DNA of 64,000 nucleotides from Pseudomonadota bacterium (GTDB lineage Bacteria; Pseudomonadota; Gammaproteobacteria; Acidiferrobacterales; UBA6901): contig JAJYEE010000002.1 in NCBI GenBank assembly GCA_021790335.1, positions 130,164-194,163 of the forward strand, written 5' to 3'. The notes beneath the pieces were generated by a model that ran no database searches, was not told the origin of the DNA, and worked only from the letters and a program-made list of their open reading frames with translations. Shown piece after piece: positions 1 to 64,000 of this stretch. A program made the translations under genes and the position numbers. Numbering within the stretch: position 1 is the first letter of the stretch; every line of letters begins with the position of its first letter.

Positions 1-1167
1 AGCCAGCAGTGTGCCCAGTTTGTGTGTGCGCAAGGACTTCGATAACTTCCCCTGCAGGATCGAATAGGTGCCAGCTGCGCCGCAGCACATGAAGGAATAG
101 GACACGGGCACCAGCTTGAATCCGGCCCGTCGCAGGAGTTTCTCGGCTACGGAGTTGAGTTTCTGGCTGTGCTGCAGACTGCAGGACGACAAAAACGCGA
201 TGCGCGGGCCCTGCTGCTGTCTAAGAGACGCATTCTCGTCATTCCTCCAAGCGTCCGTAACGACCTCGGCGATGTCTTTTGTCAGCTCGGAGATGCGCTT
301 CGCCTTGTCTCGATATCTGGGTTCTTTCTGCAGCAGATGAACATACTCGCGGAAGAATGCGCCACAGCCGCTGGCTGTGAAGACGATCGCCTCAGCACCG
401 GCCTCGATGTGCGGCCACAAGGCGTCGATATTGCGGCGCATGAATGCGCGCGCCTCGTCCGCTGCCCCCATGTGCTGGCTGACCGCACCGCAGCACCCGT
501 TCCCGGCCCTGATCAGCCGAATTCCCAGACGATCCAGCACGCGCGCCGCCGCAGCATTGATATCCGGGGCCAATGCCGGTTGCACGCAGCCTTGCCAGAC
601 AAGCATGCTGCGGGCGTGCGGCCGGTCCGGCCACTCGCCCATCGGCCTGCGCTGCGGCACCCTGGACTGCAGATCGCGAGGCAGAAACCTGCGCAACGCC
701 TGTCCGATGCGCAATAGTGCCGTGAACCTGCGGCGGTGCGGAACAACGGCACGCAGGGCCAGGCGCACCAGTCTCTCCTTGAACGGACGCGGCGATTCCC
801 TCTCGACCAGTTCCCTGCCTATGTCGAGCAGGCGTCCGTAGCGGACTCCCTGCGGGCAGCTGGCCTCGCAGGATCGGCAGGTCAGGCAGCGGTCCAGATG
901 CTGCCGGAGGTTGGCCCCGATCGTGTCATGCTGGAGCGTCTTCAGCGTATAGGCGGGAAGCAAGGAAGCGGCGCTGGGCATCTTGCCTTCGAACATTTGC
1001 TTGATCAGATAGATTCGTCCACGGGGCCCGTCCCATTCATCGTCGAGCAGCCTGAAAGTGGGGCAAATAAATGTACACTGTCCGCATTGCACGCAGGGAC
1101 CGAGGAGCGCCTCCGCTTCCCGCGCCATATCGGTGCCACGGTAATTTTCGGCCAAATCGACTTTCAT
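1..1167 (-). CDS. glcF: Glycolate oxidase iron-sulfur subunit GlcF, 3' end cut by window edge
   Basis: Reading the minus strand from the ATG at 1167 gives 389 codons without a stop up to base 1, so the C-terminus lies outside the window. Two ferredoxin-type 4Fe-4S motifs are visible: C25-C28-C31-C35 (CVQCGQC) and C94-C97-C100-C104 (CLTCRSC). They are followed by two cysteine-rich CCG domains (GNGCCGA and MCCGAAG). This is the order in GlcF, the electron-transfer subunit of glycolate dehydrogenase (GlcDEF), which oxidises glycolate to glyoxylate at the membrane. GlcD/GlcE would be upstream on the minus strand but are not adjacent: the next gene is an unrelated DUF523 remnant. A related lactate or heterodisulfide-type subunit is the alternative. 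Confidence 0.88.
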   Translation of the reverse strand, partial: MKVDLAENYRGTDMAREAEALLGPCVQCGQCTFICPTFRLLDDEWDGPRGRIYLIKQMFEGKMPSAASLLPAYTLKTLQHDTIGANLRQHLDRCLTCRSCEASCPQGVRYGRLLDIGRELVERESPRPFKERLVRLALRAVVPHRRRFTALLRIGQALRRFLPRDLQSRVPQRRPMGEWPDRPHARSMLVWQGCVQPALAPDINAAAARVLDRLGIRLIRAGNGCCGAVSQHMGAADEARAFMRRNIDALWPHIEAGAEAIVFTASGCGAFFREYVHLLQKEPRYRDKAKRISELTKDIAEVVTDAWRNDENASLRQQQGPRIAFLSSCSLQHSQKLNSVAEKLLRRAGFKLVPVSYSFMCCGAAGTYSILQGKLSKSLRTHKLGTLLA

Positions 1168-1480
1168 AGGGCATGATCCGAGAATTTGAACAGTTTCAGT
1201 CGGAAGCGCACCGCTGCCGGGGTTCCGGTGCACTTTCGGAAGCCGCAGTCGCTGCAACACTATGAGACAAACCCATTTCTGTTTCCAAGACTTTATATCA
1301 ATCGCATCAATAGGATTGGCTTATGTTATGGCACATCCCCCTCCTGATCGGCATGCTGCCAGACGAAGCGGCTGGCGTCTCGAAGCCGTAAGGGGCAAGA
1401 GAAGCCCGCGCCCCCATTGGCCCGCTGCCAACGGTTGCAGGGCAACACCCGGCGTGCCTAGCCGGCTGAAAGGCGCCGGA

Positions 1481-1981
1481 TCAGGCTGCGGTCCCCGCTT
1501 CCAACTTCCTGAGCAGCATTTCCGCTTCCGCGACTTCGTCCTCACTGAAGACGTGAACGCCGACCTGGCGCAGCTTCGCGGCAGTCATTCCGGAGCCGGA
1601 CACTTTGGAGCCGGTAAAGCTTCCATCGAAAATGACATGCGATCCACTCGACGGGCTGCCTTCCTTCAATATCGTGATCCGGATGTTCCACTCCCGCGCA
1701 ACCTCTAGCGCCCGCCCCGCTCTCCTAAGGAAATACACCGTGACATCGCGACCGCCGAAATCGACGACTTTTGCCGAACCGTCAAGCACGTTTCCGACGA
1801 CGGAAGCGATCTCCGAGCGCAGACGCGGAACCGTGAGGCTGCCGTCAACCTCCAGGCACGCTGCCACGATGCGTCCATCCCGATACTAGCGTTTCAGGAG
1901 GGGGTGATCGCAGAACATATCCTCTCCGTCGTAGCGGACGGCATGGCCTAGAAGACAGGCGCTAACGAGGACTGATTCCAT
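1481..1981 (-). pseudogene. DUF523 family gene interrupted by an in-frame amber codon
   Basis: From the ATG at 1981 the minus strand encodes a DUF523-like protein (start MESVLVSACLLGHAVRYDG) of the same length as the intact paralogue at 27315-27824. Codon 32 is TAG (1888-1886) where the paralogue has TGG (Trp). The frame after it stays open to 1481 and remains clearly homologous (YRDGRIVAACLEV; LKEGSPSSG). The paralogue's SPSCG cysteine is Ser here, so a conserved residue is also lost. A GTG at 1867 could restart a 128-residue fragment. Most likely a decaying duplicate; a sequencing error or readthrough cannot be excluded. DUF523 has no firmly known function. Confidence 0.8.
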
Positions 1982-2062
1982 CGCGTATCCCCACTGCAGC
2001 GAACGCGGCTGCTGGCGCCGCCGTTCGCATGATGCGGCTTTGGCGCTGTTGCCGCGCCACAT

Positions 2063-2944
2063 TCAAAGCAACTCTCCCTGCATCGTCGCGACGACCTGGC
2101 CGCCGACACTGACCTCTCGCAATCTGCCGTTCATGCGTGCGCGCAGCCTGATGAGCGACGGACGGCGAACCTCATGACCCTGCTCGATGCGTAGCGACAG
2201 GTCCGACCCGCCCAGCAGACGGTGTTCCAGCAGATACGCGCCAAGAAATGCCGCACCATTTCCGGTGGCTGGATCCTCGCGCACGCCGTAAGCCTCGAAG
2301 AAAAAGCGCACGCAGAGATCGTTTCGCGGATCATGGGTCTCGTGGCAAAAGAGGTACACGAGGGGCGGAAACCCCTCCGCTGCCAGGGGGATGAACGCAT
2401 CCAGATCAAGCGTGCTACGCTTCAGCGCCTGGAGGTTTCGCAGCGGCACGATTATCGCCGAGATGCCGGCTGTGACCATCTGAACGGGAGACGCGGTATC
2501 GATGTCATCCGGCGATATTCCAAGCGCGGCAGCGATCGATTCACGACTGCAGACCGCCCTGAAGCGGACCTGCGGCGCCAGGAACCACGCGATCTCGCTG
2601 TCCTCGGCGGTGTGCTCGAAAGTGACCGGGATCTGCCCCACCGAAAGGTTAAGCCGCACGGCGTTCGAATCGCCGAACGCAACATGCCGCCGGATCACCC
2701 ACGCCGTGCCGACGATCGGATGTCCCGCAAAGGCGATTTCCCGCGCCGGCGTGAAAATCCGCACCCGGTATCCACCATCCTGCTCCGGTACGGTGTCTGC
2801 AAATACCGTCTCGGAGTAATTCATCTCTGCCGCAATCTGCTGCATCGTTTCAACGGACAGACCTTCGCCGCCGGTCACGACGGCCAGCTGATTGCCTGAG
2901 TATCGCTGTTCCGCAAAGACATCAACGATGTAGATGTGCATCAT
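2063..2944 (-). CDS. PhzF family isomerase/epimerase
   Basis: This 293-residue protein matches the PhzF fold in length and motifs. The N-terminal half carries the catalytic glutamate in NYSETVF (E45) after a conserved IVDVFAEQRYSGNQLAVV segment. The second half has the DPATGNGAA signature that forms the mirror lobe of the diaminopimelate-epimerase-like fold. PhzF of Pseudomonas isomerises a phenazine precursor, but most family members lie outside phenazine loci and have unknown substrates. No phenazine genes are present here, so only the family is assigned. Two adjacent ATGs (2944 and 2941) are possible starts. It lies downstream of the methyltransferase on the same strand with a gap of about 190 bases. 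Confidence 0.9.
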   Translation of the reverse strand: MMHIYIVDVFAEQRYSGNQLAVVTGGEGLSVETMQQIAAEMNYSETVFADTVPEQDGGYRVRIFTPAREIAFAGHPIVGTAWVIRRHVAFGDSNAVRLNLSVGQIPVTFEHTAEDSEIAWFLAPQVRFRAVCSRESIAAALGISPDDIDTASPVQMVTAGISAIIVPLRNLQALKRSTLDLDAFIPLAAEGFPPLVYLFCHETHDPRNDLCVRFFFEAYGVREDPATGNGAAFLGAYLLEHRLLGGSDLSLRIEQGHEVRRPSLIRLRARMNGRLREVSVGGQVVATMQGELL

Positions 2945-3135
2945 TGTCCTGCAGGTATTTCGACGGAAACCCTTTCAGACACACACCAGGGTCCATGAAG
3001 CGGATTCTGGCAGGGCATACTCGTGGCGCGCCAGAGCCTGCTTGCCCTCTTCTGGCCGCCATGAGACGCCCGGGAAACGGGCATACCGGTATATACAAGC
3101 CGCCGCCTTCCTTCCTTGCTTGACGCTGGAGGGGC

Positions 3136-3957
3136 TCATCTGCGTCCGGCCAGATAGGTGTAATAGTTGCACGCAGCGAAGAACGTGCCGTCGCTCATTG
3201 CCCGTTGCTGCTCGCTCAACCAGACCTTGATCTGCTGCGCGGGCAACAGGCCGGCTTTCTCTACATACGGCACGTATGTCTCCGCGAAAGACTTGAAGTA
3301 GCTGCCGGTTCCGATTTCGACCACCGCGTCGCCCCAGGCTTCGATCAGGCTCAGTCCCAATTCAGGCAGCAGTCGCGGCAGGTCTCGCATGATCCGCGGA
3401 TTGTTGAACGTGGCGCTTGCCAGCGCTGTGTCCATTTGACGGCCGAAGCAGTGATCCGCGAAGGAGTAGGTCAGAGAGGCATAGTCACCGTCAAATACCA
3501 CTATTGTGCCGCCCGAACGGACCACCCTTCCCATCTCGCTTACAACCATTGCCGGCTCGGTAACGTGGCTGATCAGCGTGTGGGCGATTACCACATCGAA
3601 AGACGCGTCGGGAAAATCCAGGTGGTGGACATCTCCGACCCGGAAAGTGATCCGGTCCCCTACTTTCTCATCGTCGGCGAATCTACGCCCTGCCTCAATG
3701 AAGGGACTGCAATGATCAACGCCTATGGCTTCACCGGTAAAGTCAGCGCGTCGCACCAGCAACCGCAGCATGGCCCCGGTACCGCATCCGACTTCAAGTA
3801 TCCGTGGGGATTGAGGCACGGCCAGGCGGGCCAGGTACTTGTCAAACAACCTCGTGAACACCGCGTCCCGGGACCGGCCCTCCAAGCGCGCGATAAGGCG
3901 CTCGAGCGTACCTTGATCCAGCTCGTTAACGAAACGGTGGGGATCGCGTGCAACCAT
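3136..3957 (-). CDS. Class I SAM-dependent methyltransferase
   Basis: A 273-residue protein with a complete Rossmann methyltransferase core. Motif I is LEVGCGTG at residues 54-61, the acidic residue ending strand beta-2 is in IGVDHCSPF, and the motif after strand 4 is DFPDASFDVVIAH. The C-terminal 100 residues are a substrate-binding extension ending in CNYYTYLAGRR. The substrate cannot be read from sequence. It sits about 195 bases downstream of cynS on the same strand; whether it is co-transcribed with the cyanase gene is unclear. Confidence 0.88.
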   Translation of the reverse strand: MVARDPHRFVNELDQGTLERLIARLEGRSRDAVFTRLFDKYLARLAVPQSPRILEVGCGTGAMLRLLVRRADFTGEAIGVDHCSPFIEAGRRFADDEKVGDRITFRVGDVHHLDFPDASFDVVIAHTLISHVTEPAMVVSEMGRVVRSGGTIVVFDGDYASLTYSFADHCFGRQMDTALASATFNNPRIMRDLPRLLPELGLSLIEAWGDAVVEIGTGSYFKSFAETYVPYVEKAGLLPAQQIKVWLSEQQRAMSDGTFFAACNYYTYLAGRR

Positions 3958-4151
3958 GTTTCACTCCATACATCATCCTTCCGGGAAATATCACACGCAG
4001 ACCTGCTCCGCCCCTCCTCATTTTTCCGGGCAGCAGCGCGCATCGGGCGCCGACATCCTCGCACTCTCCCCGGGGCGCTGCGGCAGTGCGCGCAACACCC
4101 CGGGGCCAGGTAAAATGGAAAGCTCAACGAAACTTCAGCTTCCGGCGGACC

Positions 4152-4595
4152 CTACCATGGCTTGTAGGGCAGAAACTTGCCGCTCATCTTGATCAGGACG
4201 CGGTCACCTTTCGGATCCTCTTGTTTGTCGATGTCCATGGTGAAATCGATCGCGCTCATGATGCCATCGCCAAATCTCTCGTGAATAAGCTCCTTGATCG
4301 TCGTTCCATAGACATTGAGCATTTCGTAAAAGCGGTAAATCAGAGGATCCGTCGGAACGGCGGTAGGCAGAGACCCCTTGTAGGGAACCGCCTGCAGCAG
4401 CGCTATTGCCTCCGCCGGCAGGTCAAACAATTTTGCCACTATTTTTGCCTGTTCCGCAGTGAAAATCATCTGCCCTAAACATGCCGCGGTGGTCCACTCC
4501 TTGCTCTTTCCGACTGTACGCGCCACCTCGGCCCAACTCAGGCCCTTCCGGATCCGGGCTGCAACAATTGCCTCGGTTACGTCATTGCGTGTCAT
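4152..4595 (-). CDS. cynS: Cyanase (cyanate hydratase)
   Basis: Cyanase converts cyanate and bicarbonate to ammonia and CO2 via carbamate, detoxifying cyanate and releasing usable nitrogen. The 147-residue protein has the N-terminal helix-turn-helix-like domain and the C-terminal cyanase domain. The catalytic triad is visible as R88 and E91 in IYRFYEMLN and S114 in GIMSAIDF. All three have the same offset of 8 from E. coli Arg96, Glu99 and Ser122. The gene lies downstream of a NiCoT permease on the minus strand and divergent from a CynR-like regulator, as in E. coli where cynR is divergent from the cyn operon. Near a thiocyanate hydrolase operon it probably handles cyanate present with or formed from thiocyanate. 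Confidence 0.97.
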   Translation of the reverse strand: MTRNDVTEAIVAARIRKGLSWAEVARTVGKSKEWTTAACLGQMIFTAEQAKIVAKLFDLPAEAIALLQAVPYKGSLPTAVPTDPLIYRFYEMLNVYGTTIKELIHERFGDGIMSAIDFTMDIDKQEDPKGDRVLIKMSGKFLPYKPW

Positions 4596-4789
4596 GAAAT
4601 TTATATCTCCTTGGGATCAATTTTTTTGTTCCTCCGTACGACGGCAACTGTCTAAAGACGGTCTTGCACACGCGCACAGGAAGGTTTCCGCTGGGTTGAC
4701 ATCACCCAGACTTTCTGCGGTTCCGAATCGGGGAAATCCGGAAAACCGGAAAAGTGGATGCCGGGATCCCCGCGAACGAAATGCGGCTA

Positions 4790-5830
4790 TCACAATTTCT
4801 CATAGTCGTTCATCCGATAGATGGCCACGGACACGATCCAGCTCGTGATGAATATACCAATTATCAGAAGCCCTATCGCCCCCGAATGGTCACTCAGGAA
4901 TTTGATCCGGTCCCACATGTATCCCTTTAGATGGAACTCCTGCGATATAAGTCCGATGGTTTCAATCCCGCCAATGAGCAGCGCGACTACGACCGAAACG
5001 GATGTTACAGTGATGTTGTAGTACAGCTTGCGAATCGGTTTCATGAAGGCCCAGCCATAGGCACCTAACATCAGGATTCCGTCCGTCGTGTCCATGAGAG
5101 ACATGCCGGCAGCAAACAGGACAGGAAACACCAGGATCACCCATATAGACATGCCCTTTGTGGCCTCGGCTGCCGCGATGCCCAGCAGGCTGACCTCGGT
5201 AGCGGTATCGAATCCGAACCCGAAGAGAAGGCCGACCGGAAACAGGTGCCAGCTTTTCGTAACCAGCCGAAACAAAGGCCTGAATATACGCGAAAGGAAT
5301 CCCCGCTTATTCAGGAGCAATTCCATCTCGTCCTCGTCGTAGACGCCACCGTTGCGGACGTGCTTGAAGCTTGCATAGGCGGACCGCGCTATGACGATGT
5401 TGATCACCGCCATGGTGAAAAGAAACGACGCCGATATGATGGTTCCGAAAATGCCGGCCGAGTCGTTGAACGAGTTGAACCTGCCGTTTATGGAACTCAA
5501 CGTTACACAGATCGCTATTGTGGCGATGACCAACACCAGTGAGTGCCCCAGCGAGAAAAACAGACCTGTTGTCACTGGCCGCTTGTTCTGCTGCATCAGT
5601 TTGCGCGTGACATTGTCGATTGCAGCGATGTGGTCGGCATCAAAGGCGTGCCGCATCCCGAAGGAATACGCCAGCACCGCGGTACCGAGCAGCACAGGAC
5701 TGCCGTGAAAAACGATCAACGTCCAGGTCCACGCAACGACGTTAAATGCGATGAGCAGGCCGAGCACCCCGATCACCCTCTTTTTGAGGCCCGCGTCGCT
5801 GGCGAGGAACGTTCGCAGATGTGCGATCAT
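4790..5830 (-). CDS. NiCoT family nickel/cobalt permease, copy 1
   Basis: A 346-residue polytopic inner-membrane permease of the HoxN/NixA/NhlF (NiCoT) family. All signatures are present: RHAFDADHIAAID in the second transmembrane segment, FFSLGHSLV, GFGFDTATE and GMSLMDTTDG. The frame opens at 5869, but the ATG at 5830 is preferred because an AGGAGG box precedes it at good spacing; this also gives exactly the length of the second copy at 28248-29288. NhlF of Rhodococcus, a member of this family, supplies cobalt to nitrile hydratase. Since the scn operon here encodes a cobalt-type relative, cobalt supply is the likely role (inference); nickel for another enzyme is possible. Confidence 0.93.
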   Translation of the reverse strand: MIAHLRTFLASDAGLKKRVIGVLGLLIAFNVVAWTWTLIVFHGSPVLLGTAVLAYSFGMRHAFDADHIAAIDNVTRKLMQQNKRPVTTGLFFSLGHSLVLVIATIAICVTLSSINGRFNSFNDSAGIFGTIISASFLFTMAVINIVIARSAYASFKHVRNGGVYDEDEMELLLNKRGFLSRIFRPLFRLVTKSWHLFPVGLLFGFGFDTATEVSLLGIAAAEATKGMSIWVILVFPVLFAAGMSLMDTTDGILMLGAYGWAFMKPIRKLYYNITVTSVSVVVALLIGGIETIGLISQEFHLKGYMWDRIKFLSDHSGAIGLLIIGIFITSWIVSVAIYRMNDYEKL

Positions 5831-6693
5831 GTGCCGACCTCCTAATAAATTCTTGCTAGGATTGATCAAATTTCGAAGAGACTACGCTTTGGTGCACGCC
5901 AACTTCTCTATCAGTTCTCTCGCCCTGCTTCCACCAGCAGCATCTCCGTTGCATGGTTCCATATCGGCCAACGCTGTTCTTCGAAGAAAGTCGGCATGTC
6001 AGGATTCGGGGGATTGGCGACCCGTAGCAGCTCCGGATGCCATCGCGCATTTTCCCGAGATTTCCCGCAGCTTGGTGCATTAGCGACACCGCCGGCTCAC
6101 ATCACACCGAACCGAGTACTCAATCAAAATTACACAGCCCATCGATACTTCCGCGTTGCGCAAGAATTGCCTCTTGCGTTCCCTGTCGGGGAATTGTGAG
6201 AAATGACTGATCCCGTCATACATTTCACGCGAACCCATCGCCCTTATCCGGACCGCGCTGCAGGACATCATGCTCCTGCGCCAGGCGCCCAACATTGCTT
6301 TCAGTCAGTGCGCGCTTACGCAATACGATGCCATTTCCGTATCCTGTGTCGTCGACGCGCGCAGTATGCCGATGCCAATGCCGTCGTGTCGCGAATCACT
6401 CCCCGACCGGAATGGGAGCACAGGCGGAAATAGATTCGACCCCAGATTTATGGTCGCAACGCCTGACGTTGTCTTGTTTGCTCAGTATCTTATATCGTGT
6501 TCTTCCGAAGACGGTTTCACTTGTCTGACCCCGAATCCCGGCACATCTCGGTGGTAGCACAAAGAAACATGCAACCTTAACCAAGTTCTACTGCCAAACG
6601 GTACAAGATCACCTTCGCGATTGTGCGTAACTATGCAACATGAGAGCATGGTGCACCAAGACTAAATACTGATGAGTGTTATAGGTGGTAGCT
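5831..6693. other. Divergent intergenic region, NiCoT permease / cynR
   Basis: About 860 bases separate the minus-strand permease from cynR. No open frame here shows recognisable protein features. It must contain divergent promoters. A TTGATCAA palindrome lies just upstream of the permease near 5863-5870. I looked for a cobalamin riboswitch and did not find its conserved box. Confidence 0.5.
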
Positions 6694-7752
6694 ATGGATC
6701 GAAACATTGTTTTGCCTCGCTCGATTCGCTACCTCATTGCGGTAGCTGAACATCGCAGCTTCACGCGTGCGGCAGAAGTCCTGTTTGTATCGCAACCGAC
6801 GCTTTCGCAGCAAATCAAACAATTGGAGCAGTTATTGGACGTCCAGCTGTTGGATCGCTCCGGAAGGGCCGTGCGCCTCACAGCGGCCGGCGAAGTCTAT
6901 GTACGTCATGCCCGCCGCGCATTGGGGGAACTTGAATCGGCGAAGCGGGCCGTTCAGGATCTGAGCGATTTGAAGAGTGGCTCGCTCCGTATCGGAATGA
7001 CTCCGATCACTGATTACCTGGCTACCCCGTTACTGGAGCAGTTCAGCGTCCGCTACCCTGGCATCATAGTGAGCATGCTGGAAATGCCTCAGCATGAAAT
7101 CGGAGACGCCCTGGCGGAAGATCGTGTTGACCTGGGCATCGCTTTCAGCAGTGCCGTATCAATCGAGGACGGTTCGGAAGAAGTCGACAACCATATCCTG
7201 TTCGTCGAGACGCTCGGTCTTGTTGTCGGCACGGGTCACCCGCTTGCACAACAGCACGGACCATTGAGCAAACACGTGCTGGAACAGGAGCCGCTGGTGC
7301 TGTTTAAGGGCGATTATGCGTTACGGCGCCACATCGACCAGTATTGCATGGAACAGGGCATCAATCTGAACATTGCGATCGAAGCGACGTCACTGAGCGT
7401 CATCATGGAAATTGTCCGTTTCGGACGCCGCGCGACGATACTCCCCGACGTGATTGCCTGCGTGCAACCGGGACTTCGCTCCATTGCGCTGCTCCCAGAA
7501 CTGCCTCGTCACACAATCGTTCTGATCTGCCGCCGAGGACAGTACAAGAGCCCGGCTTGCCGGGCATTCGGACAATTGGCCACTGAATGGACCGAGTCAA
7601 GGTGTCTGCGCACGCCCGTTCACAGGCTCCGGCCCTGCCCCCTTCCCGACGTTTGCGCTCAAGCCGAGGTGTGTGCCGAACCGAGATGCATGTTGGACAG
7701 CGACAACGTGGACCAGAATCCGCTGAATGAGCGTGACAAAACTGCCGTTTGA
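6694..7752 (+). CDS. cynR: LysR family regulator, CynR-like
   Basis: The N-terminal 60 residues form a LysR winged helix-turn-helix (SFTRAAEVLFVSQPTLSQQIKQLE). Similarity to E. coli CynR continues through the effector domain (YLIAVAEHRSFTRAA, LDRSGRAVRLTAAGEV, DLKSGSLRIGMTP, VDLGIAFSS). CynR activates cyanase genes in response to cyanate, and this gene is divergent from the cynS strand, as expected. The ATG at 6694 is chosen over the GTG at 6685 because AGGTGG lies 5-10 bases upstream. The protein is 352 residues, about 50 longer than CynR; the extra C-terminal tail, rich in Cys and Pro, has no recognisable domain and may be a readthrough of a lost stop. Confidence 0.85.
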   Translation: MDRNIVLPRSIRYLIAVAEHRSFTRAAEVLFVSQPTLSQQIKQLEQLLDVQLLDRSGRAVRLTAAGEVYVRHARRALGELESAKRAVQDLSDLKSGSLRIGMTPITDYLATPLLEQFSVRYPGIIVSMLEMPQHEIGDALAEDRVDLGIAFSSAVSIEDGSEEVDNHILFVETLGLVVGTGHPLAQQHGPLSKHVLEQEPLVLFKGDYALRRHIDQYCMEQGINLNIAIEATSLSVIMEIVRFGRRATILPDVIACVQPGLRSIALLPELPRHTIVLICRRGQYKSPACRAFGQLATEWTESRCLRTPVHRLRPCPLPDVCAQAEVCAEPRCMLDSDNVDQNPLNERDKTAV

Positions 7753-8702
7753 ACCATAAGTTCTCGATGGCCTGGTCTGGGCACTGAAAATGGCGCGGCA
7801 GCGGCCTAACCGCCGTTCACAGCTGTAGTTGAAGTTTCATGCCCTCCCTGGGTCATGGGGACAATGCACCCTGCTGGCATTCCCGCCCGCCTGCAAAGCC
7901 GCTCCGCACTCACGTGACGGCAATCGCTCGGGCTGCTGCAGTTCGAGAATGTCTGCTTACAGACCGAACCACTCCGGCGCGCCAGATTCGGCTCGAGACT
8001 TGTCCTCATAGTCAGATTTGAAATCAGCGATGCGGTGTGGACTTTCAAATGTCACGCATTGGCACTAAAGCGTTTGCTAATATTCCTTGGCCATTGCAGT
8101 CCTGTTTTCGGGGCGTTTTTCTTACTTTCATCCATAGCAATCCCCTATACCACAAATCGAAATTTAGTCTTGGAAGCGAAAAATCTCCTGTTCCATAGTT
8201 AGGGCCAGTCGCGGATACCGGTTCCGATTGGCTTCGCCGGCAACCGCGTAGTGAGAGCGTAGGTGCATTGGCGCTTGCGAACCGTCGGGCGAATCGGCGT
8301 TCGGATTCAGTGACCCCTGGATGGCGTGGTCGCAGGTTGAGAAGAAAGATCACGCACAAATTTGGGCTATCTGCGGTTTTGCAATGGGTCTGATGCAATG
8401 AGCACTGCTCCGACAATTCCCAACCGTCGGCTAATTGCATCCGGGACTGCGGAGGCTCGCGCAAGCGTCATGTCCGGATCCCGGCGAATTCCGCACCATT
8501 GCGGAAATCGCGCGACGTAGTCGCAGACCCGACTGCTTCCTTGTGCTGGAGATGGAGGTAAGAGAATCGACACAAAATGTACGACCACTCGACTTGCGAA
8601 TGTCTCGCTTGACGTGGGGTTTGGAAAGCCGATTAAGGCGGCAGCGGAACGCATAAACCTGAGCCACACCCCTTATTCATCCACATTATTGGAGGAGATA
8701 GC
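7753..8702. other. Gene-poor region between cynR and the FNT gene
   Basis: About 950 bases with no open frame I can support on either strand. It holds the conserved element at 8134-8205, described separately. The final bases give a good ribosome-binding site (GGAGGAG at 8692-8698) for the FNT gene. Confidence 0.6.
8134..8205 (+). promoter_or_regulatory. Conserved upstream element, copy A (FNT gene)
   Basis: This stretch aligns in the same orientation with 15896-15965 upstream of scnB. Shared blocks in order are ATAGC, CCCTAT, AATCG, AATTT, TCTTGGA, AAAAATCT, GTTC, ATA and GGGC, with about three small gaps. The blocks are separated by similar distances and the flanks do not align. Neither copy has a conserved open frame, so a regulatory role such as operator, promoter or structured leader is likely. 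It begins about 570 bases before the FNT start. Confidence 0.6.
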
Positions 8703-9641
8703 GTGAACACGATAGTCAGAGAAAGCAACGACATCGCTGCGCAAATGGGGCCTAAAACCGGCCTTTCGCATGGAGTGGTGCACGAAGGTGATCCGTTCGA
8801 GCCGCATAGCGTCGAGGTGACTCTCGACAGGCTCGTCAAGGTTGCTGTCGATAAGTGGAATTATCCGCTCAGCTACCTGTTTCAATCGCTGGCTGGTGGA
8901 GCAATGGTGGCGTTTGGTGTGATCCTGGCCATTGCAGTCAGCACCGGCATCACGACGCCTGGTCTGGCAAACCTTGTGAGCGGCCTGGTCTTCGGTTTCT
9001 CCTTCGTCGTGATCCTAGTTTCGAACTCGACCTTGATCACGTCTGACATGGCAGCTGGATTCATTGCCCTGGTACGGCACAAAATGCCTCTCAGCAGCTA
9101 CCTCGGATTCGTCACGGTCGGCTGGATAGGCAACATAATCGGTGCCCTGATATTTGTAGGGATAATCGCTGCCGGGCCAGGCCCGTACGCGACGCTTCCG
9201 TTCTTGCAGAGAGCGCATATGCTCGGCATCGCAAAGGCAGGGGTCGGAACGGAATCGATTTTCACCCTAGGCATTATCTGCACCTGGTTCCTGCAAACTG
9301 CGCTGTTTCTCTATTGCAAGGCGCGCACAGACGTCGGCCGCATGATGCTGGCATATTACGGCCCGCTCGCCTTCGTCGCCGGCATGACCGAGCACTGCAT
9401 CGCAAACGTCGGCTTCATTGCCCTACCCTTGTTCATGCAGGACAAGCTTGCACAGGCGCTTGGGGGCACGCTGCCCGCCGATGGCCCGATGCGCGCGATT
9501 ACCTGGGGTCTCGGCCCGACAGGATTCCTGCGCAACGAGCTGCTATCAGGCGCTGGCAATCTGATTGGTGGTACCGTTTTCATGGCTCTGGTCTTCCTTG
9601 CGATTGCAAAGTTCAGGAGTCGTAGCACCGTCAAGGCGTAA
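8703..9641 (+). CDS. Formate/nitrite transporter (FNT) family anion channel
   Basis: A 312-residue protein with a hydrophilic N-terminus of about 55 residues and then six hydrophobic segments, typical of FNT channels (FocA, NirC, HSC), which conduct small monovalent anions such as formate, nitrite or hydrosulfide. Family-like segments include LVSGLVFGFSFVVILVSNSTL and GMTEHCIANVGFIALPLF, the latter carrying the conserved pore histidine region. Translation starts at the GTG at 8703 behind GGAGGAG. The gene lies between cynR and the scn genes and shares an upstream element with scnB. A cyanate or thiocyanate channel is therefore the working hypothesis; formate, nitrite or HS- are alternatives that sequence alone cannot exclude. 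Confidence 0.9.
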   Translation: MNTIVRESNDIAAQMGPKTGLSHGVVHEGDPFEPHSVEVTLDRLVKVAVDKWNYPLSYLFQSLAGGAMVAFGVILAIAVSTGITTPGLANLVSGLVFGFSFVVILVSNSTLITSDMAAGFIALVRHKMPLSSYLGFVTVGWIGNIIGALIFVGIIAAGPGPYATLPFLQRAHMLGIAKAGVGTESIFTLGIICTWFLQTALFLYCKARTDVGRMMLAYYGPLAFVAGMTEHCIANVGFIALPLFMQDKLAQALGGTLPADGPMRAITWGLGPTGFLRNELLSGAGNLIGGTVFMALVFLAIAKFRSRSTVKA

Positions 9642-9648
9642 AGATATA

Positions 9649-9685
9649 CCCGGGCTGTCGGGCAGATTTTTCCCGATAGCCCGGG
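9649..9685 (+). terminator. GC-rich hairpin after the FNT gene
   Basis: A 14-base-pair stem (CCCGGGCTGTCGGG at 9649-9662 with CCCGATAGCCCGGG at 9672-9685, one G-T wobble) and a 9-base loop lies 7 bases after the FNT stop. No long T tract follows on the plus strand, so termination efficiency is uncertain. Confidence 0.5.
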
Positions 9686-9713
9686 CCGGTTTACGGCCTA
9701 GCCTGCGCTTAGC

Positions 9714-10337
9714 TTAACCGCCCCGGAATGATCTGACCCTCCCCAAGAGTTGGACGCAATCAATCTTGGAGGTCAGATCAGAAGCGGTAACTTCCGGAAG
9801 GTCTTCCTGGTTGATCCGCTTCATCAAGGCTTGGAACCCACCCGTGCCAGCTCGCCCGACCACGCCACGCTCGGCCAGCAGCCCGCGAATCTGGTTGATA
9901 CATTGGGTGCGCTGGGCAACCAGCAGTTCGCGGGTGCGATGCAGGGCGGCCAAGTCCTGCCGGGCCAGGGTCTTTACCGGAACCGGCCGAATCCGGGGAT
10001 CCCGGTACACCGCATAAATGGTATCGGCATCGTTGCCATCATTCTTGTTGCCGACACGGTGTTGGGCCACGAACTGCGGCGGCACCAGCTGCGTCCAGTA
10101 ACCGCGGCTGCTCAACTGCCGTCCCCAATGGTGCGAGCTGCCGCAGGCTTCCATGACCACGACTCCGCGTTCGGCATGCGGGTTGGTGAACTTGGCGATG
10201 AACTTCCTGCGAGACAGGCGCTCAACCTTCCGGCGCACACCATGCGGTCCGAAGGTGTGAACCTCGAACATGTTCTTGGCCAAGTCGACGGCATACACGG
10301 TGTCGAACAGCGAGGAACGCCGGGCAGTACTGTTCAT
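9714..10337 (-). mobile_element. IS110 family transposase, C-terminally truncated
   Basis: This 207-residue frame is the N-terminal DEDD catalytic domain of an IS110-type transposase: D in YAVDLAKN, E in VVMEACGSSHHW and two D in KNDGNDADTI. It is about 60 % of the family length; the C-terminal transposase_20 domain with the serine is missing. Similarity seems to fade after GFQALMKRINQEDLPEV, so the last residues are probably read into flanking DNA. Not expected to be active. Confidence 0.85.
9729..9780. repeat. Inverted repeat at the truncated IS110 end
   Basis: Perfect 10-base arms TGATCTGACC (9729-9738) and GGTCAGATCA (9771-9780), with an inner CCAAG/CTTGG pair (9743-9747 and 9765-9769). 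It lies at the truncated 3' end of the IS110 fragment, possibly marking the junction or an older element end. Confidence 0.6.
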
Positions 10338-10475
10338 GGCCGACTCCTCCTTGCGGCTGATGTCTGGTATCGCCGGGCCACGTGACGATGCGGCCTGCTC
10401 CTCTCAGTTTGACACTTTGTTGCCGTCCTGGCAGGGAGGAGTCCATCCCATCAGTTCACCCAGGTCTATTTTCCA

Positions 10476-12260
10476 TTACTTCGGGTGTTTCTCCTTTCCG
10501 GCCCCGGAGGACGTACCTCCGCGGCTCCCCTGTCCCGCCATGACTGCCACGGGGGCAACGGCGGCCTGATCTATGATCACGTCTATCACCGCCGGCATGT
10601 CTGCATCTAATGCATCCTTGATTGCTTTGCCGATATCATTCGGATCTGACACTCGGACACTCCAGGCGCCCATCTCCCGCGCAATATTGGCAAAATTGGT
10701 TTCGCCGAATTCCGACAGCTTGTCCAGTTCACGGGAACCAGGCCAGTGCGACCGCAGAAAATGCGTCTGGAAAGCCATCGCCTGATTGTTCAACACAACC
10801 GTTACCGAGTTGATCTTGTTGCGCACCGCTGTTTCGAGCTCGCCGAGGTGGTAAAAGAATCCGCCGTCGCCGGTGATTGCCACTACCGGCCGTTCCGGCA
10901 CAGCCGCCTTGGCGCCTATCGCTGCTGGAAACGCCCACCCCAGGCTTCCCTCGCAATGCAGGAAGTTTTTCCCTGCCGGAAGATCCATAAAGGCGCCCGC
11001 CCACGTGCCGACATAGCCCGTGTCGGTGACGTAAAGTGTATTCTCCGGGCATGCTTTTGTGAGTTCGATTACCAGCTGTTCCGGGCGAATCGGAATTGCA
11101 TTTCCATAAATGTGCTGATATTCCCTCTCACGCCACGTGCGCAGTTCCTTCCGTGCGCCCGCTACCCAGATACCGTGCGCACTCTGCTTTTCTGAGAGCG
11201 CAACCATCAGCATCTGCTGCAAGACGGTCCGGGCGTCGCCCACAAGCGGCAATACATTCGGAAAGTTGGCGCCAGGCTGCACCGGATTGATGTCAATGTG
11301 AATGGCCCGGCTGCCCGGCTGCGGCAGCTGCCTCATCTCCGTTTTCGCCCCGCCATGATGGCTCCCGATATACAGAAGCAAGTCTGCGTCAGCAATCACG
11401 CGATCAGTCGACGGCCTGCGATAGGACCCCGTCACTCCCATTGCCAGGGGATGCCGCTCGTCGATGCTTCCCTTGCCGCCCAATGTCGTCGTAACCGGTA
11501 TATCCAGATGTTCGGCCAGGGCCGTCACTTCCTTCCATGCGCCGGATACGATCGCCCCGCGGCCACATACGATCACCGGGCGCTCAGCACACCGAAGTTC
11601 CTCGACAGCCTGTTCCACCAGATCTTCGTCCGCCCGCGGCCGGAACGCCGGATAGGTGAAATAACGCTGGTCCAGGAAACGGAAATCGAATTCCGTCTCT
11701 TCGCTCTCGAGCGCTCCGTCCAGATACAAATGGACCGGTCGCGGCGCCCCCGTTGTCATCTCCCTGTAGGCCTTGCCGAAGAATTCCGCCATCCGGTCAA
11801 TCGTCCGCACTTCGGTGTCGTATTTGGTCACCGGCCCGAAATCGACATAGGCTTCCTGATAGGAGTTGCCCTGGTAACGCGAACTCGGAAGAACTGGAGT
11901 CACCGCAAGCACCGGTGTATTGCTCTGCCAGGCATCGACGAGGCCTGCATACAGATTCGTCGCTCCGGGGCCGCCCTGGGCAATGACGATGGCCGGTGCA
12001 CCCGATGCCTGCGCGTGACCATCGGCCATATATCCCGCGGCCTTTTCCGAGTGACACAGGACGCGCTTGATTGGATCCTCAGCCAATTCGACCAGTGTCG
12101 GGTACAGGAATGTCGGCACGAAGAATACCGCCTTTGACCCCGAGCGGCGCACCAGCTCAGCCAGAAACTGCTGGCCCTTCATTTTCCGCCGCGGACGCTC
12201 GTCGCCAGTCTGCTCTGCTGCGGAATAGTCTTTCAGTTTTGTGATTACCGACCTGTTCAC
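10476..12260 (-). CDS. Thiamine-diphosphate-dependent enzyme, acetolactate synthase-like
   Basis: A 594-residue protein with the three-domain fold of TPP enzymes. The N-terminal PYR domain contains the activating glutamate in CHSEKAAGYMADG, the central domain is in ERPVIVCGRGAIVSGAW, and the C-terminal PP domain has the TPP/Mg motif from ITGDGG to VVLNN. It resembles acetolactate synthase large subunits and benzoylformate decarboxylase or oxalyl-CoA decarboxylase relatives; the reaction cannot be fixed. There is no adjacent small regulatory subunit, which argues against a biosynthetic IlvB. Start is GTG at 12260 behind AGGAGGGG. It ends a minus-strand row after scnB/scnA-like genes and a DGC protein, so a link to thiocyanate chemistry is possible but unproven. 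Confidence 0.85.
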   Translation of the reverse strand: MNRSVITKLKDYSAAEQTGDERPRRKMKGQQFLAELVRRSGSKAVFFVPTFLYPTLVELAEDPIKRVLCHSEKAAGYMADGHAQASGAPAIVIAQGGPGATNLYAGLVDAWQSNTPVLAVTPVLPSSRYQGNSYQEAYVDFGPVTKYDTEVRTIDRMAEFFGKAYREMTTGAPRPVHLYLDGALESEETEFDFRFLDQRYFTYPAFRPRADEDLVEQAVEELRCAERPVIVCGRGAIVSGAWKEVTALAEHLDIPVTTTLGGKGSIDERHPLAMGVTGSYRRPSTDRVIADADLLLYIGSHHGGAKTEMRQLPQPGSRAIHIDINPVQPGANFPNVLPLVGDARTVLQQMLMVALSEKQSAHGIWVAGARKELRTWREREYQHIYGNAIPIRPEQLVIELTKACPENTLYVTDTGYVGTWAGAFMDLPAGKNFLHCEGSLGWAFPAAIGAKAAVPERPVVAITGDGGFFYHLGELETAVRNKINSVTVVLNNQAMAFQTHFLRSHWPGSRELDKLSEFGETNFANIAREMGAWSVRVSDPNDIGKAIKDALDADMPAVIDVIIDQAAVAPVAVMAGQGSRGGTSSGAGKEKHPK

Positions 12261-12462
12261 GTTCTTCCCCTCCTGTTGCGTCCCTGTCCGGACAAACCCA
12301 TCACCGTACCTTACGCACCGAAACAGGGATCCACTCGTAATGCCGCACCCTGGTGTCTGCTAGGCAGCAGTTCGTCACTGCCGGGCGCAAGCGCGATACG
12401 TTTCCATCGCGCTCTAAGCACAGATCGTTGACGGGCGCGCTGTGCCCCATACGCTTGTTCTG

Positions 12463-12858
12463 TCAGGAAGACTGGCGCTGCTGACCCGGGCGAATTTCTC
12501 TGGCAAGCTCCGCGACGTGTGGATAGAACCGCTCCACATCGCTCTCTTCCGCATCATAGCCATAGCGCTTCTTCAGGCCAGGTTCCTGCAGCTGCAGGTA
12601 GCGGTCAGGCTCCACGCCATGACGTTTCAGTGTGTTCTGCACGCAGGCCAGGGGGCAGCCATCCAGAGCAAGAATGGGCCGTCCGGAAGTGGCCTGGCGC
12701 ACAAAACTCTGGATGTCTCCTCCTACTCCAGCGATGCACGACATCTGCGCTTCTCCGTCGCGGTCGAGACGCAAAGCTAAGGTATTAGCAAGCTGTGCAA
12801 GGTTGGAACAACCGGAACAGCTGTACACCAGTGGACGGTCAACAAGTTCTCTCGCCAT
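12463..12858 (-). CDS. DGC-domain putative zinc-binding protein
   Basis: A 131-residue protein with the DGC family signatures: an N-terminal cysteine cluster in YSCSGCSNLAQLAN, CIAGVGGD in the middle and the name-giving LDGCPLACV. Family members are predicted to bind zinc through these cysteines and often lie near metal or sulfur genes; the function is not established. The start at 12858 has GGAGG 5 bases upstream. It is about 110 bases after the scnA-like gene, in the place where scnC follows scnA in the complete operon. Confidence 0.8.
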   Translation of the reverse strand: MARELVDRPLVYSCSGCSNLAQLANTLALRLDRDGEAQMSCIAGVGGDIQSFVRQATSGRPILALDGCPLACVQNTLKRHGVEPDRYLQLQEPGLKKRYGYDAEESDVERFYPHVAELAREIRPGQQRQSS

Positions 12859-12966
12859 AAATCCTCCGAAAAAAGTGTTGTCACTACATGACAGCTCGAA
12901 GCGACCAAACCGTCCTGCATCCTGACGTATTCATTCGCCGCCCGCCTTCGCCATAGCACCGAAAAG

Positions 12967-13332
12967 CTACGCCGGGTCGAGCCACCGCTCGGGAATCTCG
13001 GCCTGTACGGTATCGTTCTCGTTGGGCTCCAACGGATCGTCGCCCCACAGATCCTTCCGCAGAAAATCCAGCACGTAGAACCATTCGACCACGTCGATAT
13101 GACCCCAGGCCTCGTCTTCTGGCGCCGGACTTTCGTAGGCCAGCGCCGTCACTGTTCCCACCTTCCCGCGCGTGTATCCCGGAGTCTGGTTGTAGAAGAT
13201 GTCCGGAAGATCACGGATCCGAAGGCGGTCGCCAACCTTGAATTTCGGCGGACCACCGGCCTTGCCTTTGTAGCACTGGGGATCGCCGACCCCCTTGGCA
13301 ATTGCAACGGGCGGATTAACGCTTTTGCTCAT
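12967..13332 (-). CDS. Thiocyanate hydrolase alpha-like subunit (second copy)
   Basis: This 121-residue protein is a clear paralogue of the ScnA at 16550-16921. Shared segments are GDPQCYKGKAG, KVGDRLRIRDLPDIFY, GKVGTVTALAYESPAPEDEAWG and RKDLWG...ERWL. It corresponds to the C-terminal half (SH3-like beta-barrel) of nitrile hydratase beta subunit. It overlaps the scnB-like gene by 17 bases, as in a coupled pair. No gamma (cobalt-binding) subunit follows. It may form part of an alternative hydrolase, mix with ScnC from the main operon, or be a non-catalytic relic under selection. Confidence 0.88.
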   Translation of the reverse strand: MSKSVNPPVAIAKGVGDPQCYKGKAGGPPKFKVGDRLRIRDLPDIFYNQTPGYTRGKVGTVTALAYESPAPEDEAWGHIDVVEWFYVLDFLRKDLWGDDPLEPNENDTVQAEIPERWLDPA

Positions 13333-13702
13333 GGCGCCTTTTCACCTCCTCGATCTTATTCGTCAACTCCGTCAACGTTATGTGCTGCTTGTCGAGCATG
13401 ACTCGCGCAGCCGATACCAGCCACCGCCCATAATAGGGCAACCCAAGATACTGCTTCTGGCCGAGGTCGGCATGCCGCCGGTGCTTCTCGACCGTGTTCC
13501 ACACGCCGCGCCACGCCAGACACTCACAGGTGACAAAGGTGCTGGTTTCCCATTTACTTGCAACCCGTTCCTCTATGGGGATGGGTCCGCCCTCTTCACC
13601 ACCGAGATCATGGACTGTCCGCATCATTTCCTTGAAGTCGGAACTGTCGAAAAAATCCGGATTCGGCGTCTGCTCGATCTTTGGTGCGCTATTCGATGTC
13701 AT
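13316..13702 (-). CDS. Thiocyanate hydrolase beta-like subunit (second copy)
   Basis: A 128-residue paralogue of ScnB (16132-16575). The N-terminal 30 residues differ, but MRTVHDLGGEEGGPIPIEER, FVTCECLAWRGVWN, YLGLPYYGRWLVSAARVML and TLTELTNKIEEVKRRHE are shared. It matches the N-terminal half of nitrile hydratase beta. The start at 13702 follows a GAGGA box. It is divergent from the main scn operon, about 2.4 kb away, and is followed by the scnA-like gene. Both paralogues look intact, so they are probably expressed. Confidence 0.88.
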   Translation of the reverse strand: MTSNSAPKIEQTPNPDFFDSSDFKEMMRTVHDLGGEEGGPIPIEERVASKWETSTFVTCECLAWRGVWNTVEKHRRHADLGQKQYLGLPYYGRWLVSAARVMLDKQHITLTELTNKIEEVKRRHEQKR

Positions 13703-16131
13703 GGTCTGATCCTCATATGTTCAAGAATCGCATGGTCAACAGGATCGCCCTGCGATGCGTCCATCCCCGGATACACAGCCCCGGTACAAGACCCGTCGGC
13801 CCTTTTTTAGTGGAATCGATCTGAACCGGAAAGCCCGCAAAATCGATTTTCACTCCCGCTCCGGCTGCCCGACCACCCAAATGCCGCGCCATCGATTCCC
13901 ACCGCACAACAACACTGCTTCAGACTTGCTGCTGGCACGACCGGCTATGATGTAAGCTCGCATGCATCCAGGTCGTGCCGGTACCTTTTTGTCCTGGACT
14001 AATTCTCGTTCGAAGAACTCATCTGATCGGTCAACTCATCGAATCCGACGTAGTGAGTTATATATATTGGCACTCAATTGCGGTCCAAGACTTTGTCCTT
14101 ATTGTTTCCATAAGGTGCGCCTATTGATCTGTGTTACGACATATCGTCGACATCGAATTGCGGAATCTCTTGCCATTTCGCATCATAAATTTCACTCTGG
14201 TTTTCGATCACAAACGCAATGGCTCAAACGAAAAACTCCGCGCAATAGTGGCGCTGATGGTCAAGCGGGTACGCCAAGATTGTCGCGTCTCACATAATGG
14301 GGACCAGTACCGATGAGATCGATTCCACAATGCCTGCCAAGAGGAAAAACGATCTCGGACCAGCTGTTTCTATGTATTCCGAATGAATTAAACGGATCAC
14401 ACATCCGCCACGCGACAGATTTTCTTTTGCACCTCTGGTTCGGCGTTTAGAACAAGTCTCGGCATCGTGGCGGTGTTTCTGGTCCGGGCCAGGCCTGACA
14501 TGATGCGGAGTGCCGAACAGTCCGGAGGAATGCCGGAAGACTGATTGGCCTGGCCACTGGACGCTGGTTGCCACTCGGGAACACTCCGTTGTGTTGCTGA
14601 TGGCCCCGCGCATCATCCGCACCCGGCGAACGCGTGCGTCGGCAACCATGTCACCCCGAATGGGTCCCTCTGGAAACATGTTGCGCGCGGAAGACACCAC
14701 ATTCCCTGCTCTTTCCTAGGCGATCGACGGATCGCCAGCGCTACCGTTGCAGATCAGCAATGGGCCGAAGCCACCGTCACGGAACGTCCAGGCCAACAGC
14801 GCGCTCGGCGTTCAGTACGGTCTCATAGCGTTACGTGCAGAAAATCCGGGCAGCCATGACGGCTCCGGTGTACCCGAAACCAGAAGTGACCCATGCACGC
14901 CGTCGATGGGCTGCGGGATGCAGTCCATACTGCCGGCGCACTTCATTTCCGAGGACCCGCATTACGGCGGTTCGTCAGTCGCGCTGATCGTGGCACCCGA
15001 CATCCACCACAAGCTTTCCAGAATATGGATTCAGGATGCGAATCTGTCCGCGCGAATTGTAGTCAAACCCGCGCGTGGATGATGACGGATCAGAATCTCC
15101 TCCGATACGCATTACGCACACGATCCGTTGCAATGTTTCCGACGCGCCTTTCCGCGATGCACCCGACCCACGATGGATCGGCATAACTCTCGGCCATGGA
15201 GGCGACTGCAGTCAGCCGTCACCCGGGATACAGATCGCCCTACGATATAAAAGGCTTAGTTTTACCCTATGCCCGTCGCTTATTTTTTCTGTCGGGTTCA
15301 CCGGCATCTTCTGACCGGGGGTCCGATCCCTGCAGTTGTCCCTCTCTGGCTCCCGATCTGATCAATGCGGCCCTCGCCGGCAGCTGCCGGAGCGATTCGC
15401 CGAGTCCGCAGGGCCACGGTCGGGACGTGCTCTTGCGCGTTCCTGCCGATGGATCCGGCACGATATTTGCGGGTTATTAGGACAATTTCACCCCACCTCA
15501 ATTTGCCGCCAGGTTCGCAGCCGGCGATATCTGTCGCGCTGGAAGTCCGGGGCCATGCAAGCCTGCGAACTCGGCTGGATACGTGTCGGGACCATCAATT
15601 GTATGCATCATGTTTGCAAGCCCGGAATATCATTTCGGTAAGGACCTCGAAGGAGCTTCGAATCCCGTGCCCGGTCGAGCACGGGTCAACTGGCGCCAGC
15701 AAAAACGGCCGCGCACCCGCCGGTAACCCCGGGGCACGTTCCCGACGGCACTACCGGCACTGTCAGCCCGGGCCCAGAGGGCCACAACACCGCGGGTTGC
15801 GAGATATTTTCTGGACCCGGACCCACCCCTCCTTCCGCGCCCTATAACCGTTGGGGGGCCAGCAATATGCCCTGGAAAAAAAGCGATTACGACTTATAGC
15901 GAAACCCTATGGAGATAATCGGAATTTGATCTTGGAGAAACGTAAAAATCTAGTTCATATTGGGCTCGTGGTGCTGATTTGAGCAGGCTGTGTCGCGACT
16001 GACGCTGGGAAATGCATGAAGTCACCGATGTCTCGGCATCAACAGGCGTGAAGTATGGATATTCTTGGCATTTTGTAAAGCATCACATGCAAGCACGATT
16101 CGTCAGCAATCACCAAGAGGAGCTCAAACAT
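13703..16131. other. 2.4 kb gene-poor divergent region
   Basis: No frame between the two scn gene sets has recognisable protein features; the open frames are short and conflict with each other on both strands. The base composition near 13990-14220 and 15240-15290 is AT-richer than the surroundings (TATATATATT at 14060-14068). The conserved element B lies at 15896-15965. I searched for a scnC remnant (the VCTLCSC motif) and found none. Confidence 0.55.
15896..15965 (+). promoter_or_regulatory. Conserved upstream element, copy B (scn operon)
   Basis: Aligns with 8134-8205 upstream of the FNT gene in the same orientation (blocks ATAGC, CCCTAT, AATCG, AATTT, TCTTGGA, AAAAATCT, GTTC, ATA, GGGC). 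It starts about 235 bases before the scnB start, a plausible promoter or activator position. Confidence 0.6.
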
Positions 16132-16575
16132 ATGTCTACGAGAGAAGGGGTGTTTCGACATCTCGAATCGGTGGGGTACGTGCAGCCGGCTCTGCACAAG
16201 CAGACACAGGCGCCCTATCCAGATGCCATCGACCACACGCTCTACCGTACCTATACACGGTCGGTGCACGATGTCGGCGGCGAGGCGGATGTCCCCATCC
16301 AGTACGAGGAGAAGCAGGAAGAGCAGTGGGAGCTGAATACGTTTGCAACCTGCGAATGTCTGGCTTGGCGCGGGGTCTGGAACGCCGAGGAACGGCGGCG
16401 GCGCCAGAATGTCGACATTGGTCAGACGGCATACCTCGGCATGCCTTACTACGGCCGGTGGCTACTGACTGCGGCACGGATATTGGTCGATAAGCAGTAC
16501 GCAACGCTTACTGAACTGGTAAACAAGATCGATGAGGTGAAAAAGCGCCATGAGCACAAAAAGTCATCACGATAG
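16132..16575 (+). CDS. scnB: Thiocyanate hydrolase beta subunit
   Basis: Thiocyanate hydrolase turns thiocyanate into carbonyl sulfide and ammonia. ScnB corresponds to the N-terminal half of the nitrile hydratase beta chain. The protein (147 residues) carries YRTYTRSVHDVGGEADVP, FATCECLAWRGVWN and YLGMPYYGRWLLTAARIL. The ATG at 16132 is chosen because AAGAGGAGCT precedes it; the frame is open upstream to 16012 but lacks a site there. The gene order scnB-scnA-scnC is that of Thiobacillus thioparus. It overlaps scnA by 26 bases, indicating translational coupling. Confidence 0.95.
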   Translation: MSTREGVFRHLESVGYVQPALHKQTQAPYPDAIDHTLYRTYTRSVHDVGGEADVPIQYEEKQEEQWELNTFATCECLAWRGVWNAEERRRRQNVDIGQTAYLGMPYYGRWLLTAARILVDKQYATLTELVNKIDEVKKRHEHKKSSR

Positions 16576-16921
16576 AAACCATCACGCTTCGATCGCGACG
16601 GGCATCGGTGATCCGCAGTGCTTCAAGGGCAAGGCCGGCAAACCGAAGTTCAAAGAGGGCGACAGCGTACGGGTCAAGGATCTTCCCGACCTCTTCTATA
16701 CGCGTTGCCAGGTGTATCCCCGTGGTGCGGTCGGAACGGTAACGAAGCTGGTCTACGAGAGTCCTGCGGCCGAAGACGAGGCATGGGACAACTCCGAAAA
16801 TCCGGAGTGGTTCTACAGCGTTGCCTTCAAGCAGAAGGATCTTTGGCCGGAATACAGCGATGCGTTTCCCAACGACACGCTGGAAACCGAGTTTTGCGAA
16901 CGCTGGCTCGAAAAGCCGTAA
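16550..16921 (+). CDS. scnA: Thiocyanate hydrolase alpha subunit
   Basis: The 123-residue protein corresponds to the C-terminal half of nitrile hydratase beta (the SH3-like barrel). Recognisable segments are GDPQCFKGKAG, KFKEGDSVRVKDLPDLFY, RGAVGTVTKLVYESPAAEDEAW and KQKDLWPEY...ERWLE. Length agrees with the ~126-residue ScnA of Thiobacillus. It starts inside the scnB 3' end and is followed after 37 bases by scnC with its own strong ribosome-binding site, consistent with an alpha-beta-gamma complex made in equal amounts. Confidence 0.95.
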   Translation: MSTKSHHDRNHHASIATGIGDPQCFKGKAGKPKFKEGDSVRVKDLPDLFYTRCQVYPRGAVGTVTKLVYESPAAEDEAWDNSENPEWFYSVAFKQKDLWPEYSDAFPNDTLETEFCERWLEKP

Positions 16922-16958
16922 CGCTGTTAGCGGGTTCAATTCCCAGGAGGAAATGCAG

Positions 16959-17669
16959 ATGTCAGAGCATGATCACAAACCAGCCCCAATGGTGGACGAG
17001 GTCAGCGATTTTGAAATTCTCGAAATGGCTGTTCGCGAGCTAGCCATCGAAAAAGGGCTCTTTTCCGCGGAAGATCATCGGATCTGGACGGAGTACGTCC
17101 ATACCCTTGGTCCGACACCAGCAGCGCGTCTGGTTGCCAAAGCCTGGCTGGATCCGGAATACAAGAAGCTCGCCGTAGCCGACGGCGTCGCGGCCAGCAA
17201 GGCGGTTGGCGTCGACTGGGTAAATAGCCCGCCGACAAAATTCGGCACGCCGAGCGATTACTGCAATTTGCGCGTTCTTGAAGACACGCCGACGCTCAAG
17301 CATGTCGTTGTTTGCACCCTGTGCTCCTGCTATCCGCGGCCGATCCTCGGCCAGTCGCCAGAATGGTACCGCACCCCAAACTACCGTCGCCGCCTGGTTC
17401 GCTGGCCGCGCCAGGTGCTGAGCGAGTTCGGTCTGCAGTTGCCACCGGAAGTGCAGATCAGGGTAGCCGACTCCAACCAGAAGACCCGCTACATGGTGCT
17501 GCCAGTGCGCCCTGCAGGCACGGAAGGCTGGACGGAAGACCAGCTGACGGAAATCGTGACTCGCGACTGCTTGATAGGCGTGGCGGTTCCCAAGCCTGGC
17601 GTCACGTCCAATATCAAGCTTCCGGTGCACAAGGCTGTTCATCCGGTCCAGCACGGTCACGATCATTGA
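16959..17669 (+). CDS. scnC: Thiocyanate hydrolase gamma subunit, cobalt-binding
   Basis: The catalytic subunit, homologous to nitrile hydratase alpha. The metal claw is VCTLCSC: C119, C122, S123 and C124. Thr after the first Cys (CTLCSC rather than CSLCSC) is the pattern of cobalt enzymes, in which two of the cysteines become sulfinic and sulfenic acids. The 236-residue length fits the family (~243). The frame opens at 16821, but the ATG at 16959 is preferred: AGGAGG at 16945-16950 is 8 bases upstream, whereas the ATG at 16953 is only 2 bases away. The product COS is hydrolysed further to H2S and CO2 by an enzyme not seen in this window. Confidence 0.96.
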   Translation: MSEHDHKPAPMVDEVSDFEILEMAVRELAIEKGLFSAEDHRIWTEYVHTLGPTPAARLVAKAWLDPEYKKLAVADGVAASKAVGVDWVNSPPTKFGTPSDYCNLRVLEDTPTLKHVVVCTLCSCYPRPILGQSPEWYRTPNYRRRLVRWPRQVLSEFGLQLPPEVQIRVADSNQKTRYMVLPVRPAGTEGWTEDQLTEIVTRDCLIGVAVPKPGVTSNIKLPVHKAVHPVQHGHDH

Positions 17670-17694
17670 GTTGTTCCTTTGCAAGGAGTGAGTC

Positions 17695-18120
17695 ATGGCC
17701 AAATCAGACAGTAAGGAGCTCGGCTCGGAAAGCATGGGGCAGGAAGCGGACGTGACAACCATCCCTGTCCTTGAAGAAGTCCGAAACCACGGGAAAGTGT
17801 GGGAGGAATTGGCTGCGCAGTACGGTGTCACGAATCCGGATCCACCGTGGAAGGTAACGATGGATGCGACTTGCGACATCCTCGCCGCCGACTCCAACGT
17901 CGTGCCGCACGCGCAGGTCGTACCCGGATCGTGCGCCCTGCCCTTGCTCGAACGTCGTATAGAAGAGGATGACTTGTCCACGACGATCTACGCGGATGTT
18001 CCTTTTCCCGAGCGGCAACTTCTGGCACTGGCGCATTCAATGATAAGACATGGATTGATCAATGAGGAAGAGCTGGCGCGACAGATGGAAGAGGTCGGAC
18101 GTCGTTTGAAGAGCGTCTGA
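17695..18120 (+). CDS. Thiocyanate hydrolase activator, P15K-like
   Basis: A 141-residue protein (about 15.5 kDa) starting 25 bases after scnC behind AAGGAGTGAG. It resembles nitrile hydratase beta-related activators: VLEEVRNHGKVWEELAAQYG, PDPPWKVTMDATCDILAADS and PFPERQLLALAHSMIRHGLINEEELARQMEEV. In Thiobacillus thioparus the P15K protein encoded with scnBAC promotes cobalt insertion and functional expression of the enzyme, and this gene has the same position and size. It probably acts as a metallochaperone or self-subunit-swapping partner for ScnC. Confidence 0.85.
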   Translation: MAKSDSKELGSESMGQEADVTTIPVLEEVRNHGKVWEELAAQYGVTNPDPPWKVTMDATCDILAADSNVVPHAQVVPGSCALPLLERRIEEDDLSTTIYADVPFPERQLLALAHSMIRHGLINEEELARQMEEVGRRLKSV

Positions 18121-18294
18121 AGAGGATATCCGGGCGGTTCGTCTGGCACGCTCCGCCCGGTTGGCAGGCCGGTTTGAACGGCACCTCGGAATCGAGGACG
18201 AACCCGTGAGGGTTGACCCGGGACAATGACGGTGGTGGCCAGGTTGTTCGCCATGCCGCGAGCGTTGTCACAGACATCCGTCGTTCCCTGAATA

Positions 18295-18332
18295 GCGGAT
18301 TTCCGTTGAATAGCGGGATTCCGCCTTTTTTT
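18295..18332 (+). terminator. Rho-independent terminator after the scn operon
   Basis: GCGGA (18295-18299) pairs with TCCGC (18320-18324), with an inner CCG/CGG pairing, and seven T follow at 18326-18332. It lies about 175 bases after the P15K stop. A separate perfect 8-base-pair hairpin (CCGGGCGG at 18130-18137, CCGCCCGG at 18153-18160) sits closer to the stop but has no T tract. Confidence 0.5.
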
Positions 18333-18648
18333 GGAGGATTCGTCGGGAAACTGCCGGGTTTGATTGCCTCGTCGATGACGCATGCGGGCGGCTCGCAAAC
18401 GCGACCCGTTCATATGCGACTTCGCCTCACAGGCATTATCGACTTTGCAGCAGAAGGTGTCCGGACATTGCCTGGCACAGAATTTCGGTCGGCGTCATAG
18501 AGACAGCGTTGGAGCGCATTCAGCGTTTAATGGCGACTTGTATCCGAATAATTTGCGTTTTGCTAAGGCGTCTGACGAAAAGCAACGAACCGTCACACGC
18601 TTCTGGAGCAAAACAGTTAATAAATTTAGAGGGTCGGATAGAACCAAC

Positions 18649-19038
18649 ATGCCTAACAAGATCGGTATTGTCTGCGTATCAGGAACCCGCGAGAAGCTGC
18701 AGATGGCCGCGATGTTTGCGTCGGTGGCAGCGGCAACCGGCGAAGCAGTTTCAGTGTTTCTGTCCATGAATGCCCTGCCATTTTTCGTAAAAGGCCGGAC
18801 CGCGGAGGCCCAAGCCGAAGGTGAACTTGGTGCGCTCATGCAGCAGAAAGGTGTGCCTCCCTTCAAGCAGTTGTTCCAGCAGGCTGCAGAACTCGGCGAT
18901 GCCCAGCTGCTGCCCTGCTCCATGGCCATGGATCTCATGAAAGTGACGAAGGCCGATCTTGACCCGGAGCTCGGTCCGCCAACTGGACTTACCCGCTTTC
19001 TCGGCGACGCTGAGGGCGGCCAATTGCTCACGTTTTGA
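18649..19038 (+). CDS. DsrE-family sulfur relay protein
   Basis: A 129-residue soluble protein of the DsrE/DsrE2 family, carriers of persulfide sulfur in the cytoplasm. It opens KIGIVCVSGTREKLQMA and has the conserved cysteine in LLPCSMAMDLM, the usual persulfide-carrying position. The ATG at 18649 begins the conserved domain; the longer frame from 18382 has no homology. It is followed after 45 bases by tusA and then the SQR-like gene, so it probably moves sulfane sulfur produced by sulfide oxidation to TusA. Confidence 0.88.
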   Translation: MPNKIGIVCVSGTREKLQMAAMFASVAAATGEAVSVFLSMNALPFFVKGRTAEAQAEGELGALMQQKGVPPFKQLFQQAAELGDAQLLPCSMAMDLMKVTKADLDPELGPPTGLTRFLGDAEGGQLLTF

Positions 19039-19083
19039 CCCAGGCCAGAAATCGAACTGCAATTGATACAAGAGGAAATCAGA

Positions 19084-19314
19084 ATGGCTGAAAACAAAGT
19101 TGTCGACGCCTGCAACACGTTTTGCCCTGGGCCGCTCATGGAGCTCATTACCTACATGAAGCAGGCCAGTGTTGGCGATACGCTTGAACTGCTATCCACG
19201 GACGAGGGTTCCGCGGCGGATATTCCGGAATGGATTTACAAGGTCGGCCACGAGGTCATCAGCAACGAAAAGATGGACGGGATCTGGCACATCAAGGTAC
19301 GCAAGACCAAATGA
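19084..19314 (+). CDS. tusA: TusA-family sulfur carrier protein
   Basis: A 76-residue protein with the CPxP sulfur-carrier motif CPGPLMEL, C14 being the persulfide-binding residue. The small alpha/beta sandwich is recognisable in VGDTLELLSTDEGSAADIPEWIYKVGHEVI. Start ATG 19084 follows AAGAGGAAATC. Sitting between dsrE and the SQR-like gene, it fits a dissimilatory sulfur-transfer role rather than tRNA thiolation. Confidence 0.93.
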   Translation: MAENKVVDACNTFCPGPLMELITYMKQASVGDTLELLSTDEGSAADIPEWIYKVGHEVISNEKMDGIWHIKVRKTK

Positions 19315-19379
19315 CGAATTGTACCGACCTGTCCTCTGGACAGAACGCGCTGTAAGTTAAATCCGGATAGGAGAATGCA

Positions 19380-20519
19380 ATGAAAATCTTAATCGTCGGT
19401 GGCGGCACGGGTGGCACGATACTCGCTAACCACCTGTCTCGCAGACTGGGCAGCGAGATCCGCGCCGGCAAGGTTGAGCTCACCCTGCTCTCGGCATCAG
19501 ACCGGCACATGTACCAGCCCGGCCTGCTGTATGTCGCGTTCGGGCAGATGACGCCGGATCAGCTCTACCGGGACGAGGCAAGCCTGCTAGAACCAGAGGT
19601 CGATTTTCATGTGGATCCGGTCGATAAATTTCAGCTCGACCAGAACCACGTGGTAACCAAGGGTGGCAAGAGCTACGCCTACGATATCCTCGTTATCGCA
19701 ACCGGTTCGCGCATCGTCCCTGAGGAGGTCCCGGGCCTGAGTGAAGGAGCGGAGACCTTCTATACCGAGGAGAGTGCCGTGCGGCTCCACAAACGTCTCA
19801 TGGAGTTCCAGGGCGGCACGGTCGCGATGGTGGTTTCCATTCCGCACAAGTGTCCCGTGGCGCCCGTGGAGGCGATGTTCATGTTGCATGACTTCTTCAA
19901 GTCACGCGGCATCCGCGACAAGGTCACACTGCGCTATCAGTACCCGACCAACCGCGTCCACGCCACCGCCAACGTCGCCCGTTGGGCGAAGCCCGAATTC
20001 GACAAAGCCGGCATCGAATACGAGACTCTGTTCAATCTCAAATCGGTCGATCCGGTCAAGAAAATCGTCTACAGCGAGGAAGGTACCGAGGTCAAATACG
20101 ACCTGCTGATCGCGGTACCGCCCCACCGGGGCATGGAGATCATTGAGCAGAACCATCTGGACCAGGGCGGCTGGATCCCCACCGACCGGTTCAAGCTCAC
20201 CATGAACGGTCGAGACAATGTCTACGTGATCGGCGACGCTACCAACATCCCGGTAAGCAAGACCGGATCGGCGGCCCATTTCGAGTCAGAGGTGTTGGCT
20301 GCGAACATCGTTGCCAGGATCAAGACCGGTACCGACAGTCCGGTTCGCGAATACGACGGCAAGGTGTACTGCTTCATCGAGGCGGGCTTCGATCGCGCCA
20401 CCTACAACGCCTTCGATTACGTCAACCTGCCGGATCTGAAGCCGCCATCCAAACCCATCCACTGGTTCAAGGTGGCGTACAACCAGATGTACTGGACCAG
20501 CGTCCGTGGACTCCTCTGA
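19380..20519 (+). CDS. Sulfide:quinone oxidoreductase-like flavoprotein
   Basis: A 379-residue FAD protein. The dinucleotide-binding motif is ILIVGGGTGGTILANHLS (residues 3-20), the second FAD segment is YDILVIATGS, and the C-terminal GDATNIP closes the FAD site. SQR-type enzymes oxidise sulfide at a pair of cysteines and pass electrons to quinone. Exactly two cysteines are present, C158 (PHKCPVAPVEA) and C331 (VYCFIEAG), at the positions expected for that pair; SQR types with three cysteines would differ. It follows dsrE and tusA and precedes DUF1641, a common arrangement. It could oxidise sulfide released from COS. Confidence 0.87.
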   Translation: MKILIVGGGTGGTILANHLSRRLGSEIRAGKVELTLLSASDRHMYQPGLLYVAFGQMTPDQLYRDEASLLEPEVDFHVDPVDKFQLDQNHVVTKGGKSYAYDILVIATGSRIVPEEVPGLSEGAETFYTEESAVRLHKRLMEFQGGTVAMVVSIPHKCPVAPVEAMFMLHDFFKSRGIRDKVTLRYQYPTNRVHATANVARWAKPEFDKAGIEYETLFNLKSVDPVKKIVYSEEGTEVKYDLLIAVPPHRGMEIIEQNHLDQGGWIPTDRFKLTMNGRDNVYVIGDATNIPVSKTGSAAHFESEVLAANIVARIKTGTDSPVREYDGKVYCFIEAGFDRATYNAFDYVNLPDLKPPSKPIHWFKVAYNQMYWTSVRGLL

Positions 20520-20531
20520 GGAAACCAATAC

Positions 20532-20954
20532 ATGAACTCGAAAGTCGAAACTCCGATCGAACCAATCGCCAAGGACGATCTGCAACAGCTTGTTGAGCTC
20601 GCGCACTTTATTGCATCGGCCCGAGACGCAATGTCGGATGATATGGTGGCACGCATCTCCAGGGCAATGAGCGAGGGTATCAATCTGCTCGACCGGCTAA
20701 CACGGAACGAAGGCCTGATGCACCTCCTTTACATGATCAACCGCGAAGAGAGCCAGCATCTGCTCATCGCTTTGGCGGAAGTCCTCCGCGCGCTTAGCAA
20801 GGACACCGCGGAGGCTGCGCCGGCCGCAGGCGGCATCGGCGGCGTGCTGCGTGTCGTGCGTGAACCCGGAACGCAGGAAAGTCTGCGGCTTCTTTCTCTT
20901 GTCGGCAAACATCTCAGCCATAGTCTGCGGGAGCAGCACCGAAACAACGGATGA
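20532..20954 (+). CDS. DUF1641 protein, partner of the SQR-like enzyme
   Basis: A 140-residue largely helical protein with the DUF1641 features: repeated hydrophobic helices (LVELAHFIASARDAMSDDM, GINLLDRLTRNEGLMHLLYMI) and a C-terminal GGVLRVVREPGTQESLRLLSLVGKHLS. DUF1641 genes are typically next to SQR-like flavoproteins; no biochemical role is established. It starts 12 bases after the SQR stop, so it is translated from the same message. Confidence 0.82.
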   Translation: MNSKVETPIEPIAKDDLQQLVELAHFIASARDAMSDDMVARISRAMSEGINLLDRLTRNEGLMHLLYMINREESQHLLIALAEVLRALSKDTAEAAPAAGGIGGVLRVVREPGTQESLRLLSLVGKHLSHSLREQHRNNG

Positions 20955-20972
20955 TATATCACAATGAAAACT

Positions 20973-21013
20973 GCGCGGCAGGAACGGGACAACGCGGTCC
21001 GTGACTGCCGCGC
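20973..21013 (+). terminator. Hairpin after the dsrE-tusA-sqr operon
   Basis: Perfect 9-base arms GCGCGGCAG (20973-20981) and CTGCCGCGC (21005-21013). It lies 18 bases after the DUF1641 stop and lacks a T tract, so it may be a weak or Rho-assisted terminator. Confidence 0.45.
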
Positions 21014-21142
21014 CTATCGGTTTCCGGAACATCGAAGCGCTCGGCACCGCATGATGCAGAAAAGCGAAACCGCCCGCACGAGCGTTGTCCGGGATGCCTT
21101 TCCGTGCCCGCCTGACCCCGCCTCGATTTGACGTACACCAGG

Positions 21143-21345
21143 CTATACAGCTTTGAGTTGCTCTTCACGCTGGTTCGGTGCCTGGTAATCAATCGCCGAA
21201 TGCATGCGCCGCGAATTGTAGAAACCTTCGATCCGGCCGATGAGGTCGAGGCGTGCGTGCGTCCGGGTTGCGTACCGAACCTGATGCACACGTTCGACCT
21301 TGAGTGTTTTGAAGAAGCTTTCCATGGCGCGTTGACGCTCCTATG
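21143..21345 (-). mobile_element. IS3 family transposase C-terminal fragment
   Basis: The frame MESFFKTLKVERVHQVRYAT, ending IEGFYNSRRMHSAIDYQAP, is the end of the DDE catalytic domain of an IS3-type orfB, including the conserved E (MESFFKTLK) and the R-R-MHSAIDY tail. Compared with the usual NAPMESFF, one base appears to be deleted before ATG, and the rest of the transposase is absent. Confidence 0.85.
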
Positions 21346-22420
21346 TCAACCGGTACGCCGAGAATCGGCCAGATCGGCCAGGATGAGCGGATACAGTTCC
21401 CTCATGATATAGCGCTTCAGGCAACGGCTGGTTTCCTGGTTCGACATGCCTTGCCCAATTCGTCGATCGGCGTAAGCCCGTGTCCGGGGATCGCTCCGCA
21501 TCCTTACCATCGCGATGGTCCACAAGGCGTTGTTGGCCGCCCGGTCACCACCCCGGTTCAGTCGATGTCGGATTGTTTTGCCTGATGATGCCTGTAGGGG
21601 GCTTGTACCGCAGAGTGCCGCCAACGCCGCTTCGCTTTTTTCAAGCGTTCTGGATTGTCGCCTGCGACTGCGAGTAACTCCGCTGCTGTTTGAGGCCCCA
21701 CACCGAATCGTTCACGAAGCCGCTTGGCATGCCTTTTTTGTCAGGCTACCAAGCGGCATTCCGTGTCTTGGGTTCCTCAGCCAGCCCCTTCCAGCGCTTT
21801 GCCAGCAAGCGCGGTGTTGCCGCCAGCGTTTGCAACATCGGCGTATTTCCCAATGACCGTATGCGCGCACAGCACTCGACACAGTCCCCCATTTTTACTT
21901 TCGGGAACCGCTCCCGAACTTCTTGGGCGCGCTGACGAGCAAGGCGCGCAACTGATTGATTGCCTGGGGCTTGGCCTTGACCGCGCTACGCCGGGCCACC
22001 AATACGGCACGCATCGCTTCAGCGGCACCCGACTGTTCCTTGGGGATGGCAGTGGCGCTTCCGGACAAAACTGCACGCGCGGCATTTTCCGCATCGGTGG
22101 GATCCGACTTCCCCTGAGATCGACGTGCAGTCCGATCAGGTCGATTTACTTCAAGCACCCCCTACCTCATGGTCACGTAGTACGTGGGTTAGGCCCGCGC
22201 CATAGGCGCCGGCCCCTTCTACTCCGGCCCGGCGCAGTTGGCTGAATGAATACGCGCATGCCATCAGTTTGAGATACCCAGCCGTGGCAGTTGTCGTGCG
22301 GAGGAGATCAATGCGGAGCGGGGGCAGAACCGGAAACGGAATCGCGGACTCACCGGTCGCTCTCATTCCGTGCGACGAATCTAGGGATTCCCAACGCCGG
22401 TGGCGTTTCGCGGTCACAAT
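21346..22420 (-). mobile_element. Degenerate IS110 family element
   Basis: Pieces of one IS110 transposase lie in order on the minus strand in different frames: GVEGAGAYGAGLTHVLRDH (about 22160-22230), VNRPDRTARRSQGKSDPTDAE (22158 downward), and the C-terminal FAALCGTSP-type block with SSGKTIRHRLNRGGDRAANN (21346-21624). At least two frameshifts break it. This subtype differs from the fragment at 9714. Confidence 0.82.
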
Positions 22421-23075
22421 GGCCCCGCGACTGCTTTATTATTCTTATCTGAAAACATTGCGGCCAATTCCCGATAGGTCTTGCTGTTTTCTTATTTAGA
22501 GTCGCAGTGGGATGACTGCCGTGCTCCCTTTCTGCGACCACTCTCCTTCCAACGGTCACGGTACGCAGTAATTTGCCAAACGTCACGACTGCGACTAAGT
22601 CCTAATCTAGCTACCCAAACGGAGTGGATAGTGTTAACGGGATGACCGCGCCCCTGTCTTACCCGACGTCGAAGCACTTAAAAAGTGGATTTTCAGTGTT
22701 TTGCCTAACGGACAGGAAGCGACAACATGAAGATTGCGACCCTCAAATTCCACGGCATGCGCCGTGATGTTCCTTGACAATGCACTGCTGATTGCTATTT
22801 TTCCATGAATCATGTGTGGATTTGCTTCCATCCACAATACCCATAGGCCATGCATCGCCTCGGGATATTTATTAATTAACAATAATGGCAGGCGAAGCGA
22901 ATCATGGTGTGAATGGCAGTTATCTTTGCCTGGTGTCGCCTGGGCAGTGGCATCCATGCTCACCCCGAAGCAGCTGCCGACACCTCTTCTCGCCACGCCC
23001 GTTGTAGTCCTCCACTGCGCGCACGCGACATTCACGCCCGCCGCGGAAAAGTACACCCATCGCTAGGAGATCCTC
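22421..23075. other. Gene-poor stretch upstream of the lipoprotein gene
   Basis: No supportable gene. A minus-strand frame at 22634-23056 is open but has no recognisable features. An AT-rich spot (TTTATTAATTAACAATAAT) near 22868-22886 could hold a promoter for the downstream lipoprotein gene. Confidence 0.45.
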
Positions 23076-25058
23076 GTGCACAATAAGAATAGGCGATCCA
23101 CTGCGGCAGCCATCGGCATTAGTGTCTTGTTGGCGATTTCTGTCTTGATGCTTTCCGCGTGTTCCGGCGGAGGCTCGTCAGGCGCAAGTTCATCAGGTAC
23201 AGGTTCGTCGGGCGGGAGTTCCTTATCTTCTGGCGGAGGCGGGTCGGGGTCCTCCACCATACCGTGGACAAATCTTCTGTTCGCCTACGGTATGCCACAG
23301 GAGTTGGTTTGGAACGGAACCGGCTATGTCGGCGCAAATGGCCCTATGACTTCCCAGAGCTCGGAATATGGTTATCAGATCGCGAATAATCCTCAAGTCT
23401 GGTCGTTAACCGATCCTATCTCCACGTATCCGGCAAGCGCCCTCGGCTGGAATGGCAGTCCGAATGGCAGTCCGAATGGCAGTCTGTATGTTGCGCTTGG
23501 TACCGCCTGGTTCGACACATCTCCTGACGGAAAGACCTGGACGCCCAGACCACTTAACCTACCTGCGCCCAATTCCTTTTCCTTCAACGCCATCGCCTGG
23601 TCTGGTTCGATGTGGGTCGCTGTCGGCACTGGTGGCGCCATCGTCTATTCCTCGGACGGCATCACCTGGACACAGGCCGCATCCATCGGTATCAACCCGA
23701 CCCTGGACGCCGTAACATGGACAGGCACCCAGTTCGTCGCCGGGGGAACGGGGGGAGCCCTCGTCACTTCGAGCGACGGTATCAACTGGACCGTTCAGCC
23801 CGCACCTGTCTCTGCCACAACGGATATCATCGGTCTCGCCTCCACGAACAAGCTTATTGTTGCGGTCGCCAACTCTGAAACCTCACCTGCCACCACTTCC
23901 ATTCTCACCTCCTCGGACGGCATCACCTGGACAACAGTGCAGCCGTCCTTGGGCTTTGTTCCAAATAGCATCGGTTATGTCGGCACTCACTGGATCGCAG
24001 TCGGGGACTACTACTCGATGACTTCGCCGGACGGAACCACCTGGACAACCAGTCCCGTGCTGAATGGCATGCTGTACTCCGTGGTCAATAATGGCACGGA
24101 GTACGTCGCCACAGGCATGGATGTTAATGGCGTTGGCGCTGAGTACACTTCTTCCGACGGCCTGAATTGGACCGAGGTCAATCAAGTCGGTTCGCTAACC
24201 GCCGCCGCCATATCGCCCAACGGTAGCAGTATCGTTGCAGTCGGACCGACCAACACCACCCGCGCCTCGTCGGATGGCGGTGCGACGTGGAGCCTGGGCG
24301 GCCTCGGCGTCGTTAATTATCCATTTGACGACGTAACGTGGTCGCCTGCGTTAAACGGATTTATCGCCCTCGTTCAGGAATCAGCCAACGCGTACCTCTA
24401 CGAGTCCAGTGACGGGGTCACCTGGACTTCCCTGAGTGAAACCAATTGTGGAGCTGGTACGGTCATTGCGTCCCCAACAACCATCGTCGATGCCGGCACC
24501 AATTACGGCGGCGGCGGATGTGTCTATACATCAACTGACGGGACCACTTGGGTACTAGGAAGCGCACCCTGGGCGACTCAGTCGGTGACTAAAGGATACT
24601 GGACTGGCAGCGAGTTCCTTGTCGTCGGCACCAACGGCCTGATCGCCACCTCGACCACCGGCGCGACCTGGACATCGGAAACGACAGGCACCACGCAGAA
24701 CCTGAACGGTGCCGCCGTATCGCGTAACACCATGGTCGTGGTGGGTGACAGCGGAACAATCCTCACGTCCAACGACAACGGGTCTACGTGGACACCCCAG
24801 ACTTCGGGGACGACATCGAATCTGCATCGAGTCATTTGGACCGGAACCCAATTCTATGCCGTGGGTGACACCTCCACGCTGCTTAGCTCGCCCGATGGAG
24901 TTACCTGGACGACGTTGACGACGCCCTTTAACAACTGGCCGTCAACATATCCTTTGGACCCGCCCACGGAGCCCAATTTCTATGACGCCATCTGGTCCAC
25001 CTCCATCAACAAGTTGATCATTTTCGGGGACAATGGTCTGGTTGCCACGACTCCTTAG
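23076..25058 (+). CDS. Secreted lipoprotein with YCF48/BNR-like beta-propeller repeats
   Basis: Starts at GTG 23076 behind AGGAGATC. A signal peptide ends in a lipobox LSAC (C29), followed by a Ser/Gly linker to about residue 60. The remaining 600 residues consist of repeats around SSDGITWT or TSDGxxWT, interleaved with WNG/WTGTQFVAVG segments, as in sialidase-like and YCF48-like beta-propellers. At least ten repeats are visible. A three-fold 12-base DNA repeat (NGSP, 23450-23485) lies in the first blade. It is anchored in the outer or inner membrane facing the periplasm or outside; ligand unknown. A hairpin follows the gene. Confidence 0.85.
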   Translation: MHNKNRRSTAAAIGISVLLAISVLMLSACSGGGSSGASSSGTGSSGGSSLSSGGGGSGSSTIPWTNLLFAYGMPQELVWNGTGYVGANGPMTSQSSEYGYQIANNPQVWSLTDPISTYPASALGWNGSPNGSPNGSLYVALGTAWFDTSPDGKTWTPRPLNLPAPNSFSFNAIAWSGSMWVAVGTGGAIVYSSDGITWTQAASIGINPTLDAVTWTGTQFVAGGTGGALVTSSDGINWTVQPAPVSATTDIIGLASTNKLIVAVANSETSPATTSILTSSDGITWTTVQPSLGFVPNSIGYVGTHWIAVGDYYSMTSPDGTTWTTSPVLNGMLYSVVNNGTEYVATGMDVNGVGAEYTSSDGLNWTEVNQVGSLTAAAISPNGSSIVAVGPTNTTRASSDGGATWSLGGLGVVNYPFDDVTWSPALNGFIALVQESANAYLYESSDGVTWTSLSETNCGAGTVIASPTTIVDAGTNYGGGGCVYTSTDGTTWVLGSAPWATQSVTKGYWTGSEFLVVGTNGLIATSTTGATWTSETTGTTQNLNGAAVSRNTMVVVGDSGTILTSNDNGSTWTPQTSGTTSNLHRVIWTGTQFYAVGDTSTLLSSPDGVTWTTLTTPFNNWPSTYPLDPPTEPNFYDAIWSTSINKLIIFGDNGLVATTP

Positions 25059-25086
25059 GTCGCAGGGGTGGGACAAGCATCATCGG

Positions 25087-25118
25087 CCGTGATGGCGTCG
25101 CTGAGGGCGCCGTCACGG
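25087..25118 (+). terminator. Hairpin after the propeller lipoprotein gene
   Basis: Eleven-base arms CCGTGATGGCG (25087-25097) and CGCCGTCACGG (25108-25118) with one G-T wobble, 28 bases after the stop. No T tract. Confidence 0.45.
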
Positions 25119-25587
25119 CTGGCCAGACTTGCGGCAATTTCCGTCCTGCACGACTGAACCCTTCCTGGCCAGACCCCCGCGCTCAAACCCGCGAGCCGTC
25201 TTCCCAAACCGGGCAGACCTGCACCTGTTTAAGGCACCTGGCCTGCAACAAGTTCGGGCCCGGATCTATGTGAATGCCGGCAACGGAGACATCACCCGCT
25301 ACCCCTGTCAGCACCAACCACCAACGTCGGCCTCCCCTGCTTTCTCTCCGTCGGCCGATGTGTAGCCCTTGCCATCTTTCCGGAATTATTCTCCCTGTTG
25401 CCAGTGCGTTTTTGCAGCAGCATTGTCGCCGGCTCCGCCCATTCTGAGCGTTGTCCGCATGCGGGACGCTGCACACGCACAGACTGATCGGGCGCGTCGT
25501 ATGGGATATAATCAGCCATGTCAGGCAACAATTCCCGACCATTTGGACTGATCATGGGTTGCTTTCTCGGACCCACCCTAATTACTC
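25119..25587. other. Intergenic region, no gene seen
   Basis: About 470 bases with only short conflicting frames. It must hold the promoter for the COG2509 flavoprotein gene; TATAAT occurs at about 25506-25511 (GGGATATAATCAGCC), some 80 bases before the start, a good -10 candidate. Confidence 0.5.
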
Positions 25588-27201
25588 ATGCTGCGATTGA
25601 CTGAAGTGCGGCTCCGCCTCGACCATGGCGAGCACGAGCTCAAGGCTGCTGTTCTGCACACGCTCGGCATAGCCGACAATGAACTGAATAGCTTTCAGGT
25701 ACGCCGCCGTGGCCATGACGCCCGTCAGAACGGGCAGGTCATGTTTGTCTACACCATCGATGCCGATGTGCATGACGAGGCCGGACTGCTTCGGCGCCTG
25801 CATCATAACCGCCATGTGATCGAGGCACCCGATGAGGCCTACCGCCTGCCGGTGCGGGCGCCCGCGCAACTCGATTCGCGTCCGGTAATCATCGGCAGCG
25901 GCCCGTGCGGTCTGTTTGCTGCCCTGTCACTCGCCCGCATGGGCTTCAATCCGATCGTGCTCGAGCGCGGACGTAGCGTGCGAGAGCGGAGCCGAGACGT
26001 ATGGGATTTCTGGCGACAGGGCCGTTTCCGTCCTGACTCCAATGTTCAGTTCGGCGAGGGAGGCGCCGGAACCTTCTCCGATGGGAAACTGCATACCAAC
26101 ATCCGGGATCGCGGTCATCATGTGCGATACATCTTGCAGGAGTTCGTTGACTGCCATGCGCCGGAGGAAATCACCTACATCAGCAAGCCCCATATCGGCA
26201 CCCTGCGCCTGGTCAAGGTCGTGGAAAACCTCCGGCACAAGATTATCGGGCTCGGCGGAGAAATCCGATTCGAAAGTCATGTCACCGACATTCTGATCGA
26301 GAACGGCACAGTCAGGGGAATAGTGCTGGCAGATGGCGAAACTGTCAGCACAGATCATGTGATCCTTGCCATCGGCCACAGCGCCCGGGACACTTTTGAG
26401 ATGCTGCACCGCCGCGGCGTGCATATCGAGCCCAAGCCGTTTTCCGTCGGATTTCGAATCGAACACCCGCAACGCATGATCAATGCCCGCCGTTTTGGAA
26501 CGCACGCGGGACATCCTGCGCTCGGAGCCGCCGACTACAAACTCGTGCATCACGGCAGCAATGGCCGATCGGTTTACAGCTTCTGCATGTGTCCCGGCGG
26601 ACAGGTCGTGGCGGCGACTTCAGAATCCGGAGCGGTCGTGACGAATGGCATGAGCCATTATTCGCGCAACGAGCGCAACGCCAATTCCGGGATCGTCGTC
26701 GGGGTCACACCGTCGGATTTCGGCAGCGACGATCCACTGGCAGGAATCGCGTTCCAGCGCGATCTGGAAACGACGGCGTTCCGGTTGGGTGGTGGCAATT
26801 ACAATGCGCCGGCGCAGCGCGTCGGAGATTTTCTTGCCGCCAGGCCATCAAACGCACTGGGTGACGTGATTCCGTCCTACACGCCTGGCGTAACCCCTGC
26901 TGATCTCGCCGGCGCTCTCCCCGCCTATGCCATTGCGGCCATTCGCGAAGCTCTTCGGGCGTTCGACCGGACCATTCCCGGGTTTGCCATGAACGATGCC
27001 GTGCTAACCGCGGTCGAGACACGCACATCGTCGCCCGTGCGGATCACGCGCAACGAACAGTTCGAGAGCGTGGCCACCAGGGGGCTGTATCCCGCCGGTG
27101 AAGGCGCCGGATACGCCGGCGGAATTATTTCCGCTGCGGTAGACGGAATGCGGGTCGCCGAAGCCGTGGCCCAAAGCATGACGCGGCGCAGGAAAATGTG
27201 A
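25588..27201 (+). CDS. FAD-dependent dehydrogenase, COG2509 family
   Basis: A 537-residue flavoprotein. The first 90 residues form a small N-terminal alpha/beta domain typical of COG2509, then the FAD-binding motif VIIGSGPCGLFAALSLARMG (about residues 95-114). Further family blocks are FGEGGAGTFSDGKLHT, HVILAIGHSARDTFEML, FSVGFRIEHPQ, FCMCPGGQVVAA and the C-terminal GLYPAGEGAGYAGGI. The family is widespread in bacteria but the substrate is unknown. It stands alone, with a convergent DUF523 gene downstream. Confidence 0.9.
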   Translation: MLRLTEVRLRLDHGEHELKAAVLHTLGIADNELNSFQVRRRGHDARQNGQVMFVYTIDADVHDEAGLLRRLHHNRHVIEAPDEAYRLPVRAPAQLDSRPVIIGSGPCGLFAALSLARMGFNPIVLERGRSVRERSRDVWDFWRQGRFRPDSNVQFGEGGAGTFSDGKLHTNIRDRGHHVRYILQEFVDCHAPEEITYISKPHIGTLRLVKVVENLRHKIIGLGGEIRFESHVTDILIENGTVRGIVLADGETVSTDHVILAIGHSARDTFEMLHRRGVHIEPKPFSVGFRIEHPQRMINARRFGTHAGHPALGAADYKLVHHGSNGRSVYSFCMCPGGQVVAATSESGAVVTNGMSHYSRNERNANSGIVVGVTPSDFGSDDPLAGIAFQRDLETTAFRLGGGNYNAPAQRVGDFLAARPSNALGDVIPSYTPGVTPADLAGALPAYAIAAIREALRAFDRTIPGFAMNDAVLTAVETRTSSPVRITRNEQFESVATRGLYPAGEGAGYAGGIISAAVDGMRVAEAVAQSMTRRRKM

Positions 27202-27314
27202 CGGTAAAACCCCGCATGCAACAGACCCGGGAGGCATGATCGCGAAGCCGGCGGTCTGCGGACCGCCATTCTGCCGCTCCGGCCCTTCCGTTCCCTGTCT
27301 GCACCGAGCCGGCA

Positions 27315-27824
27315 TTAACCGGGCAGAAACCCACCTTCAAGTTTTCTGAGCAGGCGCTCTGCCTCAAAAATCCCGGACTCGCCGAAAACATGCACTCCGC
27401 TGTCCCGCAGCAGCGCCGCCGTGACGCCCAGACCGGCAATCCGTGTACCGCTGAATGTTCCGTCGTAGATGTTTCCGGTGCCGCACGAGGGGCTGTTTTC
27501 CTTCAGGATGGCGATGCGTATTCCCTTCTCCTGAACGAGCTTGAGCGTTTTTCTGGCGCCCTGAACGAAATACTCTGACACATCCTGGCCTTCGCAGTTT
27601 ATGACTTTCGCGGTTCCCAGCAGTACCTTCAATCCACCGGCAGCCGCAGCGATCTCCGCGCGCGGACGCGGGACCGGCAGACCGCCGGCCACTTCCGGGC
27701 ATGCCTCGACAATGCGTCCTTCATCGCGCCATCGCCTGAGCACCGCATGGTCACAGAACCGGCCTGCGCCGTCGAATCGTACCGCCTGCCCCATCAGGCA
27801 GGCACTAACGAGAACAGATTCCAT
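27315..27824 (-). CDS. DUF523 family protein
   Basis: An intact 169-residue DUF523 protein. Conserved features are the N-terminal VSACLMGQAVRFDG with one cysteine, VEACPEVAGGLPVPR, and LKENSPSCGTG with a second. The cysteines suggest a metal or sulfur-related site; the family function is not established. It is the working counterpart of the broken copy at 1481-1981, and like that copy it lies near a NiCoT permease gene on the same strand. Confidence 0.88.
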   Translation of the reverse strand: MESVLVSACLMGQAVRFDGAGRFCDHAVLRRWRDEGRIVEACPEVAGGLPVPRPRAEIAAAAGGLKVLLGTAKVINCEGQDVSEYFVQGARKTLKLVQEKGIRIAILKENSPSCGTGNIYDGTFSGTRIAGLGVTAALLRDSGVHVFGESGIFEAERLLRKLEGGFLPG

Positions 27825-28247
27825 ATCGTATCCAGGCGCATCTTTTCTTGAGGCTGGCTGGCCGCTGCAATCTTCCGGGCACCGTCAGCGGTATCATCGC
27901 AACCATGTTCCTTCGATTGCCGGGATGGCATGACCGGCAATCTCGAATTTCCTGATGCCATTGTTCATGCAACCACGCAGCCGGATCCGCGACAACCGGT
28001 GCATCTTGTACCCCTGCTCCGTTCCGAACGGGAATAACGAAAAAAATAACCGTGATCAACGCCGCAGGCCACGCCGCTGAAGTCCGTGCACTGCACAAAC
28101 AGGCGCAAACCTAGACTATGAAGCGCCGTGATTGGCGGGGCGGAGCCCGGACGGGGCGCGGCCGCCGGTTTCCGCACAACTGCTGCGTGCCGGGCTCGGG
28201 TTGCCGCACGCCTGCGCTGTCCGGCGGTTCCGGTCGGGCACAGGATA
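27825..28247. other. Intergenic region between the second NiCoT gene and DUF523
   Basis: About 420 bases with no supportable gene. GC-rich in 28130-28230 with several short inverted repeats; otherwise unremarkable. Confidence 0.5.
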
Positions 28248-29288
28248 TCAGCTGGCCTCATAGCCTTTGATCCGGTAGACAATCACTGATGCAACCCAGC
28301 CCGCAATGAAAATTGCGACGATGAAAAGACCGGCCATTCCGAAATGCCCGTTTACGGAACGGACCTTGTCCCAGAAAAATCCATTGAAATGGAATTCCCC
28401 GGCAACAAGGCCGATGGTTTCGATCGCGCCTATCAGCACGGCAACAGTGACCGATACGCTTGTCACGGTGATATTGTAATAGAGTTTTCGTATCGGCTTC
28501 ATGAATGCCCAGCCGTATGCACCCAGCATCAGGATTCCGTCCGCGGTATCCATGAGGGACATGCCGGCCGCAAAAAGGACCGGAAACACCATGATCACCC
28601 AGACCGGCATCCCATGGAGCGCCCCGGCAGCCGCTATTGTGAGAAGACTCATCTCGGTTACGGTATCGAAACCGAAGCCGAAAAGCAGGCCGACAAAGAA
28701 CAGGTGCGAACTTTCCGTGACCAGCCGGAACATCGGCTGGAGTATCCTCGACAGGAATCCGCGTTTGTTCAGCAGCAGTTCCATTTCATGTTCGTCGTAC
28801 GCGCCACCGTTGCAGACATGTCTGAATGTGGCATATGCGGCTTTCGCGATGGCAATGTTGATCAGCGCCATGATGAACAGGAATGTCGCCGAAATGGCCG
28901 TTCCGACAATGCTGGCATCCTCATTTAATGACCGGAATCTGCCGTCAATCGAACTCATGGTCATGCAGATCGCGAATGTGGCGATTACAAGCACCAGTGA
29001 ATGGCCCAGGGAAAAATAAAGCCCGGTGGTCACGGGCCGCCTGCCACCCTGCATGAGCTTGCGGGTGGCACTGTCTATTGCCGCAATATGATCGGCGTCG
29101 AAGGCATGACGCAGGCCGAATGAATAGGCCAGCACTGCGGTTCCAAGCAGTACCGGATTGCCGTGAAGTACGATCAGCGCCCAGGTCCATGCTGCCACGT
29201 TGAAAGCCACAAGCAACAGCATCACGGTTGACACCTTGCTCGTCATGCCGCTGTTATTTTTCAGAAATACTCTCAGCTGTGCATACAT
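28248..29288 (-). CDS. NiCoT family nickel/cobalt permease, copy 2
   Basis: A 346-residue paralogue of the permease at 4790-5830, with the same length and signatures: RHAFDADHIAAID, YFSLGHSLV, GFGFDTVTE and GMSLMDTADG. The differing TATE/TVTE and TTDG/TADG residues near the metal path may alter Ni/Co preference. The ATG at 29288 is chosen over the frame start at 29342 because GGGAGG lies just upstream and the N-terminus then matches copy 1. The two copies diverge in sequence, so duplication is not recent or both were acquired separately. Likely role: uptake of cobalt or nickel for a metalloenzyme. Confidence 0.92.
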   Translation of the reverse strand: MYAQLRVFLKNNSGMTSKVSTVMLLLVAFNVAAWTWALIVLHGNPVLLGTAVLAYSFGLRHAFDADHIAAIDSATRKLMQGGRRPVTTGLYFSLGHSLVLVIATFAICMTMSSIDGRFRSLNEDASIVGTAISATFLFIMALINIAIAKAAYATFRHVCNGGAYDEHEMELLLNKRGFLSRILQPMFRLVTESSHLFFVGLLFGFGFDTVTEMSLLTIAAAGALHGMPVWVIMVFPVLFAAGMSLMDTADGILMLGAYGWAFMKPIRKLYYNITVTSVSVTVAVLIGAIETIGLVAGEFHFNGFFWDKVRSVNGHFGMAGLFIVAIFIAGWVASVIVYRIKGYEAS

Positions 29289-30282
29289 GTGCTGGCCTCC
29301 CGTTTTCCCGTGTTGATAAGCCGGTGCCGTCTGCCGCGACACACCGGTTCGCGCCCTCTGCCGGATCCTGGCTGAGCGGCGGAAACAGCGCGAAAAATCG
29401 CCGGGCAGCCCACCAATCCGGCTGCTGTTGTCGCACTCCCACAGATGATCATGCCTGTATCCACGCGCTCCACATTGATCTCTGTCAGTTGGCTCTGGTC
29501 CTGCATGGCAGGATTCGGCCGGTCCTGTTGTCCAGATCTGTCCGTCACGTCACCGCTTCGCAGGAGGCTATCATCGGCGCGGACCACTGGTTGACGCCGG
29601 GATTCGTATTCCTAAATACATTCTATTTTCCCGATGCATATGGAAAAACGCCGGTGATGCGATGTAACAGGCGTTGGCACGTCTGTATAGATAACTTGAA
29701 TATATTTATACAAGTATTTATTTTTATGGTATAAAATAGCTATTCCGCAGCAGCCACGGCTGCGGCCCCATCCTGTCGGCGACAGAATGTCCGATAGCGA
29801 TCCGTGGTGTTTGGCTATTTTGCCGTTGCGGGTGCTGGCGGGCAGGGTCAGGGATGGCGGATGATCCCGGCCAACCGGATCAGCAGTAATTCGAAACAAT
29901 TTCCGGAACGTCACGACCTCCAGCCGGTCGAACCAGGGAATGTGGCTGCATGACGCGGCGACGTCTGTGCGGGCGCTGCGTCACCGCCCCGTGCTACATA
30001 ATCCGGAAACCGCGCGTGGCGGCCCTGCCGGAATGGAGGGGGTTATCTCCCTGACCACAGAAGCCGCCGCAGGGGATTCTGTATACATCTATCAGGCATC
30101 GCCGCTGTCCAGATGGCCCGGTTGCCGCTTCGGGAAACCGAGCACGGCATCGGACTGCGGTCTATGGGCCACCGGGGAATAGGTCAGACGTCGTTTCACG
30201 CGACCCGCCAGGCTTTGCGGTCCGCACGGCAGGTTCATGACGCCGGGTAACCCGGCGGATTTTCCCCATCAGGAGGAACTTA
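29289..30282. other. Divergent 1 kb region upstream of the glucoamylase operon
   Basis: No supportable gene. It contains an AT-rich island with an inverted repeat, a TATAAAAT box and two hairpins at 29690-29785 (listed separately), and a good ribosome-binding site AGGAGG before the glucoamylase start. Confidence 0.5.
29694..29785 (+). promoter_or_regulatory. AT-rich operator-like repeat, promoter box and hairpins
   Basis: ACTTG (29694-29698) and CAAGT (29711-29715) form an inverted repeat across an A/T-only spacer. TATAAAAT follows at 29730-29737. Two hairpins come next: CCGCAGC/GCTGCGG (29745-29751 and 29759-29765) and CTGTC/GACAG (29773-29777 and 29781-29785). It could be a promoter with a structured transcript start. 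Confidence 0.4.
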
Positions 30283-32655
30283 ATGCACGCACCAGGCCAT
30301 CCTGGAATTACCCCGACATGGACGACCAGCGCCAAGGAGATGGTAGGCACGGCGCTTGGACCGTCACGCATCTGGTTCACGGCCAGCCATGGCATTCTCA
30401 ATGAGATCTACTATCCGCGCGCGGATATTCCCCAGACAAGGGACCTCGGATTCATCGTCGCCGATGGCAGCGGGTTCTGGGTCGAGGTGAAGCGGCTGGA
30501 AGGCTGTAAAATCCGTCTCCCCGGCCCGGGCATCGCAGCGATGGAAATCGAGCACACCCATCCGCGTTTCAGGCTGCGGCTGCGGTTAACCCCTGATCCG
30601 CTGCGGGATGTGATGCTGGTCGAGGTGAACTTGACGGGTGACGCAGACCTGCGCCCCTATGTGCTGCTCGCACCGCATCTTGGCGGTACGGGTTATGGCA
30701 ACACGGCCATGACTGGCCGCCACGCGGGCTGGACCATGCTTTGGGCGGAACAGGGGCCTTTCGGTCTCGCCCTCGCCGCGGCCGACGATCAGCAGTGCGA
30801 TGCCCTGCAGCGTACCAGCGCCGGATATGTCGGCGTAAGCGACGGCTGGCAGGATTTCTCCGCCAACGGCGTGATGTCCTGGACTTATGATGTTGCCGGA
30901 CCCGGCAATGTCGCGCTCGTGGGGGAACTTCCGCGCCAAACCACGCTGGCCGTCGGATTCGGCAGCAGCAAGGAAGCCGCTGCAACACTCGCAATTTCAT
31001 CGCTGGCCCAGCCATTCGAAAATGCCTGGCAGAGTCAGGTTACGTGCTGGCAGAGCTGGCATGCCGACCGTACCCGCACCTGCGCCCTGCCAAAAGTTCT
31101 CGACTCCAGACTGATTGATATCTTCCAGACTTCGGCCATGGTGCTGCGTACCCACCAGGACAAAACCTACCCGGGGGCCATGGTGGCAAGCCTGAGTATT
31201 CCCTGGGGCAGTACCAAGGATGATCTCGGCGGATACCATCTGGTGTGGCCACGCGACCTGGTGGAAAGTGCCGGTGCGCTGCTCGCCCTGGGGGCCGTAG
31301 ACGAAGCGCGCGATATCCTCCGTTACCTCATTGCGACGCAGCAGGCGGACGGACACTGGTTCCAGAACCAGTGGCTCGGGGGCAAACCGTACTGGTCGGG
31401 CATTCAGCTCGATGAGGCAGGCTTTGCGGTACTGCTCGCCTCGGAGCTTGCGGAACGCAATGCCCTTGACGGGATCGTCGTGAATGACATGGTCCGCCGT
31501 GCGCTCAGTTTCATCGCCCAGAATGGTCCCGGTACACAGCAGGACCGCTGGGAAGAGGATGCAGGGATCAACCCCTTCACGCTTGCGGTGAGCATCGCCG
31601 CCCTCGTCTGCGGCGCACAATTCCTTGCGGATCCTGCACGCGATTTTGCCCTGGATCTGGCGGACTACTGGAATTCGCGCATCGAACACTGGACGACCGT
31701 GCACGGCACGCAGCTTGCGCAGGCGTACGGCGTGTCGGGCTACTACGTGCGCATGGCGCCCACGCAGGTCCTGGAAGGTCGTTCGGCACTGGCGTCGATA
31801 CTGTCTATCAAGAACCGGATGCACGATCCGAACTTTCCTGCCGAAGAACAGGTCGGCGGCGACTTCTTGCAGCTGGTACGTTTCGGGCTGAGGCGTGCCG
31901 ATGATCCGCTGGTGCGCGCCACCGTCAAGGTGACCGATGCGCTGCTGCGCGTCGATACGCCCAGCGGCCCCGCCTGGCACCGCTACAACGGCGACGGTTA
32001 CGGTGAACATCCGGACGGATCCGGATTCAACGGCACGGGTCGCGGCCGCGCGTGGCCGCTGCTCACCGGCGAGCGGGGTCATTTCGCGCTCAGTGCCGGA
32101 GAAGACGCCCTGCCCTACCTGCGCGCCATGGCAGCCATGACCGGCCCATGCGGCTTGATCCCGGAACAGGTCTGGGACAGCGCGCCGATTCCGGAGCGCG
32201 GTCTCTACCCCGGACGGCCTTCAGGATCGGCCATGCCGCTCGTCTGGGCGCACTCCGAATTTATCAAGCTGGCGTCAAGCATGGCGCTCGGCCGACCTTT
32301 CGACCGGCCGGAAGTGGTCTGGAAACGCTACGAGGGGCGGCGGCCGGAAACTCCATGGGCGCACTGGAGTCCGAATGTCCGCCTGCGCCGAATTCCGAGC
32401 GGCAAACGCCTGCGGATCTGCCTGCCGCAACCTGCGATGATCCACTGGGGCACGGATGGCTGGCACAACGCGGCAGACATCGTGACACGGGAAACCGGTC
32501 TCGGTATCCACATGGTGGAACTGCCGACAGCCTCTCTGCAGCCTGGCCAGCGCATCGATTTCACGTTCCGCTGGAGCCAAGACTGCCGCTGGCAGGGTGA
32601 AGATTATACTGTCGTCGTAAGACCGCACAGCACCACCGGCAAAGATGGACGCTGA
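30283..32655 (+). CDS. Glucoamylase, glycoside hydrolase family 15
   Basis: A 790-residue protein with the bacterial GH15 layout: an N-terminal beta-sandwich (about 1-260), a linker, an (alpha/alpha)6 barrel (about 275-680) and a short C-terminal sheet domain. It releases glucose from non-reducing ends of alpha-glucans. The likely general acid is in DRWEEDAGINPF (E424/E425) and the general base in GLIPEQVWD (E628). DLGGYHLVWPRDLVESAGAL is the family hallmark near the active site. There is no signal peptide, so the substrate is probably intracellular or the enzyme acts on glycogen-like material. First gene of a four-gene row; its end overlaps the GMC gene by 11 bases. Confidence 0.95.
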   Translation: MHAPGHPGITPTWTTSAKEMVGTALGPSRIWFTASHGILNEIYYPRADIPQTRDLGFIVADGSGFWVEVKRLEGCKIRLPGPGIAAMEIEHTHPRFRLRLRLTPDPLRDVMLVEVNLTGDADLRPYVLLAPHLGGTGYGNTAMTGRHAGWTMLWAEQGPFGLALAAADDQQCDALQRTSAGYVGVSDGWQDFSANGVMSWTYDVAGPGNVALVGELPRQTTLAVGFGSSKEAAATLAISSLAQPFENAWQSQVTCWQSWHADRTRTCALPKVLDSRLIDIFQTSAMVLRTHQDKTYPGAMVASLSIPWGSTKDDLGGYHLVWPRDLVESAGALLALGAVDEARDILRYLIATQQADGHWFQNQWLGGKPYWSGIQLDEAGFAVLLASELAERNALDGIVVNDMVRRALSFIAQNGPGTQQDRWEEDAGINPFTLAVSIAALVCGAQFLADPARDFALDLADYWNSRIEHWTTVHGTQLAQAYGVSGYYVRMAPTQVLEGRSALASILSIKNRMHDPNFPAEEQVGGDFLQLVRFGLRRADDPLVRATVKVTDALLRVDTPSGPAWHRYNGDGYGEHPDGSGFNGTGRGRAWPLLTGERGHFALSAGEDALPYLRAMAAMTGPCGLIPEQVWDSAPIPERGLYPGRPSGSAMPLVWAHSEFIKLASSMALGRPFDRPEVVWKRYEGRRPETPWAHWSPNVRLRRIPSGKRLRICLPQPAMIHWGTDGWHNAADIVTRETGLGIHMVELPTASLQPGQRIDFTFRWSQDCRWQGEDYTVVVRPHSTTGKDGR

Positions 32656-34183
32656 CGTCATTATCATAGGTACCGGCGCCGGAGGCGGCACGCTCGCCCG
32701 CACCCTGTCCGGCAGCGGACTGAAAGTACTGCTGCTGGAGCGTGGCGACTTTCTCCCACGCAGCAAGAGCAACTGGGACCCGGAGGCGGTATTTCACCGG
32801 CATGCCTTTCATGTCAGTGAGCAGTGGCTCGACGGCCAGGGCAGGCCGTTCCGTCCCGTCACCGGCTACCACGTGGGCGGCAATACCAAACTGTTCGGTG
32901 CCGCTGTGCTGCGCCGCCGCGAGCATGATTTCCGCACCATACGGCACGCCGACGGCGATACCGTAGCGTGGCCAATCGGCTACCGGGATCTGGCTCCCTT
33001 CTATGACCGGGCAGAAACCTGGTTCTTCACCCATGGACAGCGGGGAGAGGACCCGACAGAGCCGCCTGCCGATCGCCCCTACCCTTACCCTCCGGTGAGC
33101 CACGAGCCGGCCGTCGAGATGGTTTGCCGCCAGCTCCTGGCGCAGGGCCTGCATCCCTTTCATCTGCCGCTGGCCATCCACCTGGATGAAACGCATCCCG
33201 CCGCCAGCCCCTGCATCCGCTGCGATACCTGCGATGGCTTCCCCTGCCTGGTGCACGCCAAGGGTGATGCCGAGGTGAGCGCAGTGCGTCCCGCCCTCGA
33301 CGATCCGGCAATCCGGCTGGAGACCGGGGTGCGCGTGCTCCGTCTGCTCTCATCGGACGATGGCCGCCGGGTCGCGACTGTCGAGGCCACTGGACCGCAC
33401 GGGCCACGGACATTCAGCGCGCGCGTCGTCGTGCTGGCGGCAGGCGCAGTCAACTCCGCAGCGCTGCTGCTCGCGTCCGCCGCGAACACCCATCCGCATG
33501 GCCTGGCCAACGGATCCGGACAGGTCGGACGCAACTACATGTGTCACCTGAATTCGGTCATGCTGGCGCTGTCACCGTGGAACAGCCGTGCGTCCGTTTT
33601 CCAGAAGACCCTGGGCATCAACGATTATTATCACGATTCCGGGGATGCGGGATTTCCCTATCCACTTGGCCATGTGCAACTGCTCGGCAAGGTGACCGGC
33701 GCGGTTCTGAAGGCCGAACGGCCGCTGCTGCCCGCGGCCATTGCCCGGTGGTTCGGCCGGCATTCCGTCGACTGGTGGCTGACGACCGAGGACCTGGCCC
33801 GCCCGGAGAACCGCGTTACCCTGGCGGACAACGGACAGATCCGGCTCAGTTACACACCCAACAATCTCGAGGCGCACGCGCGGCTGCTTTCGACATGGCG
33901 CCACGTACTGCGCCGGATCGGTTTTGCGTTCATCTTCGCGCAGCGTATCGGTATCGAAGGTGTGGCACACCAGGTAGGCACGGCACGCTTCGGTGAGGAT
34001 CCCGCGCAAAGCGTGCTCGATCCGTACTGCCGTGCCCATGAGCTAGATAACCTGTTCGTCGTGGACGGCAGCTTCATGCCCTCGATCGCGGCAGTCAATC
34101 CGTCGCTCACCATCATGGCCCAGGCACAACGTGTCGGTGAATATCTCAAAGCGCGACTTGCCCAGGGTGACTGGCATGTCTAG
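32645..34183 (+). CDS. GMC family FAD oxidoreductase
   Basis: A 512-residue GMC-type flavoprotein. FAD-binding motif GTGAGGGTLARTL is at residues 9-21 with the acidic LLERGD after it. A cluster CIRCDTCDGFPCLVHAKGDAE (four cysteines) lies mid-protein, then VLAAGAVNSAALLLAS, and the C-terminal VVDGSFMPSIAAVNPSLTIMA. The cysteine cluster resembles that of bacterial membrane-bound or gluconate-type GMC dehydrogenases rather than glucose oxidase. With a glucoamylase upstream and an SDR downstream it probably oxidises glucose or a related sugar/alcohol (inference). It overlaps both neighbours, so translation is coupled. Confidence 0.9.
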   Translation: MDADVIIIGTGAGGGTLARTLSGSGLKVLLLERGDFLPRSKSNWDPEAVFHRHAFHVSEQWLDGQGRPFRPVTGYHVGGNTKLFGAAVLRRREHDFRTIRHADGDTVAWPIGYRDLAPFYDRAETWFFTHGQRGEDPTEPPADRPYPYPPVSHEPAVEMVCRQLLAQGLHPFHLPLAIHLDETHPAASPCIRCDTCDGFPCLVHAKGDAEVSAVRPALDDPAIRLETGVRVLRLLSSDDGRRVATVEATGPHGPRTFSARVVVLAAGAVNSAALLLASAANTHPHGLANGSGQVGRNYMCHLNSVMLALSPWNSRASVFQKTLGINDYYHDSGDAGFPYPLGHVQLLGKVTGAVLKAERPLLPAAIARWFGRHSVDWWLTTEDLARPENRVTLADNGQIRLSYTPNNLEAHARLLSTWRHVLRRIGFAFIFAQRIGIEGVAHQVGTARFGEDPAQSVLDPYCRAHELDNLFVVDGSFMPSIAAVNPSLTIMAQAQRVGEYLKARLAQGDWHV

Positions 34184-35381
34184 ATCGGCGATCGCGGTGT
34201 CGACAATCTACGGCGCAGGTTTGCTGCAGGGTTTCGCTTTCGTGCTCATTCCCGCTCTGGGAACGCTCCTCAAGGGCGCCCCTTATCATCTGTCGGCGAC
34301 CGATTATGGCAGCCTGTTTCTGCCCATGACCGCGGGGGCCATCGTCAGTGCGCTGACCGCCGGCACCCTCGACCGCCGTATCGGCGCCAGTGGCGTGTTC
34401 CGGCTGGGGCTAGCGGCCAATACGCTGGCGTTGTGCCTGCTTGTCGGCAGTGCCGCATATGCCGGACATCCGGCCGCCTACGTCATGCTGATGGCGGAAA
34501 CTGCGCTCCTTGGCCTGGGGTTCGGATTCAACCTCTCCGCCATCAATCATCTTGCCGCCATGCTGTTTCCACAGAGCGAAACCGCGGCGGTGACTCTGCT
34601 TAATGCCGTGATCGGCGGGAGCACCGCGCTCTCGCCGCTGATACTCAACCTGTTCGAAGCCACACACCAATGGTGGCTTTGGCCGCTGGAACTGATCGCC
34701 GGATTCCTGACGGTCCTGGGTCTGTCCGCAAGCCTTCGCAAAACTCATGCTGGCAGCATGTCTGCCAACGGGGACGCGGCCCCCGGGCCTTCTTTATTGA
34801 TGTTCGGCCTCGCAGTATTGATTTATGCGATCGTCGAGGGCACGTTCGGCAGCTGGGCAGCGCTCTACGTCAGCGGCAGTCATCATCTGCCTCCTCGCTA
34901 TGGCGCCTGGGCGCTGTCCGCATTCTGGGGGGCAATGACGGCATTCCGGCTGCTGTTCGGTCTTGTTCCGTCTCGCTGGGCGCCACCGCGGGTCGTCTAT
35001 CGTACGTCGCCGATAGTAATCGCAGCCTGCTTTCTGGCGCTGCCGTACGTGTCTGCTCCATGGGAGCTTGTCGGCGCGTTCGCGGCCGCGGGAGCCGCAT
35101 GCAGTATCTACTACCCGTATACCATGTCGTTCGCTCTGGAAACACATGCCCAGCGCCAGACGCAAGCAGCGGGTCTGCTGGTTGCAGCCCTGATGAGCGG
35201 TGAAGGCATTGGTTCCTATGCGCTCGGTCCGCTACAGAAACACTTAAACCTGTCCGTGATTTACGGATTCTCGGCACTATGGACTTTGCCCTTATTCGGG
35301 CTGGCCTTTTTGCTGAGCCGCGTCAACACCGACCAGGGGCGAAAGCACACCGATCCTCATGCGGCTATCAACAAGATCTGA
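34176..35381 (+). CDS. MFS transporter
   Basis: A 401-residue major facilitator with about twelve hydrophobic segments in two halves separated by a hydrophilic stretch near LRKTHAGSMSANGDAAPG. The ATG at 34176 overlaps the GMC stop by 8 bases. The family fold is seen in the repeated G-rich TM segments and LDRRIGASGVF, the usual basic loop between TM2 and TM3. Its position suggests movement of a sugar or sugar acid connected with the glucoamylase/GMC genes; substrate not predictable. Confidence 0.88.
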   Translation: MSRSAIAVSTIYGAGLLQGFAFVLIPALGTLLKGAPYHLSATDYGSLFLPMTAGAIVSALTAGTLDRRIGASGVFRLGLAANTLALCLLVGSAAYAGHPAAYVMLMAETALLGLGFGFNLSAINHLAAMLFPQSETAAVTLLNAVIGGSTALSPLILNLFEATHQWWLWPLELIAGFLTVLGLSASLRKTHAGSMSANGDAAPGPSLLMFGLAVLIYAIVEGTFGSWAALYVSGSHHLPPRYGAWALSAFWGAMTAFRLLFGLVPSRWAPPRVVYRTSPIVIAACFLALPYVSAPWELVGAFAAAGAACSIYYPYTMSFALETHAQRQTQAAGLLVAALMSGEGIGSYALGPLQKHLNLSVIYGFSALWTLPLFGLAFLLSRVNTDQGRKHTDPHAAINKI

Positions 35382-35395
35382 CAAGGAGTAAGGCA

Positions 35396-36196
35396 ATGAT
35401 TACCATCGATTTGAAAGGCAAGCGCGCGCTGGTCACCGGGTCCAGCTCCGGAATCGGCGAGGCCATCGTCCATGCCCTGGCAGAGGCCGGCGCCGACGTG
35501 GCAGTGAACTATCTCGAAGACCCTGCCGGCAAGGATGCAGCCGATGCCGAGCGGGTTGCGGCAGCGGCCCGGCAGTACGGCGTGCGCGCAGTGAGCCTTG
35601 CAGCGGACATATCGAACGCCGGTCAGGTTGAACAGATGTTCGCTGCGATGGACCGTGAACTCGGCGGCGTGGACATTCTGGTAAATAATGCCGGCATTGA
35701 CGGTGTTGCTGCCCGCTGCTGGGAGTCGAACCCGACCGACTGGTATCGGGTGATACAGATTAATCTGTTCGGCGCCTATCACTGCGCGCGCGAGGCTCTG
35801 AAACGGATGACGGCCGCGCACCATGGTGTAATCATCAATATCAGCTCGGTGCACGAGAGCATTCCGTGGAGCGGTTACAGCGCCTATACCTGCTCGAAAG
35901 CGGCGCTAACCATGCTGACCCAAACACTCGCGCAGGAAACCGCGGACCTGGGCGTGCGCGTGCTTGGAGTGGCGCCCGGGGCCATCAAGACCCATATCAA
36001 TAAAGCGGTATGGAGCAACCCGGACACTCTCAAGGACCTGCTCAGAAAAATACCCGCCAATCGCATGGGCGAACCCGCCGAGATCGGCCGCATGGTGGCA
36101 CTGCTGGCGAGCGACATGGCATCGTATGTCACCGGACCCAGTCTGCTGGTGGATGGGGGCATGGTGCTCTATCCCTCCTTTCGCCATGGCGGATGA
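35396..36196 (+). CDS. SDR family oxidoreductase, glucose 1-dehydrogenase-like
   Basis: A 266-residue classical short-chain dehydrogenase. NAD(P) motif TGSSSGIGEAI is near residues 15-25, NNAG is present, and the catalytic S-Y-K set is in ISSVHE...YSAYTCSKAAL. The C-terminal GPSLLVDGGMVLYPSF is typical of glucose 1-dehydrogenase-like SDRs. The ATG at 35396 has AAGGAGTAAGG upstream; the frame extends further to 35279 inside the MFS gene without homology. Fourth in the operon. It may oxidise glucose to gluconolactone with NAD(P), complementing the GMC enzyme. Confidence 0.88.
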   Translation: MITIDLKGKRALVTGSSSGIGEAIVHALAEAGADVAVNYLEDPAGKDAADAERVAAAARQYGVRAVSLAADISNAGQVEQMFAAMDRELGGVDILVNNAGIDGVAARCWESNPTDWYRVIQINLFGAYHCAREALKRMTAAHHGVIINISSVHESIPWSGYSAYTCSKAALTMLTQTLAQETADLGVRVLGVAPGAIKTHINKAVWSNPDTLKDLLRKIPANRMGEPAEIGRMVALLASDMASYVTGPSLLVDGGMVLYPSFRHGG

Positions 36197-36275
36197 ACAC
36201 CGGGGCACCATGAAGGTGCAGTACCGGATTGCGGCGCAAACTAGCGCGCAAGGTGTCTTGCCGGCGTTCCTGCAT

Positions 36276-36302
36276 TCTGGAGCGTTCACTGTGAACTCCA
36301 GA
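36276..36302. promoter_or_regulatory. Nested palindrome after the SDR gene
   Basis: TCTGGAG (36276-36282) pairs with CTCCAGA (36296-36302). Inside it is the odd-centred 13-base palindrome GTTCACTGTGAAC (36284-36296). Could be a terminator hairpin without T tract or an operator for the GDT1 gene 260 bases downstream. Confidence 0.45.
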
Positions 36303-36560
36303 GTTACATATAATCATCGTTAACCCGCATCCGTCCCGGCACAACAGCTTTCACAGTGACCCAATAACGCTGTGGTGACCCATGGCGGCCATCTGCGGTC
36401 TGCTCAGCGCTGGTGACACTCGACCACACTGCGCGCTTCCGGCATACTGGCACGCCGTGTTACAGCGTATCGACGGTCTTGATGCCAGGGGATTTGGAAG
36501 TTTTTCCACCAGAAGGTCTACGACGGGCGATGTGAAGCGCGCACCATGCATCGGGCAATC

Positions 36561-37130
36561 ATGCATCCCTTATTTGTAACGACCAGCCTTGTCGCCCTGG
36601 CCGAAATCGGCGACAAGACGCAAGTTCTCTCGCTCCTGCTCGCGGCACGCTACCGTCGGCCTGCGCCGATCATCCTCGGTGTTCTCGGAGCAACCGTGCT
36701 CAGTAACGGCCTGGCCGCCAGCCTGGGCGACCTATTGGCGCGCGTGCTGACGCCGGCAATCCTGAATTGGGCAGTCCTTTTGTCCTTCGTGGCGATGGGG
36801 CTGTGGATCATGATTCCCGACAAATTACGCGAAGATGACCTGCCGCTGCGGTCCGCTGCGGGCGTCTTCATGGCCACTCTGATGTCGTACTTTCTTGCCG
36901 AGATGGGTGACAAAACACAGATCGCCACCGTGGCACTGGCCGCGCGGTTCCAGGAATGGCTTCCGGTCGTTGCGGGGACAACCTTGGGCATGATGCTGGC
37001 GAATATTCCTGTGATCGTCTTCGGACATCGCTTTGCCGACCGCCTTCCGGTGCGATGGATCCATGCCATTGCTGCGGTGTTCTTTCTGGTTCTCGGCGGA
37101 CTTGCGCTTCGTAGAGCACTTGAGGGATGA
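36561..37130 (+). CDS. GDT1/TMEM165 family cation exchanger (UPF0016)
   Basis: A 189-residue membrane protein with two homologous halves, each carrying the family signature E-x-G-D-K-T: EIGDKTQVLSLLLAARY in the first and EMGDKTQIATVALAARF in the second. Members export manganese or exchange Mn/Ca for protons. About six transmembrane segments are visible. The ATG at 36561 (MHPLF) fits family N-termini better than the one at 36546. No clear ribosome-binding site. I did not find a yybP-ykoY manganese riboswitch upstream. Confidence 0.9.
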   Translation: MHPLFVTTSLVALAEIGDKTQVLSLLLAARYRRPAPIILGVLGATVLSNGLAASLGDLLARVLTPAILNWAVLLSFVAMGLWIMIPDKLREDDLPLRSAAGVFMATLMSYFLAEMGDKTQIATVALAARFQEWLPVVAGTTLGMMLANIPVIVFGHRFADRLPVRWIHAIAAVFFLVLGGLALRRALEG

Positions 37131-37309
37131 CTTCGAGGCATCCCGATTCCGGGGTAAACCCGGCTGATTGCGGGCAGCTTGCGGATTGGGGCCAAACACG
37201 GCGAAGTCCGGCGAGATGGCGGAAACGAACCGCGTAGACCGCTTCGCCGAGGACAGGCCTAGGCGGCCGATTCGGACATGTCCGGACTATTTGCCGAAGT
37301 GCGACGGTC

Positions 37310-37786
37310 TCAGCGAGGCGGCGGTGACGACGGCGGAGGCGGCGCGTAATATCTCGGCGCCGGATAGCCCGGTATCAGATTCCCCTTGGCGTACATGCAT
37401 TGTTCGTAAGCAATGTCGTAGCGGCGCTGCAGCGTCATGGTGCTCCCAGTCGCAGCGCCGCTCCCAACTGCTGAACCGAAAAGCAGGCCTGCTCCCGCAC
37501 CGGTCCCCACCGACTCCTGGCCGTGCCCCAAGAGTGCGCCGGCTGCCGCGCCGAGCACAGCACCCGTCGCGGCACCAGACAGCAGCTGCTCGTTCGCGAC
37601 ATTGCTTGGTTCTGCGCCGATCTGCTGGCGCGCAAACTCGCGACAAACGATATTGTCCTCCTGAAACTGGCTGAACGGTTTGCCGGGTCCGGGCATGACC
37701 GCCACGCTCGGTCCGGTCGGGATTGACGCACATCCTGCCAACAGCATACCGATTGCCGAACTCAGAACGAGGTTTTGGAGTTTCAT
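37310..37786 (-). CDS. Glycine-zipper outer-membrane lipoprotein
   Basis: A 158-residue lipoprotein. The signal peptide ends in a lipobox LAGC, with C near residue 20. A central glycine-zipper segment (GAATGAVLGAAAGALLGHG and GTGAGAGLLFGSAVGSGAATG) can insert in membranes. Three cysteines follow or precede it (IVCREFARQQIG, EQCMYAKGN). The tail is Pro-rich (YYAPPPPSSPPPR). Three adjacent ATGs occur; the last (37786) is chosen because GGGAG is 7 bases upstream. Function unknown, similar to small envelope-stability lipoproteins. Confidence 0.8.
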   Translation of the reverse strand: MKLQNLVLSSAIGMLLAGCASIPTGPSVAVMPGPGKPFSQFQEDNIVCREFARQQIGAEPSNVANEQLLSGAATGAVLGAAAGALLGHGQESVGTGAGAGLLFGSAVGSGAATGSTMTLQRRYDIAYEQCMYAKGNLIPGYPAPRYYAPPPPSSPPPR

Positions 37787-37806
37787 CATCATGCTCCCAT
37801 CAGATT

Positions 37807-38325
37807 CTATCGACCCGGCGCAGAAGGGGTCGCCGGCACCCTCTTCCAGCCGCCCGGGCATGATTCAACATAGGGGTAATAGGCCTTGGCGCCTTCGCAA
37901 TAATACCAGTATTGCACTGTAGGTGGAGTACTCGGTACCGGCAAGACCGGCTGGGCCGGCTCGTACGGTATATACGGGTCTGGATAGGGATAGATCGGCC
38001 GCGGATAGAAATACCACAGGCCGGTGACAACCCACCACCAGCCCCAACGGCCATCATGATCCTCGTGAACCCAATAGCCGCCGCGCCAGCGGTCCATATC
38101 ATGCTCACGGAAACGCCAGATATCGCCGCGCCAAACGTCACGATCATCGCCACGCCAATCGCCACGCCAATCGCCACGCCAATCGCCACGCCAATCGCCA
38201 CGCCAATCGCCGCGACCATCGCGCCAGCGCCAATCGCGGCGATCGTCATGGTCGGCAGCGGCGGAAAGCGAAACCGTCAGCAGCACGCAAGCAATCACCC
38301 AGCTCAGTGTTCTGCTCATCTTCAC
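37807..38325 (-). CDS. Secreted GDWR-repeat protein with aromatic C-terminus
   Basis: A 172-residue exported protein: signal peptide ending SLSAAADH, then five exact GDWR repeats (38146-38205), then a Tyr/Pro-rich region (FYPRPIYPYPDPYIPYEP) and the C-terminal YWYYCEGAKAYYPYVESCPGGWKRVP, a motif found at the end of many short exported proteobacterial proteins. Starts at GTG 38325 with GAGGG upstream. The repeat alternates charge and Trp, possibly for surface binding. Function unknown. It lies directly upstream of the glycine-zipper lipoprotein with a small gap, so the two may be co-expressed. Confidence 0.8.
   Translation of the reverse strand: MKMSRTLSWVIACVLLTVSLSAAADHDDRRDWRWRDGRGDWRGDWRGDWRGDWRGDWRGDDRDVWRGDIWRFREHDMDRWRGGYWVHEDHDGRWGWWWVVTGLWYFYPRPIYPYPDPYIPYEPAQPVLPVPSTPPTVQYWYYCEGAKAYYPYVESCPGGWKRVPATPSAPGR
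38146..38205. repeat. 12-base tandem repeat, five exact copies
   Basis: The unit ATCGCCACGCCA is repeated five times without change inside the exported-protein gene, encoding GDWR on the minus strand. Exact copies imply recent expansion and possible length variation among strains. Confidence 0.9.
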
Positions 38326-38611
38326 TTGTATACCCTCTTACCCATCAGCCATATGTCCCAACATATTCTGATAATTCACGCTACAAACTTCAATGGAGCG
38401 ACGACCAATTTTCGTCGCTATCGCTATCCCGGCTCTCACCCCCTCTTAACGGAATTAGCGGCGATTGGCTGACACGTCTTATGCAAGAAATTGCAAGGTT
38501 TTGTAAAGATCCAACCAATATTGGCTGCCCTTCATGACCCATCGGATGATCACCAGTTCGATCCGAAACACGCTAATTTATTAACATTACGGCTGCAATA
38601 ACGCGCCTACT

Positions 38612-38625
38612 TTGATACAAATCAA
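38612..38625. promoter_or_regulatory. Perfect FNR/FixK-type box
   Basis: TTGAT-ACAA-ATCAA matches the consensus dyad for FNR/Anr/FixK regulators exactly. At the usual -41.5 position on the minus strand it would place a start near 38577, upstream of the GDWR-repeat gene; plus-strand use gives no sensible -10 sequence. Confidence 0.65.
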
Positions 38626-38857
38626 ATACGGCGGTGGCAAGCCCCCAGGAGGAGAAAACGTTCCGCTGAGACCCTAAGGTTGCCGCCGAAGCGATGTATC
38701 TCGTTGGAATGCGCCTGAAAACCCGGCGTGGGACAAATGGAATGTTGCGCGACTCGGCCGAAGGACCGCCCACTGCCATCTGCTTCATCGAGGCTCGGAC
38801 ATTGGGTTGCCACACGCCACTGCAGGCCACGAGACCACCCGTAGTTTTCGAACGGCG

Positions 38858-39196
38858 CTATGGAAAATCCTTGAATCTGCGATCCTCTTCGAACCCGCGC
38901 TTCTTTCTCCTGGCGACCACAATGGATGCCAGCCAGGCGCCACCAATCAACCCCAGGCTTCGAAGAAGCTGTACCACGAGCGGGTGCGGAACAGGCATGG
39001 TCAAAAAACCGGCACCATATTTCTGCACGTGCCACCCATCGATGCTACCGGGAATGAAGATCACGGTCATCGCCGCAACAACGAGAACCACGCCCCACGA
39101 CATCAGATTTCTCTTCGATGCGGCCCAGGAAAGTCGAAATATAATCGCGCCGATGACACCACTCAATAGGAACTCAATGATAAGTGCCCGAATCAC
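38858..39196 (-). CDS. Small membrane protein, unknown function
   Basis: A 112-residue frame with three to four hydrophobic segments (IIEFLLSGVIGAIIFRLSW, GVVLVVAAMTVIFIPG, LGLIGGAWLASIVVA) and a basic cytoplasmic tail (RRKKRGFEEDRR), giving a sensible topology. The start is GTG 39196 without a strong ribosome-binding site. I do not recognise a family. The opposite strand frame at 38694-39203 has no such features. Confidence 0.5.
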   Translation of the reverse strand: MIRALIIEFLLSGVIGAIIFRLSWAASKRNLMSWGVVLVVAAMTVIFIPGSIDGWHVQKYGAGFLTMPVPHPLVVQLLRSLGLIGGAWLASIVVARRKKRGFEEDRRFKDFP

Positions 39197-39557
39197 TTGC
39201 TAGCCTCGCAGCTCGCACCCGCACATTGTCAATCGCCCGGCCGCACTCGCATTGGAAGTCCGAACCGTCCGGAACCTGATCACATCGCAATGGAAATGCC
39301 ATCTGAGAACATCCCTAGCGCCTGATTCCCAAAGTCGGGCGCCAGGCCTGTTGCTGGAAGGATCGGAAACAAGTGACCGGTATCTAACCCGCCATCGCCG
39401 TTACGCTAGCACGTAGGGCTGCGGACCATCTCTATTTCCGCAGTCGGATTTTCCCCGTTCAGCAGTCCGTGCCCCCAGTCTTGCCTGCAGGAAACCGCCA
39501 ATTCCAGCCAGGCAGTAGCGCCCCCGCCCCCACCACAGACAGGTCACATGCGACCAT
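39197..39557. other. Intergenic region, no gene seen
   Basis: About 360 bases without a supportable gene or clear regulatory site. Confidence 0.5.
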
Positions 39558-39914
39558 TCACCCGTGCACCTGGGACCGGTCTCTTTCGCTACCGTAGATG
39601 GCATCACGCAGCATCTTCACGCTCTCACGCTTGAAACCGCTGAACATGAGCCCTGCCCCTTCAGTACCGATGCGCACGACCCGGGCGGGAATGGAGTGAT
39701 GTTTCGGCTGCCCGGCATTTCCGAGACGGAGATCGACGTAGAGTCCCTCATTGAGTGAAATCGCCTGCGGGTCTATCTCGACATACATGCCGCCGAAGCC
39801 GAGGTCTCGGCACACCGCCTGCTGCGGCGGCTGCCCATCCGCGGTAAGATTTACTTCGAACTGAACTGCTCGCCGTTCGTTCCAGCGCTGCTCAACCCGT
39901 CTTGCCGTTGTCAT
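39558..39914 (-). CDS. PilZ domain protein
   Basis: A 118-residue single PilZ domain. The c-di-GMP-binding motifs are RxxxR in RWNERRAVQF near the N-terminus and the D-x-G/S-x-x-G turn in DLGFGGMYVEI about 30 residues later; the Ser of DxSxxG is replaced by Gly (DLGFGG), which may weaken binding. Start at 39914 has AGGAGGAGA upstream. It overlaps the second PilZ gene by 23 bases. Probably a c-di-GMP effector linked to the diguanylate cyclases in this window. Confidence 0.85.
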   Translation of the reverse strand: MTTARRVEQRWNERRAVQFEVNLTADGQPPQQAVCRDLGFGGMYVEIDPQAISLNEGLYVDLRLGNAGQPKHHSIPARVVRIGTEGAGLMFSGFKRESVKMLRDAIYGSERDRSQVHG

Positions 39915-40398
39915 AATCTCCTCCTGTCGCCGTGTTGTGATCGCCGACCGAATCAGGGACTGCGACCACGCCCACTATTGCGGCCATCTGGCGGCTCATG
40001 GTGGAAAAAAGCATGCCATGATTCCCAATGTGTTCTCCGAAACTGCCGTATGAGTCGGATCTCCGAACCCTGAGTACCGACCCGCCGCTCCGAAGCAATG
40101 CGATGAATCGGGCAATTTTGCCGGCGTCGCGCAGCGCAAACATTAACCCGACGCCATGTTCAGTCAAGCGCGCCACTTCCGCGGATATCTGCTGAGTCCA
40201 CGTGACGCCATGTGCGCGCCGTGTTACCACCAGATCCACCCTCGTTCCTAAATGCAAGGCGGCTTTTCGTGCGGCTATGAAAATTCCGTCGAAGCTCACA
40301 TTTTGACTTTGCCCGCGAACCGGTTTCGCACCGCGGTCATATATTATGGTCTCACACTCGATCGGCTCGCGGATTCCCCAGCGGTGATTCATTCTCAT
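39892..40398 (-). CDS. PilZ domain protein with C-terminal extension
   Basis: A 168-residue protein. The PilZ motifs are RWGIREPIECE near the N-terminus (arginine part) and NVSFDGIFI (N-x-S-x-x-G). After about residue 110 there is an extension with a Gly/Asp-rich tail and no recognised domain. The ATG at 40398 is chosen because AAGGGGAA precedes it. It is translated ahead of the shorter PilZ gene and overlaps it, so the two are coupled. Confidence 0.8.
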   Translation of the reverse strand: MRMNHRWGIREPIECETIIYDRGAKPVRGQSQNVSFDGIFIAARKAALHLGTRVDLVVTRRAHGVTWTQQISAEVARLTEHGVGLMFALRDAGKIARFIALLRSGGSVLRVRRSDSYGSFGEHIGNHGMLFSTMSRQMAAIVGVVAVPDSVGDHNTATGGDYDNGKTG

Positions 40399-41020
40399 GA
40401 AGTTTCCCCTTGAAAGCACTCGCCCCGCTCCCGCACGATAGCTCTGTGCGCAATTTTCCCGCCATGGCACAACAGCGGTCCTGGACTGCCGCCGAACCTG
40501 AATTAGATCACCGGTGGCACATTGCGAAAATCCGTGTATCTACTTATTTGAACGCAGTCACATGAAGTGAACTCCCGTGTGGTTGTCCCCCGCCGTCCGC
40601 ATCCGTGCGCCGCCCGGATCCCGCATTTTTTTGGAAACAAATCACTTGCCCGATAAACCGCAAACGTTCCGCGTGGCGGCGGCCATAAGACTTAAGTGAG
40701 CCGCTTCTGAACTTCACATTCAGACGTGCTCGGCCAGCCCGTTTCCATGCGACACGGCGCCGCTTTTGCGGCCGCCCCACCGCCCGGATTTACGGATGAG
40801 ATAGTGGTCGTGCTAAGCTCAAGACCGGTCCGGATCCGCGGCGGAGTCGTTTCAGTCGTTGCACTCAAACATACCGGCTGCCGCGAATGCAGCATGCACA
40901 CGTCGACCTGGCGGAGGGGCGTGTTGCTTGTGGTGCACGTGCCCCACAGAAACGTTATTCTGGCAATTGCAGCGATATGAACGAACGGGCTAAGCCTGTC
41001 TGCAGGCCCTGGGGCCGATC
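40399..41020. other. Divergent intergenic region, PilZ pair / sensor kinase
   Basis: About 620 bases between divergent operons, with no supportable gene. Should contain promoters for both, but I cannot pick them confidently. Confidence 0.5.
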
Positions 41021-42808
41021 ATGAATAGATGGCGGGTCGAGTCGCAGATCCTGTTCGCATTCACGCTCGCGCTCGTAGTGCTCGCGATCGTGGGCGCGCT
41101 GGTCTATCGCGCGATGGCCGGATTCATCGACACCAGCAAGGCCGCTGCGGCCTCCCAGCAAGCACTGTCGGCATTCGATGGTATCGATTCATCATTGAAT
41201 CAGGTCACTGCCCACGAACGCAGCTACCTCATCCTCGGCGACAAAGGCGACCTTGCCGCGCGTCAGGCTGCGGTCGCCCGCGTCAACACGTACCTCGCCG
41301 AGCTCGATCGGCTTTTGTCCGACGACCCACAGCAGAATGCGCGGCTGCGCATACTCCGCCGTACTGTTACCGATCGGTTGCTACTATTCGAGCAGCCGCT
41401 CTCAGGTCGCCTGCGCAGCTTTTCGGAAATCCGCCAGCGGCTCACCATCGGACCGGGACACACGTTGATGCGCCGGGTCCGCAACCAAGTGGGCCAGATG
41501 GAACAGGCGGAGATGGCCCAGCTGACCCAGCGGCGGATGGAAACTGACCGTCACCTGCACGAGACGCTCGCCACCCTTGCGATTCTGCTTCTTTTTTCCG
41601 CTGCATCCCTGTCACTTTTATATGTCGGTATCCGACGCGAGATTCACGAACGTCTCCAGGCTGAAGCTGCATTGAAAAAGCATGCGGAACTCCTGCGTGA
41701 GAGCGAGCAGCGCATGCATGCCATCGTTGACACTGCGGCTGAAGCGATCATCGTGATCGACGGGAATGGAATCATAGACCGCTTCAATGCTGCTGCTGAA
41801 CGTACATTCGGTTACAGCGCGTCCGAGGTCATCGGAAAAAACGTCTCTGTCCTGATGCCTGATTCCTACCGAGAACAGCATGACAGTTATATCAGCAACT
41901 ACCTGCGCACCGGCAACGCACGTATCATCGGCATGGGGCGAGAGACGGAAGGAAGACGCAAAGACGGTCGCATTTTCCCGGTAGAGCTTTCCGTGAGCGA
42001 GATACAGATTGCAGGAAAGCACTTGTTCACTGGGGTCCTGCGTGACATCAGCCGACGCAGGCAACGGGATCAGGAGCTTGCCAACACGATGCAGGAGCTT
42101 CAAAGTACCAACGAGGAGCTCAAGAACTTTGCCTACATTGTATCGCACGATCTCAAGGCGCCGCTGCGGGCCATCGGCTCGCTCGCCGACTGGCTTCGGG
42201 CCGATTACACCGATCGACTGGACTCCGAAGGCAAGGAGTTTCTGCGCCTGCTTGCCGGCCGCGTACGACGCATGGATCAGCTCATCGAAGGGATTCTTGA
42301 ATACTCGCGCGTTGGCCGTGTTAAGGAGACAAGAGTTTCCGTGGATCTCGATGAGATGATCCACGAGATCTTGGACCTTCTTTCCCCGCCTCCGCACATT
42401 CGCGTCGAAGTCGAAGGTCCGCTGCCGGTTCTGACCGCCGAGCCGACACGCATGCGCCAGCTCTTTCAGAATCTGCTTTCCAATGCCATAAAATATATGG
42501 ATAAACCCGAAGGGCTTATCCGCATCTCCGGACATGCGGCTAATGGCGAATGGCACTTCAGCGTCTCCGACAACGGGCCAGGTGTCGAACACCGGCATCA
42601 CGAGAAGATTTTTCAACTGTTTCAGACACTCGCTCCTCGCGACCGCATCGAGGGCACGGGTGTGGGGCTTGCGCTGGCAAAGAAGATTGTCGAGTTTTAC
42701 GGTGGTCGTATCTGGATCGAATCCACACCCGGGCAGGGAAGCAGCTTCTTCTTTACCTTGCGACAAGCATCATTGACACGATTTTCAAACACGGAAGGCA
42801 TGCTATGA
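41021..42808 (+). CDS. Sensor histidine kinase, CHASE3 + FixL-type haem PAS
   Basis: A 595-residue membrane kinase. TM1 is about residues 11-31, a CHASE3-like periplasmic domain spans 35-180, TM2 is about 184-204, a PAS domain 230-345, HisKA has H376 (VSHDLKAPLRAIG), and HATPase_c has the N-box LLSNAIKY, DNGPGV and GTGVGLALAK. The PAS is strikingly like the haem PAS of Bradyrhizobium FixL: HDSYIS and IIGMGR give H287 and R307, the same 20-residue spacing as FixL His200 (haem ligand) and Arg220 (distal). It therefore probably binds haem and senses O2 or another gas. The HisKA type resembles phytochrome-linked kinases rather than FixL. Stop overlaps the next gene (ATGA). Confidence 0.88.
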   Translation: MNRWRVESQILFAFTLALVVLAIVGALVYRAMAGFIDTSKAAAASQQALSAFDGIDSSLNQVTAHERSYLILGDKGDLAARQAAVARVNTYLAELDRLLSDDPQQNARLRILRRTVTDRLLLFEQPLSGRLRSFSEIRQRLTIGPGHTLMRRVRNQVGQMEQAEMAQLTQRRMETDRHLHETLATLAILLLFSAASLSLLYVGIRREIHERLQAEAALKKHAELLRESEQRMHAIVDTAAEAIIVIDGNGIIDRFNAAAERTFGYSASEVIGKNVSVLMPDSYREQHDSYISNYLRTGNARIIGMGRETEGRRKDGRIFPVELSVSEIQIAGKHLFTGVLRDISRRRQRDQELANTMQELQSTNEELKNFAYIVSHDLKAPLRAIGSLADWLRADYTDRLDSEGKEFLRLLAGRVRRMDQLIEGILEYSRVGRVKETRVSVDLDEMIHEILDLLSPPPHIRVEVEGPLPVLTAEPTRMRQLFQNLLSNAIKYMDKPEGLIRISGHAANGEWHFSVSDNGPGVEHRHHEKIFQLFQTLAPRDRIEGTGVGLALAKKIVEFYGGRIWIESTPGQGSSFFFTLRQASLTRFSNTEGML

Positions 42809-43224
42809 AAATAACAAGCAGGCCCATATTGCTGGTCGAAGACGACGATGTCGACGCAATGGCTGTGCATCGTGCATTCAAAGCACTGCACATCACGAAC
42901 CGCCTGGAACGTGCCGAAAATGGCGAGAAAGCGCTTGCCTACCTGCATGACGACACCAATGAGCGGCCTTGTTTGGTCCTTCTCGACATCAACATGCCTG
43001 TTATGGGCGGCATAGAGTTTTTGCGAGTGGTCAAGGACGGCAACCACGACCTCAGGCGCATTCCGGTGGTCGTGCTCACGACCTCCGCGGAGCAGCAGGA
43101 CAAGGTCGAGAGTTTCGACCTCGGAGTGGCCGGCTACATGAAGAAGCCCGTGGACTACCAGCAGTTCATCGAGACCGTGCGCACGATTGATCGCTACTGG
43201 ACGGTCAGCGAGATGCCGGAGTAG
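42805..43224 (+). CDS. Single-domain response regulator (Rcp1-like)
   Basis: A 139-residue receiver without output domain. Acid pocket VEDDD, phosphoacceptor D61 in LLDINMP, conserved Thr in VVLTTSAEQQD and Lys in MKKPVDYQQFIETV. Such Rcp1/CheY-type regulators typically take phosphate from Cph1-type kinases like the one it overlaps by four bases. It may pass phosphate on or act by protein interaction, for example on the REC-PAS-kinase encoded next. Confidence 0.93.
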   Translation: MKITSRPILLVEDDDVDAMAVHRAFKALHITNRLERAENGEKALAYLHDDTNERPCLVLLDINMPVMGGIEFLRVVKDGNHDLRRIPVVVLTTSAEQQDKVESFDLGVAGYMKKPVDYQQFIETVRTIDRYWTVSEMPE

Positions 43225-43233
43225 CCAGACCGC

Positions 43234-44751
43234 ATGGGTACGCCAATCGTACGCCTGCTGCTCATAGAGGATGACCAGGTAGACCGTCTGGCATGCCGAC
43301 GCGCGCTCAGCCGCCTGACCGGTAGCGTCTTCGACATACACGAGACCGATCTGGCCCGGGATGGACTTGCCTATGCGCGCGCCCATCATCCCGACCTCAT
43401 TCTGCTTGATTACCGCTTGCCCGATCTGAATGGCGTGGAAGTCCTGTCTGAGCTCCGCATGTTCGAGGAAGCACCTCCGGTGATCATGATGACCAGTGCC
43501 GGAGATATCTCGGTCGCAGTCGAAGCCATGCGCTCCGGGGCGTGTGACTACCTCCTCAAGGATACGGCCGGCGAATACCTGGCGCTGCTGCCCACCGTCA
43601 TCGAGCGCGCACTGCGAGAGCAGCAGATGCGCACGGAAAAGCGTTGCATGGAAGAGGCCCTACGGCTGGAACGGGACTTCATCTCCGCAGTACTTGCCAC
43701 CGTGGGGGCCGTGGTCATTGTGCTCGATCGCGAAGGGAGGATCGTGCGCATGAACCAGGCCTGCGAAACCATATCCGGATACAGTTTCGAGGAGGCGCAA
43801 GGGAAATTCGTCTGGGACCTGATGCTACCCCCCAAGGAAATCGGTCCAGTCAAAAAAGTTTTCGCGCAACTGCAAGATGGCCTGTTTCCAAACAGCTTCG
43901 AGAACTGCTGGCGCCACAAAAGCGGCGCGGAGCGCTTCATTGCCTGGTCGAACACGGCACTAACCAACTCTGCCGGCGAGGTCGAATACGTGATTGCGAC
44001 CGGAGTCGACATTACCGAACGTCGATCTGCTGAGGAAGCTGCACTTCGCTACCAGGTCGAAATCGAGCGGATCTACCGCCAGTATGCTCTTGGCGCATTT
44101 GCTTCCGTATTTGCGCATGAACTCAATCAGCCGCTCGCAGCGATCGTCAGCTACAGCGATGCGAGTCTGCGGATGATCCGCAACGGTCAGCAGGACGGAC
44201 AACTCAACCGCAACATCGAGCAGACCGCGCTACAGGCGCAACGCGCTGCGCACATCATTCGCGATATAAGGCACTTTTTGCGTCGTGGCGCGCCCGAGAC
44301 GTCGGTGGAAGATCTGAACAGTCTCGTTGACAAGATCGTCTCCCAAGTCGCGCCCGAGGCCGAGGTGGCCGGAATCAGTCTGAATCTGGACCCGGGCATC
44401 GTACCGATGGTGCGCATCGGACGCATTGCGGTCGAGAAGGTGCTGCTCAATCTGCTGCAAAATGCGCTGGAAGCGATGCGCGACAGCGATACACAGAACG
44501 GTGTGGTCACTGTGCGCACCCAGACGGATGATGCTGGTTTCGCGCGAATCAGCGTTGCGGACACAGGACCGGGCCTTGACCCCGAAGATGCAAAACGGCT
44601 GTTTCAGCCTTTTTTTACCACCAAAGCTGAAGGACTCGGAATGGGTCTTGCCATCAGCCGCACCATCGTAGAAGCTCATGGGGGCCGGCTGTGGTCCGAA
44701 CCTGCGCAGGGAGGTGCCATATTTCACTTTACCGTCCCTATCGAACCATGA
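43234..44751 (+). CDS. Hybrid kinase: receiver + PAS + FixL-type HisKA/HATPase
   Basis: A 505-residue cytoplasmic protein. The N-terminal receiver has acceptor D59 in LILLDYRLP, a PAS domain covers about 148-265, and a FixL-family kinase core has H295 in FAHELNQPLAAIVSY, N-box LLQNALEAM, DTGPGL and GLGMGLAISR. The PAS lacks the H...R haem pair seen in the first kinase. There is no membrane segment. With FixJ-like encoded immediately downstream (ATGA overlap) it is the likely FixJ kinase, while its own receiver can take input from the upstream pair. This input-receiver arrangement differs from classical FixL. Confidence 0.9.
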   Translation: MGTPIVRLLLIEDDQVDRLACRRALSRLTGSVFDIHETDLARDGLAYARAHHPDLILLDYRLPDLNGVEVLSELRMFEEAPPVIMMTSAGDISVAVEAMRSGACDYLLKDTAGEYLALLPTVIERALREQQMRTEKRCMEEALRLERDFISAVLATVGAVVIVLDREGRIVRMNQACETISGYSFEEAQGKFVWDLMLPPKEIGPVKKVFAQLQDGLFPNSFENCWRHKSGAERFIAWSNTALTNSAGEVEYVIATGVDITERRSAEEAALRYQVEIERIYRQYALGAFASVFAHELNQPLAAIVSYSDASLRMIRNGQQDGQLNRNIEQTALQAQRAAHIIRDIRHFLRRGAPETSVEDLNSLVDKIVSQVAPEAEVAGISLNLDPGIVPMVRIGRIAVEKVLLNLLQNALEAMRDSDTQNGVVTVRTQTDDAGFARISVADTGPGLDPEDAKRLFQPFFTTKAEGLGMGLAISRTIVEAHGGRLWSEPAQGGAIFHFTVPIEP

Positions 44752-45368
44752 CTCCGACCGTCTTTCTCGTGGATGACGACGCTGCTGTGCGCGATGCGCT
44801 CGGCGTCCTGTTCCGCACCGAGGGGCTCACGGTGTCCGCCTATGCGAGCGCCGAGAATTTCCTCGCGACCTGTCCGCTCGATGTCTGCGGCTGCCTCGTG
44901 CTTGACTTGCACATGCCGGGCATGGGCGGCATCGAACTGCAGAAGGCGCTTTCCGAGCAAAATATCCTGCTGCCCATCATCTTTCTCACCGGGCATGGCG
45001 ATATCCCCATGTCCGTGCGCGCACTCAAGGCCGGGGCCGTAGATTTTCTAGAAAAGCCTGCCAATCCGGATGCGCTGCTCGCGCGCGTGCGTGACGCACT
45101 TGCGCAGGACTTGCGCCGTCGCACGGTCGGCGCAGAACAAGCCGCCCTTGGCGCCCTGTACGACCGCCTTACCGTGCGCGAGCGCGAAATTCTGGCGCAG
45201 GTCTCGGATGGAAAAACCAGCAAGGAGATCGCCCGTTCGCTCGGGATCAGCCCGCGAACCGTCGAAGTCCATCGCAGCCACATCATGGGAAAGCTCGGTG
45301 CCGACAGCCTGGCCGATCTGATCAGGATCGGGCAACTTTGCGCTTCCGCCACTTTTCCGGACCTCTAG
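44748..45368 (+). CDS. FixJ-like response regulator with LuxR HTH
   Basis: A 206-residue two-domain regulator: receiver with D53 in LVLDLHMPGMGG, conserved Thr in IFLTGHGDIPMSVRA and Lys in FLEKPA, then a LuxR-type helix-turn-helix LTVREREILAQVSDGKTSKEIARSLGISPRTVEVHRSHIM. FixJ/NodW/TtrR-type proteins are activated by FixL-family kinases. Start ATG 44748 overlaps the kinase stop. Probably activates the FixK-like gene downstream or cytochrome genes. Confidence 0.93.
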   Translation: MTPTVFLVDDDAAVRDALGVLFRTEGLTVSAYASAENFLATCPLDVCGCLVLDLHMPGMGGIELQKALSEQNILLPIIFLTGHGDIPMSVRALKAGAVDFLEKPANPDALLARVRDALAQDLRRRTVGAEQAALGALYDRLTVREREILAQVSDGKTSKEIARSLGISPRTVEVHRSHIMGKLGADSLADLIRIGQLCASATFPDL

Positions 45369-45541
45369 CCGAGGTTCACCAGAACGCGTTGTAATTCGCC
45401 GTTTTCTGCGCTGTACGTAGTTGCCCGTACGCATTCGCACCGATTACAAAAACGAGAATTTCCGGACAATAATTCCCACAGTCTGCAATACAACGTGGAC
45501 TTTCGTTGGCAATTCTGGGCAGTAAACCATCGGTGGAAATA

Positions 45542-46441
45542 ATGATGACCGCAGAGCCAATCAGCACGTCTGTCTTTACTACGGCAGCGATTTACTCGAC
45601 CGTGCTCGAATCCTTGCCAGACCCGGTCATAGTCACGGACTTTAGCGGAAAGATCCTATATCTGAATCTCGCGGCGATACGCCTGATCGGCTTGAATCGC
45701 GGCAGCTTGCGTGGCCGGTTGCTGTCTGACGTCCTCACGATCCTGGACGGCGTCACACACAAACGCGTCTCTGATCCTCTCACACGCTTTATTGCCCGCA
45801 GCGCCCGCCCAAGACCGAACGAATTCGATCTGCTGCAACAGTGGACGGGGACCGAGATACCAGTGGAGGATTCCTGCTCTGTTTTGAGAGGTCCGGACCG
45901 TGAGTCCGAAGGGGTAGTTCTGGTGCTGCGCGACGCCACCGGGTTGCGCGAGCTCGCACTCAATGCGACACACGATTCCCTCACCCGTCTCGCCAACCGC
46001 CGGGAGTTCGAGCGCCGTCTGGAGCGCCTGCTCGAAACGCTTCGCGGTGGTGAGGAGCATGCACTGCTTTATATGGATCTCGACCACTTCAAGCTGGTCA
46101 ATGACACTCACGGACACGCCGCCGGCGATTCCGTCCTGCGCAAAGTAGCAGAAATATTCCGCGCTTCGGTTCGCGAGCGCGACACACTTGCACGTCTCGG
46201 CGGTGACGAATTTGCACTTCTGCTCGAGCACTGCTCGATCGGCTTGGCCAACGCACATGCACGCACGCTGGCGCAGGCGCTCGCAGAGCAGAAATTTTTT
46301 TGGTCCGGAACGAGCTTCCGGCTCGGCGTAAGCATTGGTGCCGTCGCCATTACCGCTGGGAATCATACGCCGGCTTCCGTGCTCGCCGCCGCGGACCTTG
46401 CCTGTTATGCCGCGAAGCGCCACGGTGCCGAACGGCTTTGA
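45542..46441 (+). CDS. PAS-GGDEF diguanylate cyclase
   Basis: A 299-residue cytoplasmic protein: PAS domain about residues 18-135, GGDEF domain 142-299. The active site GGDEF is at residues 220-224, and the inhibitory I-site RxxD is R211-D214. Substrate helix motif DSLTRLANRREF is intact. It makes c-di-GMP and should be product-inhibited. The ATG at 45542 is chosen because GGTGG precedes it. It lies between the FixJ-like and FixK-like genes, so redox or oxygen signals are probably connected to c-di-GMP and to the PilZ proteins nearby. Confidence 0.92.
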   Translation: MMTAEPISTSVFTTAAIYSTVLESLPDPVIVTDFSGKILYLNLAAIRLIGLNRGSLRGRLLSDVLTILDGVTHKRVSDPLTRFIARSARPRPNEFDLLQQWTGTEIPVEDSCSVLRGPDRESEGVVLVLRDATGLRELALNATHDSLTRLANRREFERRLERLLETLRGGEEHALLYMDLDHFKLVNDTHGHAAGDSVLRKVAEIFRASVRERDTLARLGGDEFALLLEHCSIGLANAHARTLAQALAEQKFFWSGTSFRLGVSIGAVAITAGNHTPASVLAAADLACYAAKRHGAERL

Positions 46442-46527
46442 GGAGATGACACGTCGCCGGCCGTGTACGCGCCTTTACCCGCACTTCCGAATGAAGCGGA
46501 TTTACCAATTTCCACAAGGAGGCATCA

Positions 46528-47289
46528 ATGAACATTAACGTTGGCACCAGCGCTTCCCGCACAACACCTTTTCTTCCAGTCCGCGGAACGCCGACCATTT
46601 CCGCCACTTCGCGTGGCACACGCGAATTGCTCATGTCGATTGCAGGTCCACCCCGCCGGTATGTGCGCGGCCAGCATCTGTTTCACGCCGGCGACAGCGA
46701 CCCCAGTCTGTATGTCGTAGAATCTGGGTCAGTCAAGCTTTACGGCATCACCAGCAGCGGCGCCGAGCAGATCTTCGCATTTTGCCTGCCCGGAGAGTTC
46801 TTTGGGCTCGATGTCCTGGGTGAACCTGCGCATGGTTCGTCCGCCGGGGTACTCGAACCCACGACAGTGCGCGCGTTGCCGGTGCCAGAGATCAGGGCAA
46901 TGTACCGGCGCATCCCGGCGGTCCAGCACCGTATCCATCGGCTTCTCGCGCACCGCATAAACGAGCTGTACGAGCAGATGATGGTGTTGAGCAAGAAGCG
47001 CGCCGATGAGCGTCTTGCCGGCTTTCTGCTGGGGATCGACGCACGCCTGCCTGAACCTCAGCGTGCCGCCCACATTCTGCGGCTGAGCATGTCGCGCTAT
47101 GAAATCGGCTGCTACCTCGGATTGGCCCTCGAAACCGTGAGCCGTATTCTGCGACGCTTTGACGACGAGGGCCTGACACGCACACGCACACGCCGCATCC
47201 AGTTGTGCGACCTCGAGCGCCTGCGCGCGCTCGCTGGGCTGGCACTGAGCGGGCCGGCCAGGACCACACCGGGCATATTGTTCGCGTAA
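46528..47289 (+). CDS. CRP/FNR family regulator, FixK-like
   Basis: A 253-residue protein. The cyclic-nucleotide-like beta-roll (GQHLFHAGDSDPSLYVVESG...FCLPGEFFGLD) is followed by a long helix and an FNR-type HTH: SRYEIGCYLGLALETVSRILRRF with the E..SR residues that read TTGAT half-sites. The N-terminal region has no cysteines, so unlike FNR there is no Fe-S cluster; it is like FixK, whose activity depends on its level. AAGGAGGC lies upstream. It probably acts on the TTGAT-N4-ATCAA-type box before the cytochrome gene and the one at 38612. Confidence 0.9.
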   Translation: MNINVGTSASRTTPFLPVRGTPTISATSRGTRELLMSIAGPPRRYVRGQHLFHAGDSDPSLYVVESGSVKLYGITSSGAEQIFAFCLPGEFFGLDVLGEPAHGSSAGVLEPTTVRALPVPEIRAMYRRIPAVQHRIHRLLAHRINELYEQMMVLSKKRADERLAGFLLGIDARLPEPQRAAHILRLSMSRYEIGCYLGLALETVSRILRRFDDEGLTRTRTRRIQLCDLERLRALAGLALSGPARTTPGILFA

Positions 47290-47510
47290 TATTTTAATGT
47301 GGCAAGGTGACAAAGGCCGGAAGAATAGGATTTTCCTTTACGGATCCCCATTTCTGTCGCGAGCCAGCAATACCATGGCCTGTGTGTCGTGAAGCTGGCA
47401 CTGCCCGCCAGTTTCGGAGATCAGCCAGAGATTGGCTTTCCGGTGTTCCCGTGGGCCGAGGCCACGAAAACATTATCAAGCGGTGGTTTTGCTCTTCGGT
47501 GCTACGATTT

Positions 47511-47524
47511 TTGACGCACATCAA
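47511..47524 (+). promoter_or_regulatory. FNR/FixK-type box upstream of the cytochrome b gene
   Basis: TTGAC-GCAC-ATCAA differs from the consensus dyad at one base. A start 41.5 bases downstream (about 47559) has TACTTT exactly at the -10 position (47547-47552). The cytochrome b gene starts 110 bases after the box. Confidence 0.6.
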
Positions 47525-47634
47525 CACATTTTTGGTCCCTCCATCTTACTTTGAAAATAAAGAAAAGAGCGGGGTGGAGAGGATCTGCTGCAACCCGAAA
47601 GCCGGCACCCATCAGCAAGCCGGGAGGTGAGACG

Positions 47635-48207
47635 ATGAAGCGCGCAGAAGGCGTTCTGGTCTGGGACCCGGAAGTGCGCCTGTTTCACTGGGTGACTGCC
47701 ATGTCATTTTTCGTGGCCTACTTTACAGAGGATCTGCTTACGCCCCATGTCTGGGCAGGCTATGTCGTTCTCGCTCTCGTGGTATTCCGGATTCTTTGGG
47801 GCTTCATCGGGTCAGAACACGCGCGCTTCCGCGATTTTACGTATCCGCCTTCGGCAGTACTTTCCAACCTGAAGGATATCGTGCTTGCACATCCTCGACG
47901 CTACCTCGGGCACAGCCCGGCCGGAGGAGCGATGGTGCTGCTGCTGCTTCTGTTTCTTCTGGCGACGACGGTAACGGGAGTAATGCTGTACGGAGCCGGT
48001 GAACATGCCGGGCCGCTGGCCAGCGCCATGATCGGAATCAACAAGCGAACCCTCAAGGAACCCCATGAGCTGCTTGCAAACATCACGCTCGGTCTGGTGA
48101 TGTTGCATATCGCCGGTGTCATTGCTGCCGGTGTGATGCACAAGGAAAATCTCGCGCGCGCGATGCTGACCGGGCGCAAGCGCCCCGAACCGGGATCGCT
48201 AGACTGA
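47635..48207 (+). CDS. Di-haem cytochrome b561-family protein
   Basis: A 190-residue membrane protein with four main hydrophobic segments. Candidate haem-ligand histidines are H18 (RLFHWVTAMSFF), H37 (HVWAGYVVLALVVFRILW), and H residues in LKEPHELLANITLGLVMLHIAGVIAAG. This is the layout of cytochrome b561/Ni-Fe hydrogenase-type cytochrome b subunits, which exchange electrons with quinone. Start ATG 47635 has GGGAGGTGAG upstream. Next to a FixK-like gene and behind an FNR-type box, it is probably induced at low oxygen. Confidence 0.87.
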   Translation: MKRAEGVLVWDPEVRLFHWVTAMSFFVAYFTEDLLTPHVWAGYVVLALVVFRILWGFIGSEHARFRDFTYPPSAVLSNLKDIVLAHPRRYLGHSPAGGAMVLLLLLFLLATTVTGVMLYGAGEHAGPLASAMIGINKRTLKEPHELLANITLGLVMLHIAGVIAAGVMHKENLARAMLTGRKRPEPGSLD

Positions 48208-48495
48208 ACCGGAAGATCGTCGACGCCTGGGATTTTCGGCCAGACCGAGCTGCATTTCCCCATCAATGGATCCGATCCGACTCATCCTGACGTATTCGGC
48301 CGAATACGCCCCGCTCCGTCCTCTGACCAACGCCAGCGTTTTCGCAACGGATCGCTTGCCGACAAGCCGACCGCCCGGTGCCTGCTGACCGGACAACCAG
48401 CCGGTATTCGACTCGTGCGGACAATTCAGGCATCCCATACGCGCATAATCCGTACAGGACGCGGGTTGCGTTAGCTTCCGGCTCTCATCGGCCAC
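48199..48495 (-). CDS. Small hypothetical protein downstream of the MoaD-like gene
   Basis: A 98-residue frame from GTG 48495, eight bases after the MoaD-like stop. It has a small cysteine group C-x8-C-x2-C (SCTDYARMGCLNC) that could bind metal, and a basic C-terminus. I do not recognise a family. It overlaps the cytochrome b 3' end by nine bases on the opposite strand. It may be spurious. Confidence 0.3.
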   Translation of the reverse strand: MADESRKLTQPASCTDYARMGCLNCPHESNTGWLSGQQAPGGRLVGKRSVAKTLALVRGRSGAYSAEYVRMSRIGSIDGEMQLGLAENPRRRRSSGSV

Positions 48496-48503
48496 GCCTC
48501 CGG

Positions 48504-48800
48504 TCAGCCTCCCGCAATTGCCCCTACGATCAGAAACGGCTCCTCACCGCTGACCACTGCGCCCGGCAACAGAGTATCCGGAGAAGCGAAAGACAGGTCT
48601 TCCTTGCAGGCGAAGAACCGCACGAGCGGCCGGCGTTTCAGCGTAGCATGGTCGCGGACCGTTCCGCGCAGCACAGGATAACGCGCCTCAAGCGCGTCCA
48701 GCGCACCCCCGAGCGTCACGGAGCCTTCCAGCGCCAGGCGCACCTCCCCGTCAACGCCCGCCAGACGGCACAGCTGGTGCGGGAGCACTACGCGGATCAC
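48504..48800 (-). CDS. MoaD/ThiS-like ubiquitin-fold protein
   Basis: A 98-residue beta-grasp protein starting [15 protein letters not shown] and ending in the diglycine VGAIAGG, the tail that is adenylated and thiocarboxylated in MoaD/ThiS sulfur carriers. GTG start at 48800 overlaps the stop of the BNR-repeat remnant by four bases, the usual pairing of these two families. With the partner broken, its function may be lost or general. Confidence 0.82.
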
Positions 48801-49357
48801 GGGAGCACCTGCGCTTCGACCGACAGCACGGCCGGCAGATGACACACAATGGGGTCCCACGAGTCCCCATCGTCGGCCGAAACATAGACCTGCCCTCCGG
48901 TCGTTCCGAAATATATGCCACAGGGGCCCAGGGAATCCGCAGACATCGCCTCGCGCAGCACGTTCACATAGCAATCCCGTTGCGGAAGTCCCTTCGTTAG
49001 TGCCTCCCACTCAATGCCGCCGCTGCGGCTTCGATACACACGCAAGCGGCCGTCCACCGGATAATGTTCCGAATCGCTCTTGATTGGCACGACAAATATG
49101 GTCTCCGGCTCGTGCGCATGCACCTCGATCGGAAATCCGAAGTCAGAGGGCAAATTGCCGCTCACCTCGATCCACGATTCCCCGGCATTGTCGGTGCGCA
49201 TTACGTCCCAGTGCTTTTGCATGAACAGAACATCCGGACGTGACGGATGCATCGTGACCCGATGAACACAATGCCCCACTTCAGCGCTTGGGTCCGGAAG
49301 TTCGTATTTCGACAGCAACCCGCGATTCGTGGGCATCCACGTCCTGCCGCCATCATC
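48797..49357 (-). pseudogene. BNR-repeat (sialidase-like propeller) gene, 5' part lost to an IS110 fragment
   Basis: The minus strand reads DDGGRTW, then [61 protein letters not shown] and [29 protein letters not shown] up to the stop at 48797. This is the C-terminal half of a family of BNR/WD40-type propellers usually encoded with a MoaD-like protein. Homology stops near 49357, where an IS110 sequence begins, and the missing first half is not found on the other side of the element. Confidence 0.85.
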
Positions 49358-50221
49358 GCCGAGGCCGCGCGCTCGATGCCGCATGCCCTGCGCGCGCTGC
49401 CGAAGACCGATGAAGCGCTCTCGGAACTCACATTGCTGTGCGGCTTTGACGATGACCTGGCCCAGGAAATCACCCAGGTGAGTCACCGCATCCGGGGGCT
49501 GCTGACGCAGATTCATCCGGCACTCGAGCGGGTGTTGGGGCCTCGGCTCGACCACCCGGCGCTGCTCGCGCTGCTGCAGAAATATCCTTCTCCGGCCGCG
49601 CTGTCGGCGGTGAGCGAGAAGCGCCTGGCGGTCTTTCTCGCGAGGCTCGCACCGCGGCTTGCCAGGACGTTTGCCGCTGAGATCCATCGGGCGTTGCGTG
49701 AACAGACGGTCGTCGTGCCCGGCACGCAAGCCGTGGAACTTGTCCTGCCGCGACTTGCCGAGCAGCTCGCCACCTTGCGCCGCCAGCGTGAGGAGCTCGC
49801 CCGGGAAGTGGAGCGGCGTGTCAACGCGCACCCTCTTGCCGCGGTCCTGATGAGCATGCCGGGGGTCGGCGTCAGGACGGCAGCGAGACTCCTCACCGAG
49901 GTGACTACCCGACCCTTTGCCTCCTCGGCGCATCTGGCGGCCTATGCAGGGCTCGCCCCGGTCACGCGCCGCTCCGGCAGTTCCATTCGTGGTGAACATC
50001 CTTCCCGGCGCGGGAACAAGGTCTTGAAGCGCACCTTGTTCCTCTCGGCCTTCGCGGCGCTTCGCGATCCGGTATCCCGTGCCTACTACGAACGCAAGAT
50101 CCAACAGGGCAAACGCCACAACCAGGCGCTCATCGCGCTCGCGCGCCGGCGCTGCGATGTGCTCTTTGCGATGCTGCGTGATGGTAGCTTCTACCATGCG
50201 GCTCCCACGATTAACGCTTGA
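49352..50221 (+). mobile_element. IS110 family transposase, N-terminally truncated
   Basis: The plus-strand frame from [17 protein letters not shown] to 50221 contains the C-terminal two thirds of an IS110 transposase, including [37 protein letters not shown] and [20 protein letters not shown]. The DEDD N-terminal domain is missing, so it cannot transpose. The open frame begins at 49247 but its first 35 codons belong to the disrupted BNR gene's opposite strand. Confidence 0.87.
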
Positions 50222-50864
50222 CTAAAGACATAGGGGCACCCCCCATCCGTCCATCGGGACTGCCCTGCCCTGTCGGTTTTCTCGCGAATTTGCTCGGCTG
50301 TTGCCGCCGGCGCAAATCACCAACCCGGCAATTTCTTGGTGATTCGGTTGTTCGCACTGCAGCGGACTGATATATATTCGAGAAAGGCGACTACCCACGG
50401 ATTCCGCCACTGGTCGCCCGCACGAGCACGGACAACGAGGGGAACTATGGGCGTGCATATCCCGGAAGCGGTGATGCCGGTGTGCGCCAATCTGGGCCGC
50501 ACATTCTTGTGATCCACTGCGCCGAAACTCGGGGATTTCCAGATGACCGGCACCTGGCCATGGTTGCAGCTGCCGACCTGACTGCGCAGGTGCTTCCCGG
50601 TACCGTTCCAGACCAAGCAAGGCAGTCGGTTCGGGCGCAGCATTCGTCAAGTCCTGCGGCCACGGTCGCAGATAAGCCATTCGGAAAGGAATTCCGGAAC
50701 ATCCTGTGAAACCTCGCGCACCTGTCCACCCGGACAACATCCTCCGTATCGATGCCATTAGCCGGCCCCGGCCCTGCGGTCCCTGCCCTTTGCGGCCGGA
50801 ACCAAAACGCTGAGCGGGACGGGCACAGTGGCAGCCACTGCACACGATACGTTCGGCAGGCGTT
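50222..50864. other. Region after the IS110 fragment, no gene seen
   Basis: About 640 bases with only unsupported frames. The first 40 bases probably belong to the IS end. The missing 5' half of the BNR gene is not here, so the insertion was accompanied by deletion. Confidence 0.5.
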
Positions 50865-51254
50865 GTGGTGGTGCGGAAAAGCGGTCAATTCTGGCGCTTC
50901 CTGCTGCTGCGTGCTTACGCAAACTGGGATTTTCCGAAAGGCCAGGCGGAGGCCGGAGAACAGGACCTGCAGACAGCAATTCGGGAAACACTGGAGGAGA
51001 CCGGCATTTCCGACCTCAGTTTCCCCTGGGGGACCGCTTACCGGGAAACCGGTCCTTACGGACGGGGCAAAGTGGCGCGTTTCTATGTTGCACGAACCCA
51101 GAAGGAGAATCTCACGCTTCCGGTAAGCCGCGAACTGGGGCGCCCGGAACATCATGAATACCGCTGGGTCAGCTATCGCGAGGCGCATGGGCTGTTGCCG
51201 GCGCGCCTGCGGCCGATCCTGGATTGGGCTGAGTCGCTGGTACTGGGACATTAG
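50865..51254 (+). CDS. NUDIX hydrolase
   Basis: A 129-residue NUDIX protein. The full Nudix box G-x5-E-x7-R-E-x2-E-E-x-G is present as GQAEAGE...AIRETLEETG. The sequence upstream in frame (IRSAGVVVVRKSGQFW) also fits family N-termini, so the true start may be a rarer codon between the stop at 50811 and GTG 50865. Such enzymes hydrolyse nucleoside diphosphate derivatives, commonly Ap4A or dNTPs; the substrate is open. Confidence 0.88.
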   Translation: MVVRKSGQFWRFLLLRAYANWDFPKGQAEAGEQDLQTAIRETLEETGISDLSFPWGTAYRETGPYGRGKVARFYVARTQKENLTLPVSRELGRPEHHEYRWVSYREAHGLLPARLRPILDWAESLVLGH

Positions 51255-51467
51255 GGAATCCGAAGGTGCGACGCCCCGGCTGGATTCGGCTTCTGCGCTA
51301 GCCCCATCGCGATGGATTTTCGCCGGAGGACCCGTTAGTGTTATGGTCGCTCAGGATCGGGTTTGCGTGCCGGGGTGCGGATGCTGCGTGCCATTTATGG
51401 GTAAAAATTGGCACGACCTTTGCTAACTGTAAAATTATTAGGTCGCGGTCAAAGGGGAGACGGGGTA

Positions 51468-52136
51468 ATGGTACAAATAAAAAAATATTCGTCCTGGGCA
51501 CAGGACATCACGATCATCGTGCTGGTCGCTCTGATGAGCATCGGCGCCAACCTTCCCGACAGGATATCCAAGGGCATCGGTCTGAACAAAGACTACCTGC
51601 TCATCGGATTGATAGCCATCATCGGCGTATCGCTTGTCCGCTATCTCAAGTTTGCGCTGATCCTCGTAATCGCGATCCTAGCCATTGGCGCGAACCTTCC
51701 CAGCGATATCGCTCAGCGGCTCGGAGTCGATCCGCATATCATGCTCTTTGCGCTGGTCGCTATGGTTGTCACTTCTTTCGTAAACTTCGCGCTGAAGCTG
51801 CCGAAGGGGGTGAAACCGATCGCCCAGATCAACAGTGCCCACGGGGCGCGCGCGCTGTGCCATGCGGCACAAAAAGGCCACGCGTCCATGGTCTATTCGC
51901 TTATCAGCGCCGGCATCAATCCGAACTTCCGGGATGAAAAAGGCCATTTGCCGCTGGTGTTAGCCGCTTCCCATGGGCATGCTCTGGTCGTCAAGCTCCT
52001 GCTCGACAACGGCGCGACAGTGGATGCCACTGACGGTGCCGGCAACACGGCCCTGACAGTGGCAACCAAGGGTGGGTTTACTCAGACCGCCATTCTCATC
52101 AAGAACGCCCAGGTGCGACAGAAAGCCGCGGCCTGA
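51468..52136 (+). CDS. Membrane protein with ankyrin repeats
   Basis: A 222-residue protein. The N-terminal 110 residues contain about four hydrophobic segments (ITIIVLVALMSIGANLP, YLLIGLIAIIGVSLV, FALILVIAILAIGANLP, IMLFALVAMVVTSFV); the repeated IGANLP suggests internal duplication. The C-terminus has three ankyrin repeats (ALCHAAQKGHASMVYSLISAG, LPLVLAASHGHALVVKLLLDNG, TALTVATKGGFTQTAILIK). Start 51468 has AAGGGGAGA upstream. It overlaps copD by 38 bases at their 3' ends. Role unknown, probably a protein-interaction platform. Confidence 0.82.
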   Translation: MVQIKKYSSWAQDITIIVLVALMSIGANLPDRISKGIGLNKDYLLIGLIAIIGVSLVRYLKFALILVIAILAIGANLPSDIAQRLGVDPHIMLFALVAMVVTSFVNFALKLPKGVKPIAQINSAHGARALCHAAQKGHASMVYSLISAGINPNFRDEKGHLPLVLAASHGHALVVKLLLDNGATVDATDGAGNTALTVATKGGFTQTAILIKNAQVRQKAAA

Positions 52137-53202
52137 TGCCGGTTGTCCGGGGCAGCGCATGTTCCGCAAGCACCAGCGATGCCGGCCGGGACAGCTGTGA
52201 GCTTTGCGCGTTTTTCATTTCGGACGCCGGCATGCTGTGAAGCAGTGCCGCTGCAGCCAGGATCACGCCCAGCGCCAGCAGGACTTCGACGCTGACCGTC
52301 CGGAAGCAGGCCCGAACCTCCGACTCCTCAGATGGCCGCATGACCATGCGTTTGTCGTTTGCTGCGCCGAAATGGCGTAGCAACCGCGGCCGGCGCGACG
52401 ACCGTCCCGACAACCGCTGCAGATTCGGCAGATGGCCGTAGCGGTTTCTCGCGCCAAGGGTGATCATGCCGGCTACGAGCAACAGCTTCACCGTGAGGAT
52501 CCTCCCGTACTGCGAATCCCATAATGACCCCCAGTTCCCGAGTTCGTGCCAGGCCGTGTAGACTCCTGTGAGCAGAACGGCACCGAGCGCGAATCCCGCG
52601 AGTCTGGAAAGGCGCTCGAAAATCTCAGCGGCCAGCAACGGTGGCTTCTGCGTCTGTGCCAGGAGCTGCGGAAAAACGGCGAGCGACATGCCTAACAGGC
52701 TTCCGACCCATGCGGATCCGGCCAGCAGATGCACCCAGTCTATCCACACCGCCAGGGTGAAGTCGCCGTTGTCCGCCGGATGGCCGGTTTCGCTGCGCGT
52801 GAGAGCAATGGCCGCCGCAGCTGCCAGCATGAGCCATGCCGGCCACGCACGCCGTCGATGCTGCCCGATCTTGCGCCACCCGTACCACAGCAAAGCCAGT
52901 GCCGGAAGGCGAAAGCCCCAGACATGCCCGTAATGCGTGACTTTCAGCACGATCGGTAACGCGGACAGCAGCCCCGCCCACCGGCCACCTTCCATTTCAA
53001 GCGTCCTGGCAATGAGAATCCCTACGCTGCTGAGTGTGAGCAACACAACCGCCATACCGAGCAGACGCGACATCGCCGCATCGACCCGTGCCACAGGCGC
53101 CTGCGGCAACACTCCGAGCCAGCACGCGAGCAATCCCAGCACCGCAACCACCGACAGAACATCCAGCGCCGTGAAGCCGATATACAGAGGATGCATAGGC
53201 AT
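52099..53202 (-). CDS. copD: Copper resistance protein CopD family
   Basis: A 367-residue inner-membrane protein with eight or so hydrophobic segments. The CopD core is WIDWVHLLAGSAWVGSLLGM, with the conserved His, and the distal YGRILTVKLLLVAGMITLGARNR. It works with CopC to move copper across the inner membrane. The ATG at 53202 is chosen because GGAGGGG is 9 bases upstream. It begins 17 bases after the copC stop and ends the operon. Confidence 0.9.
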   Translation of the reverse strand: MPMHPLYIGFTALDVLSVVAVLGLLACWLGVLPQAPVARVDAAMSRLLGMAVVLLTLSSVGILIARTLEMEGGRWAGLLSALPIVLKVTHYGHVWGFRLPALALLWYGWRKIGQHRRRAWPAWLMLAAAAAIALTRSETGHPADNGDFTLAVWIDWVHLLAGSAWVGSLLGMSLAVFPQLLAQTQKPPLLAAEIFERLSRLAGFALGAVLLTGVYTAWHELGNWGSLWDSQYGRILTVKLLLVAGMITLGARNRYGHLPNLQRLSGRSSRRPRLLRHFGAANDKRMVMRPSEESEVRACFRTVSVEVLLALGVILAAAALLHSMPASEMKNAQSSQLSRPASLVLAEHALPRTTGIRPRLSVAPGRS

Positions 53203-53218
53203 GGACAATATCCCCTCC

Positions 53219-53590
53219 TCACTTTACCCGGAACGGAAAACGCCCTTCGGTATGATGGCCGTCGCGCGCGATGACGCTCCAGTAGACATAGTATTTTCCT
53301 GGCACCAGCTTCTTCGGCAGGTCTGTTTCGAGTAGTGCACTGTTGGATGCAGAAACCCGGCCCCGACCGGCACTCACTTGAGCGCCCGTCGCAGTCTTAA
53401 CGATCAGCGTCGAGAATACCGGCTCGATGTCCCCATCGAACCAGATGCGCACCGACGTCGGCGCGCTGGCCAGTTCTGACCCCACTTTGGGCAACGAGTG
53501 GTCCGGAAAGGCATGAGCTTTCGCCACTTGGGTAGCCAGCAACAGGACGAACAGGCCGATTGCGAACTGCATGATGCCCACTTTAGCCAT
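53219..53590 (-). CDS. copC: Periplasmic copper-binding protein CopC
   Basis: A 123-residue precursor. Signal peptide MAKVGIMQFAIGLFVLLLAT is cut after AKA, leaving His at the mature N-terminus (HAFPDHSLP), the position that binds Cu(II) in CopC. The Cu-site Asp and His lie in PVFSTLIV region and VIARDGHHTEGRFPFRV. Ig-like fold, ~100 residues, normal for the family. TTG 53614 is an alternative start overlapping the upstream stop; ATG 53590 better suits the signal peptide. Confidence 0.9.
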   Translation of the reverse strand: MAKVGIMQFAIGLFVLLLATQVAKAHAFPDHSLPKVGSELASAPTSVRIWFDGDIEPVFSTLIVKTATGAQVSAGRGRVSASNSALLETDLPKKLVPGKYYVYWSVIARDGHHTEGRFPFRVK

Positions 53591-53610
53591 GATGCTGCCG
53601 TCTCCGTCAT

Positions 53611-54498
53611 TCAATCTAACAGTGGCGCACCCAGACTGTGCGGTGCGATGTCGTCAAAATAGAAATCCATACCCAGCAGGATTCCAACCGAATTGCCGCT
53701 ACGGCTGTTTACCGGGACCTGCGCCTCAACTCCCCATTGCAGGTAATGCCCGACCCATATGACTCCGGGGTTTATGTAGCCGGTGGTCTGATCAGCGCAT
53801 CCGCGATCAAGGCAGGTCTGCATGGGAACCTCGATGATCGGCACCATGTTCCTGAACGGCCCCTTGATGCCCACATCGCGCACGAAATCCTGCAGATAAG
53901 GAATGCTGTATTGCAGCGAGAAACTCCAGTTCAGCATGTGCGGAACCGTCGGATCCGAGGGAAAATCCTCGGACACGGCGGCCGTGAACGCCATTGGCCG
54001 CAGCATCCGCCAGCGATGCGACAGGCCGCCAAAGCCCTTCCCGAGTGCGAATTCGGGAGTGTAGATCGAGTACGGCGCACCGATGTTTCGGCTGCCGCTA
54101 TGGCCGATGGTGTCGGCGAATTGCAGCATCCCTATCGATTCAGCTCCCGGATGCACAAACAGCTGATAGGAGCCGGCCACTGTCGTGTTGCCCCAGCCCT
54201 CGGCATTCGGGATTCCGCCCCCGAACAGCGAACGCTGGTAGTCGGTGCTGGCCACCACACCGAAGCGTCTGGTCAGCCGCTTGGCGAATGCTAAATTAAG
54301 CGTGTCCTGGCTCGTTCCCCCGTTGTCGATGTGATTGAAAACCCACGAGCCCTCATCGGCCACACCAGGATCATCGAAGCTCATCGTGGCCGGAAATACG
54401 CGCATGCCGGCAATGGCGTGGGCGTGTGCCACAGGAACGATGCCCGCTGCGAGCAGCGATGCGATAAGCGGCACACCGAGTACGCGCCACCGAATCAC
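53611..54498 (-). CDS. Outer-membrane beta-barrel protein in copper operon
   Basis: A 295-residue exported protein. The signal peptide ends at VAHAHA. The mature part has alternating hydrophobic strands and aromatic girdles (WGNTTVAGSYQLFVHPG, WSFSLQYSIPYLQDFV, GVIWVGHYLQWGVEAQVPVN) and ends with the strand LGMDFYFDDIAPHSLGAPLLD, like phenol-pathway/transporter barrels. GTG start overlaps the cupredoxin stop by four bases. Probably a porin or copper-related export/import channel; family not identified. Confidence 0.75.
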   Translation of the reverse strand: MIRWRVLGVPLIASLLAAGIVPVAHAHAIAGMRVFPATMSFDDPGVADEGSWVFNHIDNGGTSQDTLNLAFAKRLTRRFGVVASTDYQRSLFGGGIPNAEGWGNTTVAGSYQLFVHPGAESIGMLQFADTIGHSGSRNIGAPYSIYTPEFALGKGFGGLSHRWRMLRPMAFTAAVSEDFPSDPTVPHMLNWSFSLQYSIPYLQDFVRDVGIKGPFRNMVPIIEVPMQTCLDRGCADQTTGYINPGVIWVGHYLQWGVEAQVPVNSRSGNSVGILLGMDFYFDDIAPHSLGAPLLD

Positions 54499-55016
54499 CG
54501 TGTGGTGCTCGCTGCCGGGCCGTGCACATGGATATATCCCACCATACCGGCGGCAAAGTGCCCGGGCTCATGGCAGGCGTATTCCAGAGTCATGGCATGC
54601 CGCGGGAAACGCCAGATAAGGGTGCGGGTGCTGTCTGGCGGTAGCGTCAATCCGTTGGGGTCATGGCCCATCTTCATACCGGGGTGCGCCTCCATCTCGG
54701 CCTCATGGGCGCGCTGTTCGGCACGGTCACCGATGACGAATTCGTGCGTAATCCGCCCACCGTTATGGATGACGAAGCGCACTGTCTGTCCTGGGCGCAC
54801 GTCGACCCGGGAAGGCGAGAAGCGCATGGTATCGAGCGTCGCGATCCTCACTGTTCTGGTTACCGCCTGTACCAGCCCGGGCACCCCGTAGCGGTCACCC
54901 TTGGATCCGTGCCCTGCCATTCCCGACATGTCCGCCATATCACTGGCTCGCACAAGCGGGACAGCCAGAACGACCAGCACGGCGCCTGCTACAAGGAATT
55001 TCGAAATGCTTTTCAT
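54495..55016 (-). CDS. Periplasmic cupredoxin
   Basis: A 173-residue exported protein with a Met-rich segment after the signal (MADMSGMAGHG) and a cupredoxin domain. Type 1 copper ligands are visible: His in THEFVIG, and C, H and M in YACHEPGHFAAGM. It resembles cupredoxins found with CopC/CopD, which carry or oxidise copper in the periplasm. First of the overlapping cop row. Confidence 0.9.
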   Translation of the reverse strand: MKSISKFLVAGAVLVVLAVPLVRASDMADMSGMAGHGSKGDRYGVPGLVQAVTRTVRIATLDTMRFSPSRVDVRPGQTVRFVIHNGGRITHEFVIGDRAEQRAHEAEMEAHPGMKMGHDPNGLTLPPDSTRTLIWRFPRHAMTLEYACHEPGHFAAGMVGYIHVHGPAASTTR

Positions 55017-55310
55017 GGGTATTGACCTCTAAGTTGATTGTTAATTGTCTAACCCACTCTGCAATGCGCAGAGTCACAACCCGTTTATCCAAAACGCACA
55101 TTGATTCCATCCCGGGTCCGCGGGACGGACTGCTGCCGAGACGGTCCGGATGTAACGCAAACGGCCAGTGGCCAACTGCCACCGGGGCAACGTTCACGGG
55201 GCTACCATGCCGCAAGCCTCCGGCAACGACACACCGGATCAGCACGGACCCTGGATCGACATCAACCGCAGCGGATCACGCCGCAATCAGCACCTGGCGT
55301 AAACGGGAGT

Positions 55311-55679
55311 CTAGGGAATGAAAAAGAGAAACGGCGGAGCCCGCGACTGCGGACGGACAGCAAAGGATTGTGGAAGGAAAATCTGCCGCACACGCGACAG
55401 CGTGAGCAGATATCCACTTCCGAACTGGGGTGCGGAATCGACCCCTGGGACGAAAACATCCAGCGCGCCGTGGGCAATCGTATGACACACCGGACAGCGG
55501 AGCTCGCCGGCCCGTGTCTTGTGGTGATGCGACGCCTCCGCGGCGTAAAGACCGATAGCGCAAAGCAGGGCCAGGAATGCGGTCCACCTGAACCAGCGCA
55601 TCCGTCGCATGGCCGAAATGACACAGCTCATGTGCGCAGCGTCCGCGTCGGAAAAATATGCCACAATTCGCCTGCTCAT
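55311..55679 (-). CDS. Small membrane protein of copper loci (DUF2946-like)
   Basis: About 122 residues with one hydrophobic segment (WTAFLALLCAIGLYAAEA) followed by His and Cys motifs SHHHK and RCPVCHT that could bind metal. Such short proteins often head copper operons, as this one does. The start is uncertain: in-frame ATGs at 55694, 55679 and further down compete, with GGAGGA directly before the first. Confidence 0.6.
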   Translation of the reverse strand: MSRRIVAYFSDADAAHMSCVISAMRRMRWFRWTAFLALLCAIGLYAAEASHHHKTRAGELRCPVCHTIAHGALDVFVPGVDSAPQFGSGYLLTLSRVRQIFLPQSFAVRPQSRAPPFLFFIP

Positions 55680-56642
55680 TGATGGAGTATGCATTCCTCC
55701 GTCGGCCTGACGTTTCCTGAGGTTCAAAGACAGCGCACCTGAAATTTAGTTCCTCTTGCGAACACATCGTCGCAAATAGCGACAGGGATCGACGCTGGCA
55801 GGCAGAGTTCACGTGAATGATAACGCGACAATCGCACGATTTGCCACCCCCGTCACCGACCGATATGCATGCCCATCTGCGAGCTCATCATGCCCAGCCA
55901 TGAAGACGCGCACACTGCGCATTGCGTGCGGTGACAGCAACGAGTAACCGCCCTGCATTGTCTGTCTTTAAAAGAAGCCCGACTGTGGAGGCCTCCGTAG
56001 GCCTGATCCGAAGCCGCCGGCTCGGTAGCCCGGAAGCCGCGGGTCCGGATCAGAGCGCACGTCGGGGAGGCCGGACGGCCACTGGATCTTCCGCTTTTCC
56101 GTAGACTTGTCACCTCGGTGATACGTGCCACCCTGATCGGGCGTCTGATCTCTGTCGCGCATGCGACACTTGATGTCTGCCCAGACGTCGCAAGCGAAGA
56201 AAAAGTGCAGTATGAAGTTAAGAAAACATGTCTTCCCGGAGTGCATGCATTGGCCTAGCGCAACAGAAAAACCTACAGTTTGTGCGTAATATCTGGAAAA
56301 ACAGCGATTCTATTCAGCATGTTATTGCAGGTTACGAAAGGCGTTTACATTAAGCCATTGCTCGGCGATTTGCCGACATTGGTGATAATCGCACATCGCC
56401 GTCTGCTTGCCCGGCAATTATTTTTCTCCGCAAATCTGAACTATAATTCATCTAAACCTATAGTCTTTCCGATCCGGTGACGATGTCCTGACGCCGCCAC
56501 CGGCCGGGCATCATCAGGGAGAATCAACAGCCCGTCTGCATCACGACCGCTGGCTTGCTGGACCGTGGCTGCACCGCACCCCTGCCACATCCGGTGGGTC
56601 TCATTAGCAGTTTGCCCAAGTCCTTCATAAGGAGGTGAACTC
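55680..56642. other. Divergent intergenic region, copper operon / kinase operon
   Basis: About 960 bases without a supportable gene. TATAAT at 56442-56447 is a good -10 candidate for the kinase operon. A strong anti-16S match AAGGAGGTGA lies at 56629-56638. Confidence 0.55.
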
Positions 56643-56681
56643 ATGATTTCTCACTACGCCCGAAGCCGTATGGTACCGTGA
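56643..56681 (+). CDS. Short leader peptide coupled to the PAS kinase
   Basis: The ATG at 56643 follows AAGGAGGTGA by four bases, the best ribosome-binding site in the window. The 12-codon frame reads [12 protein letters not shown] and stops at TGA 56679-56681. That stop overlaps the GTG start of the kinase at 56678. The kinase itself has no ribosome-binding site, so it is probably translated by reinitiation. Confidence 0.55.
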
Positions 56682-58381
56682 CGATGACTCATGGTGATCT
56701 GGATTTCGAGCGGCTGTTCCGGGATGCCCCTGCACTGCTGCTCGTTCTCCAGGCTGATGCCCAGTTCACGATCCTGGACGCCACCGACGCCTACCTGCGC
56801 GCAACGTTCACCGAACGGACAAGGATCGTCAACCGCGGCTTATTCGACGTTTTCCCCGACAATCCCGACGATCATTCGGCAACCGGGACGCGGAATCTGC
56901 GCGCATCGCTGCAGCGCGTGATGGCCAGAAGAGCGCCTGACACAATGGCCGTCCAGAAATACGACGTACGCCGTCCGGACAGTACCGGCGGAGGTTTTGA
57001 GGAGCGATTCTGGAGTCCGGTCAACTCGCCGGTGTTGGCGTCAGACGGTCATATCCGCTACATCATCCACCGCGTCGAAGACGTGACCGACTACGTTCGC
57101 GGCAGCCTGCCGGAAGCCGTGCAGCACGAACCCTCCGATGCTGTCGAGCGCCGCAACCAGGCGCTGGAGCGCGAAATCCTCCAGCGCAGCCGCGAGCTGG
57201 ACGCGCTGAACAGAAACCTGCAGCAGATCAACGAAGCACTGAATGCCGAAATCGCCGAACGCAAGCGCGCCCAGAACTGGCTGTCCGAACTGCTGCGATC
57301 CGCTCCCGACGGGATCATCATCGTCGACCGCGAGGGCCGAGTCGTTCTCGCCAATGACCAAGCCGGGCTGCACTTCGGCTACACGCCTGAAGAGCTCATG
57401 GGCCAACCTATAGAAGTCCTGGTGCCGGACAAACAGCGTCGGGTCCATGCCAAACATCGCGCCGGATACATCTCAACACCGCGACGGCGCAATATGGGCG
57501 AAGGCCTGGAACTACTGGGACAACGCAAAGACGGAAGCTTTTTTCCCGTCGAAATCAGTCTGAGCCCCATAGAAACCGCGGAAGGTTTCTGGGTAGCAGG
57601 CATCATCCACGACATTACACAGCGTAAACAGGAGACCGAGCAGATCCGGCGGCTCAACGAGGATCTCCGCCGGCACACCGTTGAACTCGAGGCGGCCAAC
57701 CGCGAACTCGAAGCGTTCAGCTACTCAGTGTCGCATGATCTGCGCGCTCCGCTGCGTTCCATCGACGGGTTCAGCCAGGCACTGCTCGAGGATTACGCAG
57801 CACAGCTCGATCAGACTGCACGCGATCATCTCGCGCGCGTGCGCGCTGCCACGCAGCGCATGGGCGTGCTGATAGACGATCTGCTCGAACTTTCGCGTGT
57901 TACGCGCAGCGAATTGCACCCGGAAGCGATCGACTTCAGCGCCCTGGCCGAGTCTATTGCTGACGAACTGCGCCATACCCACCCGGCGCGGCAGGTGAAG
58001 GTCGACATCGAGCCCGGTCTGCAGGCCACGGGAGACGGCAGGCTGCTACGCATCGCGCTGACAAATCTGCTCTCGAATGCATGGAAGTTCACGGAGCCGC
58101 GCCCCATAGCACGCATTGAGGTCGGACGGTACGTGGCCGAAGACGGACGGTCGGGATTTTTCGTGCGTGACAACGGCGTCGGGTTCAACATGGCTTACGC
58201 GCACAAGCTCTTCGGGGCGTTCCAGCGGCTGCACACGGCGAATGAGTTCCCCGGAACCGGCATCGGACTCGCCACGGTGCAGCGTATCGTCCAGCGCCAC
58301 GGCGGGCGCATCTGGACCGAGGCCGCCGTCGACGCCGGGGCAAGCTTCTTTTTCACGTTACGGTCCGAAGCATCATCCTGA
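56678..58381 (+). CDS. Cytoplasmic PAS-PAS histidine kinase
   Basis: A 567-residue soluble kinase: PAS-like domain about 8-145, coiled coil 150-200, second PAS about 200-315 ([13 protein letters not shown]...[21 protein letters not shown]), HisKA with H353 ([15 protein letters not shown]), HATPase_c with [15 protein letters not shown] and GTGIGLATV. The second PAS has no FixL-type haem Arg. Start GTG 56678, with ATG 56684 as an alternative. It is followed 6 bases later by a single-domain regulator. The signal is unknown. Confidence 0.92.
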
Positions 58382-58387
58382 GGAAAC

Positions 58388-58843
58388 ATGGAAAACAAGA
58401 TTATTTTACTGGTTGAGGACAATCCCGATGACGAGGCGCTCACCTTGCGTGCTTTAAGCAGGAGCAACATCGCGAACACCGTGGTGGTGGCACGCGATGG
58501 TGTCGAGGCGCTGGACTACCTGTTTGCCCGCGGCGCCCATGCCGGACGCGACCCCGAGGACAAGCCGGCGGTGACACTTCTAGATCTGAAGCTTCCCAGG
58601 GTCGATGGGCTAGAAGTACTGGCCCAGATCCGATCCGCTCCGGCGACGCGACTTCTTCCGGTAGTCATCCTGACGTCCTCCCGGGAAGAACAGGATCTGA
58701 TAAACGGCTACCGTCTTGGCGCCAACAGCTATATCCGAAAACCCGTAGATTTCGCACAGTTCACCGAAGCGGTGCGCCAACTCGGGCTCTACTGGCTGGT
58801 GCTCAACGAGACCCCCAGGGACCCGCCGGGAGCAGCCAGATGA
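58388..58843 (+). CDS. Single-domain response regulator (Rcp1-like)
   Basis: A 151-residue receiver, similar to the one at 42805. Acid pocket VEDNPDD, acceptor D66 in LLDLKLPRVDG, conserved Thr in VILTSSREEQD and Lys in IRKPVDFAQF. Takes phosphate from the kinase just upstream. Overlaps the next gene by four bases, ATGA. Confidence 0.94.
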   Translation: MENKIILLVEDNPDDEALTLRALSRSNIANTVVVARDGVEALDYLFARGAHAGRDPEDKPAVTLLDLKLPRVDGLEVLAQIRSAPATRLLPVVILTSSREEQDLINGYRLGANSYIRKPVDFAQFTEAVRQLGLYWLVLNETPRDPPGAAR

Positions 58844-60555
58844 GACCACTACGAACCCTGATCGTAGAGGATTCGGTCGACGACACCGAACTGCTGTTGC
58901 ACGCGCTTCGGCGCGGCGGCTACGAACCGGAGTATGCCCGCGTTGATACTCCCGAATCGATGGGTGCTGAGCTGCGCGCGCGCCAATGGGATATCGTCTT
59001 TTCTGATTTCACCATGCCCCGCTTCAATGCCTTCGACGCGCTCTCGCTGCTGCGCGATAGCGGCCTTGACCTGCCTTTTATCATCGTCTCTGGCACCATC
59101 GGCGAGGATCGCGCTGTCATTGCGATGAAGGCCGGCGCGCACGACTACATCCTCAAGGACAACCTCAAGCGTCTGGCGCCGGCAGTCGACCGCGAACTGC
59201 GGGAGGCGCGGGTTCGCCGCGAACGCCGCGAGGCCGACGAAACCATTCGCCGGCTCGCCTATACGGACCCGGTCACCGATCTGCCGAACCGCACGCGATT
59301 CTGCAAGTACGCACAGGAGGCAATCTGGCAGACTCGCACGGATGAAGAAGTCATGGCTTTGCTGGTGATGGATCTCGATCGCTTCCAGGAGGTCAACGAC
59401 ACGCTTGGACACACGCGCGGCGATCAGCTGCTGCGCCAGGTCGGCCTGCGTCTGCGCGCTGCGCTGTTTGTCACCGACGTCGTGGCGCGTTTGGGCGGCG
59501 ACGAATTCGGCATTCTGCTGCCGCGCCTGGCGCAGGGATCGGACCTTACGACGGTGATTGGCAAGCTCCAGGACTTCCTGCAGGCGCCGTTCATGATTGA
59601 TGGAATTCCGATCGCTGTCGAGGCAAGTATCGGCGTGGCGCTGATGCCCGGTCACGCCGCGGATGCCGGCACGCTCATGCAGCACGCCGAAATTGCAATG
59701 TACCGCGCCAAGCGCACCACCAGCAGCTACGTCGTCTATGCTCCGGAACTCAACCTGCACAGCCCCGAGCGGCTGGGGCTCATGGCTGAGTTGCGTGCCG
59801 CGATCGAGCACGATCAGCTGCTGCTTCATTTCCAGCCCAAAGGCCAGATCGCGACCCGCAATGTCATCGGCGCCGAGGCACTCGTTCGCTGGAACCATCC
59901 GCGATACGGTCTGCTTGCCCCGGAACGGTTCATAGTCGCTGCTGAACATACCGGCCTCATCAATCCGCTGAGCGAATGGGTGCTGAGTCGCGCATTGAGG
60001 GAATGTCAGCGCGCGCGGGCCTGCGGGATTCGCCTACGGGTCAGCGTAAACCTGTCGGCGCGCTCGCTGCACGACCCACACCTGCCCGAGGTCATCGAAA
60101 AAAAACTGGCGGATGCCGGCGCGTCCCCCGAACAGCTGACGCTGGAGATCACGGAAAGCGCCATCGTCCTTGATCCGCAGCGCGCCGAAGAAACGCTCAC
60201 GACGCTGAGCCGCGTGGGTGTTTGGATTTCCATAGACGATTTTGGCACTGGCTACACGTCACTCGCCAGCATCAAGCACCTTCCGGTAAACGAGATCAAG
60301 ATCGACAAGAGCTTCGTCACTGACATGCTCACGAACAGGCGCGATGCAATGATCGTGCGCTCGATAATCGAGCTCGGCCACAATCTCGGTTTGCGCGTTG
60401 TGGCCGAGGGTGTCGAAAACGAGCAGACGCTCGATGCCCTGGCGTTGCTTGGTTGTGACGAAGCTCAGGGATATTTCATCAGTTACCCGCATGACTTTGA
60501 TGCGTTGATGTCCTGGCTTGAATCAAACTCATGGAAGCCGGTCCGGGATACCTGA
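58840..60555 (+). CDS. REC-GGDEF-EAL c-di-GMP enzyme
   Basis: A 571-residue response regulator: receiver with D56 in FSDFTMPRF, GGDEF domain with GGDEF at 219-223, and EAL domain with EAL at 346-348 plus DDFGTGYTS and a conserved late Glu in GVENEQT. Both active sites look complete, so it could make and break c-di-GMP depending on phosphorylation. The I-site Arg is absent (FVTD instead of RxxD), so the cyclase half is not product-inhibited by the usual route. Third gene of its operon. Confidence 0.93.
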   Translation: MRPLRTLIVEDSVDDTELLLHALRRGGYEPEYARVDTPESMGAELRARQWDIVFSDFTMPRFNAFDALSLLRDSGLDLPFIIVSGTIGEDRAVIAMKAGAHDYILKDNLKRLAPAVDRELREARVRRERREADETIRRLAYTDPVTDLPNRTRFCKYAQEAIWQTRTDEEVMALLVMDLDRFQEVNDTLGHTRGDQLLRQVGLRLRAALFVTDVVARLGGDEFGILLPRLAQGSDLTTVIGKLQDFLQAPFMIDGIPIAVEASIGVALMPGHAADAGTLMQHAEIAMYRAKRTTSSYVVYAPELNLHSPERLGLMAELRAAIEHDQLLLHFQPKGQIATRNVIGAEALVRWNHPRYGLLAPERFIVAAEHTGLINPLSEWVLSRALRECQRARACGIRLRVSVNLSARSLHDPHLPEVIEKKLADAGASPEQLTLEITESAIVLDPQRAEETLTTLSRVGVWISIDDFGTGYTSLASIKHLPVNEIKIDKSFVTDMLTNRRDAMIVRSIIELGHNLGLRVVAEGVENEQTLDALALLGCDEAQGYFISYPHDFDALMSWLESNSWKPVRDT

Positions 60556-61645
60556 TACGCCCCCAGGTCCGGCTTGCCTGCTAAACGCCCCCCCAGCGCG
60601 CCCTGCGCGCGCGCCGATGCGTGGCGGGCACATCCGCACCTTAACGATCCCTGCCCGCCACGACCGATTGCTGTCTGCGCATATCTTCCAATATATAGCC
60701 CGCCGCCGAGGCGGTTACCGCTGCTAGAAATATTCCGGCTTCCACGGCTGCCAGGCGGCTCAAAAATAGCCGGTAATGGCGGTTAAAACCGGGTAAATCC
60801 TAGTAAATGCCGCGCTCGAGACAGCGCAGTTGTCGCTGAGGCTTCAGCAACTGAGCTATGCCGCTGGAAAATCGGACGTGCTTCAGCTGATCGATTTCGA
60901 ACGCACCGATCAGCAGGCACGCCTCGGATACACGCGAGCCTTGACGCAGCGTTACCAGGGATACAGCCCAGCTTCTCGTCGCCCTGGGCGGGGCTTCTCG
61001 TAACACCCGCTGGACCGCTGGTGTCACCACTTTTTTTGCGGGTGCCATGACCAGACTGGGTCACCCCGGCCTGGCCATTTGGGGACTGCCACTGTTCCGA
61101 CAAACCCCATATGCCACGGGTCTGGCTCTGAAAATGAGGCGAATTTGATTCTGGGCGACCAGACTTTATGTCCTGTCCGGCAAGGACTGCTCTGGGCCAG
61201 CCTTGTTCTGGCATACCGGGAAAACCGGAAAACCCCAGATGCAGGCCATGAACCTCTAGCCATGAGCTGCGCTGGCGGGACAATGATTTCGTTATTAAAA
61301 CAACAATTTGTAATGATTCCTGGCTGAAATCGGGCAGCTCGTCGTTCAACAAGCACCATCGCAATCTGGTGATCGCGGCCGTTCGGATGAAATCCGCCGA
61401 CGTTCGAGGTACCATAGATCGCAATAAAAACGGGGTGGTGCTACACCGGGCCCGGCAGGGTCGTCTTAAACACAAGTATTCACAATTAAAGCATCACGTT
61501 ATTGCCCTCGATGCCTGTTACAGGCTCGAAGGGCTCGATGGTCCGCAGACGCTCATGGCGGCCGCCATTGCCGGACGTGGCTTGAGACGACGGTCGACCC
61601 GAATAAGCAACAAAAAGGAAAAAAGTTACAGAGGAGAGGCACGTC
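60556..61645. other. 1.1 kb region without supportable genes
   Basis: Several short frames on both strands, none with family features. A ribosome-binding site GAGGAGAGG precedes the following gene. Otherwise nothing definite. Confidence 0.5.
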
Positions 61646-62773
61646 ATGAAAATTCGTCACTGGTCGGGTTCAACACTACTCATCGTGGTCACCGGCGCGT
61701 TGTCCCTGCCGATTCAGGCACTGGCCGCAGGTTCGACCTCTTACACTTTAGCCGACGTGAGTGCCTCGGGCGGAACCTTCAGCACGTCTCTCGGCATCAA
61801 CGGACCGGCTTTTAGCATCAACGGCGCCGGTCAGGTAGCCGGTAATTCGGAGGTCTCCGGAACGACTTATGCCGCCCTGTACAGCAATGGCGGCACGAAC
61901 GATTTGGGGACGCTCGGCGGAACAAACAGCGCGGCCTTGGGAATCAACGGTCTCGGCCAGGTGGTTGGTTTTGCTGACACCGCCAGCAACAACTTTAATG
62001 CCTTTCTATATAGCAACGGTCAGATGACTGACCTCGGAACTTTGGGAGGAGCGACGAGTTCCGCCTATGCAATCAACGACTCCGGCGAAGTGGTCGGCCA
62101 GACCAGCACGGCAGGAAACAGCTCTGGTGACGCATTTCTGTACAGCAACGGGAGCATGACCAGCCTGGGCACCCTCGGCGGGACATGGAGTGCCGCTGCC
62201 AGCATTAACAACGCTGGGCAAATCGCTGGAAGCTCCTCGGTGGCTGGAGACCAAACCCAGCACGCGTTCCTCTACAGCAACCACCAGATGACCGATCTCG
62301 GTACTCTGGGCGGAAGCAATAGCACTGCTTGGGGCATCAACGCCAACGGCGAGGTGGTCGGAAGCGCGTTCACCCTCAGTGGCTTCCAGAACGCATTCCT
62401 GGACAATAACGGTGCCGGAATGATCGACCTGGGAACCCTTGGCGGGAACACGAGCGTGGCCTACGGCATCAACAAATATGGCCAGGTCGTCGGTTATTCG
62501 CTCACCGCCAGCGGCCAGCACGATGCCTTCCTATATAGCAACGGAAAGATGATCGACCTCAACAGCCTCTTGGCCTCCGGCTCCGGATGGACTCTGGCCG
62601 ATGCCTATGGCATCAACGATCTCGGCCAGATCGTCGGCGACGGCTACTATGGCGGCCAGCGACAGGCCTTCGTTCTGACACCGAACCCGGTACCGGTTCC
62701 CGCGGCGGGATGGCTATTTGCTTCCGGCTTGTTCGGGCTGGTCGGAGTCGCACGCAAGCGCAAAGCCAGCTGA
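61646..62773 (+). CDS. Extracellular HAF-repeat protein with VPLPA/PEP-CTERM-type sorting tail
   Basis: A 375-residue exported protein. Signal peptide ends SLPIQALAA. Five repeats around LGTLGG (NDLGTLGG, TDLGTLGG, TSLGTLGG, TDLGTLGG, IDLGTLGG) each lead to an AINxxGQVVG block, the HAF repeat, about 48 residues per unit, probably a beta-propeller. The C-terminus VPVPAAGWLFASGLFGLVGVARKRKAS is of the VPLPA/PEP-CTERM class: motif, transmembrane segment, basic end. It is therefore expected to be processed by an exosortase, not encoded here. Likely surface or biofilm protein. Confidence 0.92.
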   Translation: MKIRHWSGSTLLIVVTGALSLPIQALAAGSTSYTLADVSASGGTFSTSLGINGPAFSINGAGQVAGNSEVSGTTYAALYSNGGTNDLGTLGGTNSAALGINGLGQVVGFADTASNNFNAFLYSNGQMTDLGTLGGATSSAYAINDSGEVVGQTSTAGNSSGDAFLYSNGSMTSLGTLGGTWSAAASINNAGQIAGSSSVAGDQTQHAFLYSNHQMTDLGTLGGSNSTAWGINANGEVVGSAFTLSGFQNAFLDNNGAGMIDLGTLGGNTSVAYGINKYGQVVGYSLTASGQHDAFLYSNGKMIDLNSLLASGSGWTLADAYGINDLGQIVGDGYYGGQRQAFVLTPNPVPVPAAGWLFASGLFGLVGVARKRKAS

Positions 62774-62801
62774 TCAGGCCGATCCTTCGATAACATCGTA
62801 A

Positions 62802-62827
62802 CGGAGTCTGTCCTGGGGCAGACTCCG
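62802..62827 (+). terminator. Hairpin after the HAF-repeat gene
   Basis: Perfect 9-base arms CGGAGTCTG (62802-62810) and CAGACTCCG (62819-62827) with an 8-base loop, 28 bases after the stop. No T tract. Confidence 0.5.
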
Positions 62828-63078
62828 GTCTAGGGGCCAAAGCCGGTCATTTTCGCAGACCGGAGGCGCTGGCATTCATCTCGGTTTGGCAAATGACTCC
62901 GGCCATGTTCCGTCCGGGATCATCCAGGCAACCAACCTCGAAACGACGCAAAACCTCGCTCCACTGCTTGCGATGTGGCACTGCCCGGGAATACGCCCTT
63001 CCGGATTCCGCGCCGACCGGCCGGTTGCGCGTACCGCTTTCCGGAGGCACACTGGGCAGCCAAATGGGAGAACCCTTC

Positions 63079-63762
63079 ATGAGCGACCCTAGACCCTTCC
63101 CTCCGGCATCATCGAATCTGGCTCCTGCCCTGTCGAACTCCGACATCGTGCGCAAGTCGTACAGCCTGCTCTCCGGCACCCTGGCCGTCAGCGCGATTGC
63201 CGCATGGGCCGGAATCGGCATGGCGTTCCCCTATCAGCATCCCGTCATTCTGATGCTTATCGCCTTCGCAGCTCTCTTTGCCGTGCTCGTTACTGGCGCG
63301 AAACGCAGCCCCATGGCCGTTCCCCTGGTCTTCATCTTCACCGGCCTCATGGGCCTGTCTCTCGGGCCCTTGCTCGCCGTTACGTTGAGGCTGGCCAACG
63401 GGCCGCAGATCGTCGCCGAGGCGATCCTGGGGACAACAGTGATCTTTGGCTCGCTATCCCTCTATGCCTGGCAATCCAAGCGGGATTTCAGCTTCCTGGG
63501 CGGATTCCTCATGGTGGGGCTGATTGTGGTCATACTCGCCAGCGTCGCCAATTTTTTTCTGCACATGCCGGCTTTGCAGCTGACCATCGCAGCCGCTGCG
63601 CTGCTCATATTTTCCGGCTACATCCTCGTGGACACCGGCCGGCTGATACGCGGAGGGGAAACCAATCCGATACTGATCACAGTGAGCCTCTATCTGGACA
63701 TCCTCAACGTGTTCGTCGCCCTGCTCGAGCTGTTGACGGCATTGCAGGGGCGGCGGGACTGA
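63079..63762 (+). CDS. Bax inhibitor-1/YccA family membrane protein
   Basis: A 227-residue protein with a short polar N-terminus (SDPRPFPPASSN) and seven hydrophobic segments. BI-1 features are VRKSYSLLSGTLAVSAIAAWAG at the start and YILVDTGRLIRGGETNPILITVSLYLDILNVFVALLELL at the end, with the paired Asp residues of the family's pH-sensing calcium leak site. The ATG at 63079 has GGGAGAA upstream. YccA/BI-1 proteins interact with FtsH or regulate calcium leak; role here open. Confidence 0.9.
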   Translation: MSDPRPFPPASSNLAPALSNSDIVRKSYSLLSGTLAVSAIAAWAGIGMAFPYQHPVILMLIAFAALFAVLVTGAKRSPMAVPLVFIFTGLMGLSLGPLLAVTLRLANGPQIVAEAILGTTVIFGSLSLYAWQSKRDFSFLGGFLMVGLIVVILASVANFFLHMPALQLTIAAAALLIFSGYILVDTGRLIRGGETNPILITVSLYLDILNVFVALLELLTALQGRRD

Positions 63763-63776
63763 TCCCCGACACCCCC

Positions 63777-63796
63777 CCGGCTGCGCGCACAGCCGG
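63777..63796 (+). terminator. Hairpin after the BI-1 gene
   Basis: CCGGCTG (63777-63783) pairs with CAGCCGG (63790-63796) around a 6-base loop, 15 bases after the stop; no T tract. Confidence 0.4.
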
Positions 63797-64000
63797 TGGT
63801 CCGCTGAGCACACGGCCCCGAAAACTGCTGGCCATTTAAGGCACGACGCAATCATCCTGCCGACACCCGGTGCGCGCACACTCAGCCGCATACCTGTCGC
63901 GAATCACGCGCGACCGGCACTGCCCGTTGCCCCACCGGCTGCCTCAGCGCCCGGCGCGCGGTCAGCTAACCTTGACAGTGTGGCGTTTGGCGGTCTCCAC

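Follow-up and report, generated by a model that had tools for sequence, protein, structure and literature searches.

What would bring a glucoamylase, a flavoenzyme, a transporter and a short-chain dehydrogenase together in one compact string of bacterial genes? Such a set lies in the window, the whole 64-kb stretch of DNA that was analyzed, and an initial annotation suggested that it could release glucose from glycogen-like glucan, oxidize it with two different dehydrogenases, and move the product. This pathway reading is borne out in part: glucose as the shared substrate, a cytoplasmic GH15 enzyme and conservation of the set all find support, but the four-cysteine cluster that was held to set the GMC enzyme apart is no oddity. 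We consider it probable, at roughly 60%, that the four genes form one operon through which stored alpha-glucan would be converted to free cytoplasmic glucose and the glucose oxidized without phosphorylation, a reading based on gene layout and conservation, family membership, motif matches and recurrent gene neighborhoods. The most likely course is cytoplasmic glucose release, oxidation to gluconate, and transfer of electrons to respiration.

Organization and conservation of the locus

All four genes are on the forward strand. The gene for a GH15 glucoamylase/glucodextranase-like enzyme (30283–32655; 790 aa) is followed by those for a GMC flavoenzyme (32645–34183; 512 aa), an MFS transporter (34176–35381; 401 aa from the ATG at 34176, with an alternative GTG start at 34131 that is also open), and an SDR of the glucose 1-dehydrogenase type (35396–36196; 266 aa from the ATG at 35396). 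Measurement of the open reading frames reproduces exactly the spacings first reported, with GH15 and GMC overlapping by 11 bases, GMC and MFS overlapping by 8, and a gap of 14 bases between MFS and SDR. A ribosome-binding-like purine-rich stretch, CATCAGGAGGAA, is located 5' of GH15 (30267–30278, forward strand), and a second ribosome-binding-like stretch, AAGGAG, is located 5' of SDR (35383–35388, forward strand). Promoter-like sites upstream of GH15 are not above shuffle level, the promoter and terminator scans give counts close to those of shuffled sequence (3 versus a mean of 2.6, and 7 versus 4.8), and Rfam and tRNA searches of the 64-kb window returned no match.

The order GH15-GMC-MFS-SDR is kept in all four of the other genus genomes, with spacings of -11, -8, and +13 to +22 bases; in one of these (G300) the cluster is split over two contigs that overlap inside GMC, C41 carrying GH15 and the start of GMC, and C6 the rest. 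With the same order in four other genomes, the arrangement is more than chance. Outside the genus, four loci among the matches listed (two of them incomplete) have the order GH15-SDR-GMC-MFS. The initial annotation had proposed conservation of the gene order as a check and had named an order found nowhere else as grounds for abandoning its reading; the order is conserved genus-wide, and the same set recurs in other orders outside the genus. Judged by titles and the start of abstracts among the matches listed, the openly accessible literature yielded no described pathway with this gene set.

The encoded proteins

The GH15 protein has both the N-terminal and the catalytic domain of its family (Glucodextran_N and Glyco_hydro_15; PF09137 and PF00723) and matches glucodextranase (PDB 1ug9; E 1.9e-111) and Thermoanaerobacterium glucoamylase (1lf6; E 1.3e-110), with which it shares these domains and a glutamate pair. 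In an alignment with 1lf6, E424 and E628 fall on its catalytic residues E438 and E636 and are the likely catalytic pair; the score against TIGR01535 is 600.7, below the cut-off of 741.9. In contrast to 1ug9 and 1lf6, it has no signal-like N-terminus, in agreement with the first description, and the GMC and SDR proteins likewise have none, as judged by a crude hydropathy scan that is not a signal-peptide predictor.

The SDR protein (Pfam adh_short/adh_short_C2) aligns over its full length with Bacillus megaterium glucose 1-dehydrogenase (PDB 1gee; E 1.4e-52), including SSVHExIPW and the C-terminus. The cofactor motif (TGSSSGIG), the catalytic S151/Y164/K168 and the SVHE active-site segment (SSVHESIPW) are all present and, of two NCBIfam glucose 1-dehydrogenase models, NF005559 is matched at 220.3 bits (cut-off 215) and NF006493 at 230.3 (cut-off 420). 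We infer that it is a Bacillus-type glucose 1-dehydrogenase with predicted use of NAD(P)+, which differs from 1gee in having GH15 and a predicted Fe-S GMC enzyme as operon-mates. The MFS protein matches PF07690 (MFS_1) at 58 bits and, weakly and below cut-off, the TsgA model; no solved-structure relative was found at E <= 1.

The GMC protein (Pfam GMC_oxred_N and _C) matches PDB 6a2u (E 7.1e-30), the alpha subunit of Burkholderia cepacia FAD-glucose dehydrogenase (FAD-GDH; also 8grj). Its AlphaFold model (pLDDT 95.6, from a 72-sequence alignment) is closest to fructose dehydrogenase (FDH) and FAD-GDH, both by Foldseek (TM 0.81–0.86, versus 0.63–0.71 for the other rows listed) and by VIA (Z 39.2–41.3, versus at most 35.0 for the others listed). 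It shares its fold, a His/Asn pair and the position of a cysteine cluster with these enzymes, including the Gluconobacter FDH large subunit; H442 and N485 align with the catalytic pair His476/Asn519 of FAD-GDH and are found in 107 and 106 of 107 GMC relatives, respectively.

The central cysteines C190, C193, C196 and C201 form a C-x2-C-x2-C-x4-C motif (residues 190–201; 33212–33247, forward strand), which the initial annotation considered unlike glucose oxidase. The cluster is normal for this GMC branch: C190, C196 and C201 align with C212, C218 and C222 of Burkholderia FAD-GDH, which are its 3Fe-4S ligands (PMC6719666). The cysteines are gained and lost jointly, with all four in 80 of 107 relatives, three in 11, and none in 16; the three-ligand match is not universal because C196 is absent in 11 of the 107. 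The GMC protein departs from FAD-GDH and FDH in its cysteine spacing, in lacking a signal peptide, and in having L83 at the position of His105, to which FAD is covalently bound in BcGDH (PMC6719666); none of the 107 relatives has His there. It also differs in its surroundings, since no hitchhiker or cytochrome c gene is present in the four-gene operon or among the window genes scanned (8 + 10).

Neighborhoods of related GMC genes

A scan of genome contigs provided 78 distant loci (best 80 matches by similarity), of which only 43 have complete flanks. A glycosidase gene, belonging to one of four kinds, is found no more than 6 kb from GMC in 41 of these 78 best-match loci, and 28 have it in the same-strand string; the remaining 37 of the 78 have none in that range, a count to be read with the 43 complete flanks. 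By comparison, a glycosidase is nearby in none of 16 loci of cysteine-less GMC relatives, a narrow control from one phylum that is confounded with lineage, and in only one of nine phylum-sample loci with a cysteine-containing GMC. The SVH[E/Q] motif precedes the catalytic YxxxK of the SDR in 25 of the 35 best-match distant loci where GMC has an SDR no more than 6 kb away, in each of the four genus loci scored, in one of five phylum loci with a cysteine-containing GMC, and in none of 11 cysteine-less loci. The nearby glycosidases of the 41 best-match loci, together with the type of the SDR and the closeness of GMC to sugar dehydrogenases, uphold the earlier view of glucose as shared substrate.

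Respiratory genes also occur within 6 kb of GMC among these best-match loci, with an NDH-2-like gene in 13 of 78 and CydA plus CydB in 8 of 78. One locus (L128) reads GH63-GMC-MFS-SDR-NDH2-CydA-CydB (Pfam-checked), and L125 is a further example with NDH-2-like/cytochrome bd genes. The chance model for such co-occurrences assumes independent loci and random gene placement in a 4-Mb genome; its P values are a guide only, as the loci are related and the counted families were chosen for recurrence in the same loci.

Related sets with interchangeable parts are present across many bacterial groups. Cultured strains that carry the cluster include Sulfuriferula multivorans TTN (L065) and Acidithiobacillus sulfuriphilus CJ-2 (L070). 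We suggest very tentatively, and with rather low expectation, that such sets represent a modular respiratory route, widespread and independent of glycolysis, that leads from stored alpha-glucosides to oxygen. It would combine one of four glycosidase kinds, a glucose dehydrogenase, a partnerless soluble Fe-S GMC enzyme that would reduce quinone directly and, in some lineages, a dedicated NADH dehydrogenase and cytochrome bd oxidase encoded alongside. Such a path might burn reserve sugar part-way and expel the acid, acting as a redox or oxygen valve and not for growth.

Proposed route and alternatives

In the operon of the window, the GH15 enzyme would, from its family and catalytic residues, release glucose from stored alpha-glucan in the cytoplasm, and the SDR, from its active-site match, would oxidize glucose to gluconolactone with NAD(P)+. 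The GMC enzyme is predicted to be a soluble flavoprotein with an Fe-S cluster; it belongs to the FAD-glucose/fructose dehydrogenase branch and has no adjacent partner-subunit gene. It may oxidize either glucose or gluconate in a second, NAD-independent step, with the Fe-S cluster relaying electrons to respiration and quinone as their most likely acceptor. The MFS transporter would carry the oxidized product, more likely out than in, which is the weakest step of the scheme. Glycogen synthase and cytochrome bd are each encoded in five of five genus genomes. In the window's genus the operon itself contains neither an NDH-2-like nor a cytochrome bd gene, and the NDH-2-like query gives weak matches only (best E 4e-10). 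Glucokinase is encoded in four of the five genus genomes, so glucose can also be phosphorylated.

If this reading is correct, a reserve polysaccharide can be directly oxidized by a partner-free flavin/Fe-S dehydrogenase in chemolithotroph-like and other bacteria, and the physiological interest is in reserve use by autotrophs and possible gluconate excretion. A partner-free GMC enzyme would also be of practical interest, since the related FAD-glucose dehydrogenase serves in glucose sensors and has to be co-expressed with a partner. The gene set is simple, and four recombinant proteins are enough for testing.

The strongest of the alternatives, which we nevertheless consider unlikely, is that GMC and SDR act at different positions or in opposite directions, GMC making a keto-sugar (for instance by oxidation at C2 or C3, as pyranose 2-oxidase or glucoside 3-dehydrogenase do) that SDR reduces, with a rare sugar or compatible solute exported by the MFS transporter that the operon includes. 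Pyranose 2-oxidases are the next structural neighbors of the GMC model, and N474/N475 of FAD-GDH, said to fit glucose (PMC6719666), are replaced by V440/A441, so the sugar or the attacked carbon may differ. However, the SDR is of the glucose 1-dehydrogenase type, the NDH-2-like and cytochrome bd genes of the sister operons point to electron disposal, and genes for ZnGDH, lactonase-family proteins (SGL) and G6PD recur near GMC (7, 14 and 7 of the 78 loci from the best 80 matches).

It is quite improbable, in our assessment, that the operon instead supplies central metabolism by way of a gluconate shunt, with the MFS protein as uptake carrier. The analogy is with obligate methanotrophs, where entry of glycogen-derived glucose into such a shunt is demonstrated (PMC8062543), with the same kind of dehydrogenase (about 39% identical to Bacillus GDH) and the same glucose source as here. 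In that branch GntK phosphorylates gluconate (PMC8062543), whereas a GntK-type gluconokinase (TIGR01313) is matched in none of the five genus genomes (5 of 14 named genomes as control; among gluconokinases the search covered the GntK type, as distinct from the FGGY type). KDPG aldolase (PF01081) is also matched in none of the five (control, 8 of 14), and the operon here differs further in including GMC and GH15.

There is little chance that the genes are a loosely assembled string with no common pathway. Gene order does differ among clades, and parts are gained and lost, but the four-gene set is conserved in the genus and in the four outside loci among the matches listed, and GMC has been paired repeatedly with different glycosidases, with at least 23 label changes in glycosidase kind on a GMC tree from which 13 cysteine-less rows were left out. 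Finally, we considered and rejected a role for GMC in re-oxidizing a peptide redox cofactor with SDR as the cofactor partner, since its score of 83.7 bits against the mycofactocin protein MftG is far under the cut-off of 387.45 and the mycofactocin radical-SAM maturase (TIGR03962) is above cut-off in none of the five genus genomes, even though MftG is its best NCBIfam match and is described as passing electrons to respiration (PMC11778925).

Organization and conservation of the operon

The four genes, encoding a GH15 glucoamylase/glucodextranase-like protein (30283-32655), a GMC flavoenzyme (32645-34183), an MFS transporter (34176-35381) and an SDR of the glucose 1-dehydrogenase type (35396-36196), are all on the plus strand, and their measured spacings of -11, -8 and +14 agree with the overlaps of 11 and 8 bases and the 14-base gap reported in the initial annotation. 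The operon stands alone, since it is flanked upstream by a nickel-transport-like gene on the opposite strand (28248-29342) and downstream by a GDT1-type gene (36546-37130). The GC content (0.61-0.65) and third-position GC (0.70-0.74) of the operon genes resemble the values in other sampled genes of the window (0.54-0.62 and 0.65-0.73, respectively). Elsewhere in the window, signalling genes occupy two stretches (41021-45368 and 56678-60555), with a CHASE3/PAS histidine kinase, hybrid kinase and LuxR-type regulator; and a PAS kinase and GGDEF-EAL response regulator.

Conservation of the four-gene order was raised as a question when the set was described, and the order is present in all four other genomes of the genus (five including the window genome, G000). 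Identities to the window proteins are 77-78% for GH15 (three genomes), 78-99% for GMC, 69-94% for MFS and 85-99% for SDR; in G300 the operon is split between contig C41 (GH15 and the start of GMC) and contig C6 (the remainder). Comparison of window 27421-34300 with the loci of G300 (L174/L035) and G302 (L032/L175) reveals a mosaic. DNA identity to G300 is 97-99% in the GH15-GMC part and about 70% in the MFS-SDR part, whereas G302 has the reverse pattern (about 70-85%, then 88-98%), with the switch at about 34000-34300, the GMC/MFS border. The identity of about 97% to G300 takes in DNA upstream of GH15-GMC, and that of about 94% to G302 covers MFS-SDR and downstream DNA. The mosaic may reflect interspecies recombination that swapped half of the operon, or a chimeric assembly.

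Relationships of the encoded enzymes

Both domains of GH15 are matched, and E424/E628 align with E438/E636 of the Thermoanaerobacterium glucoamylase 1lf6, which we take to be the catalytic residues. Of the solved enzymes closest to it, glucodextranase cleaves alpha-1,6 and glucoamylase alpha-1,4 glucans, so that either linkage may be preferred.

The best sequence matches of GMC are the Burkholderia FAD-glucose dehydrogenase (FAD-GDH; E 7.1e-30) and Gluconobacter fructose dehydrogenase, and the top nine chains matched by its predicted model (72 sequences, pLDDT 95.6) are the same enzymes, with TM 0.81-0.86 and Z 39.2-41.3 versus 0.63-0.71 and at most 35.0 for the rest. H442/N485 align with the His476/Asn519 pair of FAD-GDH, and C190, C196 and C201 with Cys212, 218 and 222, which hold its 3Fe-4S cluster (PMC6719666). 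The initial annotation was thus right that the cysteine cluster is unlike glucose oxidase, because GMC is kin to the Fe-S branch. Among 107 relatives all four cysteines (C190, C193, C196, C201) are present in 80, three (C196 missing) in 11, and none in 16, a joint presence or absence that fits the expectation for a joint metal site. GMC differs from FAD-GDH in having L83 at the position of His105, the covalent FAD anchor (His is there in 0 of 107 relatives), and V440/A441 in place of Asn474/475, reported to fit glucose (PMC6719666); it may therefore act on another sugar or at another carbon. The subgroup L045-L060 has lost all four cysteines (positions matching 190-201); a different SDR lies near 11 of its 16 loci, with no glycosidase, and it possibly uses a different acceptor or substrate.

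The nearest solved structure to SDR is Bacillus glucose 1-dehydrogenase (E 1.4e-52), and the alignment shows that S151, Y164, K168, SSVHESIPW and the C-terminal DGGMxLYPSF are all kept; SDR scores over the cut-off of one NCBIfam glucose 1-dehydrogenase model and under that of another. SDRs near GMC have the motif SVH[E/Q] in 25 of the 35 distant loci having an SDR within 6 kb of GMC and in all four genus loci scored, and in 1/5 phylum cysteine-GMC loci and 0/11 cysteine-less loci.

Distribution and gene company outside the genus

GMC is found at E <= 1e-100 in 8 of 369 class genomes sampled, the window's own included, and at E <= 1e-60 in 25 of 299 phylum genomes. Surroundings in six class genomes (a seventh, G502, being left out) include SDR-GMC-MFS (two), GH63-GMC-MFS (one) and GMC-VOC-SDR-SDR-GH15(trehalase-like) (one). 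Record titles of the best 80 loci of the genome_contigs scan span Pseudomonadota, Cyanobacteria, Acidobacteria, Chloroflexi, Actinobacteria (Cellulomonas, Jiangella, Streptomyces), Verrucomicrobia, Planctomycetes, Chlamydiae and others. Removing two genus members left 78 distant loci, of which four (L063, L065, L069 and L070, the last with MFS truncated by the contig end) have the four-gene set, ordered GH15-SDR-GMC-MFS. L064 has GH15-SDR-GMC and then a pyridine-nucleotide oxidoreductase in place of MFS, and L076 (Gallionellaceae) has GH15-SDR-GMC running up to the contig end. The window clade of the GMC tree (13 rows) has full support (SH-aLRT 100). In L069 (4889-7984; Ca. Igneacidithiobacillus taiwanensis) GH15 and SDR each lie across two frames, as pseudogenes or assembly errors.

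Neighbours within 6 kb of GMC were counted with profiles derived from these same loci. Four kinds of glycosidase were considered, and 41 of the 78 loci have at least one (GH63/MGH1-like 24, GH15 glucodextranase-type 8, trehalase-like GH15 6, debranching-enzyme-like 5; two kinds together in two loci). In 28 loci the glycosidase is inside GMC's same-strand string; the cysteine-less control set has none (0/16 loci). In the other phylum set of cysteine-GMC loci only 1/9 has a glycosidase, which makes the pairing less general. The kind of glycosidase switches at least 23 times along the GMC tree, which argues that the pairing arose repeatedly.

Other recurrent genes among the 78 are SDR (35), VOC (27), MIP (18), MFS (15), SGL (14), NDH-2-like (13), CydA, CydB and CoxA (8 each), and ZnGDH and G6PD (7 each). 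CydA-CydB are in the same-strand string in six loci (L079, L084, L116, L118, L125, L128), with the orders GH63-GMC-MFS-SDR-NDH2-CydA-CydB in L128 and CydA-CydB-GH63-GMC-MFS-SDR-NDH2 in L125. Pfam supports CydA of L079, L084, L116 and L128, and CydB of L128; NDH-2 identity is firm where the NDH2_C domain is present (L125 and L117), and L064, L068, L069 and L128 have a pyridine-nucleotide oxidoreductase match only.

Cyanobacterial records contain GMC-GH63-GMC strings (L071, L072, L075, L077, L086, L092, L111), the second GMC being about 36-39% identical to the window GMC, with cytochrome c oxidase-type genes immediately before the string in all but L077. Acidobacteria-type records have MIP (aquaporin family)-GMC-VOC strings (L082, L085, L088, L090, L093, L096, L114, L121), in which a glyoxalase-fold protein, VOC, adjoins a sugar GMC.

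Predicted pathway

Single parts of the gene set are already known. The nearest published branch appears to be the methanotroph glycogen-glucose-gluconate route, which, unlike the window operon, is described without a GMC ('GMC' occurs 0 times in the main text; PMC8062543), and MftG is an example of a GMC enzyme able to feed respiration (PMC11778925). The likely mechanism is that GH15 would free glucose, SDR would use NAD(P)+ to convert this to gluconolactone, GMC would carry out NAD-free oxidation of glucose or gluconate, passing electrons through the Fe-S site to the respiratory chain, and MFS would move the product. The respiratory route is suggested by sister operons that carry NDH-2-like and cytochrome bd genes; within the genus, cytochrome bd is present in all five genomes at sites other than the operon, and an NDH-2-like query gives weak matches only. 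Export of the product is suggested by a search of the five genus genomes that covered KDPG aldolase and, among gluconokinases, the GntK type only, and gave no match to either (0/5 each). A strong lactonase-family match is present in G302 only, and two weaker ones exceed the cut-off only when combined with neighbouring segments. The genus would be able to make glycogen, judging from its gene content: glycogen synthase is present in all five genomes, and its contig in G000 also has a GH57 branching-enzyme-like gene and a glucokinase.
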